This document shows positions 1 through 64,000 of a stretch of DNA of 64,000 nucleotides, piece after piece. Location: the NCBI GenBank assembly GCA_000827265.1, contig KN834750.1, positions 845,297-909,296 on the forward strand, in the 5' to 3' direction. This stretch comes from Collybiopsis luxurians FD-317 M1. Taxonomy: Eukaryota > Basidiomycota > Agaricomycetes > Agaricales > Omphalotaceae. A program made the position numbers and the translations under genes. Numbering within the stretch: position 1 is the stretch's first letter; each line of letters opens with the position of its first letter. Below the pieces are notes generated by a model, which had not been told where the DNA came from, made no database searches, and worked only from the letters and a program-made list of their open reading frames with translations.

Positions 1-580
1 GGTAGATCCACTACTGGATACATGATTAAGGTTGAATCAGGAATTGTCAGCTGGTGCAGTAAACTACAGCCCATAGTGACATTGTCTACTACAGAAGCAG
101 AATTTGTTGCTGCTAATGTGACTGGCAAAAAGATCTGTGCTATACAGACTCTATTAATGGAATTAGGTTATTTGGTGAAGTCTCCCTCAGATATGTGGGT
201 TGATAATCAGTCTGCTATTCAGGTTGCAAAAAATCCTGAACACCATGGTAGAATGAAGCATCTTGATCTAAACTACTATTGGCTTTGAGATCAAGTAGCA
301 CACTGAGTATTGATGCCTAAATACCTGCCAACAGAAGGCAATGCAGCTGACATGCTCACTAAGGCCCTTGTAAAGCCAAAGGTGGAAAAGTTCTGACAGA
401 TGATGGGATTGATGAGGAAGTAATGACCCCCTGTGATGTTGAGGAATTGAAAGAAGTGTGTCACCAAGGGGCTGTGTTGGTTATAGTGACTATACTTCCT
501 TCTGTAGAAATATAATGAATAGAAGAAGGATTAGATGGGAAGGATGTGTGGGATTGAAGAAGTGTTTTATCAGGGGGCTA
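1..580 (+). pseudogene. Copia A: 3' end of pol (RNase H) and 3' untranslated part
   Basis: This is the end of a Ty1/Copia polyprotein that enters from outside the window. The frame 22-288 holds the RNase H part, with the conserved TTEAEF glutamate and VDNQSAI aspartate blocks, and is nearly identical to the same part of Copia B on the other strand (5965-6900). The frame then breaks at TGA codons just after codon YYWL. The usual C-terminal block (PKYLPTEGNAADMLTKAL) is still readable at about 310-365. A purine-rich tract (cagggggcta, 571-580) lies directly before the LTR, as expected for second-strand priming. The element is dead. It differs from Copia B by scattered transitions, so they are two copies of one family. 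Confidence 0.85.
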
Positions 581-921
581 TGTTGAAAGAAGTACTGAAA
601 CACTTCTAAGGACATGTACATTGTGTATATGTAATATAGACAAAAGTAGAATAGTTTTAATAGTTGGACTCTGGAGATGGGAAAAAGTTTGTGTCATTGG
701 AATATTTTAGCAGTGTGCAAAAATGTGAATACCTGTTTTCATGCCTCATGCATTTGCATGCAAATAGGACCAAACAGACCCCTAATCCTTATATGTTTAG
801 AAAGAGTCTTCAATCTGTTGACACTATAAGTTACAACCAATCTATTATACAAGTTATTATTACCAAATCAAAACTTGTTGTGATTTCAATCATTGCTGCT
901 TTAGTTGCCTGAACTTTAACA
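581..921 (+). repeat. 3' LTR of Copia A
   Basis: This 341-bp LTR starts TGTTGAAAG and ends CTTTAACA, with the purine tract directly upstream. It is the reverse complement, with scattered differences, of the two LTRs of Copia B (5322-5672 and 21586-21937). Confidence 0.85.
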
Positions 922-1350
922 GGACTACCCATTGACAAAGAACTGGCACTTTGTTCAGGAATTCTGTAAAGCTTTTGCAAAAAACCCTGATAGATATCAG
1001 AAGCCATTTTGCAAAACCTAGTGATATTTTGCATAAGGGCTGCAGTGGCCTGGCTGGCTGCTGCTGGGGTCAGAGCTGGCCAAATGGCATTGTGGCACAC
1101 TGCTTTGACCTTCCCAAAATAGTCTTCAAGTGCTTTAACTGCTTACTCAGCCTAATTTGGCGCGCACTAAGTTCTGACAGGCACATTTTGTAAAAACCTA
1201 TGATAATACTATTTTGGATTCAAAATGGATGCAAACAAATAGAAAAATCTCTCAAATATCTAATTCAGAATGTAAAATCCTTATATTTTGATAATGGCTA
1301 TTCAACAGTAGGCATTCAAATCAAATTTAGGTAAAAGAAATGAAAATCAG
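922..1350. other. Stretch without a recognisable gene
   Basis: I see no coding frame with family features here. There are short A/T-rich runs and the repeated phrase tttgcaaaa/ttttgcataa. It separates the Copia A LTR from the decayed minus-strand gene that follows. Confidence 0.5.
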
Positions 1351-4138
1351 TTAGGTTCTCTGTTTTTTGGATGGGGGATGGCTCTCTGCATTACCAACTA
1401 CCTCCTGCAGGCAATCCATAATCCAGCAGTTATCCTGTAGCAGCCCAGTCCACTGAGAGTCAGATCCAGCAAGTTCAAACCACCAAAGCATGCATGCCAG
1501 TATACTAAGCATTCCATTCTGTTCATAAACATCTAACATTTCCTAATCTCCATCACCTTCTTATATAAAGGTTCCATCTGACTCATGCTTTTGCCAGTCT
1601 GGGTTAAGAAAATTTCACCAGTCAAGCACCTCCTGTGAAAATGAAACTGCATCATTTGCTTCTTTGGGCCTATGGGCTGAACAGGCATACTTGAACCAAA
1701 CACCAACTGCCTCTGGCTGGGAAGTTATTGGAAGAGGCTGCCCATGATGGTTAGGTTGAAATTCCCACTCACATTCCAATCCAAACCAGCCTTCTACAGC
1801 CTTTACCCAGCCAACCTTTGCCTGCATGCCTTTGAGTAGGTATTGCTTTTGCTTAACATATCAAATTTTATCTGGCTTGCCTTTAAAGTGTAAAGATGAG
1901 GAGAGGTCAAGGTTTGCCAGATGAAAGGTGGTGTGGCATTTTTTGAAGATGGGTGTGGGGTCTTGAATTCAATGCTGGAAGCATGATTTGGGTGCAGCGG
2001 GGTCACAGTGAAGGCCACCTTCAAGTGTAGTAGTAGCAGGAGTTATCCCAGCAGTGTCACTACTGTTGATTGCTGGAGAAGATATTTCTGTGTCATTTGG
2101 GGCTTTTGTAGTGTCAGCACTCTTAGTTGCCACCACAGCTTGCTCATTGCCCAAAGGCCCTTCTTCAACTCCCTGCATGCCCTCCACACTGCCAGCTGCA
2201 TTCTCCTGAGGCTCCTGATCCTCCTCCAGCACTCCTGCCTGCTGATTGCATAAAAACTGTTCTGGTTTCCAATTTGCCATCCAGAAATCTTGCTCTCCCA
2301 ACTTTGAAAGCTGGATGTTTGCCCTGTGGCATTCAGAGCTGCTCAATCCAGCCAGTGCCTGTTGAAGGATAGAGCTTTGATCCTGGGTATCAGAAATGAG
2401 TAGCATTAACTCCTGCTCATGAGCATGCTGTTGGTGGGATGAACAATGAGTAGGAAGGGGATGCATGTTTTCAGGAGTATCTTCTAGGGTTTCACCCTGA
2501 GCTCTGTGTGTTTCTTTGCTTTTCTGTTCAGTGGTTTTACCCTTCTTCTTTACCTCTGGGTCCATGAGGGTAAGGAGATTGGTAGGAAGGCTGTGAGGAT
2601 TGGCAGTGGTTCTGATAGATGATGTAGGGTGGGAAACTTTCTCACCTGCAAAAAGATAATTAGTTGGTAGTCTAATGAAAAATAATTGAATGTACCACAC
2701 TCAACTTTATATATATCATTAGCAAAGGCAACCTACCCCTTAATATGTTGTTCCTGGTAAACAGCAGGATTCCAGACACTAAATTTGTAAGGTGCATTAT
2801 CAGATTTGATACTGTCATTTTAAGAATGAGTTAGTAATGGTTTAAGGACCCAAAATTGTACAAAGATTTACCTATGAACAAACAGATCTAGGGTATCACT
2901 CCCAGATTTTGAATCCTCCATGGCGGCAATCAAAATGGAGACTTTAGCATCAAGCATTTTCCCAAGTGCATCACATAGCAGCTGCACAACAGATGCAATG
3001 TTCTACCTCTACCTTTAAAAGTGTGTAAGAAATGAGAATATGTTTGAACAGCTGTTGTACTCACTCAGAAAGAAGGGCAGGATCAAAACATTCTTTCCTG
3101 GCAAGAGCTTTCTGGTAATGCTCAGTTTGAGTTTTGAAGTCTTCCACTGCAGCTTTCATAAGCTCCTTCTTCACCTCCTGAGACTCTTTCTCATACAGTT
3201 CTTTTGCAATTTGAACTTTGCAAGCTAAAGCTTTCTTCCAGAATGAATCCATCTTTCTGTCATCTTCATCTGGATCTTCATCCAAGTCCTCCCTCTCTTT
3301 GCCTTCCTGCAGTTCATCTACCTTGCCATCTGGACCCACTGATGGTCTCTTTGCATGTTTCTCACTGTCATCACTGTCATCCTCTGTCCCATATTGACTG
3401 CAATATTCCTTGTCAATTTTGCTAGCAAACTCTGGAAGACTCATGTAGAACTTGTGTGCTGGTTTTTTACAAGGAGCATCATGGCTATTGAGTTGTTTAA
3501 GCCACTTCTGGAAAGGACTGCTGGTAACAGCTCATTGTTTAGTCTGATGCATGGAAAAGCAAGTCTTGATTTGCTGATAATGGTTTATCAAAATAATAAA
3601 GAACAGATATTTCAAGAGAAGCTACCTGGACAGTGGCTTGCTGGGCAAATAACACATTCAGGTCATCCTCTTCCATAGCTCTTTCACCTCTACCCTGTTC
3701 CTTTTCATTGTCTTTGGTTCCAACTACTCCATCCTTTTCTATTTCAGCAGCCTTGTCTGCAGTAGCTGCCCCATCCCTCTCCATTCCAGCAGCCTCTTCC
3801 TCACCATCTACAGCATTGCTAGGACCAGAGGAAGCTGGGAAAGGAGAGTACATTTCCTCCCATTCCTGCCAAAATTCCTTTCAGAAAGTAGCTTTGTTCT
3901 TTCTGCTAGCATGATAGCCCTTCACCTGCAACTCCAGAAAAGCAAGAGGTGCACTGTGAAAGTTTCCTTTATTTCCATGCTTACTTATACCAGTAGAGCC
4001 AGATGAGAAATTTTTTGATTTTTTCTTATAATGTCTAGTGGGATCTTGAGTCATGACAGTAAAGCTGAAGCACAAACATACTTGAACAGTCAAAGCTTTG
4101 AATCTTGAGAAGGAAAAGTCACATGGCATCATTGACAT
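1351..4138 (-). pseudogene. Decayed agaricomycete lineage-expanded protein, function unknown
   Basis: Blocks of coding-like sequence run right to left: 4052-3881 (KHGNKGNF...AFLEL followed by FWQEW), 3853-3640 (acidic), 3444-3061 (FASKIDKEY, an acidic stretch, then a charged helix FWKKALACKVQIAKELYEKE), 2700-1969 (Q/S/T-rich), 1827-1615 and 1539-1351 (NGMLSILACMLWWFELAG). From memory, this order (NFxxxxLxFLE, FW...W, acidic, charged helix, disordered part, NGxLSxLxxLxWW near the end) matches a large mushroom family with no assigned function that often lies near transposons. The frame is split by introns and stops. One TGA falls where FWQEW-type proteins have tryptophan. It is very CpG-poor. 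I cannot give a trustworthy exon model. Confidence 0.5.
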
Positions 4139-4499
4139 GTGAGCACATGAGCCTTGAATTGCAACTCCGAGCTTTGTTGATCCCTGTCAACCTGTCAACC
4201 CCAACTGTCACTTTGCAAATTGCCTCTCAAGACTTGAATAGCATGGGTGGAGATAAGCTTTTAAATTTGAATTTTTTTTCAATTCACTTTCTGAGTGTGC
4301 TTATACATGCTGCTGTCTCTGGCAGTGTGAATGAGTGCAACTCTGGCACTTCTTTGTTTGAGGTTTGGAACCAATCGTCATGCACTGCTGTCCCTGGTGG
4401 TGTGAGATGCTCACCCAAACCTTTCTCTCACTACTTTTCCTTAGCTGCTGTTCTATGCCCTGATGTTGCTGAAGCCTCTAACTAGGTACAAGAGTCCTT

Positions 4500-5321
4500 C
4501 AAATCAATATTGATCTGGCAGATCTTCTAGAAGCTGAAGAAAAAAGGTGTATATTAACCCTTGAAGATGGCTATGAATCAATGGACAGCCAAGAAAATGT
4601 TGGCTCAGAGGACAGTAAGGAAGACAAAGAAGATATTCTGCTCAATTCAGAGTTCACACAGGAGCATTGACAACTCCTGGACAATCTTCTTTTTAGTGAA
4701 CTCTCTGAGCTGGAGGAAGAGGAAGATCAATCTACCACATATGAAGATCTCATTTCTGGCAAACTAACTGACCTTGAAAGCACTGATTCTGAAACACCCA
4801 CAACCCTGACTGCAGCTCCAACTGCATTTTCTTCTCTCCCACCACCTTCATTGCAATCCCTCACCTCTGACAGCTCCTCTCTCAGTTCTCAGCTCCTGCA
4901 TTCAAAAAAGAGGAAAAGAAAGAGACAGAATGAGAAGCAGAAAGCCAACAAGCAGAGATACAACAAGGATGTTTGCAATGCAAAGTGTGCAAAGCTATCA
5001 GATAGGCTGTACAGCAAAGGGATTGGTCAGAAGTGGGCAAATGAATTGCACATTCTTTGCCTGGATGTAGATACCTCTACCCTTCTGGTAGCTAGTACGA
5101 GCTTCCAGGGTATATGCTTGTTGAAACTTTATGCTGATTGGATACAGGAGAAGGTGTTGAAAAAGCTCAAGTATATTGACTGGGATGTGAGGTACATGCT
5201 GCATCTGCTAAAACACCTTAAATTATATTCATTTTTCTTTAAAGCTATAATGTGGTAATTTGCAACCAAAACAGCAGAGGTATTGTCTATCTCATTGGGT
5301 GACCTTGGAATCCTCACTGGA
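4500..5321 (+). pseudogene. N-terminal part of a second TET/JBP-type gene, cut off at the Copia LTR
   Basis: An open frame from about 4511 encodes an acidic region, a serine/proline-rich part and a basic KKRKRKR segment (4900-4925). A helical stretch follows, then LLVASTSFQG (to 5108), an intron ending ...gatacag, EKVLKKLKYIDWDVR (to 5200), an intron ending ...caaaacag, and GIVYLIG-TGA-PWNPHW running into the LTR at 5322. The intact copy at 15450-17364 has the matching order: basic helix, VAGWTG, DVLRISGLQLIKSDPR, an intron inside the same arginine codon in the same phase, then HHMAALLARPENW. The shared intron position is the best evidence. The dioxygenase domain is missing: the sequence ends at the Copia LTR and does not resume after 21937. 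One TGA (about 5299) stands where the other copy has arginine. Confidence 0.6.
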
Positions 5322-5672
5322 TGTTAAAGTTCAGGCAACTAAAGCAGCAATGATTGAGATCACAACAAGTTTTGGTTTGGTAATAATAACTTGTATATTA
5401 AATTGTTTGTAACTCATAGTGTCAACAGATTGAGTATTCCAACTAGACTCTTTCTAGACATATAAGGATTAGGGGTCTGTTTGGTCCTATTTGCATGCAA
5501 ACACATGAGGTGTGAAGACAGGTGTCCACATTTTTGCGCCCAGCCAAAATATGTTAATGACACAAACTTTTCCCCATCTCCAAAGTCCAACTACTAAAAC
5601 TATTCTACTTTTACCTATACTACATATACACATTGTACATGTCCTTAGAAGTGTTTCAGCATTTTTTCAACA
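5322..5672 (-). repeat. 3' LTR of Copia B
   Basis: This 351-bp LTR reads TGTTAAAG...TTTCAACA on the plus strand. The polypurine tract of the minus-strand element, read as cagccccctga on the plus strand, starts at 5673. Confidence 0.88.
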
Positions 5673-5959
5673 CAGCCCCCTGATGAAACACTTCTTCAAT
5701 TCAACATATCCTTCTAAACCATTCCTTCTTCTATCCTCCATATCTCCACAGAAGGAAGTGTAGTCACTACAACTAACACAGCCCCCTGGTGACACACTTC
5801 TTTCAATTCCTCAACATCACAGGGGGTCATTACTTCTTCACCAATCCCATCATCTGGTGGAACTTTTCCACCTTTGGCTTTACAAGGGCCTTTGTGAGCA
5901 TGTCAGCTGCATTGTCTTCTGTTGGCAGGTATCTAGGCATCAATACTCAGTGTGCTACT

Positions 5960-7884
5960 TGATCTCAGAGCCAGTAGTAGTTTAGATCAAGATGCTTCAT
6001 TCTACCATGGTGTTCAGGATTTTTTGCAACCTGAATAGCAGACTGATTATCAACCCACATATCTGAGGGAGACTTCACCAAATAACCTAATTCCATTAAT
6101 AGAGTCTGTATAGCACAGATTTCTTTGCCAGTCACATTAGCAGCAACAAATTCTGCTTCTGTAGTAGACAATGTCACTATGGGCTGTAGTTTACTGCACC
6201 AGCTGACAATTCCTGATTCAACCTTAATCATGTACCCAGTAGTGGATCTACCATTGTCCTTGTTGTCACCATGATCTGCATCACACAGAACAGTGATCAA
6301 GTTGTTGTTATCAGGATCTGGCCCATATTCCAACTGCAAATCAATAGTCCCTTTTAAATACCAAAACACATGCTTTACAGCTATCCAATGATGCATTCCA
6401 GGATTAGAGCTGAACCAGACTAATACACTAGTGGCATAAGCAATATCAGGACATGTTAATAGGGCCAGAAACAACAAGGATCCAACAGCATTCATATAGG
6501 GGATATCCATCATCTCTTCCTTTTCTGCTGGTGTTTTGGGACTGTCAGCTTTGGATAGGGTGTGTCCAGGAGTCATTGGTGTTCCAACTGGTTTGCAGTC
6601 AGTCATATCAAACTTTTCAAGTTTTTGGAGTATATACTGCTTGGAATTAAGCCATAACTTTTGTGTACTTCTATCTCTGGTGATTCCAATGCTTAACAAA
6701 AATTCAGTGTTGCCCATGTCCCGCAGCTTTAGATGCTTCTTCAATTCTTCTACAAAATGGTCTATTGCACCAGTATCTTTTGAGGCAAGAATGATATCAT
6801 CAACCCACACTGGAACAATCACTTTAAGGTCATTGCATTCATATAAATAAATACATGGATCAGAAGCAAGTTGTTTGAAACCCATTTCAACAAACACACT
6901 TGCTAATTTCTCACTCTAAAGATGGGGCAACTGCTTTAACCCATAAAGGGACTTGTTCAACCTGCATACTTTTCCTGGTCCCCCTTGCCTGAATCCCTCT
7001 GGTCGCTTCAGATAAATATCTGTATCAATATCACTATTTATAAATGCATGTGAGATATCTACTGAATGCAACTCTAAATCATCAATAGCTGCCAAAGATA
7101 AAATAACATGTAAAGTTGACCACCGCATAGTAGAGGCAAAGGTTTCCAGAAAATCAAATCCAGGTTGTTGACTAAACCCTTGTGCAACAAGTTGAGCCTT
7201 GAAGCGTTCAACAGTTCCATCAACTTTATGCTTGAGTTTGTATATCCATTTTGATCCAATTGCCACCTGTCCTGGAGGTAAATCCACAATCTCCCAAGTG
7301 CCATTAGTTAGATGTGCAATGATTTCCTCTGTCATTGCTTGTTCCCATTGATCTGCTTCTGGACTATTCAATGCCTCTTTAAAGCTCTGTGGCTTTACAA
7401 AACAATTAACAACATGTCCATACTCACCATCATTGCTCTCAGTATCATCACTTGATGAATCTGAATCTGATTGCTCAGGATTAGGATTTGGATTAAGATT
7501 AGGATGAGGAACAGCTAGTATAGGAGCAGGTGCAGGTTCAGGTGCAGGCTGTACCTTCCAATACTCACCAGGTGGCTTACAAGCTCTAACTGGTTTTCTC
7601 AGAGCAATTGGATGTTCATCTGCTGGACCTTCCTCTGGAACAACTGGTGGTACTTGACTTGGGTCATTATCAATATCATCAATACCTTCCCTCTGAGGAA
7701 GAGGGTTGGCACTCAGGGGTGTAACAAGTTCTTTTTCAGTATTTTCAGCAGGAGGGGGATTGAAAAACTGCAGGATTTTATTTTGCATCTGGGGTGGAGA
7801 AGGTACAGGTGGTGCATATGTCTTTGATGGCTGGAATTTGTACATGTAACGCTCATCAAAATCAGCTCTTTCACTAATCACCAC
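5960..7884 (-). pseudogene. Copia B reverse transcriptase and RNase H
   Basis: Two long frames (7884-6916 and 6897-5965) are in register and separated by a TAG at about 6913 in a context (LPHL-stop-SEKLA) where glutamine would fit, so CAG to TAG. The first holds a proline/acidic linker and the start of the RT (GSKWIYKLKHKVDGTVERFKAQ, LVAQGFSQ, VDISHAFIN, YLKRPEGF). The second holds the WVDDIILAS catalytic block with both aspartates kept, the YLKGT and DADHGDN blocks, and RNase H (TTEAEF, VDNQSAI). Copia RTs usually have FKARLVAQG; here the arginine is glutamine, consistent with CGA to CAA. The frame ends at a TGA after YYWL with the true C-terminus still visible beyond it. Confidence 0.85.
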
Positions 7885-7902
7885 TTTCTTTGTAACAGGA
7901 TT

Positions 7903-9126
7903 TCAAAATTTCCAAGCCTTCATTCCTTCAGGATAACCAATAAAGATACATTTCTCCATATGCCATCCCAGAGCTTCCCATTTGTCTTTCTGTACATGAA
8001 CATAAGCTACACATCCCCAGATCTGCAAATGATCAACTTTAGGTTTCTCATTATACCAGCACTCATATGGAGTTGAGTCAGACACAGCTGATGTAAGACA
8101 ACAATTCCAAACATGAACAAGTGCAGTTAGGCATTCTGTCTAAAATGTCTTTGGTAAACCTGATTCATTCAGCACCGCCATTAGCCTTTCTGCCAATGTC
8201 CTATTTGCCCTTTCAGACACTCCATTCTGCTGAGGTCTATTTCTAGCAGTCTTTTGAACTGCAATTCCATGTTCTTTACAGAAAGCAATAAATTCATTGG
8301 ACATATACTCTTCCCCTTTATCATGTCTAAGCATTTTAATTTTCCACCCAGTCATCAACTCTGCCCAAGCTTTGAACTGCTTAAAGACAGCAAATGTTTC
8401 ACTTTTCTTCTTCATTAGAAGTACAGCTCTAAAATGTGTGTAGTCATCAATAAAGGTTACCCAGTATTGATAACCACTAGGGGAGGTAACACCAACATCA
8501 TGAACATCAGAATGAACCAATTCCAGGGGCATCTTGGCTTGAGTATAAGAACTAGGAAATGGATTGGCATGCATCTTGCCAGCTAGACATGGTTCACAGA
8601 TTAGGTCCAGCATTGCTTTAGAATCAAGTTTAAAGCCCTCAACCAACTCATCTTTTGACATCTTCTGTACATTATGCAAATTGCAATGAAAGAAGTGTCT
8701 ATGCCACAGCTCCAGGTTTAGAGGCTAAGTAGACATAACATGAACACTTTCACAAGAGGTATTAACTGTATGTCCATTCAAGTAACCAACTGATCTATCA
8801 TCAACTGACGCAGTGAACAAAACAGTATTATTAAGAGAAAATTCCATAAGATCTCTATTTATGTGAACATGAAAGCCTCTATGCTTACTCAAGTAAAGAA
8901 CTGAAAGAAGATTATTATTTAATGCAGGAACATGCAGTACTCTAGTAAATTCAACATCTCTAACAACTTGTCCTTGAATGATAGGGGAAAACAGAACACT
9001 ACCAACTCCTTCAGAGTAAACTGCTCTATTATCTGCCAGTCTAACTGGAACTCTATAAGGGGTATAATTCTGAATCCAGCTTTTATGTGAGGTCATAGAG
9101 AAGTGGCACCTGTGTCTGTATTCCAT
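7903..9126 (-). pseudogene. Copia B protease C-terminal part, GAG-pre-integrase and integrase
   Basis: The frame 9126-8725 continues from the protease (IPVRLADN-like block, FTRVLHVPALNNNLLSV). The frame 8679-8140 holds the end of the HHCC zinc region (CEPCLAGK) and the integrase core: the first Asp in LVHSDVHD, the second in LRHDKGEEY and the catalytic Glu in NGVSERANRTL. The frame 8085-7903 is the integrase C-terminal part (TPYECWYNEKPKVDHLQIWGC). Breaks are a one-base frameshift at about 9093-9097, just after the protease DTGAT motif, and nonsense codons near 8137 and 7900 where tryptophan is plausible (TGG to TAG and TGG to TGA). No intact integrase can be made. Confidence 0.82.
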
Positions 9127-9571
9127 TGTACAATATCAGAAAAATTGTCTTGAAGTTGATTCAAAGAAAAAGCACTTGCACAACCAGCATTTTCAACAAC
9201 ATCTCCATCAGCCTCAACCTGGGCTCTTTTGGCTTGAATGCCTTTCTTGGGTTTAGAGCATCTATTAGCCCAATGTCCCTTCTCTCCACAGTTATAACAA
9301 TGACCCCCGGGTCTCCCCACACCTCTACTAGGCCCTCTTGATGCCATTAAACTCACTGCCTATTCAGAGACTGTTTCTGTTTCTTTTGGTTAAGCTCCTC
9401 TGCTCTAAACAATCCAAGAACAATGTCTTTATTCAGATTGTCTTGTAATAACAGATTTGCAGAGAGATGTGAATACTCCCCAGGAAGCAACCTAATAAGA
9501 GCCATTGCCTCTAACTCTTTATCCAGCATCTCAATAGTAAAGTTTTTAGGGTGCAACTATTTAATTTAATT
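9093..9571 (-). pseudogene. Copia B gag C-terminal part, zinc knuckle and protease active site
   Basis: Downstream of the transposon insertion the gag frame resumes (HPKNFTIEMLDKELEAMALIRLLP) and leads to a CCHC knuckle, CYNCGEKGHWANRC, with exact CX2CX4HX4C spacing (about 9300-9265). The protease motif WNTDTGAT follows. In the first bases next to the insertion the frame has TAA and TAG where related gags have glutamine, so both could be C-to-T changes. With the transposon and one copy of CATTGCAG removed, this frame joins the piece at 21021-21413 without a shift. Confidence 0.8.
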
Positions 9572-9579
9572 CATTGCAG
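9572..9579. repeat. 8-bp target site duplication, left (CATTGCAG)
   Basis: CATTGCAG directly abuts the left inverted repeat and recurs directly after the right one (21021-21028). Eight base pairs is the duplication length described for the Zisupton/KDZ group. Confidence 0.9.
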
Positions 9580-9909
9580 CACCTGACAGTCCCAAATAAG
9601 CCGATCAATACGTATGATTGATCGAACACATTTTCCTATGTATTCGTAGCGATATAGGTTGTTCTATAGCATTGGTCAAACATGTTAATTCCTCAGTATA
9701 TTATCTATACCTTTCCACTGAGGCTAGGACTTGGGAGCGATACTCCCTCAGCATCCCCGGCATTCTCGGCTGCAGCTTATGTGTAACGGCTCATCGGCCT
9801 TCTTTCTGTCTTTGACATCATCACCCGTACCTCGTGCACTGAACCCGTTGCCGTTGATTCCCGCTCACTGTTCCCGCCTCCCGCTCATCATCCCGCCTCC
9901 TGCTCACTG
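9580..9909 (+). repeat. Left terminal inverted repeat of the KDZ transposon
   Basis: These 330 bp match the reverse complement of 20691-21020 with about four differences that I can find (ctgcag/ccgcag, acatca/acgtca, cccgcc/cctgcc, cctgct/cccgct). Each is a CpG in one copy and TpG or CpA in the other. Apparent short ORFs in both copies are mirror images of each other and are not genes. Confidence 0.92.
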
Positions 9910-9957
9910 CTCCCGCCTCCCGCTCACTGCTCCCGCCTCCCGCTTACTGTCCCACTC
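9860..9957 (+). repeat. Subterminal tandem repeat, unit about 20 bp
   Basis: Degenerate copies of GCTCACTGCTCCCGCCTCCC follow one another at the inner edge of the left inverted repeat and just inside it. Only the outer copies are present at the right end. Such subterminal arrays often serve as transposase binding sites; that role is inferred here. From about 9958 to 10192 I see no gene or further repeat. Confidence 0.7.
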
Positions 9958-10251
9958 ATCTTCAATGAGAGCAACTATAAACAATGTATTTTATATGCTG
10001 TTATCCTGTATATATGGTTTACTATAGTAATAAGAACAGTACTGGCAGCAGTAATATAGAAAGATAAGAACAGCATCAGCAGGGCTTAGAAAGGTGCAAA
10101 ACAAGAAAGGTGCAGCCCAGAAGAACAAATCAAATATGCAGAAAGAAAGGGGAAGGCTCCAGAAAACAAAAGACCTCTAATTCTCCGCACCATTCTCCCC
10201 CCTATTGTCCCTCTCATCATCGTTCATGAGCTGATCTTCCTCCTCCTCCTC

Positions 10252-10410
10252 NNNNNNNNNNNNNNNNNNNNNNNNNNNNNNNNNNNNNNNNNNNNNNNNN
10301 NNNNNNNNNNNNNNNNNNNNNNNNNNNNNNNNNNNNNNNNNNNNNNNNNNNNNNNNNNNNNNNNNNNNNNNNNNNNNNNNNNNNNNNNNNNNNNNNNNNN
10401 NNNNNNNNNN
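10252..10410. other. Assembly gap (159 N) inside a duplicated contig end
   Basis: The 59 bases before the gap (10193-10251) and the bases after it (10411-10469) are the same sequence apart from a small indel near its start. Both run into a (TCC)n tract. The gap probably marks two contig ends that overlap and were not merged, rather than missing sequence. Confidence 0.85.
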
Positions 10411-10418
10411 TTCTCCCC

Positions 10419-13275
10419 CTACTTGTCCCTCTCATCATCGTTCATGAGCTGATCTTCCTCCTCCTCCTCCTCCTCCTCCTCCTCCTCTTCCTCCTCCTCC
10501 CCCTCCTCCCCCTCCTCCCTCTCCTCCTCCTCCTCCTCATCCTCACTTGCTATTTGTGTGGGACGCTTCTTTGGACCTGCCTGGTGGGATGCTCGTCTAC
10601 GTTTTGCTGGGTGTTCCTCCTGGCTATTGTCCTTGGAGCTGCGTTTTCGCTTATGGTGAGAGCCGCCAGCGTCACTCCTTTGTTTTCTTGCGACCTTGGT
10701 AGGGATGCTGGCCCGCTCATCATCTGAAAGCTGTTGAAGGTGCTTTTGATACTGGCGCTCACTCAGCTTGTACCAGTAGGCTTCTCCAGTCTTCCATGCT
10801 TGATATAAGGTAGAAATGTGTTCGTCATTGTCAAGATTGCGCGGGGATTTGAATGGAACGTCCTGAGGCCACCCCTCTATAGCCACCCGGTGTTTCTTCG
10901 TCATAGCTTGTCGGAAGTTCAGGTAGTTGACCGCAAGGTTTGTGTTTCCAGTTATGGATCCTTATACATGATGAGCACTGTAGCCAGGCGAGAGAGACAA
11001 AATTAACTTACCCAACCCCTCTTTGATCATTCGAACAGTCTCCGTTGCTTTTTTTGAGGTGCTCAATGCTTTCATTCCATCTATAATATCAAGATCTTAG
11101 TTTAGCTAAAAGTTGGAAAATAAAGGGTACGAACGCTTCGCAGCAACTGTTACATATGACTCAAACAGACAAAGAATCTCCCAGACCAATTTATGAAATG
11201 TATGCAGGAAAAAATCGGCCACAGGACCCCCACCGATGACAATGGGCTGCACAGTGCTTTCGAACGTTTCTCGGGTAAATATACCAAATCCAGCCACCTC
11301 AGTAGACTGGCGAAGCTCAGTGAACTGAGATAGAAATATATAAGGCTAGGTGTAAGAAGAGAATGAATTAATGAGATACCTCATCCTTAAAGCGCCGAAA
11401 GAGCTTTCCAGCACGCAAAGCACCTGTCTTGTTGGAGATTTTGGCCACCTCCTTCTTATCCTGCTGATACTGGACCAGATCCTGCATGAGCTGCGCCAAT
11501 TTATCCTTGTCCTTCTTGGCAGCTTGGAGCTCCTTGTTCTTCTTCGCCGCTTTCCGTATCTGAGTAATACTAGCCTTCTGGCCACGTCCTTTACCTACTT
11601 GGTGTCAGGAAGGAGATAGGGAAATAAACGAAGGGGATAACTTACCGGCATTCATTAGCTGGGCTTGAGCGTGAAGGATGGCATCTTGCACACTGTTGGT
11701 GCGTCTTTTGTTGAGACGGGGGGCTGAACCAAATAATCTTTTCACTTTGCTGACAGTAACGCCATGCTCCTCTGCAAGTTTGGCAAAGTCTTCATCCTGC
11801 TTGGCCTTCAAGCCCTCAATGGCCTTGACCAAGGCTTTCTGCTTGACCCTATATACTGTCGAGCGCACACCTGCCTCAGCCCTTTGGGTAGGCTGGGTGT
11901 TATCGATATGGGAGGAGGAATCATGGTCATCCACATCCTCCCACTCATTATCGTCTCTGCGGTCTGATGTCCCATGCCTTTCGGTCAATCCTGTATTGGA
12001 CCCACTGGTACTACCCTCCTGGCCATCCCTTCCCTCGGAAGTACCTGAAGAACCTTCCTTGGAATCGGTTTGGCTGGCAGCCATCTCATCATCATGCCTG
12101 GGACTTGAGTCGCCCACAGTTGTCTCATGATTGATAGTATTTGAGACGGACTGTTGAGGTGGAGATTGGGGCGAAGGTGGAGACTGAGACTGGGGTGGAG
12201 GGGGAGACTGGGATTGGGGCGGAGGGGGAGACTGAGATTGGGGTGGAAGTGGAGACTGAAGCTGGGGTGAGGATGAGGGTGGAGAGGGGTCCACCGATGT
12301 GGATAAGACTGGTCCAAATCGTGGCATCGCAGGTGGAAGACGTGTAGGCACTACAGATGGAGAACGAGGGCTGGAATCAGATGATTCACTAGCACTAGCC
12401 TGCCATTGAGATCCTGATTGAGCTGTGATTGGTCGACCTTGGAGCATAGCAAGGGAGCTCATGCTCTGCTCAGGGACATAGGAAGGACATGTGGCGTGAG
12501 GTTGAGAAACAGTCAAGTTATTAGATGATGATGGTGTGACTGGGGCTGGGGGTAGAGGAGGGTCAGAAAGTGCTGCCGCATCCACATTGTCACATAGTAC
12601 AGTATTCGCCCAAGTCAAATGGAAAGGACGAGGCTTCGAGGCTGAATCCTGGGTTGGCTGCAACGGGGTAGTATTTACATGATGGGGACCGGATGGCTGA
12701 CTTGAAGTACCGTACGCAGCCCTGTTGGAGCCAAGGCGTGCGTTTGAAATTGGTGGAGGATAGTTCTCAGTATTCGGGATGTAGAAAGGGCCTTGCCGAC
12801 CTGAACCAACCTGAGGAGGAAGGATCTGCACATTTGGGGTATGGGAAGGATGGCCATTCCTGGAAGAAAGAGGACGGAAATGAGGATAAGGAGGCTGTGA
12901 GGTTGAGACGGGAGAAGAAAAATAGGTCTCAGATGCGCGAGAATTTGATTTTTCCATTCCATCCAACGGAGGGAAGGATGTATAGGAATTAGCTGCCAGA
13001 GAGCCCTGCTGGACGCGTTGAGACTGAGAGATACCGAGAGAAGGCTGAGAACCTAAATGTGCCGGCAAGGAGCTCTGGGAGTGGCGCGGCTGGGTAAAGC
13101 CCTGATTGTGGACAATACTAGGGAGCTGGTATACCAAATTCTGAGCTGTATGATAAGGCAAGCTAGGAGAAGAGGTATGTAAATCATGCTGTGTATTTTT
13201 GGGAACAGCATGAGAAGCAGTAGCGGCTGTATTTGAGGCGGAGAAGCTATAGGTGAATCCATTATACTGAGACAT
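10419..13275 (-). CDS. TE-borne mushroom-expanded protein of unknown function
   Basis: My model is five exons: 13275-11646, 11594-11380, 11324-11135, 11080-11012 and 10960-10419, giving 881 aa with all phases compatible. Residues 1-440 are disordered and rich in S, Q and P, with PPPPQSQS-type tandem repeats. A helix-turn-helix-like segment follows (KLAEEHGVTVSKVKRLFG, about 505-525), then a basic coiled coil (about 550-600), a conserved-looking block (VAGFGIFTRETFESTVQP), NLAVNYLNFRQA...GWPQDVPFKSP, and a long acidic tail of about 25 glutamates. The order HTH-like, GF-FTRG-like, NYxNYxxA, GWPxxVPF matches, from memory, a very large mushroom family without assigned function. The exon 4/5 acceptor was chosen because the nearer AG leads to a stop. 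The C-terminus is uncertain: the duplicate sequence beyond the gap lacks this stop and would add about ten residues. Confidence 0.72.
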
Positions 13276-13478
13276 AGCTTGAAAACTGTTAATGTTAAAT
13301 TTTTAATTAATGGGTTAGAAGCCACAAACCAAAGTAGAGCCTGCAGATTTCTCTCAAACAACAGAGGGGCAAAGCGAAATGGTAAACAAGTCGCGAAGCT
13401 AAATTGCACGTGAGCAAGCAGTAACTTGAACTTAACCCATCGATTTGTTCTTGTGTCTTTTCATCTAACATTGTAGAG
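13276..13478. promoter_or_regulatory. Divergent promoter 1 of the transposon, with a CACGTG site
   Basis: 203 bp separate the two start codons. A CACGTG palindrome lies at 13407-13412 (context attgCACGTGagc). The same hexamer occurs twice in the other divergent promoter of this element. CACGTG is the core recognised by bHLH factors such as Cbf1; binding here is inferred. Confidence 0.5.
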
Positions 13479-14618
13479 ATGGCTGATAGTGGTAGTAAGT
13501 ATTTTCTTCAAACCTTTAAATAAATTTATCGCTCTCTTGATTTTAGGCAGCGTATCCAGTTCCCCACTTGAAATTGCCAACGCCACTCGTCGTGAGCGCC
13601 ATACTCGAACTGGCATTTTCTTGCTTGATGCTGAAGGTAAATATCTCCTACTAATAATGTCTGAATCTGAGGTTAGTTTTTTGTAGAAACGATTCGCATG
13701 GAGCAGCGCTTGCAAGAGGCAGAGGATGCCAGCCTTCGTGCACACCAGGCACACACAGAAATCCGAGAGGCTTTGGAGCAACAAATCCAGCTGTCACAAG
13801 AGAATCTCGGTAAAAATCTTCAAACCGCTTTTTGATATTTACTGATCCAAAAAATTAGATCGACTTCGCAGCACGATCTCCCCACCTGCTAGCCCATCAA
13901 AGACCCCACCTGCTAGTCCCTCGAAAAAGACTGCGGTACTGCAGACCCCGACCAAGCAGTCCAGGGCCTCCACTCCGGCAGTACATAGCAGTCCATTGAA
14001 GTCTCCTACATTCGAGCCCAGAACCCCTCGCACGAAGATCTGGTTTACGTCGCCCGCTCTTTCCCCTGGCTCCACGACAGATGGGACCAATAAGTTCATT
14101 CCCGGGGCTGTCTACACCCCAGTCAAGACCGAAAACCGTGGCTCCAGTCAGCGTAATGAGAGGCTGTACATTGTGTACTGGGGAAAGGACGATTGTGACG
14201 GCATTTTTACTGAATGGTATGGGGAAGGTGGTGCGCAGGAAGCAACCTCTGGCAGTGGCAACCGGTATATCCATCGTCGTTTCCTTGACCCTGAAATTGG
14301 ACGCAAAGCCTATCAAGATTGTCAAGAGACAGGCATTCTGAAAGCCTTGAAATCACCTGCAGAGAATAGTAAGATGGAATGGTTCCTGGTTATTGTCGGT
14401 GAATGTCCAGGAATCTATCATCGTCAGTATGTATTTTGAGTCCATTTTCAGTACCCGTTCACTGAAATCCAACTAGAGGGGTCATGAAGAACGGGCTAGG
14501 ATATCGCGGTGGCCAGATTTGCCGTGTAGACGGAAGTTACAGTGACGCCGAAGCCTTCTTCAAGGCTAAGAAAGAGAAGGGTGAGGTAAAAATACTTGAA
14601 TCTTGGCATATCGCGTGA
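13479..14618 (+). CDS. Coiled-coil protein with two RNase H1-N/viroplasmin-like modules
   Basis: Five exons (13479-13494, 13547-13636, 13687-13809, 13859-14426, 14477-14618) give 312 aa with consistent phases and GTAAGT/GTAAAT/GTATGT donors. Residues 1-35 are Ser-rich, 36-80 form a Glu/Gln-rich coiled coil and 81-175 are a Pro/Ser/Thr linker with (S/T)PAxSPSK repeats. Two related modules follow. Module 1 (about 178-236) begins RLYIVYWGKDDCDGIFTEW. Module 2 (about 248-298) reads WFLVIVGECPGIY...GYRGGQICRV and ends DAEAFFK. The pattern (aromatic)VVxG(x)PGIY...V.GY.GG....F....DAEAFF is that of the small domain at the N-terminus of eukaryotic RNase H1 that binds RNA/DNA hybrids and duplex RNA, also found in caulimovirus inclusion-body protein. 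No RNase H catalytic domain follows. A nucleic-acid-binding accessory role in transposition is inferred. Confidence 0.75.
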
Positions 14619-15449
14619 ACTATGTAGCCGCCCGTATTTCTGTACTGCTGTTGACATCTTCTTGATATCTTGCTCTATTGCTTAGTTGAATTGCTATCCA
14701 TGTTAACGCTCTGTACCGTTTACCAGTGCTCATATATATGTACCTTTGCTTGCAATACGATGTTGTTCATACCCCATTAATGACCCAATACAGAAAACTA
14801 ATCTCATCGAAATCCAGCCTCAGTACGATTCAAATGGGCACATTCACTTGACTCTTTACCTCTTCTTTTGCGGTCCATTATGGTTTCTGGTATTAGAGTG
14901 CTTGTGAATTGAGGATTGCAGGGAAAGAAAGTTAAATGGATGAAAAAAAGGTTGAACTGACGGTGGGAATGTGTATAGATGTCTATTTCTCTAAGTACCG
15001 CTAGGTGCACTAACAAGAGTTTTCCGGTATCGGATGTGTAAACTGGATGATGAACTATATACCATTGCAATTGTTTTAATTTGTAATGTAACACAAGACA
15101 TTCAGAGAGCAGTGAACGGCGTATGTTGCTACCAAAGTTTCACATCATTTGAACCTGACAGGACAATATCGTGAACTACCTTCATTAATGTACTGTCTCA
15201 CCCAACAAATAAGTAGAACCCAATGCACAGACATTTAGAAGCATCTGCGTAGACTCTAGAATTTCTTTGAATAAAGAGAATGTGTATACTAACAACATTA
15301 TTAGTTCTGTCGTAATTGAAGCTTCATCGTGAGTTGACTACGTTAAGTCGATGTGATTTCTTCTTGGTCTTAATAACGAGAACGAACAAAGGTTGTAAGG
15401 ACAAACGATTAGCATTTGATAAGTTAACTAGGTAAAGTAACTACGCTAT
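14619..15449. other. Convergent 3' region between two transposon genes
   Basis: 831 bases of A/T-rich sequence separate the stop of the viroplasmin-like gene from the stop of the TET gene. A short minus-strand ORF (14804-15094) has no recognisable motif. I see no RNA gene or repeat. It presumably holds the 3' ends and polyadenylation sites of both genes. Confidence 0.5.
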
Positions 15450-17364
15450 TCAAGACTCTCGTAGCATGTCCATTCCTATATTCCACAACTCCTTTCTATA
15501 AGATTGAAAAGTCTGAAGCTGCCATTTCGACGCCCGCTCCTTGAACGCTTTATCAGTCGTAAATCCATTACAATAATAACGAAGATTTCCTGCAGCGGTA
15601 AAAAATGCAATAGAGTGACGACATTCATTTGAGCTAATTGGGATGTTACCATGGCTAATCGTGGCAGACGGAAAAATAAATCCACATCCTGCGGGGAATT
15701 CGACAACAACGCCCAACTCCCACAGGATGATGTGTCCACCCTGTGTGTGGTTGAATGGCCCACAGCACCAGACGGCACACATAGCAAAGAAGACGTTCAG
15801 GAGGTCATTATGAGTTTTAGTTCCGGCACGGCCAAGATTGAGATGGCAAGCTGCAAAGCAGACGTCGTCAAAATTTCATTTCAGGTTAGGATTATGTACG
15901 TCGACAAGCATGTGGTCCAAATTCATTAGGATACTATGTACCTTCGGGTTATAGGCGAGAAGGCCACCTATTTTTCATCTTTAGGCCATCGAACAGGTAA
16001 TGCATGGGGTGATTGACTTACGATCACAAAACCTGGCGACCCTCTGCAGATAAGGATCATCTAAAAGGTCCTTCCACACTCCGGCATTATGATTCGACAT
16101 TCTAAAGTTCATTGGTTCCTGCTGGCCCTGCCCCATACTATACCCCGACGGCATACTAATATAGGTACCTCGCCGATGATCTTTACACTGAGGCGGAGGA
16201 TGAAACCTAGTCTCCGCTTGGTCGAACAGCTTGGATACCTTATCCATCACAACCTGCCAGTTCTCAGGTCGTGCAAGGAGGGCGGCCATATGGTGACCAT
16301 CGGGTGTTCGGAATAGACGAGAAATCCTACTAGTAGATTAGCATAAAAGATCAGAGTGAAATAGAATACACATACCGGGGATCACTCTTAATGAGTTGTA
16401 AGCCCGATATCCTAAGGACATCTGGAATCGACATGACGTTGGGATATGGGGTCGTACGTGGACCTGTCCACCCAGCAACCCTCCTAGGTGAGTGGGAGAT
16501 TACCTCTGCGTCTTCCTTTGCGGCCTGAATCTTCCGTAGCGCTACCTGCTTCTGCGGAATGCCCGTCTCCTGGATATGCTGCTCCCGCACTTCATTTTGT
16601 TTCCTCCGGGACCGGAAATGATCCTTCATCTTCCTCCGTTTTGCAGCAGGAAGAGCCATGTCGGGAATATATGTTGGGGTGCTGCTGATTTGACTAGCCC
16701 TGACTGGCGCCAGAAGGGAAGCGATGGTGTGGAAGCATATGGGAGATGGAATGGTCACGGGAGATGGAACGGTCACGAAAGACGGAACGGTCGTGAAAGA
16801 CGGAACGGTCGCGAAAGACGGAACGGTTGTGAGAGACGGAACGGCCATGGAAGGACTTGTGGATGAAGGGATGGCTGTGGGTGAAGGAACTGTCCCCACG
16901 AATGAGGGACAGCGGACACTGGATTCTGGAAACTCCTCAATCCTGTCACACTGTCCGGTGGTCCATGCCATTTCGGTCCGTTGATAAGATTCGGTGAAGA
17001 TCTCGCGGAGTCTGAGCTCAATGAGGATGTCGGGCCCACGCTGAGCGTGTGGATTAAACTCACGCTGGCTTCGGGTGACATGGAAGCCTACAAAAATCCA
17101 TTAGTGTAGGTCATCGTGTACGGTAAGGGTAATATTGAATGTTAATTGAAAAGCAATAGAGAAAATATTAAATAGACTTCAGTGTCCCCAGGGGCGGGGT
17201 CACCTAATGTCCGGCACCGGCACGTCGCGTTATGTGACGTTGGAGGGCAAGAAGAATGGTATATAATGAAATTTCTGGGACTTACCTAGGGAGTGTATGA
17301 TCTCTGAGGAGGTGGAGTCAAGTAGTGACTCCAACTCCATTGCCTTGCGCTTCCGAGTGGCCAT
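15450..17364 (-). pseudogene. TET/JBP-family 2-oxoglutarate/Fe(II) dioxygenase with one in-frame TGA
   Basis: TET/JBP enzymes oxidise the methyl group of 5-methylcytosine (or thymine) in DNA in the nucleus. Four exons (17364-17286, 17087-16376, 16326-16022, 15967-15450) join in frame to 538 codons. The N-terminal half has (T/A)VPS(F/P) tandem repeats (about 115-150), a basic segment AAKRRKMK and the LLARPENW block. The oxygenase domain carries the Fe ligands H418-x-D420 (THND), GGHIILWEL, VVEFPAG, the distal His471 (ISHGN) and the 2-oxoglutarate-binding Arg482 (ECRHS). The only defect is codon 396 (15876-15878): TGA between NLK and NFDD, in a run that otherwise continues in the same frame. 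The possible GT...AG around it (15899-15851) would shift the frame and remove conserved residues, so I read it as nonsense (from TGG or CGA). Alternatives are readthrough or RNA editing. It is divergent with the transposase, 116 bp apart. Confidence 0.85.
16738..16865 (-). repeat. Tandem repeat in TET exon 2, unit about 18 bp
   Basis: The DNA repeats units like ggtcacgaaagacggaac about six times, encoding TVPSF/TVPSP/AIPSS units. This is a fast-evolving linker between N-terminus and oxygenase domain and would be useful as a length marker between copies. Confidence 0.75.
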
Positions 17365-17480
17365 GGTGGTTGAGTGTAAAGTCGGCTGAGCCGAATCAAC
17401 ATTTATTCTAATTGTGATCACGTGATTTCACGTGATCCTTCATCGACGCATTTTCACCAAGTTCAGTGATTTGCACTAAA
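17365..17480. promoter_or_regulatory. Divergent promoter 2 (TET and transposase) with paired TCACGTGA palindromes
   Basis: Only 116 bp separate the start codons. Two perfect 8-bp palindromes TCACGTGA lie at 17418-17425 and 17428-17435, ten bases apart centre to centre, about one helical turn. The ten-base spacing places both on one face of the helix. The sites contain CpG at the centre, so methylation could block a bHLH factor; that is inference. Confidence 0.6.
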
Positions 17481-20400
17481 ATGGGACCCTCGTACCCTTC
17501 TCGTCCTGGACTGCGCAAGGTTATTATCCCATCATACTTACTCTCAAATGATCCCAACCGCCGTAGGACTAATCATATGCGAACCATCCGTCCTGCCGAC
17601 ATGCGATGCCTGAAAGAATGACGGAAGTCAGTCAACATACAGGTGCCCAATGTAGAAGAAATGGAGGGCTCAGAGAGTCTATACTACGATGAAGCTATTT
17701 TCGACTCTCCACATCCCTGGGAAATTCCAGTACCTAGTCATGCAGGTCAGGAATGGGTGAATATTGAGGACTCGGAGTTTCAGAAGGAATGTGAGGACAT
17801 TTATGTGAACCTTCAACAGGGGATCAGGAAAAGGTGCTGGATTAGTGCCTTTTGAAATTGTTATGAAGAAACTCATCCTATAATAGCCACTACTACGACA
17901 ATAGGGACCGCCGCGATCGAATAGAGCGCCTTGTGCAGCATTGGTTACCCCAGTATGATGATATGGCCGGTGGTTATCAGGACTGGGTGTACAACGAGGA
18001 ACACGGGTTTCGTATGCCTGAGGTCATTGAAGGGACTCCATCACTTTTGGTAAAAGTCGTGGATGTATTCAGTATGAGTTGGCATAAACTTGTACCAAGC
18101 CTCAGTGATAACTATGTTACAGGTACAACACTACGAAATATTGCCTTACCAGGGGACACTTATCAGTCTACGTCCATGATACGAGCTGGAGTATTCCCTT
18201 CATCCCCCCTCCAACATACCGTTGGTTTTTCAACACGGACACTGGATCTCTTTCACAATCTTTTTACCCGATGTCCCCGCCTGTCAATTCAGCCATTTAT
18301 TAAAGCCCTTTGTGATCTGCAAGGCCAACCATTTCAATCATCCCTCACCAGCCAGCTTTCACATGCTTACGATGCATATCTGGAGGTCAAACGTCGTGTA
18401 CACAAAAAGGTCCTGCAGAGTCTAGGCCGGGATATTCCAGATTGGCGACTGACACATACATGTCCTTGCTGCCAACTTGAGTTGAAGGAGGACCACAAGC
18501 TGCCCATCCGAATGATGGTAGCCATGGATGGAAATGACTCCCTACGTCGAGTGGAGCGCAAGACGGAAGCTGGGGATGACTCGACTGTAGAGAGCTCAGG
18601 GGCTGGATCGGTCTTGGAATGGTATGATCCTCGTGAAGGTGGGGGTGATTACTTCCTTTCACGCAGGGAAGTAGATAACTGGGCGGAGGAGAAGTGGCAT
18701 GATATCCTGCCTTTTATCCCACCCGACTCCTTCAAACGGTGGGTTTGGGAACATGGCAAATGTGAGGAGAAGTGGTTTAATGGCTCGGATACCAATACCC
18801 GAAGGATGTGGGCCAGATTCTGTGAGACTGGTTTGTTTCTTCTGGTCTGCCGCCATGGGTTGGTACTGCTCATGTGTGATATGGTCCGCTCCGGGGAGCT
18901 GTCAGTGTTGTCCTTGATATCCATGATATATGTATACTAACGTTCTATGCAGATCAAAATATCCTCTTGCCGTCCTGCATCGTTTTCTTGATGCTAGCAA
19001 GACCCAGCATGAGCGTAATGGAAAGACTGGGGCTCCGGAAGGACGTCTCACATTTTGCTACGATATTGGGTGTCGTCTGGAAAAGACGATCAGCCGCAGT
19101 CCTCTTTTGGGCTTGGCACAATATATGGGTCTGGACGCGGCTGTAGGAACCATGCACGGATATGCGCATCAACGTGCCTGCCAGCTCAATTATCTCCTAC
19201 TCTACCGTGTTGGTGCCGGCCTCGAAGATGGTGAAACTTGTGAACGATATTTCTCCAAGTCCAACGCACTCGCTACGGCCATCCGACATGCCAGCGTCTT
19301 TCATCGGCATCAAATGATCTCAGAATACGCATACCACATGGATAACTTCGAGACTTATGGAAATTTGAGCAAGTTCCTATACAACAACTACAAGCAGGCC
19401 CTCGACACCCTGAACACCATACCCTCCCTTCGATCCCACATACTTGCTGCCAAGATCACTGACCCCTCCGTCTTCTATGAGTGGTTGGTTGAAGAAGGGG
19501 AATATCTTCAGAACCTCAGTCAGACTCCCCCTGAAGAAACTCTCAAGATCGATTACTTCAACAAGCTAGTTGCCCTTCGAGAGTGTCTTGCCATTGTGAA
19601 GGAGACAAAGGAGGTTTGGCTCACCTATGTACCTGGTGAGAAGGATAAGACAAACTCCTTAGAACATGCCGCTCGCCATGCTCGTGAAAATGAGCGAAAG
19701 CTTGTTCAGGATATTCAGACCTTAGAGGATAAGCTAGAGATTCAGATTCACTGGACGGAAGGGTCGGAGGAATGGGAGGAAACAAAGAAATTGGTAAATT
19801 CGGTCAAGTATCGGAAGGCGTTGGATAAACTCGAGGGATTGCTGGTATCACGGATATTTGAGCTATCACATTTGAATGTATCAGGCACAGGTCTGTATTT
19901 TCAAAGGATTTATGCCCTTATCGCTCTAACAAATGCCCCTAAAGGCTATAAAATGCGCAAACATCTGGCAAAGGCTCTTAAAACCCGCTCCAAATCCATC
20001 CAGAGAGCTATCACAGAATACAACGCTATTGCCGCAGGTATGAAGCCACCACGTCCAGAAATCTCCTGGGATGAGGTCATGGAATACACCTTCCTGTCCG
20101 AGTTCGATATCCTCCACGATGCCCGTGAGGATGTACAGGAATATAAGTGGGCATCTTCCTCTAACCGACATCTAATGACTCAGTTCTACAAGGTCATTAG
20201 GGCAGAGGAGGAGCTATCCCGTTTACACCTGGAAATCCAGAGGCTACTCACCTACATGAAGACGGAGACCGATGAGCTTCTAGAAAAGGAACAAGAGCTA
20301 GCCGCAACAGATCCAACCCTCGCCCTTCAGGTGAGGAGATATCGACTAGAGCGGGGACGATTCAATGCTATCCATCGAAAGAAACTCTTCGCTATTCGGA

Positions 20401-20642
20401 AACTCCCTGGCTTCAACTTTCAGGAAAACAATAAATTCTTCTCTCCAGGCACGCCAACAGAGTGTAAAGGGACCCAAATTGAAATTACGGTCAACGAGGG
20501 AGAGGACAAGAGTGTTTACGACGGCAATGAGGATGAGGATGAGGATGACGATGAACAGGACAACCCTGACGAGATAAACCATGAAGTAGATGAAGTTCTC
20601 TCAGTAGCAATGGACCAGATGACATCAATTGTATTTGTCTGA
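17481..20642 (+). CDS. KDZ-family transposase, with an in-frame TGA near the 5' end
   Basis: It catalyses cut-and-paste transposition with an RNase H-fold DDE-type domain. Exons: 17481-17833, 17887-18071, 18123-18900, 18953-19890, 19945-20642, giving 983 residues, all phases consistent. Visible family blocks, in order: RRDRIERLVQHWLPQYDD, the HTCPCCQLEL zinc motif, MDGND (first Asp, 18527), CRHGL, RSGELSKYPLA, CYDIGC (second Asp), MHGYAHQRACQ and EDGETCER.FSKSN (catalytic Glu region), HLNVSGTGYKMRKH, and an acidic tail. Two introns (51 and 54 bases) are multiples of three without stops and would look like coding insertions. The first part has a TGA at 17619-17621 (...LKE-stop-RKSVN). The frame is the same on both sides, so it may be CGA to TGA. 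Alternatively translation starts further on, or an intron from 17520 to 17642 removes it. From exon 2 onward the protein is intact. Confidence 0.88.
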
Positions 20643-20690
20643 ATTTCTGTAATGTACAGTTGCTTTTTCAAAGTTACTCTATTTGGAAAA
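20643..20690. other. Spacer between transposase stop and right inverted repeat
   Basis: Only 48 bp lie between the stop codon and the right TIR, so the 3' end of the transposase mRNA must form inside the inverted repeat. Confidence 0.6.
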
Positions 20691-21020
20691 CAGTGAGCGG
20701 GAGGCAGGATGATGAGCGGGAGGCGGGAACAGTGAGCGGGAATCAACGGCAACGGGTTCAGTGCACGAGGTACGGGTGATGACGTCAAAGACAGAAAGAA
20801 GGCCGATGAGCCGTTACACATAAGCTGCGGCCGAGAATGCCGGGGATGCTGAGGGAGTATCGCTCCCAAGTCCTAGCCTCAGTGGAAAGGTATAGATAAT
20901 ATACTGAGGAATTAACATGTTTGACCAATGCTATAGAACAACCTATATCGCTACGAATACATAGGAAAATGTGTTCGATCAATCATACGTATTGATCGGC
21001 TTATTTGGGACTGTCAGGTG
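20691..21020 (-). repeat. Right terminal inverted repeat of the KDZ transposon
   Basis: These 330 bp are the reverse complement of 9580-9909 with about four CpG-type differences. The repeat ends at the plus-strand CTGTCAGGTG, followed by the target duplicate. Confidence 0.92.
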
Positions 21021-21028
21021 CATTGCAG
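21021..21028. repeat. 8-bp target site duplication, right (CATTGCAG)
   Basis: Identical to 9572-9579, confirming both ends of the transposon. Confidence 0.9.
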
Positions 21029-21413
21029 CCCCCATTCTATCACCAAAAGATTGTAATGATTCCTCCTTGGATTTGACAATTGAGCACAGCTCATCATAAG
21101 CATTGAATCTAGCACTAGGTTTCTTGGAAACATGGATTTTCTCCAATGTAGCCCACATTGCTACTGGATCATCAAAACACTTTTTTAAGTGTTGTTTCTG
21201 ATCAGATCCCACACACAGATATATTTCACCTGCAGCCCTCATTACTTTCTCCTCCCATTTTGAGCCTTCTTCTTCTTTTGAGGATTTGACCTCTTTTCCA
21301 ATAACAAGCTGCCAATAGCCTCAACTTATCAGCCATGCTTGCATGTCACCACACCATTCATTGTAATTGGAGTTATCCAATACTTTGATTTTAGAAAGAG
21401 ATGATTCAGCCAT
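21021..21413 (-). pseudogene. Copia B gag, N-terminal part
   Basis: ATG at 21413 starts MAESSLSKIKVLDNSNYNEW, typical of the Copia gag N-terminus (SKI..L...NY..W). WLIS-TGA-GYWQLV interrupts it near 21330 where arginine would suit. The frame continues (MWATLEKIHVSKKPSARFNAYDEL, ESLQSFGDRMGAAM) to the transposon insertion point. The remainder of gag is at 9571 and downward. Confidence 0.82.
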
Positions 21414-21585
21414 GGTAATAGATGAGTGTTTGATAATAAAGCCAACAAAAGCAAAAGCACTGTGCAGTTAACAATAACTTGCACTAATAACAACAATGAC
21501 AGTAAATGTCACAAAAGCCAACAACAAAGCAATCAAGAGTAATCAACAAACACTGTGCAATTTTTAAAGGCCGGGGCCCATAACC
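21414..21585 (-). other. Copia B leader with primer-binding region
   Basis: Between the 5' LTR and the gag start, the minus strand reads ggttatgggcccc directly after the LTR end. This is the expected place for the primer-binding site. The same sequence flanks the isolated LTR at 52710-53149. Confidence 0.55.
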
Positions 21586-21937
21586 TGTTAAAGTTCAGGC
21601 AACTAAAGCAGCAATGATTGAGATCACAACAAGTTTTAGTTTGGTAATAATAACTTGTATATTAGATTGTTTGTAACTCGTAGTGTCAACAGATTGAGTA
21701 TTCCAACTAGACTCTTTCTAGACATATAAGGATTAGGGGTTTGTTTGGTCCTATTTGCATGCAGATGCATGAGGCGTGAAAACAGGTGTCCACATTTTTG
21801 TGCCCAGCCAAAATATGTTAATGACACAAACTTTTCCTCATCTCCAAAGTCCAACTACTAAAACTATTCTACTTTTGTCTATACTACATATACACATTGT
21901 ACATGTCCTTAGAAGTGTTTCAGCACTTCTTTCAACA
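21586..21937 (-). repeat. 5' LTR of Copia B
   Basis: This 352-bp LTR reads TGTTAAAG...TTTCAACA on the plus strand. About 15 transitions and one indel separate it from the 3' LTR; I found no transversion. Confidence 0.88.
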
Positions 21938-23573
21938 GAACCATCCTTAGTAGTCTTATTATTTACACAGTGCACATTTTGCAAATAAATTTTATTGTCC
22001 ACATCAAATGGAGAAGCAGAAACATATTTATGCATATTTACAGAGTTCATATCCAATACTATGGCATATTTGGAGAAGTCTGAATAAGTATAAGGTGATT
22101 TTTTCATGGATGCACATAGTCTAGAGAACATTTGTTTTATACAGTGCAACTGATTAGTGATATTTCTCTTAAATTTAGAGATTGCTACTTGCCAAAAGAT
22201 ATGTTTTTCATTGCTGGATCCATATTCTTCCTCATCCATGTTAAAGTTTGCCCAATTGAGTTTGGTTTCAGCTTCTTCCTACTTCAGATTAAAGAGGATC
22301 TAATCAAACTCTTCTTTTCTTTCATCAACTATACACAAGTCAAACATGGTGTTGACTTTTTCCTTTTTGGTTGGAGTTTGAACTTTAGATTCCTTAGAGG
22401 ATTCTTGAATGAATTCAGATTTTGTTTGTGGATGATCTACTTCTGGTAAAGGAGAAGAGGACAGTTACATCAGGAAAAATAGCTTGAGCTTGGGGTTAAA
22501 TTATAACAACCTCAAGAAACCTAAGAAGTATAGGACACTTCAAGTACTTAGGTTACCTAGATTTTCACAGTCCAACCCCTATATCCTAGGGTGCCCTAGG
22601 GCACCCTAGGTTGTCCTAGGTTGTCTCAGGTTGCCCCAGGTTGGCTCAGGTTACCTGAGGTTACCCCAGGTTGTATAAAGGGTTAATAAGTAAAAATAAT
22701 ATATCTTTATATATTACTGTTTGTACTCTATTCTACTGTATATAGTGAGCTATTGAACTTGTACATATTTTATGTATAGTATATATGGTGTACGTTTTTG
22801 TCAGGTATTATACTTTATAATGTATTACAGTATACTAGTATTAACCTAATATACTCAAGTACAGTATTTCAGTACAAGTAAAGAGCTTATACATGTACAT
22901 ATAGTGTGTATATAGTATGGTATAATTGTGATATACTTGTTTTGACCATATGAAAATTATTTTGATTGTAGACAGCTCACAGAGTTGCATCATGTGACTT
23001 ATGTCAAATTTCAGTTTCTATGAGTTATCTACAACTAAGGTGTCCTTGTCATGCATTTAGGATAGATTACAGCATAGGTATATATATTCAATGTGATTTT
23101 GCCTTATTTGGTAATATTTACAGCATCACCCCTTAGGTATCCCAAGGATACCTAAGGTTTGCCCAGGATATTGGCATTTCCTAGGTTACCTAGGTCACCC
23201 AAGTCCCTCAGGTTACTCCAGATTGCCTCCTAGGTAACCCAAGGCTTAGACCATTTTTCCTGATGTAAGAAGTAAAATTAGCTATATGAGCAGTGGCAAA
23301 GTTGGTGATTGGAGTAGGAGCAGCATTGGTATTTGTTTCAAGCACTTGTTGTTGTTTCTTACTCTTCCTTCTTTTGCTGCAACAAGTCTTACTGGATTTA
23401 TTCTCTTAATTTGGAGGGTTCTGTTGTTCTTGTGGAGTTTGCTGCCTAGAAGGCACTGCTCCCTTTGGTTTTTTCTCTCTTTGAGAATTCCAGTTAGAAG
23501 TGTTATCATGGGGTCATTGGACACCAGTGATTCATGTGGCAAGTGAAGCATTCCCAGACTTTTATTGACAGTA
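21938..23573 (-). pseudogene. Decayed ORF of unknown function, split by a MITE and bordered by two LTRs
   Basis: A minus-strand frame begins at the Gypsy 1 LTR (23573; VNKSLGMLHLPHESLV), runs to 23268, jumps the MITE at 22468-23265 and continues in the same frame (LPEVDHPQTKSEFIQESSKE...HIFWQVAISKFKRNITNQLHCIK...YSDFSKYAIVLDMNS) until the Copia B LTR at 21937. Removing the MITE and one TA restores one frame, broken by TAA at the MITE site and by TGA/TAG codons elsewhere (for example two TAGs near 22295-22330). Nothing identifies the family. The HIFWQVA.SKFKRNI stretch may be helical. Both real ends are missing. It may be part of an older retroelement gag. Confidence 0.45.
22468..23265. mobile_element. 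MITE with TA target duplication and CCTAGGTTG-type internal repeats
   Basis: The 798-bp non-autonomous element has terminal inverted repeats starting CATCAGGAAAAAT at both ends and is flanked by TA on each side (22466-22467 and 23266-23267), as for Tc1/mariner-related elements. Near each end is a run of short imperfect repeats of cctaggttg/caggttacc (about 22545-22680 and 23135-23245), mirror-arranged, around an A/T-rich core full of tatata motifs. There is no coding sequence. It sits inside the broken ORF 21938-23573. Confidence 0.75.
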
Positions 23574-24437
23574 CTGTCAGGAGCCATTTCTGTTTCAAGA
23601 AATTACCAGTAAATAATTAAATAATTATTAGAAATATTTTTAGAGAGTAAATATCTCTAAAAAGCTCTCTGATAAGATAAGGTAAGAGAATTAAGATTAT
23701 TCTGCTTACTCATAGAGCTCAGGTCATATTAAAATGAGTCAGAATAACTCTAAATGAATTAACTTGACTCAAAATGAGTCATGAATACTATAAAAGGCTA
23801 ATGAAGCTTTTGAAAATTTTAAGTGGAGTCAACTAGAGTCAATTGGAGTCATTATGAGTCAAATTGCTTAAATAGGAAGTAATATAATTTTGTAATATAA
23901 ATACTTGGGGATTTTTAGCCTTAAGAAGTTTTAGTTTCCCCCCTATTCTTTACCTACTACCAAATATAAAGTTTACCTTACACTTACTTTCTAAGAGCTC
24001 TGTACAAGCTGTATCAGTGAACCAGTTGTACTAATTGGTTAGATTTAAGTTCTAAAGTCAAAGTCCAAGCCAAGTTATACTGTTTAAGCTAGCTAGACCC
24101 ACCGAGAGGCTAGTAGTTTGAGCTACCATTTTACACCGTCAAGTTTATTACAGTCTAAGCAAGCTAGTTCCAGAGCAGTCAGTTGTTTCAGGCTCACATT
24201 TACCAGTTACCGAAAGTTATATATTAAAGAAAGTCCATCAAGTCAAGTTACCATCACTGAATACTGGTACTGACCAGTCCACAGTTTTACCAGTACCGAA
24301 TTACACTCACCAATTACTTTAAAGGCCAAATAAACTCACAGTCCTAGTTAGTGCCTTGCGTCTTTACAATACTGCATCTAATGCACCTGCCTAACTGAAC
24401 CCAGGTAGTTTTTATTAAACACACCAATTCCTGACAT
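23574..24437 (+). repeat. 5' LTR of Gypsy 1
   Basis: This 864-bp LTR starts TGTCAGGA and ends TCCTGACA, an 8-bp perfect terminal inversion. It has ataaaaggc as a possible TATA box near 23790 and several gagtcaa-type direct repeats (23690-23880). tttttggagcccaccatgag follows it, a plausible primer-binding region. I find no matching 3' LTR in the window. Confidence 0.75.
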
Positions 24438-24794
24438 CTTTTTGGAGCCCACCATGAGGGAGCTTTTTGTCACAACTTCCTCACTACTGAAATTAGAATT
24501 TTACAACTGAACAACTATGAAATGGTTAATTTTACCAATGAACCAAGCAAGCAGCCTAATTGAGAGCCAAATAATGCTCCTGATTCAGATGATGATCTAT
24601 ACAATTTTACCAATTTTCCACCTATGAGCTGATCTGAATCACCAGAACTAGGAAACAGTGGAATCCAAGCAGAGAGACCACTACCAGCAACAAGTGCTTA
24701 TTTCTTTCCTGATAGTAATCCACCTCCTATACAATCAAATACCAATCAAGTTCCATTTCTGACAAGTTTTTCTTCTATCCGAACAGGCAGTACA

Positions 24795-26104
24795 ATGGAT
24801 TTACCTGCTAGAGGTACAAGGAATGCACTGAAGACATTTAAAGGAAAATATACTAGAGTAGAAGGATTCATTTGCCACTACAAGAAACTCCTTTCGAAAT
24901 ATAATATTACTGATAATTCTGATAAATGCAATGGGATACTTGAATATGTTACATTGACTGTGAAGACTCTCATCCTATTGACAACTGAATATCAGGCTAA
25001 TGATTGGAAAGGATTGAAGAAATACTTATTGAAAGTTTATGATGCTGAACGAGCAAGATTCCAATACAAACCTAGCGATGTACTAGCCTATGCTAAGAAG
25101 CACAGTAACAAGACATGCAATAATGTTACCAAATGGCTAAAGTATTCACATAAATACCAAGCATTATCAGGAACCCTATACCAGTGGAATAAACTTTCCG
25201 AACTTGAATATTATGGTTTCTTCTGGTTAGGTATACTGGAGAAGCTGAGAGCTATATTAGAAGATAAACTGGACAAGAAGTTTCCATTAAGGGATGCCAG
25301 AGCATATAAGAAGGTAGAAGAAGTGAATGAAGTAGCGGAGAAGTATTTCAGCAGAGACAAGTTTACATTGCTAATTGCTTCTGGTCCATATATATTCAAT
25401 ATACCCTCTGAAGATGAAGACTCTGATGAAGACTCATCTAGTGACTCAGATTCTGATTTAGATTCCTCTAGTGATTCGGACTCTGATGATGACAAATACC
25501 ACAAGAAGTCTCACTGATCACATAAGAGAAGCAAGAGGAGAAGATCAGTTCCTGATATTACCCCCAAACTTACTAGTACCCCTAATCTGGAAAAGTCAAA
25601 GGAAGGATTGTGAGCAGAAGTTTGAGCTCATAGAACAAAGCCCCAAGGTTCTAAAGATGAAGTAGCAGAAATAATTCATAAGCTCAGTAATCTTAAAGTT
25701 GATGATCTCTCCTCTCCAGCAGTCTATTATCAAGCCCTACGCCTAGATAAATCAGGAGCTATAGAGAAATGTTTCCAAACTCCCCAATCAAAGAGACAAG
25801 AACAGCATTCACCAAAGTCCACTATGCCAAATCAGACTCAAAATCAAACCAAGAACTACCGTTGTCCCTGTATATTTGAAGCTCAGCAGCCTAGACCCTC
25901 TGGATGCTATGGTTGTGGTTTACCAGATCATACCCTTAGTGATTGTCAAGTTATGAAGGATAGACTGACTAGAGGAGAAGTAGTAATAGAACCAGGAACT
26001 CACTGATATACTTTTGCTAATGGAAATACTATACGAAGACAAGCTGGTGAATCCATAGCTCAAGTAGTTGATTGGACACTAGAGCAAAGGGCTTTATAAG
26101 CAGT
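24795..26104 (+). pseudogene. Gypsy 1 gag with CCHC knuckle
   Basis: The frame from 24795 encodes the capsid-like region (FKGKYTRVEGFICHYKKLL, LKKYLLKVYDAERARFQYKP, FWLGILEKLRAILEDKL), an acidic Ser/Asp-repeat segment (SDSDSDLDSSSDSDSDDD) and, in the same frame beyond TGA codons at 25515 and near 25610-25625, a linker with CYGCGLPDHTLSDC (about 25905-25950, CX2CX4HX4C). It ends near a TAA at 26097. Gag packages the element RNA. This copy cannot be translated through. Confidence 0.75.
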
Positions 26105-27733
26105 TCAATCTCTATTGGTTACTATGCCAAGACCCACTCAAACATACTTAGCGAATATTCCACCAGTGGATTTTTCTGACTCAGATGATGAAGACACTAG
26201 TAGTGATAAATGGGAAGATGAATATTGGCAAAATGAAAGAGATAGTTTTGAACCTATTGAAGAGGTTGATGGATATGAATTGGAACTGGAAAGAGATATG
26301 TTTGAAGAGAGAAGTCAGTATTATGAGGTATCAGATTCTGAAGAAGATGATGATGGTATAGTTTATGAGGTAAGTAAGAAGGATATTAATAATGATAGGA
26401 AGTCCAGAGAAGCCTGATTACAGGCTGTGAAGGATGCAAGTCTCAGGCCTAAGAGGATAGCGAAGGCACCGAAGCAAGTGGATGGGACAAATGTTGACTG
26501 GAGAAAAACTATAGGAAAGGGTAAGAATCTGGAGTTGAGTCATAGTAACCCAAATAGGTTTAATCAATTGGAAACTCAGACTGAGTCACAATTACCCAGT
26601 ATGAGTCATAGTCAAATTCCTAAAATTTCAGAGCCCCGAACCAATGATCCAGTACCAGTTCCTAAATTAAAAATTAACCCTAATATGGAAGTACCACCCA
26701 AGAAAATTTTACAGCCTATCAAAAGTCAATCAAATCCACCACTGATCAAACTGATAACTCTGAGACTAGACGAGGATGCAATTATGAAAGATATGACTTC
26801 ATCAATACCAAGGGAACCAAAACCCATTGACGTAAGAGAGATTCAGAAAAGAGAAGTCTGGCATGAGTTGTTAGAACAGGATATGCAGTCACAAGACAGG
26901 GATCAGAATGAAAATTCCCACAAGCCATAATTGCCTACCCAAACATATGGTCCACTGGTTATGAAAAGGCAGTCTGAACTATCCAGTAATATTGATTCTA
27001 AGATAGTCATAGGCAGGCTGATGAATACAGAAGTCACTTTACCCATCAAAGAAGTACTAGGAACCTCTGGAGAGGTATGCAAACATTTGGGTGAAATGAT
27101 ACATTTGAAGAATCCTAGAGAGCCTCGTGTATTTAAAACTACCACAAGAATTGAAGACAAGGAAAGGCAGTACCTTAGGAAAATTCTAGCACTATATCAG
27201 CACACAAAGCTGGTCAAGAACATTTAATTCGACTCCAACTAACTAGTAATGGTACAAAAATTGAAGGAATTTTAGATACGGGTTCAGAACTCAATATTGT
27301 GTCACACTGTATAGCTGAAAAGCTGGCCAAACCAGTCAACAAATTATATTATACCAACATGAATGATGCAAATGGCAGTGAGAGTAGGTTATCTGGTATT
27401 GTTGAAGGTGTTATAACCACCTTTGGCAAAGTTCAGCTGACTGGAGATTTTTATGTTAGTCAAAGAGGAAATTTTGACATGTTATTAGGCTGTCCATGGC
27501 AGAGGCAAAACAAGATCTCTATTGATGAGTGCAAAAAAGGGACATATCTAGTATTTAAAGATGAGGGATGGAATGAGGTATACAAAAAGTTGATCAGCCC
27601 AGCTGATTTCCTCACAGCAGAGCAAGTATATGAGAAGTTAACTGGGGAAAAGCTTCCAATGCCAGTCAGCTATCATGCAAAACACAAACAAATGAATTCC
27701 AAGGAGGAACAAACAAATATGGATTTGATTTAG
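26105..27733 (+). pseudogene. Gypsy 1 linker and aspartic protease
   Basis: 26115-26930 encodes an acidic linker followed by a Pro/Lys-rich region (RPKRIAKAPKQV). 26931-27227 continues as a helical region that in related elements precedes the protease. The protease begins near 27255: GILDTGSELNIVS keeps the catalytic DTGS, and LLGCPWQRQNKI matches the second conserved block. It is followed by a short linker. Frame changes occur at 26930 (TAA) and 27230. Confidence 0.72.
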
Positions 27734-28350
27734 CTGATAGCTACAAATTAAACATATATGATGCAACCCTGTTCTCAACCCAAGCCCAGCCACCTGAACT
27801 TTATGACACAGAATACGAAAATGTATATAAAGAATTTATTAGGGATAGTATAAGTGAAGAATCAGGGGAGCAAAAAATTTATGGGGACCAAGAGGAGAAG
27901 CAAAGTCTTAGGTTCAACAAAGACAAGCCAATAGAAAGAGAGGAAGAAGAATGTAGAGCTGAAAAAGACTGAGATCAGGAGATACTTGACCATTTAACTG
28001 AATTTGGAACACACCTTTTACATTTAATTTTACTTCTTTTGATAGACTGGGTACATACCCAAATTGAACACCAAGAATGGCAAATTGAAAGGGATAAAAA
28101 CCCAGAACCAACCCCAACTTCATCTTCTCAACCTCTATCAAACTGAAAATGTAATAACTCAGTTGTCCTAACCATCCAGCAATCCAAAACTCCAGCTTCT
28201 TTTCCTTGCCTACACTGAATAACTCAAAGTCTTTCCCCACAGTTACCACCTCTGAATTCCACAAACAACCTAGACAAGTGTAAGTATTCAGTTGAGTGGC
28301 ATAGAATCAAACAATTTCTTACCATTATTCCAACAGAAAACCCTAACTCC
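27734..28350 (+). other. Degenerate linker after the Gypsy 1 protease
   Basis: Coding-like remnants (for example FIRDSISEESGEQ) broken by stops. No recognisable domain. Confidence 0.4.
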
Positions 28351-31300
28351 ATGCCTCCAAGAAAGGGAGCTCAAGGTTTCACTGGATCTCCTGATTTTAC
28401 AGTGCCATCTGGAGAAGAAAGCAGAGCCCTAAAAGATGTTAGGACCCTGTGTGCTAAAGTGAAAAAGAAGGAGGAAGACAAACCTGAATCAACTAGTTGC
28501 CTCGCTGTGATCATTGCACCCATCGCATTCCAAACTCAGCCTACTTGACACCCTGATAGCGAAGACTTAACACAGCAAATTTCCTTTCTTGATGCCACCA
28601 TTATCCTGTCTAACCTGAATATGCATGAATTAGATTTTTGGACTGGACATTTTAAAGGTACCTTTGTTGCCAATAACCCTTGCTATTTTTGTCCTCCAGC
28701 TCTACAAGTCCCTCATCCCTCTCTACCGCATTTTTGAGATGAGTTCTTGCTGTCAATTCATAATATAGTCTTGCCCCATGATACACTGTTATCAAAAGTC
28801 CAGTTGTCAATGCCAAATATGTCGTTGTCAAATGAAACCAAAACTCTGTCTTCATCTTCTTCTTCTTCTTCCTTTGTCCCATTGCCGATGTCTGAATTGA
28901 ATGAAATGGTGAAGAATTGGCAAGGAGAAATAAAGAAGGATGAAGGAAAAGGGAAGGAAGCCATGAGAGAAAGAGAGTCTGTAAGCACTGACAGTGCTAA
29001 AAATGAATGCGCATCCTGCAACTGTAAAGTTTCACACAATATTCTCCCATGCTTGTCTGCTCCTTCCACCACCACTCCCGGCTGTAGCTATGGATGACTT
29101 CACCTCCCTGTCCCTTCAACTTGAGCTCAGACTGAGAAGAAAGAGGCCCAGCTCTGTGTTAACATCCATTTGCACCTACCTAATGTGGAACAAATTAATG
29201 AACTCACTAAGATGGACAACAGTGAAGAAGAGAGCAAGGATGATGAAGAAAAAGAGCAGGAAAGTTGGAACGATCAGCTGGAACTCACCGCTATGGACAT
29301 TGACTTGTCCTCCAATGAGGATTATGACCTTCTTGCTGCCGACAATGATAACATGAACCTGAGTTGAAAATTCAAGTTTGAAGTTACACCTCCCTCACTA
29401 AACAACAATTCTGAATGAGACCAATTGTTTTCTGTCACCTCAAATGATGAAAGTGTAATCTATGATAATAATGGTACGAAAGTCTTTAATAATTTTTCTA
29501 ATGCAGAATTTACAGTACAAATAGGATCAGACAAAGAGGAGAAAACTACATGTATTGCTGCTAGACTGGGGTCAAGGTTACCTATGCTGTTATCCCTTCC
29601 CTCACTCCAATTGATCTCCTCCTCCTCTGTCAACTGCCACTGAATTGTCTCAGTCTTTTAGTCCAAACCCTACCTTTAATAAGGACATTCAATGCAACTC
29701 TGTTGCAAGTATGGAACTTGGAGAATCTGGCAGTAGTACAAACAGAGAAAAATGTTCATTAAACTCCCCTATTCCTGATCATCCAGAAAAATGGGCAAAG
29801 GAAGATTCTGGCATGAGGATGATTCAGCCATCGGTATTCATTGATCCACAGTTAATGCTCCTAAGATGTTCTCTGAAAATCCCTAACATGAAACAACTGT
29901 TGCTTAGGGGATTGAAGAGTTCACCATACAACTCTAACTTCTCTGACTGGTGTAATCCTCCTGAATCAAATTCTTTGACAGACAACTTGACTGTCACCTC
30001 ATCCTTATCTTCCAATCCTGACTCCCCTGCCAATCTCAATGAGAACAAGGTTTTTAACTTGGGACTCATCCCTGTTGGACTTCCATTGAGTCAGTATGAC
30101 TACTGGCCATGGAGCTCTAATGAAATTCCTTGATTCCTCTATAATTTTCATCTTCTCACTGCAGTCAAACATGCTCAACAGTATCTTGCCATTCTGACCT
30201 TTGATCCCACTTTCTCTCCCATGTACTTGCAACTGGCTGAATTGATCCCCATTTTTTCTGAACAGATAATACCCCTAGCTCGTGGGTTAAAATGGTTTGT
30301 GCATAGATTCCCTGATGTTTCCAAGGTCAACTATAAAGCTGCTCCCTTGGAAGGACAAATTCAGCTGGAAGCTGTACTTAATCTGGTAATTCAATCTCCC
30401 CCTCCTAACTCTAACAGATTATTGGCTCAACAACTTTATCAGAATATTTCATGTTTTAATGGAGCTGACACCAAGAAAGTGGAACACTGGTATTCACAAC
30501 AGATGTATGTCTTTCTGCTCAAGCAGGAATTGCATGCAGCCATCAAAGACAGTTGCAAATTCATAATTTATTGTAACTATCACTACAAAATTCCCAACAA
30601 ATTTTTCCATGCTGGACTTGTTCTTCCCCCTTGAAAAGATCTTAACCCTATGCTCATTTGACCCAAAGCTCAGCTTCTTCTTGCTATGTCTACTGCTGCT
30701 CATTGTCATGCTGATTACATGCTATCAAGCATTTTTCATTCTATACTCTATCAGAAATTTCCAGACCCCGATGGACTGCATTATCTAGTCAATAATAACT
30801 ATATTGATTCCCTTCAATCTCCTCTCCCCTGTACAAGGCCTTTCTTTTGGCATCATTACATAGCAAAAGTCAGCTGTGCCATATCTTCCCTCAACCATCA
30901 TCAACCTATTTCTGTTATAGGACACAGTCTTCTTATTGAACTGAACATCACTCCTTAAATGATGTATGAAGATTTTGACTATTGTACAATTAAATCCTTG
31001 CCGGCTGGTGATGGAGTAGACATTACTGCACTAGTCAAGCACTATTGCGAGTGGTATAACTACAATTCCAAACAATATCTTACCCCCAATGGAAAGGAAC
31101 CTGTGATTGGAGCATATGCTATTGGAGCTAAATGACACTGGCTCAACCCTCTTGGTATTCAATATCCAACCACCATAACCTGTACAGGAGTTCATCCACC
31201 AACTCCAATTCTGCCTCCTCCATCTTGCGCTTCTTCTACCAGCCAAACTGTCAATGCTGTTTCACCTGTTCTGGGTAAGTTTCCTATTAGATGGTTGTGA

Positions 31301-31780
31301 AAGCTCTCTAATGAGAATTTTCATAGCAAACAAAGTCTCTAGGAAACTTGCAATGCTTGTGGAGGAGAATTTGAAGGTTGAGGAGTCTAAGGCTACAGAT
31401 TCTGTATATAGCAATTTTTCTTTTATATTGTTCCCTGTGCTTACCATTGACATAGTGTAAATTTTCCAATCTTACTGACCTTCGATTATGCTATCTACAT
31501 GTTCCTCTACCACCTATTGTGAAACCACCTCCTCTTCCCTCTTCCCCTCTGAAATCTCTCCAACGTCTCAGCAAACCCCCATCTATTGCCATTCCACCCT
31601 GAATTTCTATTCCCTTACCTGCAAAGCCTTCATCACCTCAAACTCTTCTTCCTGCTTCTATCTCTCAGTCCGTGGCTCATGCATTCCCTATGGCCAAGAA
31701 CAACTGCAGTATGGACCACAACAACTGGAGGAAGAGGAACTGAATGGTCAATCCAAAGATGAACCTGTAGTTTGAAGTTG
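28351..31780 (+). pseudogene. Unidentified coding region inserted between Gypsy 1 protease and RT
   Basis: A chain of frames reads as one long decayed gene: MPPRKGAQGF (28351), an acidic Ser-rich part (28810-29370), a Pro/Ser/Asn-rich part (29645-30130), then a folded-looking region (AVKHAQQYLAILTFDPTFSP near 30170, LARGLKWFVHRFPDVSKVNY, YSQQMYVFLLKQELHAAIK, FWHHYIAKVSCAISSLNHH, LVKHYCEWYNYN near 31045, IGAYAIGAK). Consecutive segments end in TGA where arginine would suit (for example PP-stop-KDLNP, TP-stop-MMYEDF, GAK-stop-HWLNP). I do not recognise the family. It could be an extra ORF of this Gypsy lineage or a separate gene or element caught inside it. Confidence 0.45.
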
Positions 31781-32040
31781 CTGATTTGCCATTGCAGGGC
31801 AGGGATGGAATTGAAAGCTGTTAAACATTTCTGACCTTACCAACATTGTCACAACCATGCCAACTATGTAGAAAGATGGAATTGCTTCAAAAACATTGTG
31901 AAAGAACATTTGGAATGGCAGAGAACTCTGGAACAGGAACTCGAAATGCTTCAATCACAACTCTTATTATCAAAACTGTATTATGTCTTATCCATTCCTG
32001 CACTGATTCCATGGTTATTTGAAAACCGTGCATCTATTAA
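31781..32040 (+). other. Degenerate stretch before the Gypsy 1 RT frame
   Basis: Short fragments only, many stops, nothing recognisable. Confidence 0.4.
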
Positions 32041-34394
32041 CTTGTATATATTGTATTTCTAGCTGCTTACAATTATGGACCTGATTATGCTGCTAACCTT
32101 GCTATGGACTTTGCTACTGAAATTGCTACCAAGCCTGCTTCTGAAATTTTTGTATTACTTATAAACCTACTGGACATGAGTTACCTATTGGACACAAGTT
32201 ACTTATAGAACCTGAATTACCTATCAAATTACCTACAGAATTACTTACCGAAATTAAAAATTTGTACATAGAAAAAGTTCAGTGTGATTCCCTTAAGCCA
32301 AAAATTTGTCTATACAGTTATGAAACACAAGAAGGAGTATGAAACATGGGTAAAGAAACCAATAGAGATACAGTAGAAAGTGACAAGGAAGTTGAAGAAG
32401 GTGACCAGATGAAGGAATATAAGAAATTTATTACCACATACCCATTTAAAGATGATGACAAAGTGTTATTCATCCCGAACTCTAGAACCTGTTTCAAGTT
32501 AGGCAAATGAGGAGAACACATGGAAGAAAATGTATTCACGGCATATAAATGTGTAGGTGTCAAAGTGAAACCTGTACCAACTACAATGCCTACTGCTTCA
32601 AAAGTACAGCAAACTGTACCCAAGGACCCTTTGAAGACCCTGTCTGTATTACCAACTCATCTGCCTGAATTCAAACCAATGGGAAGGCTGACAGCGGAAT
32701 GACTTCCAGTGCTAGAAATTAACAAGGACAGTTATTTGTCCCCGGAGGAAGAGAAGCTGTTTACCTATATAATGACTGTTAATAATGATGCTCTGGCATT
32801 TGACAACTCTGAATGTGGTTCCTTCAAGAACATGTACTTCTCTCCTTATGTTATCCCCACTATTCTGCACTGTCCATGGGAGTTCAAGAATATTCCAATA
32901 CCACTGGGCATACTCAATCAAGTTATAGAAACCCTCAAAGCTAAAATTGCTGCTGGAGTTTATGAGCTGAGTGAATCATCCTATTGATTTAAATGGTTTT
33001 GTGTGATGAAGAAGAGTGGAAAGATCCAGATTGTACATGACCTTCAACCCCTGAACAAAGTTACTATTTGCAATGCTGGTATGCTACCTATACTGGATGA
33101 CTTCATAGAAGGATTTGCAGGATGTACAATTTATACTGTCTTTGACTTGTTTTCTGGATTCAATGCAAGAAAGATAGCACCAGGATCAAGGGAAATGACT
33201 GCATTCATGATGCCATTGGGATTACTACAGATTACTGCTTTACTGCAGGGATTTACAAACTTACCTGTGGAGTTCCAGAAGAGTATGGTATTTGTTGTAC
33301 AAGATGAAATCCCTCAAGTTGCAAATATTTTCATTGACAATCTAGCTATCAAGGGTCCACCTACTGAGTATCGGGATGAAAACAGAGAACCAGAAACAAT
33401 TCCTGAGAACAGGGGTATCAAGCGATTCATATGGGAACATGCACAAGATGTACATTGTATACTTCATAGAATCAAATGCTCGGGAGCTACATTTTCAGCC
33501 CATAAAACTCAAATATGCTGCCCAGAAGTCTTAATAGTTGGACAACTCTGTAATATTCAAGGACAAAGCCCTGATACAGCAAAAGTTGAAAAGATTCTAA
33601 AATGGCCTATTCTAAAGACACCTACAGAAGCCCATCAATTCCTCAGCCTATGTGGAACTGTCAGAATATGGATCAAAGACTATTTGATCATCATCTGACC
33701 ACTTACTCTTCTATTCAGAAAAGATGTTGAATTTATCTGGGGACCAGAACAACAGAGAGCATTCAGAAAGATAAAGAAAGCCATAACCTGAGCACCAGCA
33801 ATGAGACCCTTAGACTATGAATCCTTTCGCTGGGTAATACTTCAGGTAGACTCTTCAAAATATGGAACCGGAATGGTCTTAGGACAAGAAGATGAAAATG
33901 GAAAACTAGTACCCACTTGCTATGGATCCTTACCTATGAGTGACTGAGAAAGTTGTTATTCTCAGCCTAAGCTAGAGTTATTTGGACTATACAAAGTGCT
34001 ACAACACTGGCAACTATATTTAATAGGAGTAAAGAATCTTCAAGTAGAAGTGGATGCACAGTACATTTCAGAAATGCTCAAAGAACCTGATATTCAGCTG
34101 AATGCAACAATTAATAGATGGATTCAGGGTATTTTATTATTCAATTTTGATCTTAGACATGTACCAGCATACAAGTTCAAAGGACCAGATGCATTATCCC
34201 AGATACAAATAGATGAGGATGAAGTAGTAGAATCAGATGATGACACATGGCTAGATAACATAGTCTTACTAACTCAGTTATTGAAACATCAGAACTCTGC
34301 CAATGAAAGAGTCATACTGACATATGGACCACTAATGTTACCCTCATGCTTCACATCACAATTGGTTCAAGAAAGTACGCTTCAAGAGATCTGA
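32040..34394 (+). pseudogene. Gypsy 1 reverse transcriptase and RNase H
   Basis: From about 32343 one reading frame continues to 34394. From 32340 on, its internal stops are at 32340, 32508, 32700, 32985, 33696, 33789 and 33945, and all seven are TGA. Visible blocks: tandem ELPI/KLPT-type repeats (about 32165-32255), KKSGKIQIVHDLQPLNKVT, TVFDLFSGFNARKI, FQKSMVFV, the active-site block FIDNLAIKGP, IWEHAQDVHCILHRI, LSLCGTVRIWIKDY, LQVDSSKYGTGMVLGQ, YSQPKLELFGLYK and the RNase H end HVPAYKFKGPDALS. The expected FIDD is FIDN (gac aat), which removes one catalytic aspartate. No integrase follows. Confidence 0.8.
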
Positions 34395-34699
34395 CTATTT
34401 CTGACCATGCTAGAGTGTGGTAAGTGATGAGAACTTGAATGGTACAGATTAGGGGTACAGTAGTTATGTCGGTCATTTGAGTGATGGGGTCAATGTGAAT
34501 TAGAATAATGAGTGTGAGATGCCGGTGAGTTGTAGAAATGATTGTTATTATATTGGTACTCCCCTAATGAGCCATATTCTGGCTTATCCATCTGAAGGAG
34601 ACAGAGACACAGCTAAAAGAAGATTCGATGAGGAAGGAGTGAACAAAAGGCAGGGAATGAAGACATATGAAATTTCGGCATCACATAAATAGTGCTGCC
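34395..34699. other. Junction between Gypsy 1 and Gypsy 2
   Basis: 305 bases without a coding frame, rich in short gatgag/gtgagt phrases. It may contain LTR remnants, but I cannot match it to either element's LTR. Confidence 0.4.
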
Positions 34700-34719
34700 T
34701 CAATCAAAATTTCCAAAGG

Positions 34720-35335
34720 CGGGACTTAACCCCTCCTTGGCAACTTCCACCAGCTCCTGACACCTTTCAGCTCCAAATATCGGTCTAGAGCCTGTAAATC
34801 TTGACAGTTTGAAAATGGCTCAACTGTCAGATCGCCATCGCTCCAGAGTACATGGAAGAATAATTCTTTTCCTTCCCACTGATGACCTGTAATTTCATCA
34901 ACTCATTGCTCTCCAGGCACAGGTTCTCCAAAATTGTACGGACATGCAAGCATTCTCTCTGGGAATAAAACATCATCATTTGGAACATGTGGATGAAGTA
35001 ACAAAATGTGGAATTTGTTATGAATACCATGCCTTGCGAGTTCTGTAGGCAATCCTAACTCATAAACTGATTTGCCGTCAATAATTCCTACAACAGAATA
35101 TGGGCCAACAAACTTGGGCAATAATTTATGGGCTCGTCCTTTTGGTAGCCTTAGATTCTTAGTTGATAAATAAACCAAATCATCAACCTTGATAAGTGGA
35201 TCTGCCTTATGATCCTTATTTTCCCAATGAGTTTGAAATACTCACGATGCAATCATACAATCATGTGCATCTGCCAAATTCAGTAGAGCATGTTCAGCAA
35301 AATCTCTAACTCCTTTTTCCCTTGCCGAGAAAATT
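34720..35335 (-). pseudogene. Gypsy 2 integrase C-terminus and chromodomain
   Basis: Reading right to left: RDFAEHALLNLADAHDCMIA, S-TGA-VFQTHW, DLVYLSTKNLRLPKGRAHKL, LPKFVGPYSVV (integrase C-terminal GPF/Y-like block), FHILLLHPHVPND. After a TGA at 34904 comes VDEITGHQWEGKELFFHVLW..GD.TVEP...C..L.ALDRYLELKG, a chromodomain-type fold. Chromodomains guide integration to modified histones. Two stops break it. Confidence 0.7.
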
Positions 35336-35582
35336 CCTGTATTAATTCTATGCACTGATCCAAATATTCAGGCTTGATATCCAACTGATCCTCAGGCCGA
35401 ATTTGTTCAATCACAGCATTTCTCTTCAAGGGTATACTTCTAACTAAACACTGCAACTCTTCTCAGATATCACTTTCATCTACCACTTCCTCTATGGAAG
35501 GTGCCATTTTACACAACCTTGCACCTTCCTGCCTCACTGCATGTAGTCATAAGGTCTTGGCAGAAGGAGCTGGATTATCAAT

Positions 35583-38500
35583 TCAACGAATTGATTCTCC
35601 ATCCAATCGTTGCCTCATAGCCATGCGCTGTTGAACTTCCTCATTGTCTTCAGCATGTGTCAATCCTTGAATGTGAATGCTGTCAATATAAATGACATTG
35701 TGCTTGGGATCCAGACGAACATTATGTTCTCTCATCCACCAGATGCCAAAGATGGCATCATACTTATCGATGTTCACAATGTCAAAATAAGTTTTCATCT
35801 TATTATCACCAAGAATCACCTCTGTCACAGTACCGTAGTTGAATTTTGCTTTACTACCCACTGTTCCTAGTTGTAATGACATTGGTTCCTCCAATTCTTG
35901 AACCTTGATACCAGATACACAAGCAAAATGGGGACTCATTGGTTCCAATGAACTCCCTGTATCAAACATCACATGTGCAACATGGTCTCCAATATTTATC
36001 AGACAAGTCATCAGTCTGCAATCAGACAATGATCCTCTCTTAGGCCGCCTAAGCTTCTCTTTGCCTTTCATGAGAGGGACCCTTACTTTAGTTGATGCCT
36101 GGAGTGCACCCTTCACTATTTTATTAAACACGGGGTGCTCACTTGTTGATCTATCAATCCAACTGAATTTGGATACCTCAATTACTTGGTGGCCTGTATC
36201 ATCTTCGCTGTCACAATCATATCCATCTGACGACTTGTTATCAGAATCATTGGTGTCAACCAGATTAGAACAGGCTGTAGGTGAGGCATCAGATAGTCCT
36301 TCAGTACTCATCTCCTTGACAACAGGCTTTGAATTGTAATGTTTGAAGTAGGCAGGAATTCTTGCTACCTCATCATCACTCATATTTTCAAGAATTGGGC
36401 CTTTCAAATTTTTGATTGCTTGAGCTTTCTGACCCTCTTCCTCTGGATCAGATTCATCAATTATTTCCTTGATAAATGGCTCTCCCCAGATATGGACGTT
36501 CAACTTGTCCTCTGCGCTGATCACATTCATGGTGCCAAACTGTTCCTCATCTGAATCTTCAACCATAGTGCCAAAAACTTCATACTCCTCATAAATCAAC
36601 TCAGCACCATCTTCAGTATTTTGGTTCTCTACTCCTACTTGATCTACACTCTCCTCAAGCTGCAGTTCAGCTGAGGTACCATCTATTTCTTCCTCTGCAA
36701 GTCCATCTTTGTTCAAGACAAACAACTGAGGTAGTCCCTTTTGAGGACAGTTGGGATCACTTGCAAAATGACCCTTACCACCACAATTAAAACAAAGTTT
36801 TTCTTGGACCGCTTGTGAGTGTTTCTCTTGTTCTTCCTTTGTTTTAATTGTCATACTAGCTGCTTTCGCATTAGAACAATTTGAATTATTTATATTGTTT
36901 CTAGTGTCATTCATGGTCGCATTGCAAATGATCTCATGCGTTGGAGTGGATGTAGGACAATTAACACTGCCAATTTGACAAATATAGTGAGTATTACCAT
37001 TGTTGAAGTTACTTCTACCATTGACTGTACTGTTTCCTCGAGTGTATGTAGAAGATACACCTGTGAGTGTGGACAATTTCTTTAAGCTGTCTTCGTCCTC
37101 CTTTCTAACAATGATTTTTGCCATGTCTTTCATGCTAGCTGACTCCACAATTACATGTTCCTTTTGCAGATATTCTACCAGCCACAACAGAAGTCCAGCA
37201 ACAAATTTAGCACGGAAGGAATCTTCAGTTGGCTTTAAAATCAATTGAAGTGCAACTCTGTTTAGTGTAGCTAGATATTCTTTAACTCCATCCTGGAATG
37301 AATATTTAATATTATCCCACTTCTTCTCTGCTTGTCAGAATGTACTGTCTTGTACAAAATGTTTAAATAAGCCAAGAAGGACATCAACAAGTGACCATGC
37401 AGTACGCAAGGAATATGGGCTCATGACCCAGTCATTATACCAGGTCTTGGCCTTGCCATTGAGGAACATGTCAAGAGCACAAACTTGATATTGAGTAGCA
37501 TCTTTGCCTGATATTCTCTTGATAACAAAATAATTAATGACTGAGCCATACCAAGACTCAAATTCATCAAGATCATCACTTCCTGACCAAGAATTAGGTA
37601 AATTAACCTTTACTTCTTTCACTCCTTTGAGGGGAGGAAGTTGTACATCCAATTTCTTTTCAATATTATATCTAACCTTGTTCTGAATTCTGCAGTTCCA
37701 GTCTTTCCGCCCTTCATCCTGAACACAATTCAATAACTTTTTCAGAACTCATAGTTGTGTACAATGTCAAGAACATTTCCAGTGATGAGTAGTAGATGCC
37801 AATCTGGAAACCGATCGATTATTTCCATCTTCCTCGGAATCACTGGAATTGGGAATCCATGGAGTTCATTCATGATCATGATCCGCTGGTTGGAAACCAT
37901 CAAAGTCTGAATCCAATGATGAACTCGACTCAGATCCATTGTCGCCAGGATCACCACCACCACTATTCACTAATAGCGAAGATTCCCATCCCTTCTGTGA
38001 GTAACCAATACCGGTGTTTTTGTGTCAATTCACATTGGAAGGAGCAGAATTTTTGTTAGAAATAGAATGTACCTGTCCAACTTTGCCATTATCAAAGTCA
38101 TTCTGTGTTGCCCACACATCTGTGGGGACACCCTTATCATCAAATGCAATTCCTTGATCCCACCACAGAACCTTAGTATTGTCCTTGATACTTTTCAAAT
38201 GTAGCCATTGTCCAACAACTCAATCTGCAACTGTCAAAGGTTCTCCCACATGCCGATCTGTTCCCTCAATACACATGAATTGAGGATCATGGTACATGTC
38301 ATGATATGACTTCCCATTGGCATATTTCAGTATTCCCACTGGTTTGCTTGACATTTTGTCATTACCCAGCTCTGTAATACGAGGATTTTCATTGAAGAAT
38401 TTATTCACCCGTTCTCCCAAGTTGTCCTCCTTCCATTCCTCCTTCAACATCAGGCTGGGAATAAAGCTTTTTAGGATTCCATCAAACTCTAAGAATCTCT

Positions 38501-38846
38501 TTGACAGCTCTTCCTCTTGAGCCTCTAACACCTTGGTCATTGAGGTCTGCATGAATGTCCATGACAATGACCTGATATCCTTCTTAAAAGTATCCACAGC
38601 TTTGATGAGTCCCGATATCAGCTCTGGGTCAGCTTCCGGCTTGCCATAATCAGTTGGACTTTTGGAAGGAAAATTTTCCAAGTTTAAAGAATTTTTGGGT
38701 ATACTCTCTTCCAGAATGGGAGACAAATTTTCCAGAGATTTCAAATTGTTTTGGGGGTCTGGACAGTTTGACTGAGAAGAGTCCCTCTTCTTCCCCTTCT
38801 GGGACTTCTTGTTGCCAGAAGTTCCTGTGTCGGATTTGTTGCTCAT
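35583..38846 (-). pseudogene. Gypsy 2 gag and aspartic protease
   Basis: The start MSNKSDTGTSGNKKSQKGKK at 38846 leads into a gag with a helical N-terminus (38846-38220), capsid-like blocks (FESWYGSVINYFVIKR, ALDMFLNGKAKTWYNDWV at 37735-37335) and the frame 37244-35583 (LILKPTEDSFRAKFVAGL). A CFNCGGKGHFASDPNC knuckle at about 36790-36740 has two extra residues before the last Cys. An acidic linker and a protease with HVMFDTGSSLEPMS (catalytic DTGS kept) follow. Stops near 38220, 38030, 37880, 37745 and 37335 break the frame. Confidence 0.75.
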
Positions 38847-39375
38847 GGATGGGGAACAGTCATACTAATGTAGACTTAAAAACCAGTGACATATATAAAG
38901 TTGCAGGAGTAATAGATTTGAGTTCACCATTAGGGAACTAAAAACAATGAGTTCGCTGTAAGGGAACTATGCGAGAATATTCAACGATGTTCAAAAAAGT
39001 GTAATGCATCCTGGGGACGCAGTTGTGATTGGGCTTCGTACCCGTAGATGTAGAGTAAGAAGCTGAGGTTGAAAGACCTTAAATCCCACAATAGAACACA
39101 ATGAGTATATATTCTTGATAGTTCTACAAAGTGGAAGTAAGTAAAGAAGGTCTAAAATTACTTAATCAAAGAGTTACACCTTTTATACAAAGGCAAATTG
39201 CAAATAAATACTAAAATAGGCAAGTAGTGTAGATATATGCTACGCAGGCATTACATCCTCCTTGCTTCCTGAGGTTACATGCTATGCAATGGATGCTGCC
39301 TTACAGACAGGTGTCAGCCATTCTCAACTGGTTGCCCCTTCTTCATAATACCGGAATAAGGAGTGGCCTTCCATC
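38847..39375. other. Leader/LTR remnant between Gypsy 2 and the next gene
   Basis: No gene seen. The direct repeat tagggaacta/aagggaacta (38930-38970) and a gagaatattcaacg stretch suggest LTR-derived DNA, but I cannot place LTR ends. Confidence 0.35.
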
Positions 39376-42125
39376 ATGCAATCCTTGGGGACCTGTTTGC
39401 ATTGTATCCAGTTGAAGGTGTCTTGTAATGTCAAACCAGGTCAAGCTTGTTGTAATTGTTGCTCCCAAGTGGCAGCTGGTTGTTCATTTACTGTGCTGTA
39501 TTGTCACAGATTTATCTATCATTTTGGCCACATCTCAGAGAGCATAGTGTGGGAGCTAGTAGAATGTTTCAGAGGGGAGTATTCTTGAGTGGCAAAGCTG
39601 GAACCCAACACCTGGACCAGTTATATTAACTATCTCACGCAGGGTACCAATAATGTGTCCCATCTCCAGGAACTGTTTGGTGACAACACTGCAGAGGATG
39701 AGTATTTGTCAGCAAAGTTAGAGGAGAAGATCATACATGAGCAGGGAAGTTCTGGGATGTCTTTGACCTCAATTCCTTGTGTTCCTTCATGGAGGCCTTC
39801 CTCTAAACAGGCAAAGATTGTTGTTCCCTCAATATCCCATACCCCCACTATTGATATTGCCAGAGGTTCCACAATGTCAATCTATATTCCAGGATGGCAA
39901 GAGCTCCTTCATTGTATGCAAAGGGTTCCAGAGTGTAAGTTCTTCCCAGTGTTGTTTTACTTCAATTAACCATTTATGTAGGTTTGACTTTTGAGCCAGC
40001 TGCCAATCCTGTTTCAAGTTCCACTGCCCCATCTGTCATTGTTGACCTCCCACCTTCTAGTCCCATTCAGATAGTGAGGTTGCATTTTCCTCCTGTTCCC
40101 AGCTCTCCTTCTGTGATGGATTCCATATCTGTTCTTTCTACTCTCAAACCATTAGATGCTGTATTGTCCCCTCCTCCACTTTCCAACATTTCCATTGCCA
40201 TTGATGCATCAATCCTTGTATCTCCCTTGAAGCATCCAGCGGCCAATGTACTTGAAGCTTCACCCATTCATAGTCACTGTTGTTGTCATAATATGACCTT
40301 TGCACTGGGACAGGCTCAGTTTGATGTCACTGACACCATACCTTCTCCTAACATGGATGTGATGCCATCAATTGCTCAGCCTTCCCCTTTCTGAGTGTCT
40401 CCCATGGCTCCAGTGGATGCTGTTGGACTTTTGGGGATGCCACCTCTCAATATTTTTCTGTCTGCAGGATCAACTCAGGGTCAGCCAATTCTCAGTGATG
40501 ATAAGAAGTTGTGAAGTTGAGTAATGTTCCTTTCTCTCCCTTCCACATACCAAATGTCTAACTTCCTTTTTGTTCAGGATGCTAATATCCAGGAGGTGAA
40601 TAGGGAGGCATTTTCCAACAACGCTTCTCTTCATGCTCAACTGGCAGAATTGCAACAGCATTTGAGAACCGTGGAAGCCTCCTGACATCTTGAGCAATCG
40701 CATGCTGACACTATGGAGCAGCAACTCCAAGTTACAGAGGCCCATGTTTCAGAGCTGCAGGGTAGGTTGGCAGATTGGGAGGAGCATCTGGCCTCTTGTA
40801 CTTGGGAATTGCAACAACAGGAAGAGCAGCTTTATGACTCATGTCAACAGCGGGGACAAGAGGAAGGTTCTCGTTTGGCAGAGCTTGAGGTCTTCTGTCA
40901 TGACTATCTTGACCAGGTGTGTTCTTACTAGTGCCCTGTACCATGCCGACTCTTATCTCTTTCCTTTCAGTGTCTTTCAGACATGTTACAAAACCATTCA
41001 GAGCTTTCTGCCACTTACAAATCCCTTTTATTAGAGAATAAGGAGCTGCATGAGGAAAGGGACAATGCTAATGGTTGAGTTTGTGAGGTGGAAGAGTCTA
41101 CCGCTCGTTACTTAGACTGGAGTTGCAGGTATGCACATGAAAATGAACAGTTGGTCAAGGAGGTGGAGGACCTGCATAATCACTTGGATATTCAATGTTT
41201 GCAGGTTTTGGAGCTTGAGAGTGTCCTTTCCCTGCTCAACCATCAGGAGGCTCTCTGTTCGCAAGTTCAGGATCTTTCAAACACTGTTGCCTCCCAACAT
41301 TATGATTTGGTTATAGTGTCAGACCTCATTTGTGAGTTGAGCTGGATGAATGTTGCTCAAACAATGATGGAGTTGTTTAGTTGGTACAGTGCAATCCTTG
41401 ATCACATTGAGGTGACTCTGAATGGTCTTCCTGATGACTTGCATCTCTTTATTCCCCATGCAAAGGAGCAGTTTGGTATTTTCAGTCATTCCATGCTTGA
41501 AACCCTTACACATCTCACTTTGGCCGCCTGTCACTTTGAACATTCTACCCAGTCCCATCTTATGCATGTGCATTCAGTTGTGGAGCAGTATATGATGCAG
41601 GTCATTCTATGTTTGCCCCTCCTTTTAGAGATGATTTTGATGCAACTGGTCTCCTGATCTGATACTCTCTCAGAGTTTTATGACTTTGATGTAGGTGTGA
41701 GCTGCCTTAGGGTAGTGAATCCCTTTCATGTTTCACTTCTACCTTCACTCCCCCCTGACAGTCCATCCATGGTTAACTTTGTGCATACTGTGCAGGGTCT
41801 GATTGGCAATGTAATCACTGCTTATTGGGAGTATTATCCTGATGTGCTGGCCAATCTTGACAGTACTGCACCCTCTTTCTGTGGTTCTCCTATTCCACCT
41901 ACCCCTGCTTCACCTGTTGACTCTTCTTCTGGACCATTTGTGCCTATGGCACTCAACCAACATGAATTTGTTCCCAGTTTTGACCACGCTTCTGAAATAT
42001 ATGCAGATACCGAGGCACAGTCTGACAGTGAGATGGTTCGTGAGGGTTCTGTTGAGTTGTATGCAGCTACTCTGATGGAGACACCACAAGATGGGTTTCA
42101 ACACATATATGCTGAAGGGGTTTAG
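39376..42125 (+). pseudogene. Decayed gene with an N-terminal cysteine cluster and long coiled coil
   Basis: The first block (39376-39585) has CLHC, six residues, C, seven residues, CCNCC and a final C. This fits CX2CX6CX7CX2CX7C, close to the spacing of fungal Zn(II)2Cys6 clusters. It is followed by a helix and, after TGA at 39586, by EPNTWTSYINYL...QELFGDNTAEDEYLSAKLEEKI. Later exons give Pro/Ser-rich (39984-40394), heptad-rich coiled-coil (40590-40920 and 41090-41310: LQVTEAHVSELQGRLADWEEHL and similar) and C-terminal acidic parts (41697-42125). Probable introns end near 39982, 40577 and 40970. Stops are almost all TGA. From memory this resembles a mushroom-expanded family often found beside transposons; no function is known to me. 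Confidence 0.5.
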
Positions 42126-42640
42126 GATGGTTTGGTAAGTGCTTGGGAAGCCATAGTAGCGGAGGTGCAGTCAGTGGTGGAAGTGCAGTCCAACTTGACT
42201 TTATGCCCTCTTGTCACTATTGCACAGGCTGTTGGCATCGGTCCCCATTACTCCTGAGACACTACCCTTCTTGGCTTTCTTGGTTTGGTTCTGTAATTGC
42301 TAGTTGTGTTTATTTATATCTTCGGATGCCCCAAAAGTATATAAAATATAAATTGTTTGAAGTTGAATAGTATCATAATGAAAACTGTAAGAGGCAGAAT
42401 CATATAAGGGTTCAGTGGTGTTGTACAACTTGTTTGCAATTGGGGGTCCTGATGGACAAATAGATGGATGAATAGTGCCTAATAGAAGGAATTGGAAGGT
42501 GAGGTAGATGTTGGGGAATTTTGGGAAGAAACTAAGAGAAGATGAGATATTCAACCTGGCTTTACCCCCTTTCTTATGTGCCATTCCTGTGTGTTCAGCA
42601 GCTGGGACTTATTGATGATTCTCATCCTTGTCTGCCATTT
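42126..42640. other. Spacer before Gypsy 3
   Basis: No gene recognised. 42126-42260 looks like the 3' end of the preceding gene. The rest could be a remnant of the Gypsy 3 3' end, but I find no copy of the 5' LTR sequence here. Confidence 0.4.
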
Positions 42641-42647
42641 CCATCAA

Positions 42648-43870
42648 TCACTTCACCTGCTTGAAGGTTATGGCACATTTTCTTGGGTGTTTCTTATGCC
42701 ATTCCTCTATGAGTCTCCAGGACCCAACCATTCCTGGCCATTTAATCCAAGAGTTATGGTCATCCCTGTATCCCTTCCATTTGATCAGGTATTCAATCTC
42801 ATTTGGATGTCCCTGGATGGGTTGGAAATTCAAGATGGTCTCAACTTCATATTCGGCTTCCCCTTTGATGTATATTGGTAATGCCAGTGACAGGACTCTC
42901 TCAAATGGGTCCAAATGGTGTGGTTTGAGGCAGTCTATGTGGAAGACATTATGAATACATCGGAGGTCCCCTGGCAGATTGAGATGGTAAGTGTATATTC
43001 CAATTTGTTCCAGGATTGTGTACAGCCCTGTCCATTTGTAGTCTAACTTCTTTGTCAAATATCTGGTCCATATATTATCCATGTTCAGCCACACCCAATC
43101 ACCTTTCATCCAGGGTGGCAGTTCCTGCCAGTGCCGATTTGCATAGAGGGCTGCATCTTTGTTGGCCTTCTGTATGTGCTTCTAGAGGTAGAGCTGTAGA
43201 TTTCGGAGCTTCTCTGTGTACTGGTGAACCTCTGACTGGGTCATGGACCCCAACTTCATCATTAGCTTTAGGTGATAGCCCTTGTTCACAAAGAATGGCA
43301 ACACTCCTGTAGTCAAGTGCAGTGTATTATTGTAGACAAACTCTGCTAAAGGCAAGAGTATGTCCCAGTCATCCTGGTCATAGGAGCAATAAATTTGGAG
43401 ATATCCTTCCACTGCTTGGTTCATCCTTTCCATCTGACCATCCATCTGGGGATGGTATGCAGTTGACAGTTGTGCCTCAATGTTCAGCACTTGACAGAGC
43501 TCCTTCCAGAAGGCAGATACAAATAGAGAGCCATGATCAGATATTATGTCTACTGGTAGCCCGTATTTTAAGAACACATGAGTGATGAATAGTTGTGCAA
43601 ATTCACAAGCATTGTTGGAGGTATGGCAGGGGATGTAAATGGCTTGCTTTGTGAGTCTGCAGACTACTACTAAAATAGTGTTGTACTCCTTGGGTCTGGA
43701 CATTTTAGGGAGTTGCAAGATGTGGTCAAATGATAGGAAACTCCAGGGTCATTGGCTGATCAGGAGTGGTTTGAGCATGCCATAGGATTTTGCCCTTCTA
43801 TCTTTCATTCAGTTGCACGTATGGCAACTTCAGACATAAAGATTCACATCCCTTGACATCCTTTTCCAGA
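42648..43870 (-). pseudogene. Gypsy 3 integrase and C-terminal chromodomain
   Basis: The zinc region lies upstream in broken frames (43870-43730). The core frame 43718-43182 has YNTILVVVCRLTKQAIYIPC, the aspartate in IISDHGSLFVSAFW and the glutamate in MDGQMERMNQAVEGYL (usually QTERVNQ). The frame 43109-42648 starts KGDWVWLNMDNI, has the HNVFHIDCLKPH joint, and ends in the chromodomain EYEVETILNF..., EYLIKWKGYRDDHNSWIKW. The aromatic cage residues Y, W and Y of chromodomains appear to be present. It would direct insertion into heterochromatin. Confidence 0.8.
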
Positions 43871-43999
43871 AGAATAGTTGACTGACAAGTTTTCACATTT
43901 TCCATTCCCCTGGGTGCCTGCAAAGTTTGTGGTCATGGTAGTGTCATAGGACCTTCAACCACAAATTATTTCAGTTTGGCATGTAGATCCAATGCTTCC

Positions 44000-45560
44000 A
44001 TCAAAGTATGCTATCCTGGAGCTCATATTCTTTCATCTCCCCCTCCCTGATGTTGTCCTCAATTCCTTTCATGAATTTGTCAGGCTCCACATTCCTGATT
44101 TTGGCTAGGAGTAGGTCCTCATTCATCAGGGTGTTGGCATTCAGTCTTTCCAGAGGTATTAGAACCCTGTTGTGACTCAGGTCACCTTCAATCCCAAATC
44201 CTTTCTTTGGATAGACATCAGCACACCTGGTCAGGGCATCTGGTTTGGAGCCTAGAATTCCTAGTTGGTAGTTGATATGAAAATTGTAACTGGACAGGGT
44301 TTCTGCCCACTGCACTTGTCACGCTGTGAGTTTCATTGTGGTGAAATATTATAGGTTGTTGTGATTGGAGTACACCTGGATCATAAATTGGGACCCTTCA
44401 CAATATGCTCTCCACATTCAAAAACACTCTACAATTGCTAGTAGTTCCTTGTCGTAGATGTCGTAGTTCCTTTCTGCTGGGATCATGGTATGTGCATGAA
44501 ATGCAACTGGATAGATTTCTCCATTTTCCAGATTGAGTTGTAAGATGATACCAGCTATTGCCCAGTTGGATGCATCACACTCCAGGATTACTGGAAGGTT
44601 CAGGTCAAAGTGTGAAAGTACCAGAGCTTCTGTGAACACTGTCTTGAGGAGATTGAATGCATTTCTGCACTCTTTATCCCAGTGCCACATGGTCTCTTTC
44701 TTTAGAAGCTGTATTAGGACCTTTGTAATACCTGAATAGTTGTCAATGAACCTCCAATAAAAGTTCACAAAATCCAAAAACAACTGCAGTTCTTTCACAG
44801 ACCAAGGTTCAGGCCATGATAATATGACCTTGACCTTCTCCAGATCCATTGCAATACCCTCAGGACTTATTATCACCCCCAGGTATTTTACAGAAGTAGT
44901 ATGGAAGGCACATTTCTCTAGTTTTGCATGAAGGTGATGCTCCCTTAAATATTCTAGCACCTTTCGGATATGCTGGACATGTGATACTTTGTCCATTGAG
45001 TAAATCAGGATATTGTCAAGATAAATCACCACACATACATCCACCATATTGTGAAAAATATCATTCATAAAGAATTGAAAGGCAGACAGTGCATTGGTAA
45101 GACTGAAGGGCATAACAAGGTATTTGTAGGGCCCATATCTTATACAGAATGCTGTCTTCCATTTGTGGCCATCTGCCACTCGGACATTATTGTAGCCCAC
45201 TTGGAGGTCAATCTTGGTGAAGATTTTTGCCTGTCAGAGCTGATCTACTAATGTACCAATGAGCGGGAGTGGATATTGATTCTTTTTTGTGATCCTGTTT
45301 AGAGCTCAATAGTCCACACATAGTCATAAGGTCCCATCCTTCTTTTTGGCAAATAGTACCAGGGCTCCTGCAGGAGAGTTTGAGGCCTGAATGAATCCTT
45401 TTCCCAGCATGCCATCAATATAGTCTTTCAAGGCTTTGAGCTCGACTTCTGACATATTGTATAATCTTCCAATTGTGGGCATCATGTTGCCTTCAGTTTT
45501 GATTTTGATATCATATGGTCAATGAGGTGGGAGCTCCTTAGCTTCTCCTGGAGAGAATAC
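44000..45560 (-). pseudogene. Gypsy 3 reverse transcriptase and RNase H
   Basis: The frame 45200-44418 has VGYNNVRVADGHKWKTAF, YGPYKYLVMPFSLTNA (usually FGLTNA), the active site VIYLDNILIYS, ISPEGIAMDLEKV, and RNase H starting CDASNWAIAGIILQ to DKELLAIVECF. 44315-44001 has the RNase H end (YQLGILGSKPDALTR). The catalytic YLDD is YLDN, the same loss as in Gypsy 1. Upstream, 45560-45200 holds the decayed first RT blocks. Confidence 0.8.
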
Positions 45561-46850
45561 ATCAAGGAAGTCCCGATACTGTTCAGGAATATACTTCTTG
45601 AGTTCCTCCTCTTCTAACAGCTTATTTAGCTCCCATTTATGGTCTTTATCATCTGAGGTTGGGTCTTTTGGCTGTTTCAGAGCTTCTAATACTGAGTTGG
45701 AGGTTTTGGACAGTTCCTTTGGGGTCATGTTGGCTGCCTGGAGCTGCTCTGCTTGAATATTCTCAAGTATTTCCTCCATGTTACAGACATGAAGAAAATA
45801 TGCTGGAGTACCTTCAGTGAGTAGGCATTCCATTGCAGGTGCACCTATGATACTGATTGGCTTCCCTTTTGCATCCAGGTTGGAGGTCTGTTGGACAGGC
45901 AACAGTGCTTTTCCTCCCTTAATATTACTCTTGACTGTAGCTCCAACAGGTCAGAGACCTGAACAATTTGGAAGTTTGGGAATATGATCAGGGACTGGTA
46001 CAATTTTAATGTCTTTTGGTCCCATACACTTATAGATCCAATGATGTTTCTGCTGATATGGGCTAAGGTTGGATGAGTATTTTTCAGAAGTTGTTAGCCA
46101 CACTTGCAAGGCTTTTTCAGAGTACTCTTTTGGGTTTTTTACCATTTCATCTAAGCTCAACCATTTGTTTACTCCCATTAGGATAGGATTGTCAGGATCC
46201 AGGGATGGTGCCTGCTGGTCTAAAAGCCAGCGAATTACATTGTCCTTGTCTTCCACTTCCTCAACTGTGACACTAGATCTTTGAGGAGGCTTCAACAATT
46301 GTGAGGCCTCTAGAGTATTAGTTTTGGACATTTTTACCCCCCTTTTAAAAGTCAACTCAGAGGTCTTGGGTCTGTCATGGATGATCATTCCTGCCATCGC
46401 TGTGGAAATTTGTACTCCCCTTTTCTGAAATATCAATGAAAGGGTTGACCAGTTGATATCTGGGTTGTACTTCTAAAGCCATGGCAATCCCAGCACAATC
46501 AGTGCCAAGGGATGAAGTTTTGTGACCATAAAGTTAATGTCATAGAAAGTCCCATCAGTGAAGCTCACTGTTCCACAGAAAGTCTTAGTGATTTCACCAG
46601 CTGAGGTCAGTTCTCTATCAAAGAGTTCCAAGGGTATGGGTTGCAATAACTCTTTTATGTTTTCAGGAAACTTATTTACAATAGTTACATCATCTATAAA
46701 TGAATGCATAGCCCCTAAATCAATGAGGGTATTATAGGAAATGTCTTCAGTGGTATTTGATAAGGGAAGTCGGGTAGAAATGATAAAAGAATGAGTGGAT
46801 TGTGATGAAAGCTGCACTGGTGTATTATTAACATCCCCTATGAATGATGT
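45519..46850 (-). pseudogene. Gypsy 3 aspartic protease and linker to RT
   Basis: 46817-46473 keeps the protease fold blocks (TLIDLGAMHSFID, FTDGTFYDINFMV, LIVLGLPWL). The catalytic D-S/T-G triplet has become DLG, so the enzyme is dead. 46436-45951 and 45902-45519 are the long linker typical of this lineage (EQYRDFLDVFSPGEAKELPPH leads into RT). Confidence 0.75.
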
Positions 46851-49800
46851 TCATGCAATGATAGGAGTCTGGGATGTGGGACTCTGCAGGACTCCTACTT
46901 CATTGGAGCCCCCTTCCCTTTTCCCATATCATTGCTGATATCTCCCGGCAAGGCTACTTTCTACTCATCAGTTTCATAGTTTCCAGAATTGACTGAAAAT
47001 GAAATATTCACAGCTCGGAGCTTGTCGCAAGCTGGTTTGGAACTGTTTACCATATTTTTTGAAGGAGTTGAATCCCCCTGTATTGTATCCTTGTTGGGAG
47101 GAGTTAGATCCTCCAGGTTAGGACAGTGACATCAGAAGTGGCTGTCAGCACCACATCGCAAGCATAAGCCTAGGGTCCAATGTCTTTTGAGCTCCTGCAG
47201 TTCATTAGGGGTTCACACAATGCCTGTGCAGATAAGGGCTGTTTAGCCCCAATTTTCCAATCTGTAGTCTCATGTTGCTTTGTTGAGAGATACCACTGTG
47301 GTTTGATTACTCCCTATGTCTATTGCAAGTTCTGGTGAGTTCATATTGTTGTAGGAACCCATGTTTGGGGGTTCTTCACCAATGGTATGAAGTTTCTGAC
47401 CACCCTCCCATGCAGCGGAGCCTCTCTGACCTCCAAAGTTCTGCCTCCTGCCTCATCCATAATTTCCTGCACCTTGTACTTGGCCTACTTGCTGGTTTCT
47501 GTAATAGACCTGCACAGGATTTAGTCCCGGCTCAATATACACCTGTTGATTTGGTGGGTTGATAACAACTGGAGGTGCTTGCTGCTGCGATAATCCAGGT
47601 ACCAGGATAGGGTAACCTGTGACTGGAGCTCTCAATCCAGAGAGCCTTTGGGAAGCTTCTTGTTGAGCTTGTATGGATGAGTCGAGTTCTTGGTAGCAGT
47701 TCATCCAGCCAGTACATGTACAAGGTGGGTTGTTTTGAGCTACAACCATGAGGTCAAGATTTTGATGTACAAACCTCCAAAGGGCTGCAACCAAGGCCTC
47801 CTTGTTGAAGCCCATTCAGAACACTTGCTGCTGGAAGTGTACAATGAACTTGGCGAAAGATTCTTGGAGCATCTGTCAGAGCCACTCCAGCTGTACCTGC
47901 ACATCTCTTTTAGAGTCAAAGAGGCCAAAGTACATGCTGAATTCATTCAGGAAAGCCTGCCAATTGTGTAGTGCTGGTACTACTTCCCCTCGGTCTTCCT
48001 TAAGGACCAGATTATCATAGTGCATTACCACTTGCTCTACTAGGTATAATACAGCAAAGCTGAGCTTGTCCCTATCCTCAGTGTATGTAGTGGGATTCAC
48101 ATGGAAGAACTGCATTAGAGACAATACCCATGGTTCTCATTTGAGCCTATCAGTACCTGCAAATGTCTCAGGTTGTTTAATATCAAGTTTCAATTCTTTA
48201 TTTAAGAGGTCTTTTCAGAGGCTGAATTCCAGGATTTGGCTTGCATCCCTATCTGGTGGTCCTACTTCACCTCTTTCACCTCTCTGACCTCAGATCATGA
48301 CCTATCCTTGAGCAGGATGGTAAAGGTTACTGATATCGCTCCAGTTGTCTCCTGGTGGTCCATCTGGAGGTCCTGGCAGTCCTTCTGGTGGTCCTGGTAG
48401 TCTTCCTGGTAGTCCTGGCAGTCCTCCTAGTGGTCCTGGTGGTCCACCTCTACCACCAAAGCCTCTGTTCAGGTCTCTTCTTAGATCTCTCAGACCTCCA
48501 AAACCTCTGTATGCTCTCTGGTTGCCTCCCCTTGATGACCCTGAATCTGAGCATCATCCCCCACCTCTGCCTCCATAAGGATCATCAGGTGGTCCATCCC
48601 CAGCTCTGAATCCTCCCTATCCTCCACCTAGAGGAATTCTGCCTCCACTCCCACCACTCAGAGATTATGCTGTGACAAATCCCCCTCCTCTGGGCAAATT
48701 GGGATTGTTTGGGCCACCTGCTACTACAACAGGAGGTTATAGTGGAGCAGGCAATACCACTACCACAGGTGGTGCTGGTGGCTGAATGAGCATTGGTTGG
48801 TAGTCAGATCTATATGGATTCTGTACTGTAACTGACTGTGATACTCGATTCATTGGAATGTACCCTTCCATTCCCATAGATGGATATCAGCAGGGTTCAG
48901 CAGAGAGATGGATCCTGTTCCTGTCACCCCAGTTGGACCAGTTTACGCCATTTGGAGGGTTAGATGCAGGTGGTATTTAAGCCATTGAACCCAAGTCAAT
49001 TTGCCTTTGTTCCGAATCAAGTGTTGGTTGGTTTATAAATGGCAGTGCTATTATATGACCTGCTAATCTCAAAGCCCATGGATTTGGGATTGGATGTCCC
49101 ATTGAAGCTCCATACATGATGGAGCAACCTAGAGACCAGTCACCTGGTTAATGTGGTTTATACTGGTAGTCATCATTTGCTTGATAGACCCCTGGGTCTG
49201 AATACCTGGATGCAAATGGCCTACCAGGTCTTTGATTATCATTAACCATAGACCGTGCATGCTATCCTGGACCTCTGACATCTCTGTGAGATGCCATATG
49301 AAGTGGGGTGTCATGACTGTGGAAACTAGGTCAAATGTCTCTCTTTGCTTCCCTAGGCCAAAAGTTTTGAGACCTGTCAGGTTCCAACTGCATTCTGGTA
49401 TTGTTGTACAGGTACATGTCCCAATTACCTGCAAATAGATCTCGACTGTAATTTTTATCCACCTGTTTGATGAATGTATCCTAGCCTATGGCAGTAGTAT
49501 TTTCTGCAGAACTGTTAGTATACAGGGAGTCAGCATTACTCTGATGCATGGAACCCCCAGGACTATAGGAGGTATTATACAGGACAGTTTGGGTAACTGC
49601 TGATGCCAGTCCTGGCTGAGATGTAGCAAGGTTTAGGATGATCACCAGTTGGGAGTGTAATGGGGGCTGTATTGGGACCTCTCGCTGTTCCTGTCCTGGT
49701 ACTGGCACCATATTTTGCACCAAAAAGGTGCTGGGGGTATTTCATTCCAACCGCCAGAGCAAATCCTGAGCTGTTTGAAGGTTGCCCTGAGGGATGGTTT

Positions 49801-51405
49801 CATGCATAAGCAGATTATCCATTTCTGCCAGGAAGGTGTATATTTGGGTATTTATTTCTGAAACTGCTACTCCCTCTTGGATGCTCAGTCTCTGTTCAGG
49901 GCTCTGTACTGGGGTGAGTTGAAAAATGCAACCGCCATCATGTACTATGTGCTCTCCCCTCTGTTCTAGGATTATACATAGCAATTGGGAGTCCCTTTTG
50001 ACTATCTGATTAGCTGGAACAAGTTCCCCTGTACTCTCCTGGACAGCAAAACCCATAGTCCATGTCATATGGTCCCGAGTGACCCTTTTTGCTTGTTGGA
50101 TTTGAAATCCTATAGCAAAAGTATTGCTAATAACTGGCATTTTGTGAGGGGACACCTTAACTGGACCTAGTTGATAACTGGAAGCTAGCTGTATACGTTC
50201 CAATAATTCCTGACTTATTGGTCTGTCAGCAGCAATCTTCTTATCTGTAAAGGGGTAGTTAGACAAGGCTTCTAGGACCAAGGCTGGTGTTTGCTGAGTA
50301 TAGTTTTAAATGAGGAATAGGGCCTCTGGGTGCATTAAGATATAATACATCTATAGTAGGTCCTGATACAAGGAGAAATTTTCCAATGCTCCTTGTATCC
50401 TCTGTGGAAGTTCACGAATAGGTTTCAAAAAGAGCTGCAGGAAGTTTCAGTGAGCATTGTTGAGGGACCTACTATTCATTGGGGGAAGATGTAGTCATTC
50501 GACTAGGTCCAATAATACTCTCCACAGATCCTGAGCAGAGCATTGTCCTATTTGTAGTAAGTCTGCCAGCCTACAGGTTGCTTTGGAGGTTGGTACAGGC
50601 AAAATGGAAGCACTCAGAGGTACCAGCAATACACCGTTTGATGCCCAGGCTTTCCTTGAGAATGTAGCCCTCAGGCTTCATGTCCCTGAGGTATTCAGGG
50701 CACTAGTTGGTGCTGGAGCCTGTAATCATATGCTAGTACTGGTTCCTTGTATTTGTGCAGCCCCATATTGGGGTCCATAAGGTAAAACCACTACCTAAGA
50801 ATCCATTGGAGGTGCTTGGGCCATTGGAGGTGCATCCAAAGATACCCATTGACTATACTCAGCGCTGGAGGGTAACAGTCTCTGCATTGGAGATATCTAA
50901 CTTCCTGGAATAACCTCTGGCAGAGGTTTTGGTAACTCCTTGGAGGTCATTTTGACCCCAACTGAAGCCCATCATAAACCCAGGTCCAGAGGCCACATGG
51001 TAGCAGTTGATCCAGGAAGAGGTGTCAGTTCCAACGTGGAAGATATAATGTGCGCTGTCAGAATTGAGGCACCTCAGACAACAGATGGGTCAGAGTCCCA
51101 AATGTGTAATTGAGAGTGGGTACTTGCTCTCGACGATGCCCTAGACACTGTATGGGTAGGCATACCTGTCTGGGATTTGACAGAGTGAGTCAAAATCCCT
51201 TCTACTGGGTCAGTGTCAAGGGAGGCTTGGGAAGCATTCGAGGATGTGGACATTCTAGTCTGCAATCTCATTGCAACTCTGGGTCCTGGTGGGGGAGTGG
51301 GCTTGCTCTTACCCTTCCTCAACTTCTCTTTTTGTTGCACTTGTGCTTGGGGGTTGTTTTATGTTTCCTCCTCACCTCTCAGAGGTTTGGTCATAGTCCC
51401 AGACA
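46850..51405 (-). pseudogene. Gypsy 3 long gag region
   Basis: The first ATG is probably at 51405 (MSGTMTKPLRGEEET). A long disordered/helical N-terminal part runs to about 48600 with visible pieces at 51340-51074, 50281-49742 (LLERIQLASSYQLG..., TWTMGFAVQESTGELVP) and 49723-49481. Next is a Gly/Pro collagen-like tract (48600-48340), capsid blocks (48124-47876, FHVNPTTYTEDRDKLSFAVLYL; 47815-47453, FNKEALVAALWRFVHQNLD) and a knuckle CLRCGADSHF.CHC near 47170-47130. Stops recur throughout. Confidence 0.65.
48345..48480 (-). repeat. Collagen-like Gly-Pro repeat in Gypsy 3 gag
   Basis: The plus strand shows ggtcctggtagtcct-type 9-12-bp units. On the coding strand it reads GGPPGPLGGLPGLPGRLPG. 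It joins N-terminal and capsid parts of gag and is not a host collagen gene. Confidence 0.7.
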
Positions 51406-51689
51406 TTTCAAAGATGGGTAGATATTGGAATTTTGTTAGAACCAGAACTAGATTGGAGAAGAATCAGATAGTGTAGGTTGTACTGGTGATTACATTGAGT
51501 TTCGCTGTAGTAGCTTAGTAGCAGGATTATATGAGGGGCCTGCATACAAAAGGAAGCTGCGAATGGCTTGACGACCACATTCAGAAGTGAGAAACACATG
51601 GACTAGATACAAAAGTGACCAAATAAGGGTAAATAACCCCCAATATGCAGTAGGTATTGGTGAATAAGAAGAGAGGGCAGCAATGAAGT
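51406..51689 (-). other. Gypsy 3 leader between 5' LTR and gag
   Basis: No ORF of note. This is the untranslated leader in the element's orientation. Confidence 0.45.
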
Positions 51690-52079
51690 TGTTGGTACAA
51701 TTTCAGAGCTGCGTGAGTTCGAAAGTATCAAGTCAGAGCTTGCGAGAGGTCTGAATGATGCTAAGCAGAACAAAATAAATGTATTGAGATGTACGAAATG
51801 AGATTACAGAGTAGGAAGCAGAAGGAGAAAGCAGTGAGAGAAGTAGGCAAAAGTTACAGTAATTCCAACATGCCTCCCTTGGGTTTGCTTCTGGGCTTAT
51901 ATAGATTGACAGGTGTTTTGTAACTATATTGATTAATGGTAAGGAATGCGTAACCCCATGGAAAGATGCACCATGTCACAGTGTCAAAGATTTAGAAGGC
52001 ATGGTAGTGATGAGGAAAGGACAGAGAGATGGAATGCAAAGAAAGGGTAGAAGGAGCAGTAGTGATTTGGGGTCTAACA
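51690..52079 (-). repeat. Candidate 5' LTR of Gypsy 3
   Basis: 390 bp reading TGTTGGTACA...GGTCTAACA on the plus strand, with a TATA-like tatataag on the minus strand near 51900. The position upstream of gag and the TG...CA ends support it. No second copy was found to prove the ends. Confidence 0.5.
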
Positions 52080-52152
52080 GACATTCTCATATGTCTTCTT
52101 GATTTCCTTGATCTTTTCATTCTTTATTGCTTGCACACCAATTGTGGGGGTG

Positions 52153-52321
52153 TGTTGGAGATAACAGTGGAACAAGTTTCAATTGGATTGCTCACATATT
52201 TGTTTTTTGCCTTTGCTGTGCTTAGGATAGCCTTGATAGCTTATTTTATTTAGCCTATCTACATTTTCTGTATATAAAGTATGTACTGGTCAATGAATCC
52301 TCAGTGTGATTGACCTGCACA
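52153..52321 (+). repeat. Isolated Copia-type LTR with primer-binding site
   Basis: 169 bp starting TGTTGGAGATAACAG and ending GACCTGCACA, with tatataaagta as TATA box at 52271. It is followed by attggtaccagggttcc, which resembles the initiator-tRNA-Met primer site of Copia elements. About 380 bases of possible leader/gag remnant follow, with no readable gene. Confidence 0.55.
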
Positions 52322-52709
52322 TTTGCTATTGGTACCAGGGTTCCAATGATTTCCCCAACAGCCTATGCAGATGTGCTTCTGGCTATGCACATGCTGGCAG
52401 AAGTCTACCTGGGGAGAGAATTAACCCTACATGGACAGGGGTAAACCCTAGAACTGTAAAAGTTCATTCTTGTGGAGTGCCTATGTATATACAGTTAGTG
52501 ATCAAGACAGATGTTTTATTTAATACATGAGGATTTGTGTAATTAAAAATGATCTGGTAAGAACCATACCAGTACTACATTTTTGCACTACATCAAGACT
52601 CAGTTACTCAGGAGTGAGTGACCAGAAGCCTCATTGAACACAATCATCCACTTGTTAACATGCAATGGATTTAATGACCTAGTGTCAAAGCATCTTGGGG
52701 CCCATAACC
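52322..52709. other. Retroelement leader remnants
   Basis: Two partial leaders meet head-on here: one from the LTR on the left, one from the LTR on the right (ggggcccataacc next to 52710). A start-like ATG near 52347 opens only a short frame. Confidence 0.45.
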
Positions 52710-53149
52710 TGTAGAAACAGCAATCAGATATGAGTGGTTAAGTTGCTACTCACTGAGTTGGTTAGATGAAGCATTAAGAGAGAAGTTGTGGGAGCTTAGA
52801 GAAGCAAGTATTCAACAAGTAAAAGAACTATGTGAATTGTCTGAAATATGAGCTGAGCTACAGTATTTATACTAAAGCTACTAAACCCTATAACAACATA
52901 CTTATTGTACTATAAGTAAGATAACGGATCATAATGACCACTACAACTAATAGTCCATATATAAAACAACATAGTAGTAGCATGATAGAAAATGATCTAC
53001 AAATAACATAAGTACAGCATGAGAGAGTAGTAATACATGATCTAATAATTAACCAAGTATAGTACAGCTACAGAATGATATATGCATGTATGATTGAAAC
53101 AGTTGTAAACTGACATGACACACACAAGCATCTATTCATAATTTCAACA
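52710..53149 (-). repeat. Isolated LTR related in ends to the Copia B family
   Basis: 440 bp reading TGTAGAAAC...ATTTCAACA on the plus strand, with the same primer-site neighbour (gggcccataacc) as Copia B at 21573-21585. Its body is different and longer, so it is a related family. It is the last transposon feature before the host gene block. Confidence 0.6.
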
Positions 53150-53456
53150 CATTCAAATATTAGTTGAGTAGGTGATAGCTCATCCAATGAGCCCTACAGA
53201 ATCTCAACAATATCAGTAAGTCTCATTGAGGGTGCTTGTTTGCTCTGGTGGCTTGAAGCAAGGCTCGAAGTTATGGCTCGGACTTTCGGTCCCAGGACTC
53301 TCTTGTGAGAGAAATAAGCGCCCGTGTCGTTTGTCAATCGTGGAAAAATTTTATGTAAGCCTGTATAGCACATCCGTGTGAATTCCTTATGCGGTACAAA
53401 GTGGATGGATGTGGAGCGACTGTTCTCTCCAACGACGTTCACACTCTTACCAACAC
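53150..53456 (+). promoter_or_regulatory. Promoter and 5' UTR of the eL41 gene
   Basis: This is the border from transposon-rich to gene-rich DNA; CpG becomes common from about 53260. The transcript probably begins around 53400-53430. The 5' UTR exon ends at 53456, before the intron GTATGT...TTTTCAG (53457-53509). A minus-strand ORF (53194-53442) over the promoter has no family features. Confidence 0.55.
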
Positions 53457-53510
53457 GTATGTTTCTGTGGTCATTTTTTTTTCGTATTTGAATACGACTT
53501 GCTTTTCAGA

Positions 53511-53591
53511 ATGAGAGAGAAGTGGAAGAAAAAGCGCTCCCGCAGACTTAGGCGCAAGCGCAGAAAAATGAGGGCTCGCTCCAGTGCGTAG
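53511..53591 (+). CDS. RPL41: 60S ribosomal protein eL41
   Basis: 26 residues, MREKWKKKRSRRLRRKRRKM followed by RARSSA. This is the tiny, almost wholly basic helix eL41, which bridges the two ribosomal subunits and is normally 25 residues ending RARSK or RQRSK. Here the end is SSA, one residue longer. The ATG is one base after an intron acceptor (53457-53509, 53 bases, GTATGT...TTTTCAG), so the first exon is untranslated. Without recognising the sequence it would be passed over as too short. The motif is distinctive and confidence is high. Confidence 0.92.
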   Translation: MREKWKKKRSRRLRRKRRKMRARSSA

Positions 53592-53860
53592 TGTGCTCGC
53601 CTCCTTTTTGCTCCATTTCTCACTCCAATACATTTACTGTAGAGTAATACTCTGACAAGAATAACGATCTCACGCGAGTAACCAATGGATTTCCCTTCTG
53701 ATTGCTGCACCTTTGGCCCTGGTATTCGAACCATGCTGTTTGTGTTAATAGTGCTTGTATCTTAACCACTATCGAGCCGGGTAGTCCAGTGCGATCGTTA
53801 TTGTGTCATTCGCTAATCAACTAAATAAAATCTTTGATCGAGATGATACTAGAAAGATAG
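53592..53860. other. Intergenic, convergent eL41 / auxilin-like gene
   Basis: 269 bases holding the 3' ends of both genes. A stretch on the minus strand (about 53715-53800) has a tRNA B-box-like ggttcgaatac but does not fold into a cloverleaf (see rejected items). Confidence 0.5.
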
Positions 53861-56028
53861 CTATGACTTGAACGCATTCCATGCTTCATTTAACGCTCCG
53901 AATACCCCTCCCGCAATCATCCTCTGTTCGACAGTTGAGTTCCCCGTGTTAAGTTTGTCTGGATGAACCTTGGCTATTGCCTTCATGTACTTGATCTTGA
54001 GCTTCCCCTCGCTGATAAGTTCGGACATGCCAACTTTTTGGACACCTAATTCGGGCCAGAGAATGGTGTCCAACGATGCCAGCAGCGCACGAATGTTGGT
54101 CTCTTTGCCCCCCTTCCAGGCCTGGAGCCTAGCCTCGACGCTGTCCTTCAAAGCATGTCTCTGTAAATCTTCCGATTCTGCTTCTTGGTTGGCGGCGCGA
54201 AGAGAGTTTAATGCTTGCGAAGGGGGTGTTGGACCTCGACGAGGTGAGGGTCGCGCAGGCTTGCCGGTTGGTTTTGGTTTGGGCTGTTCGGTACCCGGTC
54301 GTTGCATTTTTCGACACCTCGCCGCACCTCTTGCACCCTCCCCTCTGACAGCCTGGCCAGCCCATTCAGCCCCAGCGACTTTCTCCCAATCTTTACCTGC
54401 TTCTTCCCATTTCTCTCGCCCTTCCAAAGCCTCTGCTCGCCTCTTCCATGCTTTAACCAAGGCATCGCCGAGATTGATTTCATCTTCGCTACCAGAGGCC
54501 TTGATCTTTCCTCCGTTCCCTCTTTTAATCTCGTCCCTCAGGCTCGCTGCACCACCGATGAGCTCTTCGACAAGACCAGTGTCGGTGACGACTCCGTTGA
54601 CGTCTCCGACCTTTAACCTGACCAATGCTCGATTGTTATATAGCAGGATTAACAGTGCATGGCCAGATGGAAGTGCTTCGATGGCCCGAGTGTAAGCGAT
54701 TTCGGCAGCAGGAAAGTCGCCCAATTTGAAAAACTCTGCCCCTGTAGCTTTTGACTGTTGAGACAAGGTAATGGCAGAGGTAGGAGCGGAGATGGTAGTG
54801 ATGGGATGGGGATGGGGCAGGGACGGAGGTGGGGTAGATAGTTTGGGTTTCGCATGTCTAAATTTGGAGACGTATACACCAGTAGGAGAATCAGAAAACA
54901 AATCAACCTCTTTTGCTCTATTTTCGGGCGATTTGGGCTTTGTCGGGGCGGGAACGTCTTCCTGCATCCACTTGGGTCTCGTACTAGTGGTTCTAGAAGA
55001 GTCGGAAAACAAATCCACCTCCTTTGCTCTATTTTCGAGTGACTTTCGTCTTGCAGGAGCAGGAACATCTTCCTGCATCCACTTGGGTCTTGTACTAGCT
55101 GGTGTGGATCGACCACTTCCCCTTCTGCTGTCTAGACCGTCTTCCGACATTGCAGCCATTTTGTCTTCGTAAGCTTTTTGGACTCTCTCCTTTCCCTCCT
55201 TCCACGCAGCGTTTGCACGATTGAACAAATTGAGACCGATTTCGGAAGCCTGCGTAAAGATTTTCTCAGCTTGCAAGCCACTCTGATGCTCTTGGGACAA
55301 AGAGCGTTCGGCCTGCTTTTGCAGCGCAATCTGCCGGTCGCGACGAATACGTGGCTGAGGTTGTGATTCATGGCTGTGCCTACTCTGTTCATCGTCGCTG
55401 GTATGAGCTGTAGTGGAAGGGGATTCGCGATTGGATATGAGAATCTCCAAGGCAGCCTGGATATCGTGTCCCGAATCGGTGGACGCGAGAGCAGTACGAG
55501 CCTGATGAACGGAAAAGCCCATCTCCACGAGTTGGCCGAGGATGTGAGGAGGGGGGGAAGATGTACGACTGGGGGACGGACGGGATTGGTTCTGGAACAC
55601 CAATTAATGGAATATAGTGTAATAAACATTTATACACGTACTGTTGCAGCTCTCTGGATCCTTTCTTTTTGTAAATCCTCGACAGGGCGACTGAGATCTC
55701 CAAGAATATCATCTGTTTGCTGTAGATCCAAATCCCATAGAGTGCCAGACGAAGAGGGTTTTGGAGGTGGAGCTGATGCTGAAGCAAAATCGCCAAGCCC
55801 CCAATCGTCGTCGTCGTCTACTTGGGGCGAAGCAAAGGAAGTCTTTGCAAGAGTATCTAGACCATCCCAAGCGGAAGGAACGGATGGTTGATGCTTGGGG
55901 AGATTCTGAGGGGGCTTGAGACGTTCTTTTTCAGCTAGAGCGGCGCGTTCAGCGATGGTCAAATGGGTTGAGTTTGACTGTTTTCTGGGTGCAGCGGCAT
56001 TCCAGAGATCAGCGAATGAATCTGACAT
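53861..56028 (-). CDS. SWA2: Auxilin/Swa2-like clathrin-uncoating J-protein
   Basis: Two exons (56028-55642 and 55591-53861), 705 aa. Auxilins recruit Hsp70 through the J domain to strip clathrin from vesicles. The N-terminal part has DLWNAAAP and acidic DDDDDWGLGDF motifs like those binding clathrin/adaptors. A UBA domain (about 145-185, LVEMGFS..QAR.AL....DIQAALEIL) follows. Then comes a tandem duplication of about 40 residues (TRPKWMQEDVPAP...NRAKEVDLFSDS, twice, about 290-370), a TPR-like region (about 410-460, GAEFFKLGDFPAAEIAYTRAIEAL) and a C-terminal J domain with the Hsp70-activating HPD in KVHPDKLN (about 665). UBA-TPR-J is the arrangement of yeast Swa2. It is intact. The start codon is only 40 bp from that of the divergent SLP1-like gene. 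Confidence 0.92.
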
Positions 56029-56068
56029 GGCTTAATGAGTAGACGCTGAGAAATAGCCGCTCAGTGTA
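56029..56068. promoter_or_regulatory. 40-bp divergent gap between two start codons
   Basis: Start codons of the auxilin-like (-) and SLP1-like (+) genes are 40 bases apart, too close for two separate core promoters with untranslated leaders. Transcription of each must begin at the edge of, or inside, the other gene. The next upstream in-frame codon block of the plus gene hits a TAG within 15 bases, so no earlier start exists. Confidence 0.6.
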
Positions 56069-58844
56069 ATGTCACTCTTCTTCTACTACTTACTCCATTT
56101 CTTCTTCATTTCTTCTGCTCTTTCAGCTTCCCCCACTTCTCCTAATGACCAGTTCAGAGCAATTTCTCTTCTTGAAAATCGTCAGCCAGAACTTCCTGTT
56201 TGCTGTCTCATTCCTTTGCCTCCAGTAGAACCTGTCCAGGAACAAGTTTTGCTCTCTTTCGAAGAATGGAAGGAGAAACAGGCAAAACCCAATAAAGTCC
56301 CTCAAAATCAGACTACTCTATCTCCTGGAAATGAAACCGATCCTGATAATGTATACACGACTCCTACTGAAATTCCCGACACGTCTTCCTCCTCCACCTC
56401 TTCTACAGACTCGGACGTAGAAAAGGTGTCTCCTCACTTTCAAGTTCCCCTTACAGATAGATTCAACTATGCCAGCATGGACTGTTCAGCCCGTGTTCAT
56501 CTCGCTCATCGTTCCGCAAAATCTCCCTCATCCATCCTCTCCTCCAAGCGCGATAGGTACATGCTCAGTCCATGTAACTCTCCCAACGAAAACCAATTCG
56601 TTGTCGTCGAGCTCTGTGAAGATATCCGCATAGACACTGTCCAACTTGCAAACTTTGAATTCTTCAGCGGTGTCTTTAAAGACTTTACCGTAAGCGTCGC
56701 CAAGACTTATAAAGAAGACTGGGTTACTGTAGGTTCTTACAAGGCCAAGAATGTTCGAGGTGTTCAGGTAAGTCTTCTTCCTGGTATCCACTTACTCGTC
56801 TCATATGTCCATAGTCATTCCATCCCCCTCCATCTCTGACCGACTTTTATCGTTTTATTCGCATCGATTTTCACACTCATTATAGCAACGAATATTACTG
56901 CCCAATCTCTCTCCTTCGTGTCTATGGCTTGACCCATCTCGAAGAATGGAAGTGGGAAATATGGGAGGCTGAAAGTAGGGCAAAGCGTGGTGAACTCGTC
57001 GAACCGGCCAAAGATTCTGTATCTGGGCCTACTCCGCTGCTTGTTGCGTCGGAGGAAAACGTACAATCTTCTACGTCCTCACCTCTTCCTTCCAGCGACG
57101 CTTTCTCCACCGTGCAATCTATGTCATCCGCTTCCGCTTCCTCCACCTTTCAACCTACCCTCGCGCCATTTGCCTGGGAGCAGTTTACCACGTCAGAATC
57201 TCAGATCACAAATACTCACGAGATGCACTCCAGCATTAACGATTCCCCGAGCACTACCTTATCTTCCACTGCTACAATAATCTTACTTCCTTCGTCCAAT
57301 GCGTCTTCCGCATCCACCAACGCGACCACTCAATCAATTACTTCAATTTTCTCTTCTTCTACTACCGTCGTCCAGGCGACTACATCCCAAGTCCACATTC
57401 CGCTGTCGGCAACAGGTGGCGAATCTATCTATCGTACCATCATGAATCGGCTTACCGCTCTGGAGGCTAACCACAGTCTTTATGTACGATACGTTGAGGA
57501 ACAAACCAACGGTGTAAGAGATATGATTCATCGTTTGGCCGAAGATGTTGGCCGTTTGGAGGGCATCGTGAGTTGTTCCTCTCATATATTTCCATTGCAA
57601 CCTTCTCAAAGCCACGAAAGGGAAAGGCCCAATCTCAGATATTTCAGCGCAGTATCAAAGAATGGGAGAATCAACGAAAGGTACTCGAAACCGAGTATAA
57701 TGAGTTGATCGCTCGAGTGGAATACCTTTCCGACGAGATTGTACTGGAGAAACGTCTTGGCATTGCACAACTGTGCTTGCTCCTCGCCGTCATTATCTTC
57801 ATGGGTCTAACCAGAGGCTCAAGAGGAGAATCCTTGGTCGAACATGGTCATTTACGACTCAATCGATCCATGAGGGAATGGAGTCGACGCCACCTGAGCT
57901 TCAGCGGTGACTGGGTCAGCCGTTTCACTGCCAACAGCAGAAGCCAAAGTCCGTCGCTTAGAACAGCAAAAACTCCCCGAGTCACTACTGCTCAACCAGG
58001 TTTGCCTTATCTTAATGTTCTTCCCACATGTTGCTGAACATTCTTCTCGCCAGCACACCGCGACGATGAACACAAAGTTGTGTTTCCTGCACTCAGTGCT
58101 CGTTCAAGAGGTCCCAAAAGCGCCTCGCATGTGCATGCAAAACCTCAAACAGCGATAACCGAACGTAAGCCAAGGGTTCAAAACGTCTATCTGCGAAGTG
58201 GCTCCAGATCCCGTACCCCTTCTCTCCGTACTCCGCATCCACATAATCCCCGTTTAGTTTCACGTCCGACTACACCTACAACTTCTATTTCTGCCACGTA
58301 CCGTCCGCAGTTGCAACGTGCCAACTCCCTCAGCGGTCCTAACTTCAGTTTACCCACTAGCGCCTCATGGACTGGAGTAGGTCCTGTCCCAAAGAGCGCA
58401 AAACGCTGGGCAAGGACTGCACATTTGCACGAAGTGAAAAGTCCTGCTACTATTGCTGCCGAGAGCAAGATCCCAAAAGATCTAGACGAGAAAGAAAACC
58501 AAAGCGCAGAGTCGAGCGCTGATTCACTCACTATCGCCAAGTCCGCCCCTGACCGTAAAGCAAAGAACATGGAGAATGGTATGGATATGGACATTTTTTT
58601 CAAGACGCCGAGTCGTCTACCCAAACGGTCTAATGGTCATACTCGACTCTCCGTCTTGACGACCTCTTTGGACAAGAGTAGTGGTGGCCTAGACCCGCGG
58701 TTGAGTCATGCCGATATACGCTGGACAACCTCCCCTGGTGGTTCCTGTGACGGAGAGGACGGGGATCTTTGGATTGATACGGATATGACCGATACCAGCA
58801 TCGATGGTGATGGAGGTTTAGGCTTTGATGACGACGAAAAGTAG
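56069..58844 (+). CDS. SLP1: SLP1-like SUN-family ER membrane protein
   Basis: Four exons (56069-56767, 56815-57567, 57648-57999, 58054-58844), 864 aa, consistent phases. A signal peptide (MSLFFYYLLHFFFISSALSA) targets the ER. The SUN-like galactose-binding-type domain spans about 135-275: SMDCSARVHLAHRSAKSP, DRYMLSPC, FVVVELCEDIRIDTVQLANFE, FSGVFKDFTVSV, FYRFIRIDFHTHYSNEYYC, LLRVYGLTHLEEWKWE. A Ser/Thr-rich lumenal stretch, a coiled coil (about 455-518) and one membrane helix (IAQLCLLLAVIIFMGLT, about 523-540) follow, then a cytosolic Ser/Arg-rich tail ending acidic. This is the layout of yeast Slp1, animal SUCO/osteopotentia and plant SUN3-5, which in yeast works with Emp65 to protect newly made ER proteins. 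It is intact. Confidence 0.9.
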
Positions 58845-59269
58845 ATGATGATAGATCCTTGTTTTCGGAACGCATGCCTTTGTATCATATCGCATTTTTC
58901 AACGTTGTAGTTTATCTCTGCAGAAAGAATTGATCTGGATCTCGATGTATTGTTAGTGAATTTCTATCACATCTGCATCTCCTAATGTTACATATGTATT
59001 ACCGGGTACCCGCTCGCTTAAAAATTTTTTGCCGTCCTTACTACTGGGCCATTCGGATATCATCAGGTGCTTGAACGCTCTCGAATAGGCCAGGAGCTCA
59101 CCTCCGCCAAGGGTGCTAAGATGACGCTTGAAACGCAGGGTTCCGAGTTGTGGAAAACATGGTCGAGAGCCGTTCGGCACCAAGTACTTGGTTCTAAATG
59201 TAGAGTTGAATTTCGGGGTCTAGAAGATTATAGGGACATAATGTACGCGAATACTAGTAATGAGAAATA
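58845..59269. other. Intergenic, convergent SLP1-like / MSP1-like genes
   Basis: 425 bases with both 3' ends. Short ORFs on either strand have no motif. Nothing else seen. Confidence 0.5.
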
Positions 59270-60753
59270 TCAGTCCACCAGAGTCCCTTCCTCTTCTTCA
59301 TCTGTGTCTATCCTAGACCTGTCATCAGGAGTGGAAGCCGCGGGTTTGACAAGGAGACCATTGTTCTCGAATGAGAGAAAATCCTGAATGGTAACTGGAC
59401 GAGGCTCAAAGTCCTAAAGAATGGATAAGTAGTGATTTTGAATGCTATGATAGGAAGACCTGGACGCACTTTCAACTGCGCCTCAGTCAAGATTTGCCCG
59501 TTAGAAAGGTTTTCCCTCATATACTCCCTTATGGGTATCATTGCGGCGTTACGACACATTTCCTTCAGGTCGGAACCCGAGAGACCCTCCGATGCTCGAG
59601 CGAGGGTTCCGACAGAGAGGTCGGGTGAAAGCTTGATGTTTTGGAGCATCTAGAGAAAATTCCTGAGCCAGAATACGGTGACGTAAAGGTTTCAGTACCA
59701 GATGTAGGATTTTCAACCGTTGCTCGAAGTCGGGTAGAGGGACGGGGAATCGTTTTGGTAGCCGACGGAAGATGGCAGAATCAATATCTCTAGGTCTGTT
59801 GGTGGCTCCGAGCACCAATATGCGATCCGACGACGACAAAAGTCCATCCCATAGTCTACAAAAAGTTTTTGTCAATGCTTGTTGATGTGTAGAGTAAAGA
59901 CGCACGTCATAAATTCTGCCTTCATCATAGCGGTCACTTCATGATCTCCCGAGGCTCTTTCCCTTAGGAATGAATCGATCTCATCAATAAAGATAATGCT
60001 CGGCTGGGTTTTTCGGGCCAAGCTAAATAGTCCGGCGACGAGTTTGTTTGACTCTCCGAACCACTTGTTAGTAAGGACAGAGGCAGCGATATTAATAAAT
60101 GTAGCTCCAGATTCTTTGGCCAAGGCTTTGGCGAGCATAGTTTTGCCGCATCCCGGGGGTCCATAGAGTAAGACACCCTTGGGTGCTCCGAGAAGAGAAG
60201 ATGAAGATAACAGAGTTGGGTAAAGAAGTGGATAGATGACGGATTCGCGCAAAGAAGTAATAATGGGATCTAATCCGCCAATATCTGCCGAGCCCTGTAT
60301 GATTACAGGTGAGCGATTAGGGAAACAGGCAACCCACCTGAGAATTTTACTGGGATATCGTCTGGGTGGATGACCTCGTTGGCGACAACACCTGGAGGAT
60401 ATTGATCACCAGTTTATTGGCAAAATTGCAGGCTCTGCGTACTTTCATATTCGTCAAGCTGGAGTTCTGTGTGACCGAGTCGTTTCAGAGCCTCCAACTG
60501 CTTTGCATTAACCTTTTTCTTATTGGAAGCTCCTGTGAATGAATCTATGGCCCAGCGCATGGTGTAATACAAGGCTGCCTTGCAGATGTAAAGCTCAGCA
60601 AAGGTAACAGCAAAAAATTACGGAGGACAAACTTGAGAAGCGACCAAGAGCGCGACTGGATATTGAATAATAATCAGTAAACTTGATGTATATAGCGACA
60701 AAAGACATACTTTCAATGACAATATGCTTGGTTGTATGGTGAGAGCCGGCCAT
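59270..60753 (-). CDS. MSP1: Msp1/ATAD1-family mitochondrial outer-membrane AAA ATPase
   Basis: Eight exons (60753-60711, 60655-60633, 60578-60443, 60391-60338, 60284-59906, 59855-59699, 59649-59470, 59413-59270) give 371 aa, close to the 360-odd usual for Msp1. It extracts mislocalised tail-anchored proteins from the mitochondrial outer membrane and peroxisomes. N-terminal membrane helix about 16-33 ([19 protein letters not shown]); linker [15 protein letters not shown]; then [10 protein letters not shown]. Walker A GPPGCGKT (127-134), Walker B IIFIDEID (182-189), sensor GATNRP and arginine-finger region IFRRLPKRF, and the C-terminal [14 protein letters not shown] helix are all intact. A 23-base exon 2 is required for the membrane helix. 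The exon 5 acceptor (60286-60285) was chosen to give FSDIGGLD. It is divergent with the RBM25-like gene. Confidence 0.93.
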
Positions 60754-60836
60754 CGTTAAGGTCGACGATGAGGAACAAGGTCCAAGACGGATATTGATTT
60801 CGCACGGCTGCACATTGACCACAAACGACGACCATC
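60754..60836. promoter_or_regulatory. Divergent promoter of MSP1-like and RBM25-like genes
   Basis: 83 bp between the two start codons, G/C-rich with gtcgacg and cgacgac motifs and no TATA box, as is usual for fungal housekeeping pairs. Confidence 0.6.
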
Positions 60837-63020
60837 ATGCAACCAAATCGAATGGGACTCGGTCTGCGGCCGCCTTATCCGTCCTTTGGCCAGGGTCCTC
60901 CCTTGTCTGCTCTTGCTCAGCAGCAGTCTATGCATTTTATTCCCCCACAAGCCCAAAAACAGACAAAACTCTTCGTTGGCTCGATATCTGGCGGTGTAAC
61001 CGATACATTTATCAACGAGCTTCTCTCGGTAATCATTCATTAAAATTCCTGGCTCTTCCACTGAATTTCTACCTCAGGCGTGTGGCAAGGTCAACTCATT
61101 CAAGCGTCTCATAACGCCCGCCAACAAACCCCAAGGATTTGGTTTCGCAGAATTCGATGAACCCGACAGCGCCATTCGAGCTATCAATCTGCTCAATGGG
61201 GTCGAGCTACCCGCTCTCGAAGACGGTTGCGCCAATAAAAGCTTATTGGTGCGTCTCAAGCTCCCTTTCTGCCGCATTTCACACCTACGTCGTTTCTCAG
61301 GTCAAAGCAGACGAAAAAACCAAGGCATTTCTTGACGCCTACAGCTCCCAGCGAATGCTGACGAATGTGTGTTCGCAAGAATTCTGTTATTCATTGTTTC
61401 TCATTTGATATTTATTTCTCCAGGCTGACGAAGAAAAGAATAAGCAAGCCAAGACTAAAATCGATGAACTTGTGCAGAAAATCAACAAGCAATCTCAAGA
61501 AGCAGCTGAAAGTGGTCTTCTCGACAAGGAAAAATACATTATTCCTCCACATCTTCACGACTTACAAGAAGCCGATCTTCCAGAAACACAGCGTGGTCTA
61601 GTAATTTCCGAAATTGCTCAGTTTCGTGAACGCGCAGCAAAAAGGGAGCGAGAGAAAATGAGGGATATACAGCCAGCGTTCCAGCCCAACGCCCCGAGTG
61701 GTCCTAAAGCTCGGGAATGGGGTCGGCCTCCACCACAGCAGTCATCACCTGCCCCATCTTCCCGAGGAAAGCCCCCCATGACGGGCTTTGTCAAAGCAGA
61801 GCAGCGATCGTCATCCGATGACGACAGACGGTCTTCTTCTCAGCCGCTCAAAACCGATGAGGAGTTGGAGCAGGAGAGGAAAGAAATACGGAAGCGTGAC
61901 GAGGAGATTTCGTTCAAAGATGTAAGTACTTTGTTCATTCATTTCGCGTTTGTTGTAACTCCGTATTTAGCGTGAAAGACGATATGAACCGAGAGAACGA
62001 GTACGGATAGCTGCCTTGGAAAGAGCAATAGCAAGGGAACGGACTACCAAGGAGGCCGAAGATCGAGATCGTGTTGAAACGCGCGAGCGGTTAGACCAAT
62101 GGGACGACGATGAGAGCGATGAATTGTTCTATGTGGACAGGTGTGTTGTGCTGCCTTCTCATTTCATTATTTTCTGAGGTCTTTCCTCAGGGTGCGATGG
62201 CGACAGCTCCGAGCCCGACGGCTAGAGGCTGAAGAGGCAGCTGACATTAAATCGCGGAGATTTGAGGAACAAGAATTTGAGAACTTGCGTCGCGAGTCAG
62301 AGGACTTTCTGGCACGGCAAATGGATGAGATGCAGGCTTTGGCCGAAGAGCAGCGGAAGGCTGGCTTGTTGCTGGACGACGGTGCACTGGTAAAACTCAA
62401 TGTCTCTTTGGCTCCTGCGCCCGCCAAAGAGGGTGGAAAGGAAAAGGCGATGGTATTCGCACAGGAAGAAGACGAAGAGGAGGAAATCAAGAAACGGAAA
62501 GTGCCATTGGTCAAGCTGGATTTCAGTGTGGCCGAGAGCAGTGAGAAGATGAAGGAGAGATTGGAGCGTATCAAGGAGTCTGTTCCTCATGACATGGAGT
62601 CGTTGTTCAAGGCGAAAGTCCGTTGGGATGGTTTGTCCGACGTCAGTACTTGCTTTTCTGTTGCCTGCTTTCTTCTCAGGTGTTCTTCATCTAGGTTGTC
62701 ATTGACCGCAAATTTGAGCCTCTTGTCAAACGCCTCATGGTCAAGTATCTGGGAGAAATGGAGGAAGAAGATCTGATAATGTTCGTGTTAGAGCACTTGA
62801 AGGACCATAAAGGTCCTCAAAAACTTGTTGAGGGGCTTGAGCCAGTGCGTCTCTTACTCTTTTATTCATCTTTTGTCTAGTATTTAATTCTCTTTTTTGC
62901 TGTGTTCAGGTCCTTGAAGAGGAAGCCGTCGAGCTCACCAAGAGCGTTTGGCGCCAGATTATCTTTGAAAGCATGGCATACGGTGAGGGACTTCTCACCG
63001 AGAAGATGCTTGTAGACTAG
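60837..63020 (+). CDS. RBM25-like splicing factor (RRM and PWI domains)
   Basis: Eight exons (60837-61028, 61078-61248, 61301-61366, 61424-61921, 61971-62140, 62191-62641, 62695-62844, 62910-63020) give 602 aa in consistent frame. A Gly/Pro/Gln-rich N-terminus precedes one RRM (about 40-120) with RNP2 KLFVGSIS and RNP1 QGFGFAEF. Then comes a VKADEKTKAFLDAY segment typical of RBM25, a long Arg/Glu-rich helical region (ERAAKREREK, RKEIRKRDEE, RERRYEPRERVR), an acidic DDDESDELF stretch and a C-terminal PWI domain (about 515-600: KRLMVKYLGEMEEEDLIMFVLEHLKDH..., LEEEAVELTKSVWRQIIFE). RBM25 binds the U1 snRNP side of the spliceosome and affects 5' splice-site choice. It is intact. Confidence 0.92.
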
Positions 63021-64000
63021 CCTGGGCTGTGCTCTACTTCCCGGGACAGGTGCGTCTCGTACTATTGCTGTACGTTCTGGCTGAGATGCCTGCCACTTTT
63101 ACTATATAACTACCAGTAACATTATCATTATGGCAGAGATGTGGATGTGATATTCTAAATTCTTGGATGAGAAGGGTAGAGTTCCGGTGCTGGACTTGTT
63201 GGTGGATGTGTGCCGTGAGTCATGATATTGATCCACTTATCGAGACGTAACAATACTATTGCTTTTCTTTGCAAAATCTACGTAACTTGTTTGCGGCTTG
63301 CAAGAGCTCCAGAACCAATGATTGGAACAGTTGCTGTGCGGTCTAATGGTTTCGATGAGTATTCATATTCTTCAAGAATCCATTCAAAGCAAAGAATCAA
63401 GATTATATTATTTAGGCCCTATCTACTGACCTTACGATTCCTAATGCATTTTCTAATTGGACTCGGAACGTTACTGAGCAAAGGTGAGTCGATCAATTTG
63501 TTCCCTTTATCTGGTTACGAAATGTACATGTGTATACTATCTTGCGAAAAGTTCCTCCATTCTTAGCATCGGTCCAACGGTATCAATTCGCTGGAGCACA
63601 TTTCTCAAGTTTGAAATTTTACGATTCATTTTAAGATGTTTTCCATAGTCTATCCGGATGTCGTTCATTTATTCTTGAGGGGAGAATCGACTTCGAGACT
63701 TGGATTTCGCAGGTTACGTTCTTTTAAAAATTTTAGTCCTCCCTTCTTTTCTGTCTTGTAATGGGTCTCCAATAGAAGAGGCATCACATGACATCCTCCA
63801 CAGCGCTTAAATTCAAATTAGGATGCCGCAGGTTCCTGGGGCGTTCGGTATCCAAACGGCAGACGTATACTGTATGTATGCTTGAGATTTCCAAATACGG
63901 AGCTCCTGAAAACGGATTGTCGATTTTCGCCATTTCCGAACGCCCCTTGACGGCGTCACAAGTTTTCCAGCTCAACCAGACACGCGCTTCACAGTACCCT
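63021..64000. other. Intergenic tail of the window
   Basis: No gene identified. The 3' end of the RBM25-like gene lies in the first 100-200 bases. Two ORFs of 63-114 codons (63222-63566 + and 63784-63975 -) show no family motif. The minus one, near the window edge with CpG-rich sequence, could be a terminal exon of a neighbouring gene, but I cannot support it. Confidence 0.4.

What the first reader, a model, noticed from the sequence alone, without database searches (positions are those of the whole stretch)
9580..21020. Complete KDZ transposon carrying a four-gene cassette with a TET/JBP 5mC oxygenase
Seen: 330-bp inverted repeats, an 8-bp target duplication (CATTGCAG), a KDZ transposase and three passenger genes in two divergent pairs. 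Known: linkage of KDZ transposases with TET/JBP genes in basidiomycetes (Iyer et al. 2014). Inference: the cassette is a transposon with its own DNA-demethylation function plus two further proteins, perhaps to escape host CpG methylation. The defined ends and gene order give a full unit for comparison.
Basis: partly seen in the sequence, partly recalled or inferred. Interest (0 to 1): 0.9.

Follow-up and report, generated by a model that had tools for sequence, protein, structure and literature searches.

The report
Four-gene KDZ transposon with TET-like gene
This is a jumping gene of a fungus that carries, besides its own cutting enzyme, a DNA-demethylase-like gene and two helper genes; relatives in the same genome keep the same set, although the demethylase gene is broken in this copy.

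Summary
Window 9580-21020 is a transposon with 330-bp inverted repeats (4 mismatches), an exact 8-bp target duplication and a continuous empty site inside a copia gag. Its four genes form two divergent pairs: A(-)/B(+) and TET-like(-)/KDZ transposase(+). The grouping is not accidental: five copies in this genome with both ends and 8-bp duplications (window included) keep A and B in the same order and orientation; the TET catalytic part is in 4 of 5, KDZ in 4 of 5. B carries two RNase H1 N-terminal ("viroplasmin")-like domains. A second, same-strand KDZ class here also links KDZ, TET and such a domain.

The self-demethylation inference is weakened. This copy's TET has an in-frame stop before the catalytic residues; none of the 5 TET copies examined is both open and complete. 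The copy is CpG-rich (o/e 0.69) inside a CpG desert (0.05-0.07). Sister C34 lost CpGs massively (246 of 564 cytosines against 2 of 58 the other way) while other C>T changes are symmetric (74 v 63). Recent insertion, or a lineage kept unmethylated in trans, explains this better than its own TET. A new variant of a known kind (TET-carrying KDZ elements).

The parts
9572..9579 (.). left target-site duplication CATTGCAG
   Evidence: identical to 21021-21028; empty site continuous
9580..9909 (+). left terminal inverted repeat, starting CACCTGACAGTCCC
   Evidence: 330 bp, 4 mismatches to the right arm, all at CpG
9859..9950 (.). subterminal 20-bp-spaced repeats (CCCGCTCACTG...), possible transposase-binding repeats (inferred)
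   Evidence: direct repeats, motif positions
10252..10410 (.). run of N flanked by a 58-bp repeat, probable assembly artefact
10420..13275 (-). gene A, 881 aa, 5 exons, Ser/Pro-rich N-terminus plus a conserved region about residues 470-800; no Pfam domain at cut-off
   Evidence: model; homologues at C34, C7, C12, C1, C26, C78, C72; Pfam
13276..13478 (.). shared upstream region of A and B (possible bidirectional promoter, inferred)
   Evidence: gene models
13479..14620 (+). gene B, 312 aa, 5 exons, two RNase H1 N-terminal (viroplasmin)-like domains
   Evidence: model; alignment; hhalign; C1 homologue PF01693 17.2 bits, cut-off 21
15450..17364 (-). TET/JBP-like 2OG oxygenase gene, 4 exons; in-frame TGA at codon 396, before HxD, H and R
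   Evidence: model; stop; residues in alignments
17365..17480 (.). shared upstream region of TET and KDZ (possible bidirectional promoter, inferred)
   Evidence: gene models
17481..20642 (+). KDZ transposase gene, 4 exons; in-frame TGA at codon 47
   Evidence: PF18758 220.2 bits; CxC1 25 bits, cut-off 26.9; stop
20691..21020 (-). right terminal inverted repeat
21021..21028 (.). right target-site duplication CATTGCAG
5322..21937 (-). host copia element into which the transposon inserted (LTRs 5322-5672 and 21586-21937, 95.7% identical)
   Evidence: gag reading frame

Best explanation
A cut-and-paste KDZ-superfamily transposon (KDZ protein domain, long inverted repeats, 8-bp target duplications, as reported for Zisupton-type elements) whose four genes are one old, co-inherited cassette. 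Shown: ends, duplications, gene order, recurrence in diverged bounded relatives, past amino-acid constraint on all four proteins. Inferred: KDZ cuts and pastes; the TET-like oxygenase, when open, served to keep or make copies unmethylated so that they could be expressed or excised; B binds nucleic acid (RNA:DNA hybrid or double-stranded RNA) through two RNase H1 N-terminal-like domains, and A is a structural or DNA-binding partner. The window copy itself is a recent insertion, no longer self-sufficient on paper; any TET help it gets must come in trans, for example from the TET-like genes of the second KDZ class. Its CpG richness reflects recent arrival and a lineage that was not CpG-decaying, rather than its own TET.
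For: TIR, TSD and empty site. TIR and TSD in four further gene-bearing copies: C7 (CAGTTCGA), C12 (CAATTGAT), C1 (CACTGCGG), C26 (ACAGAGCT). Same order and orientation: A, B in 5 of 5; TET catalytic part in 4 of 5 (C1 keeps an N-terminal remnant in place); KDZ in 4 of 5 (not C26). pN well below pS, window v. C7: A 0.347/0.794, B 0.347/0.833, TET 0.317/0.804, KDZ 0.204/0.817. KDZ 220 bits. Second KDZ class: Cauli_VI matches lie within 9 kb of KDZ at 6 of 13 loci, three of them beside KDZ-TET pairs; the C48 two-exon piece scores 38.9 bits, cut-off 21. CpG: window to C34 246/564 v. 2/58 (Fisher p 4e-11); other C>T 74/2974 v. 63/3130 (p 0.23); all 4 TIR mismatches at CpG.
Against: No transposition, expression or methylation data. 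The TET identity rests on motif and bridging similarity: the window protein gives no Tet_JBP match, the one Tet_JBP match of this genome (C26:238489, below cut-off) shows no similarity to it, and PDB searches found no TET. None of 5 TET copies with the catalytic region is open and complete: in-frame stops in window, C34, C12 and, by the simplest splice, C7; Arg replaced in C26. C1 has stop-free matched KDZ exons without the TET catalytic part, so TET may be dispensable. B's two domains do not match each other (0.3%) and its profile found no RNase H1 chain in the PDB. A's role is unknown; no HMG match.
Confidence: 0.7

Rival explanations
1. One reading: the element protects itself in cis; its own TET keeps its DNA unmethylated and thereby CpG-rich.
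For: CpG o/e 0.69 within flanks of 0.05-0.07; the lineage lost few CpGs while sister C34 lost most.
Against: The TET gene here has an in-frame stop before the catalytic core, also present in C34. C1 without the catalytic part is CpG-rich, though in CpG-normal flanks. All 4 TIR mismatches are CpG transitions, so decay has begun.
Confidence: 0.1
2. Punctuated hypermutation: copies are hit by a RIP-like CpG-directed burst. C34 was hit, the window copy and the C148 end were not yet; no protection need be invoked.
For: CpG loss in C34 is massive and equal in coding (189/422) and non-coding (57/128) sequence, while non-CpG changes are symmetric; the copia host has CpG o/e 0.06 with LTRs still 95.7% alike.
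Against: No single burst has been observed; graded CpG values (0.08, 0.38, 0.58, 0.69, 0.81) fit gradual decay as well. [quoted passage not shown]
Confidence: 0.35
3. The oxygenase acts on another base (6mA, or pyrimidine hypermodification) and has no role in 5mC removal.
For: The protein is far from Pfam Tet_JBP; Kojima 2025 reports 6mA activity for CcTET and leaves other activities open for diverged types (sections read).
Against: The element family lives under strong CpG-specific decay, as expected of 5mC; HxD and the second His are kept in the four aligned copies.
Confidence: 0.2
4. The grouping is accidental: KDZ inserted beside, or was joined to, unrelated genes.
For: C20 has KDZ and a right end without matches to the others within about 4 kb; A-only and TET-only loci exist.
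Against: Same order in 5 of 5 TIR/TSD-bounded gene-bearing copies, diverged to about 28-73% protein identity.
Confidence: 0.03

Closest known systems
TET+ Zisupton transposons (KDZ) of Auriculariales and Agaricus bisporus; Kojima 2025, PMC12730594
   Same: KDZ transposase plus TET gene inside a complete element; Zisupton makes 8-bp TSDs and has TIRs; HxD motif as in the AG type, which that paper reports for Kyakuja and Zisupton
   Different: Accessory genes A and B in conserved order are not mentioned in the sections read, and the words viroplasmin, RNase H and accessory do not occur in its main text; transposase phylogeny not run here
TET+ Kyakuja transposons (Laccaria and others; Kojima 2025)
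   Same: KDZ superfamily, AG-type TET, CA..TG termini
   Different: Kyakuja: 7-bp TSD and no TIRs; here 8-bp TSD and TIRs of 70-330 bp in the five bounded copies. The second, same-strand KDZ class in this genome may be Kyakuja (not tested)
KDZ-TET/JBP elements of Iyer et al. 2014 (recalled; not held)
   Same: Linkage of KDZ with TET/JBP and, as I recall the abstract, additional proteins including a divergent HMG domain
   Different: Gene A gave no HMG match with a small profile; I do not recall an RNase H1 N-terminal-like gene being reported
RNase H1 N-terminal (hybrid-binding, Cauli_VI) domain proteins
   Same: Two domains with the same order of conserved residues; hhalign 67% and 76%
   Different: No RNase H catalytic domain found in the 312-aa protein by Pfam; the window protein itself gives no PF01693 match

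Membership tests
KDZ superfamily transposon | KDZ transposase domain (PF18758) | tested here: met
   220.2 bits, cut-off 26.6
KDZ superfamily transposon | bounded by TIRs with target-site duplication | tested here: met
   330-bp TIR, 8-bp TSD, empty site; four more gene-bearing copies
Zisupton-type KDZ | 8-bp TSD and TIRs (as stated by Kojima 2025) | tested here: met
   5 of 5 gene-bearing bounded copies
Zisupton-type KDZ | transposase clusters with Zisupton in phylogeny | not tested
   no named reference transposases at hand; protein database switched off
Kyakuja-type KDZ | 7-bp TSD, no TIRs (Kojima 2025) | tested here: not met
   8-bp TSD, long TIRs
TET/JBP dioxygenase | HxD...H iron ligands and downstream Arg | tested here: met
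   present in the window frame, after the stop; HxD and H invariant in alignments A1 and A4; Arg kept in window, C7 and C12, replaced in C34 and C26
TET/JBP dioxygenase | match to the Tet_JBP model (PF12851) | tested here: not met
   no match for the window protein; of four related proteins of this genome, best 14.3 bits to Tet_JBP (C128) and 24.0 bits to 2OG-FeII_Oxy_3 (C48), below cut-offs 34.9 and 27
TET/JBP dioxygenase | double-stranded beta-helix fold | tested here: inconclusive
   single-sequence model pLDDT 35
TET/JBP dioxygenase | oxidation of 5mC | not testable with these tools
   needs biochemistry; this copy carries a stop
RNase H1 N-terminal domain protein (gene B) | Pfam PF01693 over cut-off | tested here: not met
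   window: none; C1 homologue 17.2, C12 13.7, C7 9.2 bits, cut-off 21
RNase H1 N-terminal domain protein (gene B) | profile similarity over the whole domain | tested here: met
   hhalign probability 67% and 76% v. three controls 0.1%; small profiles, reference sequences recalled; but the two domains do not match each other (0.3%) and the PDB profile search found no RNase H1
HMG-domain accessory protein (gene A) | similarity to HMG box | tested here: not met
   hhalign probability 0.1% with a five-sequence recalled profile; weak test

The most novel reading that the evidence does not exclude
The cassette is a targeting module: B, through its paired RNase H1 N-terminal-like domains, reads RNA:DNA hybrids (R-loops or silencing-RNA hybrids) on transposon copies and brings the TET-like oxygenase there, so that a transposon carries its own RNA-guided-like demethylation system. 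KDZ, TET and such a domain stay linked in two KDZ classes of this genome for that reason.
Probability: 0.1. Interest if true: 0.87.

Novelty: new variant of a known kind. Interest (0 to 1): 0.6.

Why it matters
TET-carrying fungal transposons are leading candidates for mobile elements that fight DNA methylation, but their function is unproven (Kojima 2025, section read). This genome supplies bounded units with a fixed four-gene layout, a partner gene B linked to TET in two KDZ classes, and a pair of sister copies of which one lost most CpGs and the other did not while other sites changed equally. That makes the question (does TET shield its carriers, in cis or in trans, and does B aim it?) directly testable.

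Tried and rejected
Accidental grouping: rejected by recurrence. Cis self-protection: disfavoured. A first reading that C7 keeps an open TET was withdrawn on checking (by the simplest splice its third exon carries a stop); for that reason the confidence of the best explanation went from 0.75 to 0.7 and the novel case from 0.12 to 0.1. KDZ lineage tree: not run. Gene A as HMG protein: no support, weak test. PDB searches for TET gave nothing; for A one weak repeat match, judged chance; for B 28 matches, none an RNase H1, best E 0.1. AlphaFold jobs on the TET exon (pLDDT 35) and on B domain 1 (pLDDT 44) were too poor, so no fold search was made. dN/dS could not be given because synonymous sites are saturated; pN and pS are quoted, from tblastn pieces that include some intron read-through, which raises pN. 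The binomial estimate treats copies of one family as independent and so overstates; its 73 KDZ positions were taken by hand from the 96 rows. CcTET residues Gly331 and Asp337 were not assigned because no CcTET sequence was available.
Full report
1. The element. Window 9580-21020 is bounded by 330-bp inverted repeats with 4 mismatches and by CATTGCAG on both sides. Joining the flanks across one copy gives a continuous copia gag frame with two stops of its own. The copia host has LTRs at 5322-5672 and 21586-21937, 95.7% identical. The N run 10252-10410 lies between two 58-bp repeats that are 95% alike and is probably an assembly artefact next to the end of gene A; the C148 sequence shows one copy before its own 10.8-kb gap.

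2. The genes (models, by eye and comparison). A(-) 10420-13275, 881 aa, open. B(+) 13479-14620, 312 aa, open. TET-like(-) 15450-17364, one in-frame TGA at codon 396, before HxD, H and R. KDZ(+) 17481-20642, one TGA at codon 47, before the recognised domains. A/B and TET/KDZ are divergent pairs with 203 and 116 bp between starts. Pfam: KDZ 220.2 bits; nothing at cut-off for A, B or TET.

3. Is the grouping real? Own-genome searches with each protein and fetched loci give this table. Bounded by TIR and 8-bp TSD: window; C7 435629-446543; C12 747921-758945 (reversed); C1 2807067-2816311; C26, 6857 bp (reversed). A and B are in 5 of 5, in the same order and orientation; the TET catalytic part in 4 of 5 (C1 has only an N-terminal remnant in place); KDZ in 4 of 5 (not C26). 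B in C26 was found only with the C1 protein as query (the window protein missed it). Not bounded on both sides: C34 (left TIR, A, B, TET, then other sequence; no KDZ in the stretch fetched), C78 (A and TET; no B match), C6 (KDZ and TET, divergent; no A or B match), C20 (KDZ and a right end; no match to the others within about 4 kb), C18 (TET), C72 (A). C39 (A), C93 and C115 (KDZ) are known from searches only. C148 has a left end and then a gap. Gene-less derivatives: C83, 748 bp with TSD ATTCAGAG, and C125, 1838 bp, flanked by T runs so its TSD says nothing. The terminal pattern CACCTGAYARTCCC occurs 17 times, against 1 for the reversed control. Amino-acid changes are well below synonymous ones for all four genes between window and C7 (synonymous sites saturated). 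No copy that I examined has all four genes open.

4. What the passenger proteins are. TET-like: of six further loci fetched, five (L034-L038) match the window TET at E 5e-25 to 1e-33; the sixth (L039), the only Tet_JBP match of this genome and below its cut-off, does not. Of four of the five scanned with Pfam, C48 reached 24.0 bits with 2OG-FeII_Oxy_3 (cut-off 27), C128 14.3 and C180 12.6 bits with Tet_JBP (cut-off 34.9), and C15 nothing. HxD and the second His are invariant in the alignments. Arg is kept in window, C7 and C12 and replaced in C34 and C26. Frames: in-frame stops in window, C34, C12 and, by the simplest splice, C7; in C26 the catalytic exon is open. So 0 of 5 looks open and complete. 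HxD places it with AG-type rather than PE-type enzymes as defined by Kojima 2025 (section read). B: two domains, each matching an RNase H1 N-terminal profile over its length (67%, 76%; three controls 0.1%). Against this, the two domains do not match each other (0.3%), and the PDB profile search found no RNase H1. Homologues score 17.2 (C1), 13.7 (C12) and 9.2 (C7) bits with PF01693, cut-off 21. A: conserved but unassigned; Pfam, PDB and HMG comparisons give nothing convincing.

5. A second class. KDZ domains are common (96 exon matches, a lower bound). Four KDZ-TET pairs lie on one strand with starts 5.6-6.0 kb apart (C48, C91, C98, C12:1.05 Mb). A PF01693 search gave 15 exon matches at 13 loci, many below the cut-off one by one; 6 of the 13 lie within 9 kb of a KDZ match, and three of these are 2.2-2.5 kb from the TET of C48, C91 and C98 (3 of those 4 pairs). 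Joined, the C48 exon pieces score 38.9 bits. So KDZ, TET and an RNase H1 N-terminal-like gene travel together in two arrangements. The loci of this class look like copies of one family, hence not independent evidence.

6. CpG decay. Element o/e 0.69; its 2-kb flanks 0.05 and 0.07; C34 0.08; C7 0.38 (flanks 0.70, 0.96); C12 0.58 (1.02, 0.94); C1 0.81 (0.96, 1.08). Window v. C34 over the shared 7.6 kb: 408 substitutions, 386 transitions. At window CpG cytosines C34 has T in 246 of 564; the reverse is 2 of 58. Other C>T changes are 74 of 2974 and 63 of 3130; Fisher p 4e-11 and 0.23. The reverse count rests on the few CpGs that C34 kept. C34 loss is the same in coding (189/422) and non-coding (57/128) sequence. 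Window v. C148 end: 6/42 and 3/36 at CpG, 1/244 and 1/247 elsewhere. All 4 TIR mismatches are at CpG, among 21 CpG positions. Reading: the two sister lineages share the same time since their split, but only C34 was heavily CpG-decaying; the window copy has just begun. Whether C34 was hit gradually or in a burst is open. Because TET is broken in both, own-TET protection is not the likely explanation; help in trans, for example from TET-like genes of the second class whose matched exons are open (C48, C128, C180), cannot be excluded.

7. Known or new. Kojima 2025 (PMC12730594; abstract, sections 4, 18, 22, 23, 24 and 34 and found passages read) describes TET+ Kyakuja (7-bp TSD, no TIRs) and TET+ Zisupton elements; this one has the Zisupton-type ends. 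The main text of that paper does not contain viroplasmin, RNase H or accessory. A library search needing three of viroplasmin, transposon, Basidiomycota and TET found 224 papers; of the 12 listed none holds viroplasmin, and the other 212 were not seen. Iyer 2014 was not available and may describe some of these genes. Verdict: new variant of a known kind.

Noticed in passing
G000 C48:259800-274000 (L044, L045), C98:64000-71500 (L046), C91: Second KDZ class with KDZ, TET and an RNase H1 N-terminal-like gene all on one strand, plus a further Ser/Asn-rich open frame upstream of them at C48 and C98.
   Followed up: partly
window 1-9571, 21029-53000 v. 53000-64000: Retroelement region almost without CpG (o/e 0.02-0.23 in most 4-kb steps) beside ordinary genes with CpG o/e about 0.9: sign of strong CpG-directed C>T decay of repeats, although Kojima 2025 says hypermutation is not detected in Agaricomycotina.
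   Followed up: partly
window 5322-21937: Copia LTRs differ by 14 substitutions, all transitions, and one gap; the copia has only 12 CpGs.
   Followed up: yes
window 10193-10469: 58-bp repeat flanking an N run in a CCT-rich stretch, probable assembly artefact.
   Followed up: partly
window 53864-62773: Host genes by eye (no family search): UBA/TPR (auxilin-like), SUN-domain, Msp1-like AAA ATPase, PWI/RBM25-like.
   Followed up: no
C83:69809-70556; C125:59698-61535: Short gene-less TIR derivatives (MITE-like) of this family.
   Followed up: yes
C1:2807067-2816311 (L030, L031): Bounded copy with stop-free matched KDZ exons and the highest CpG content of the copies measured, but without the TET catalytic part.
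   Followed up: partly
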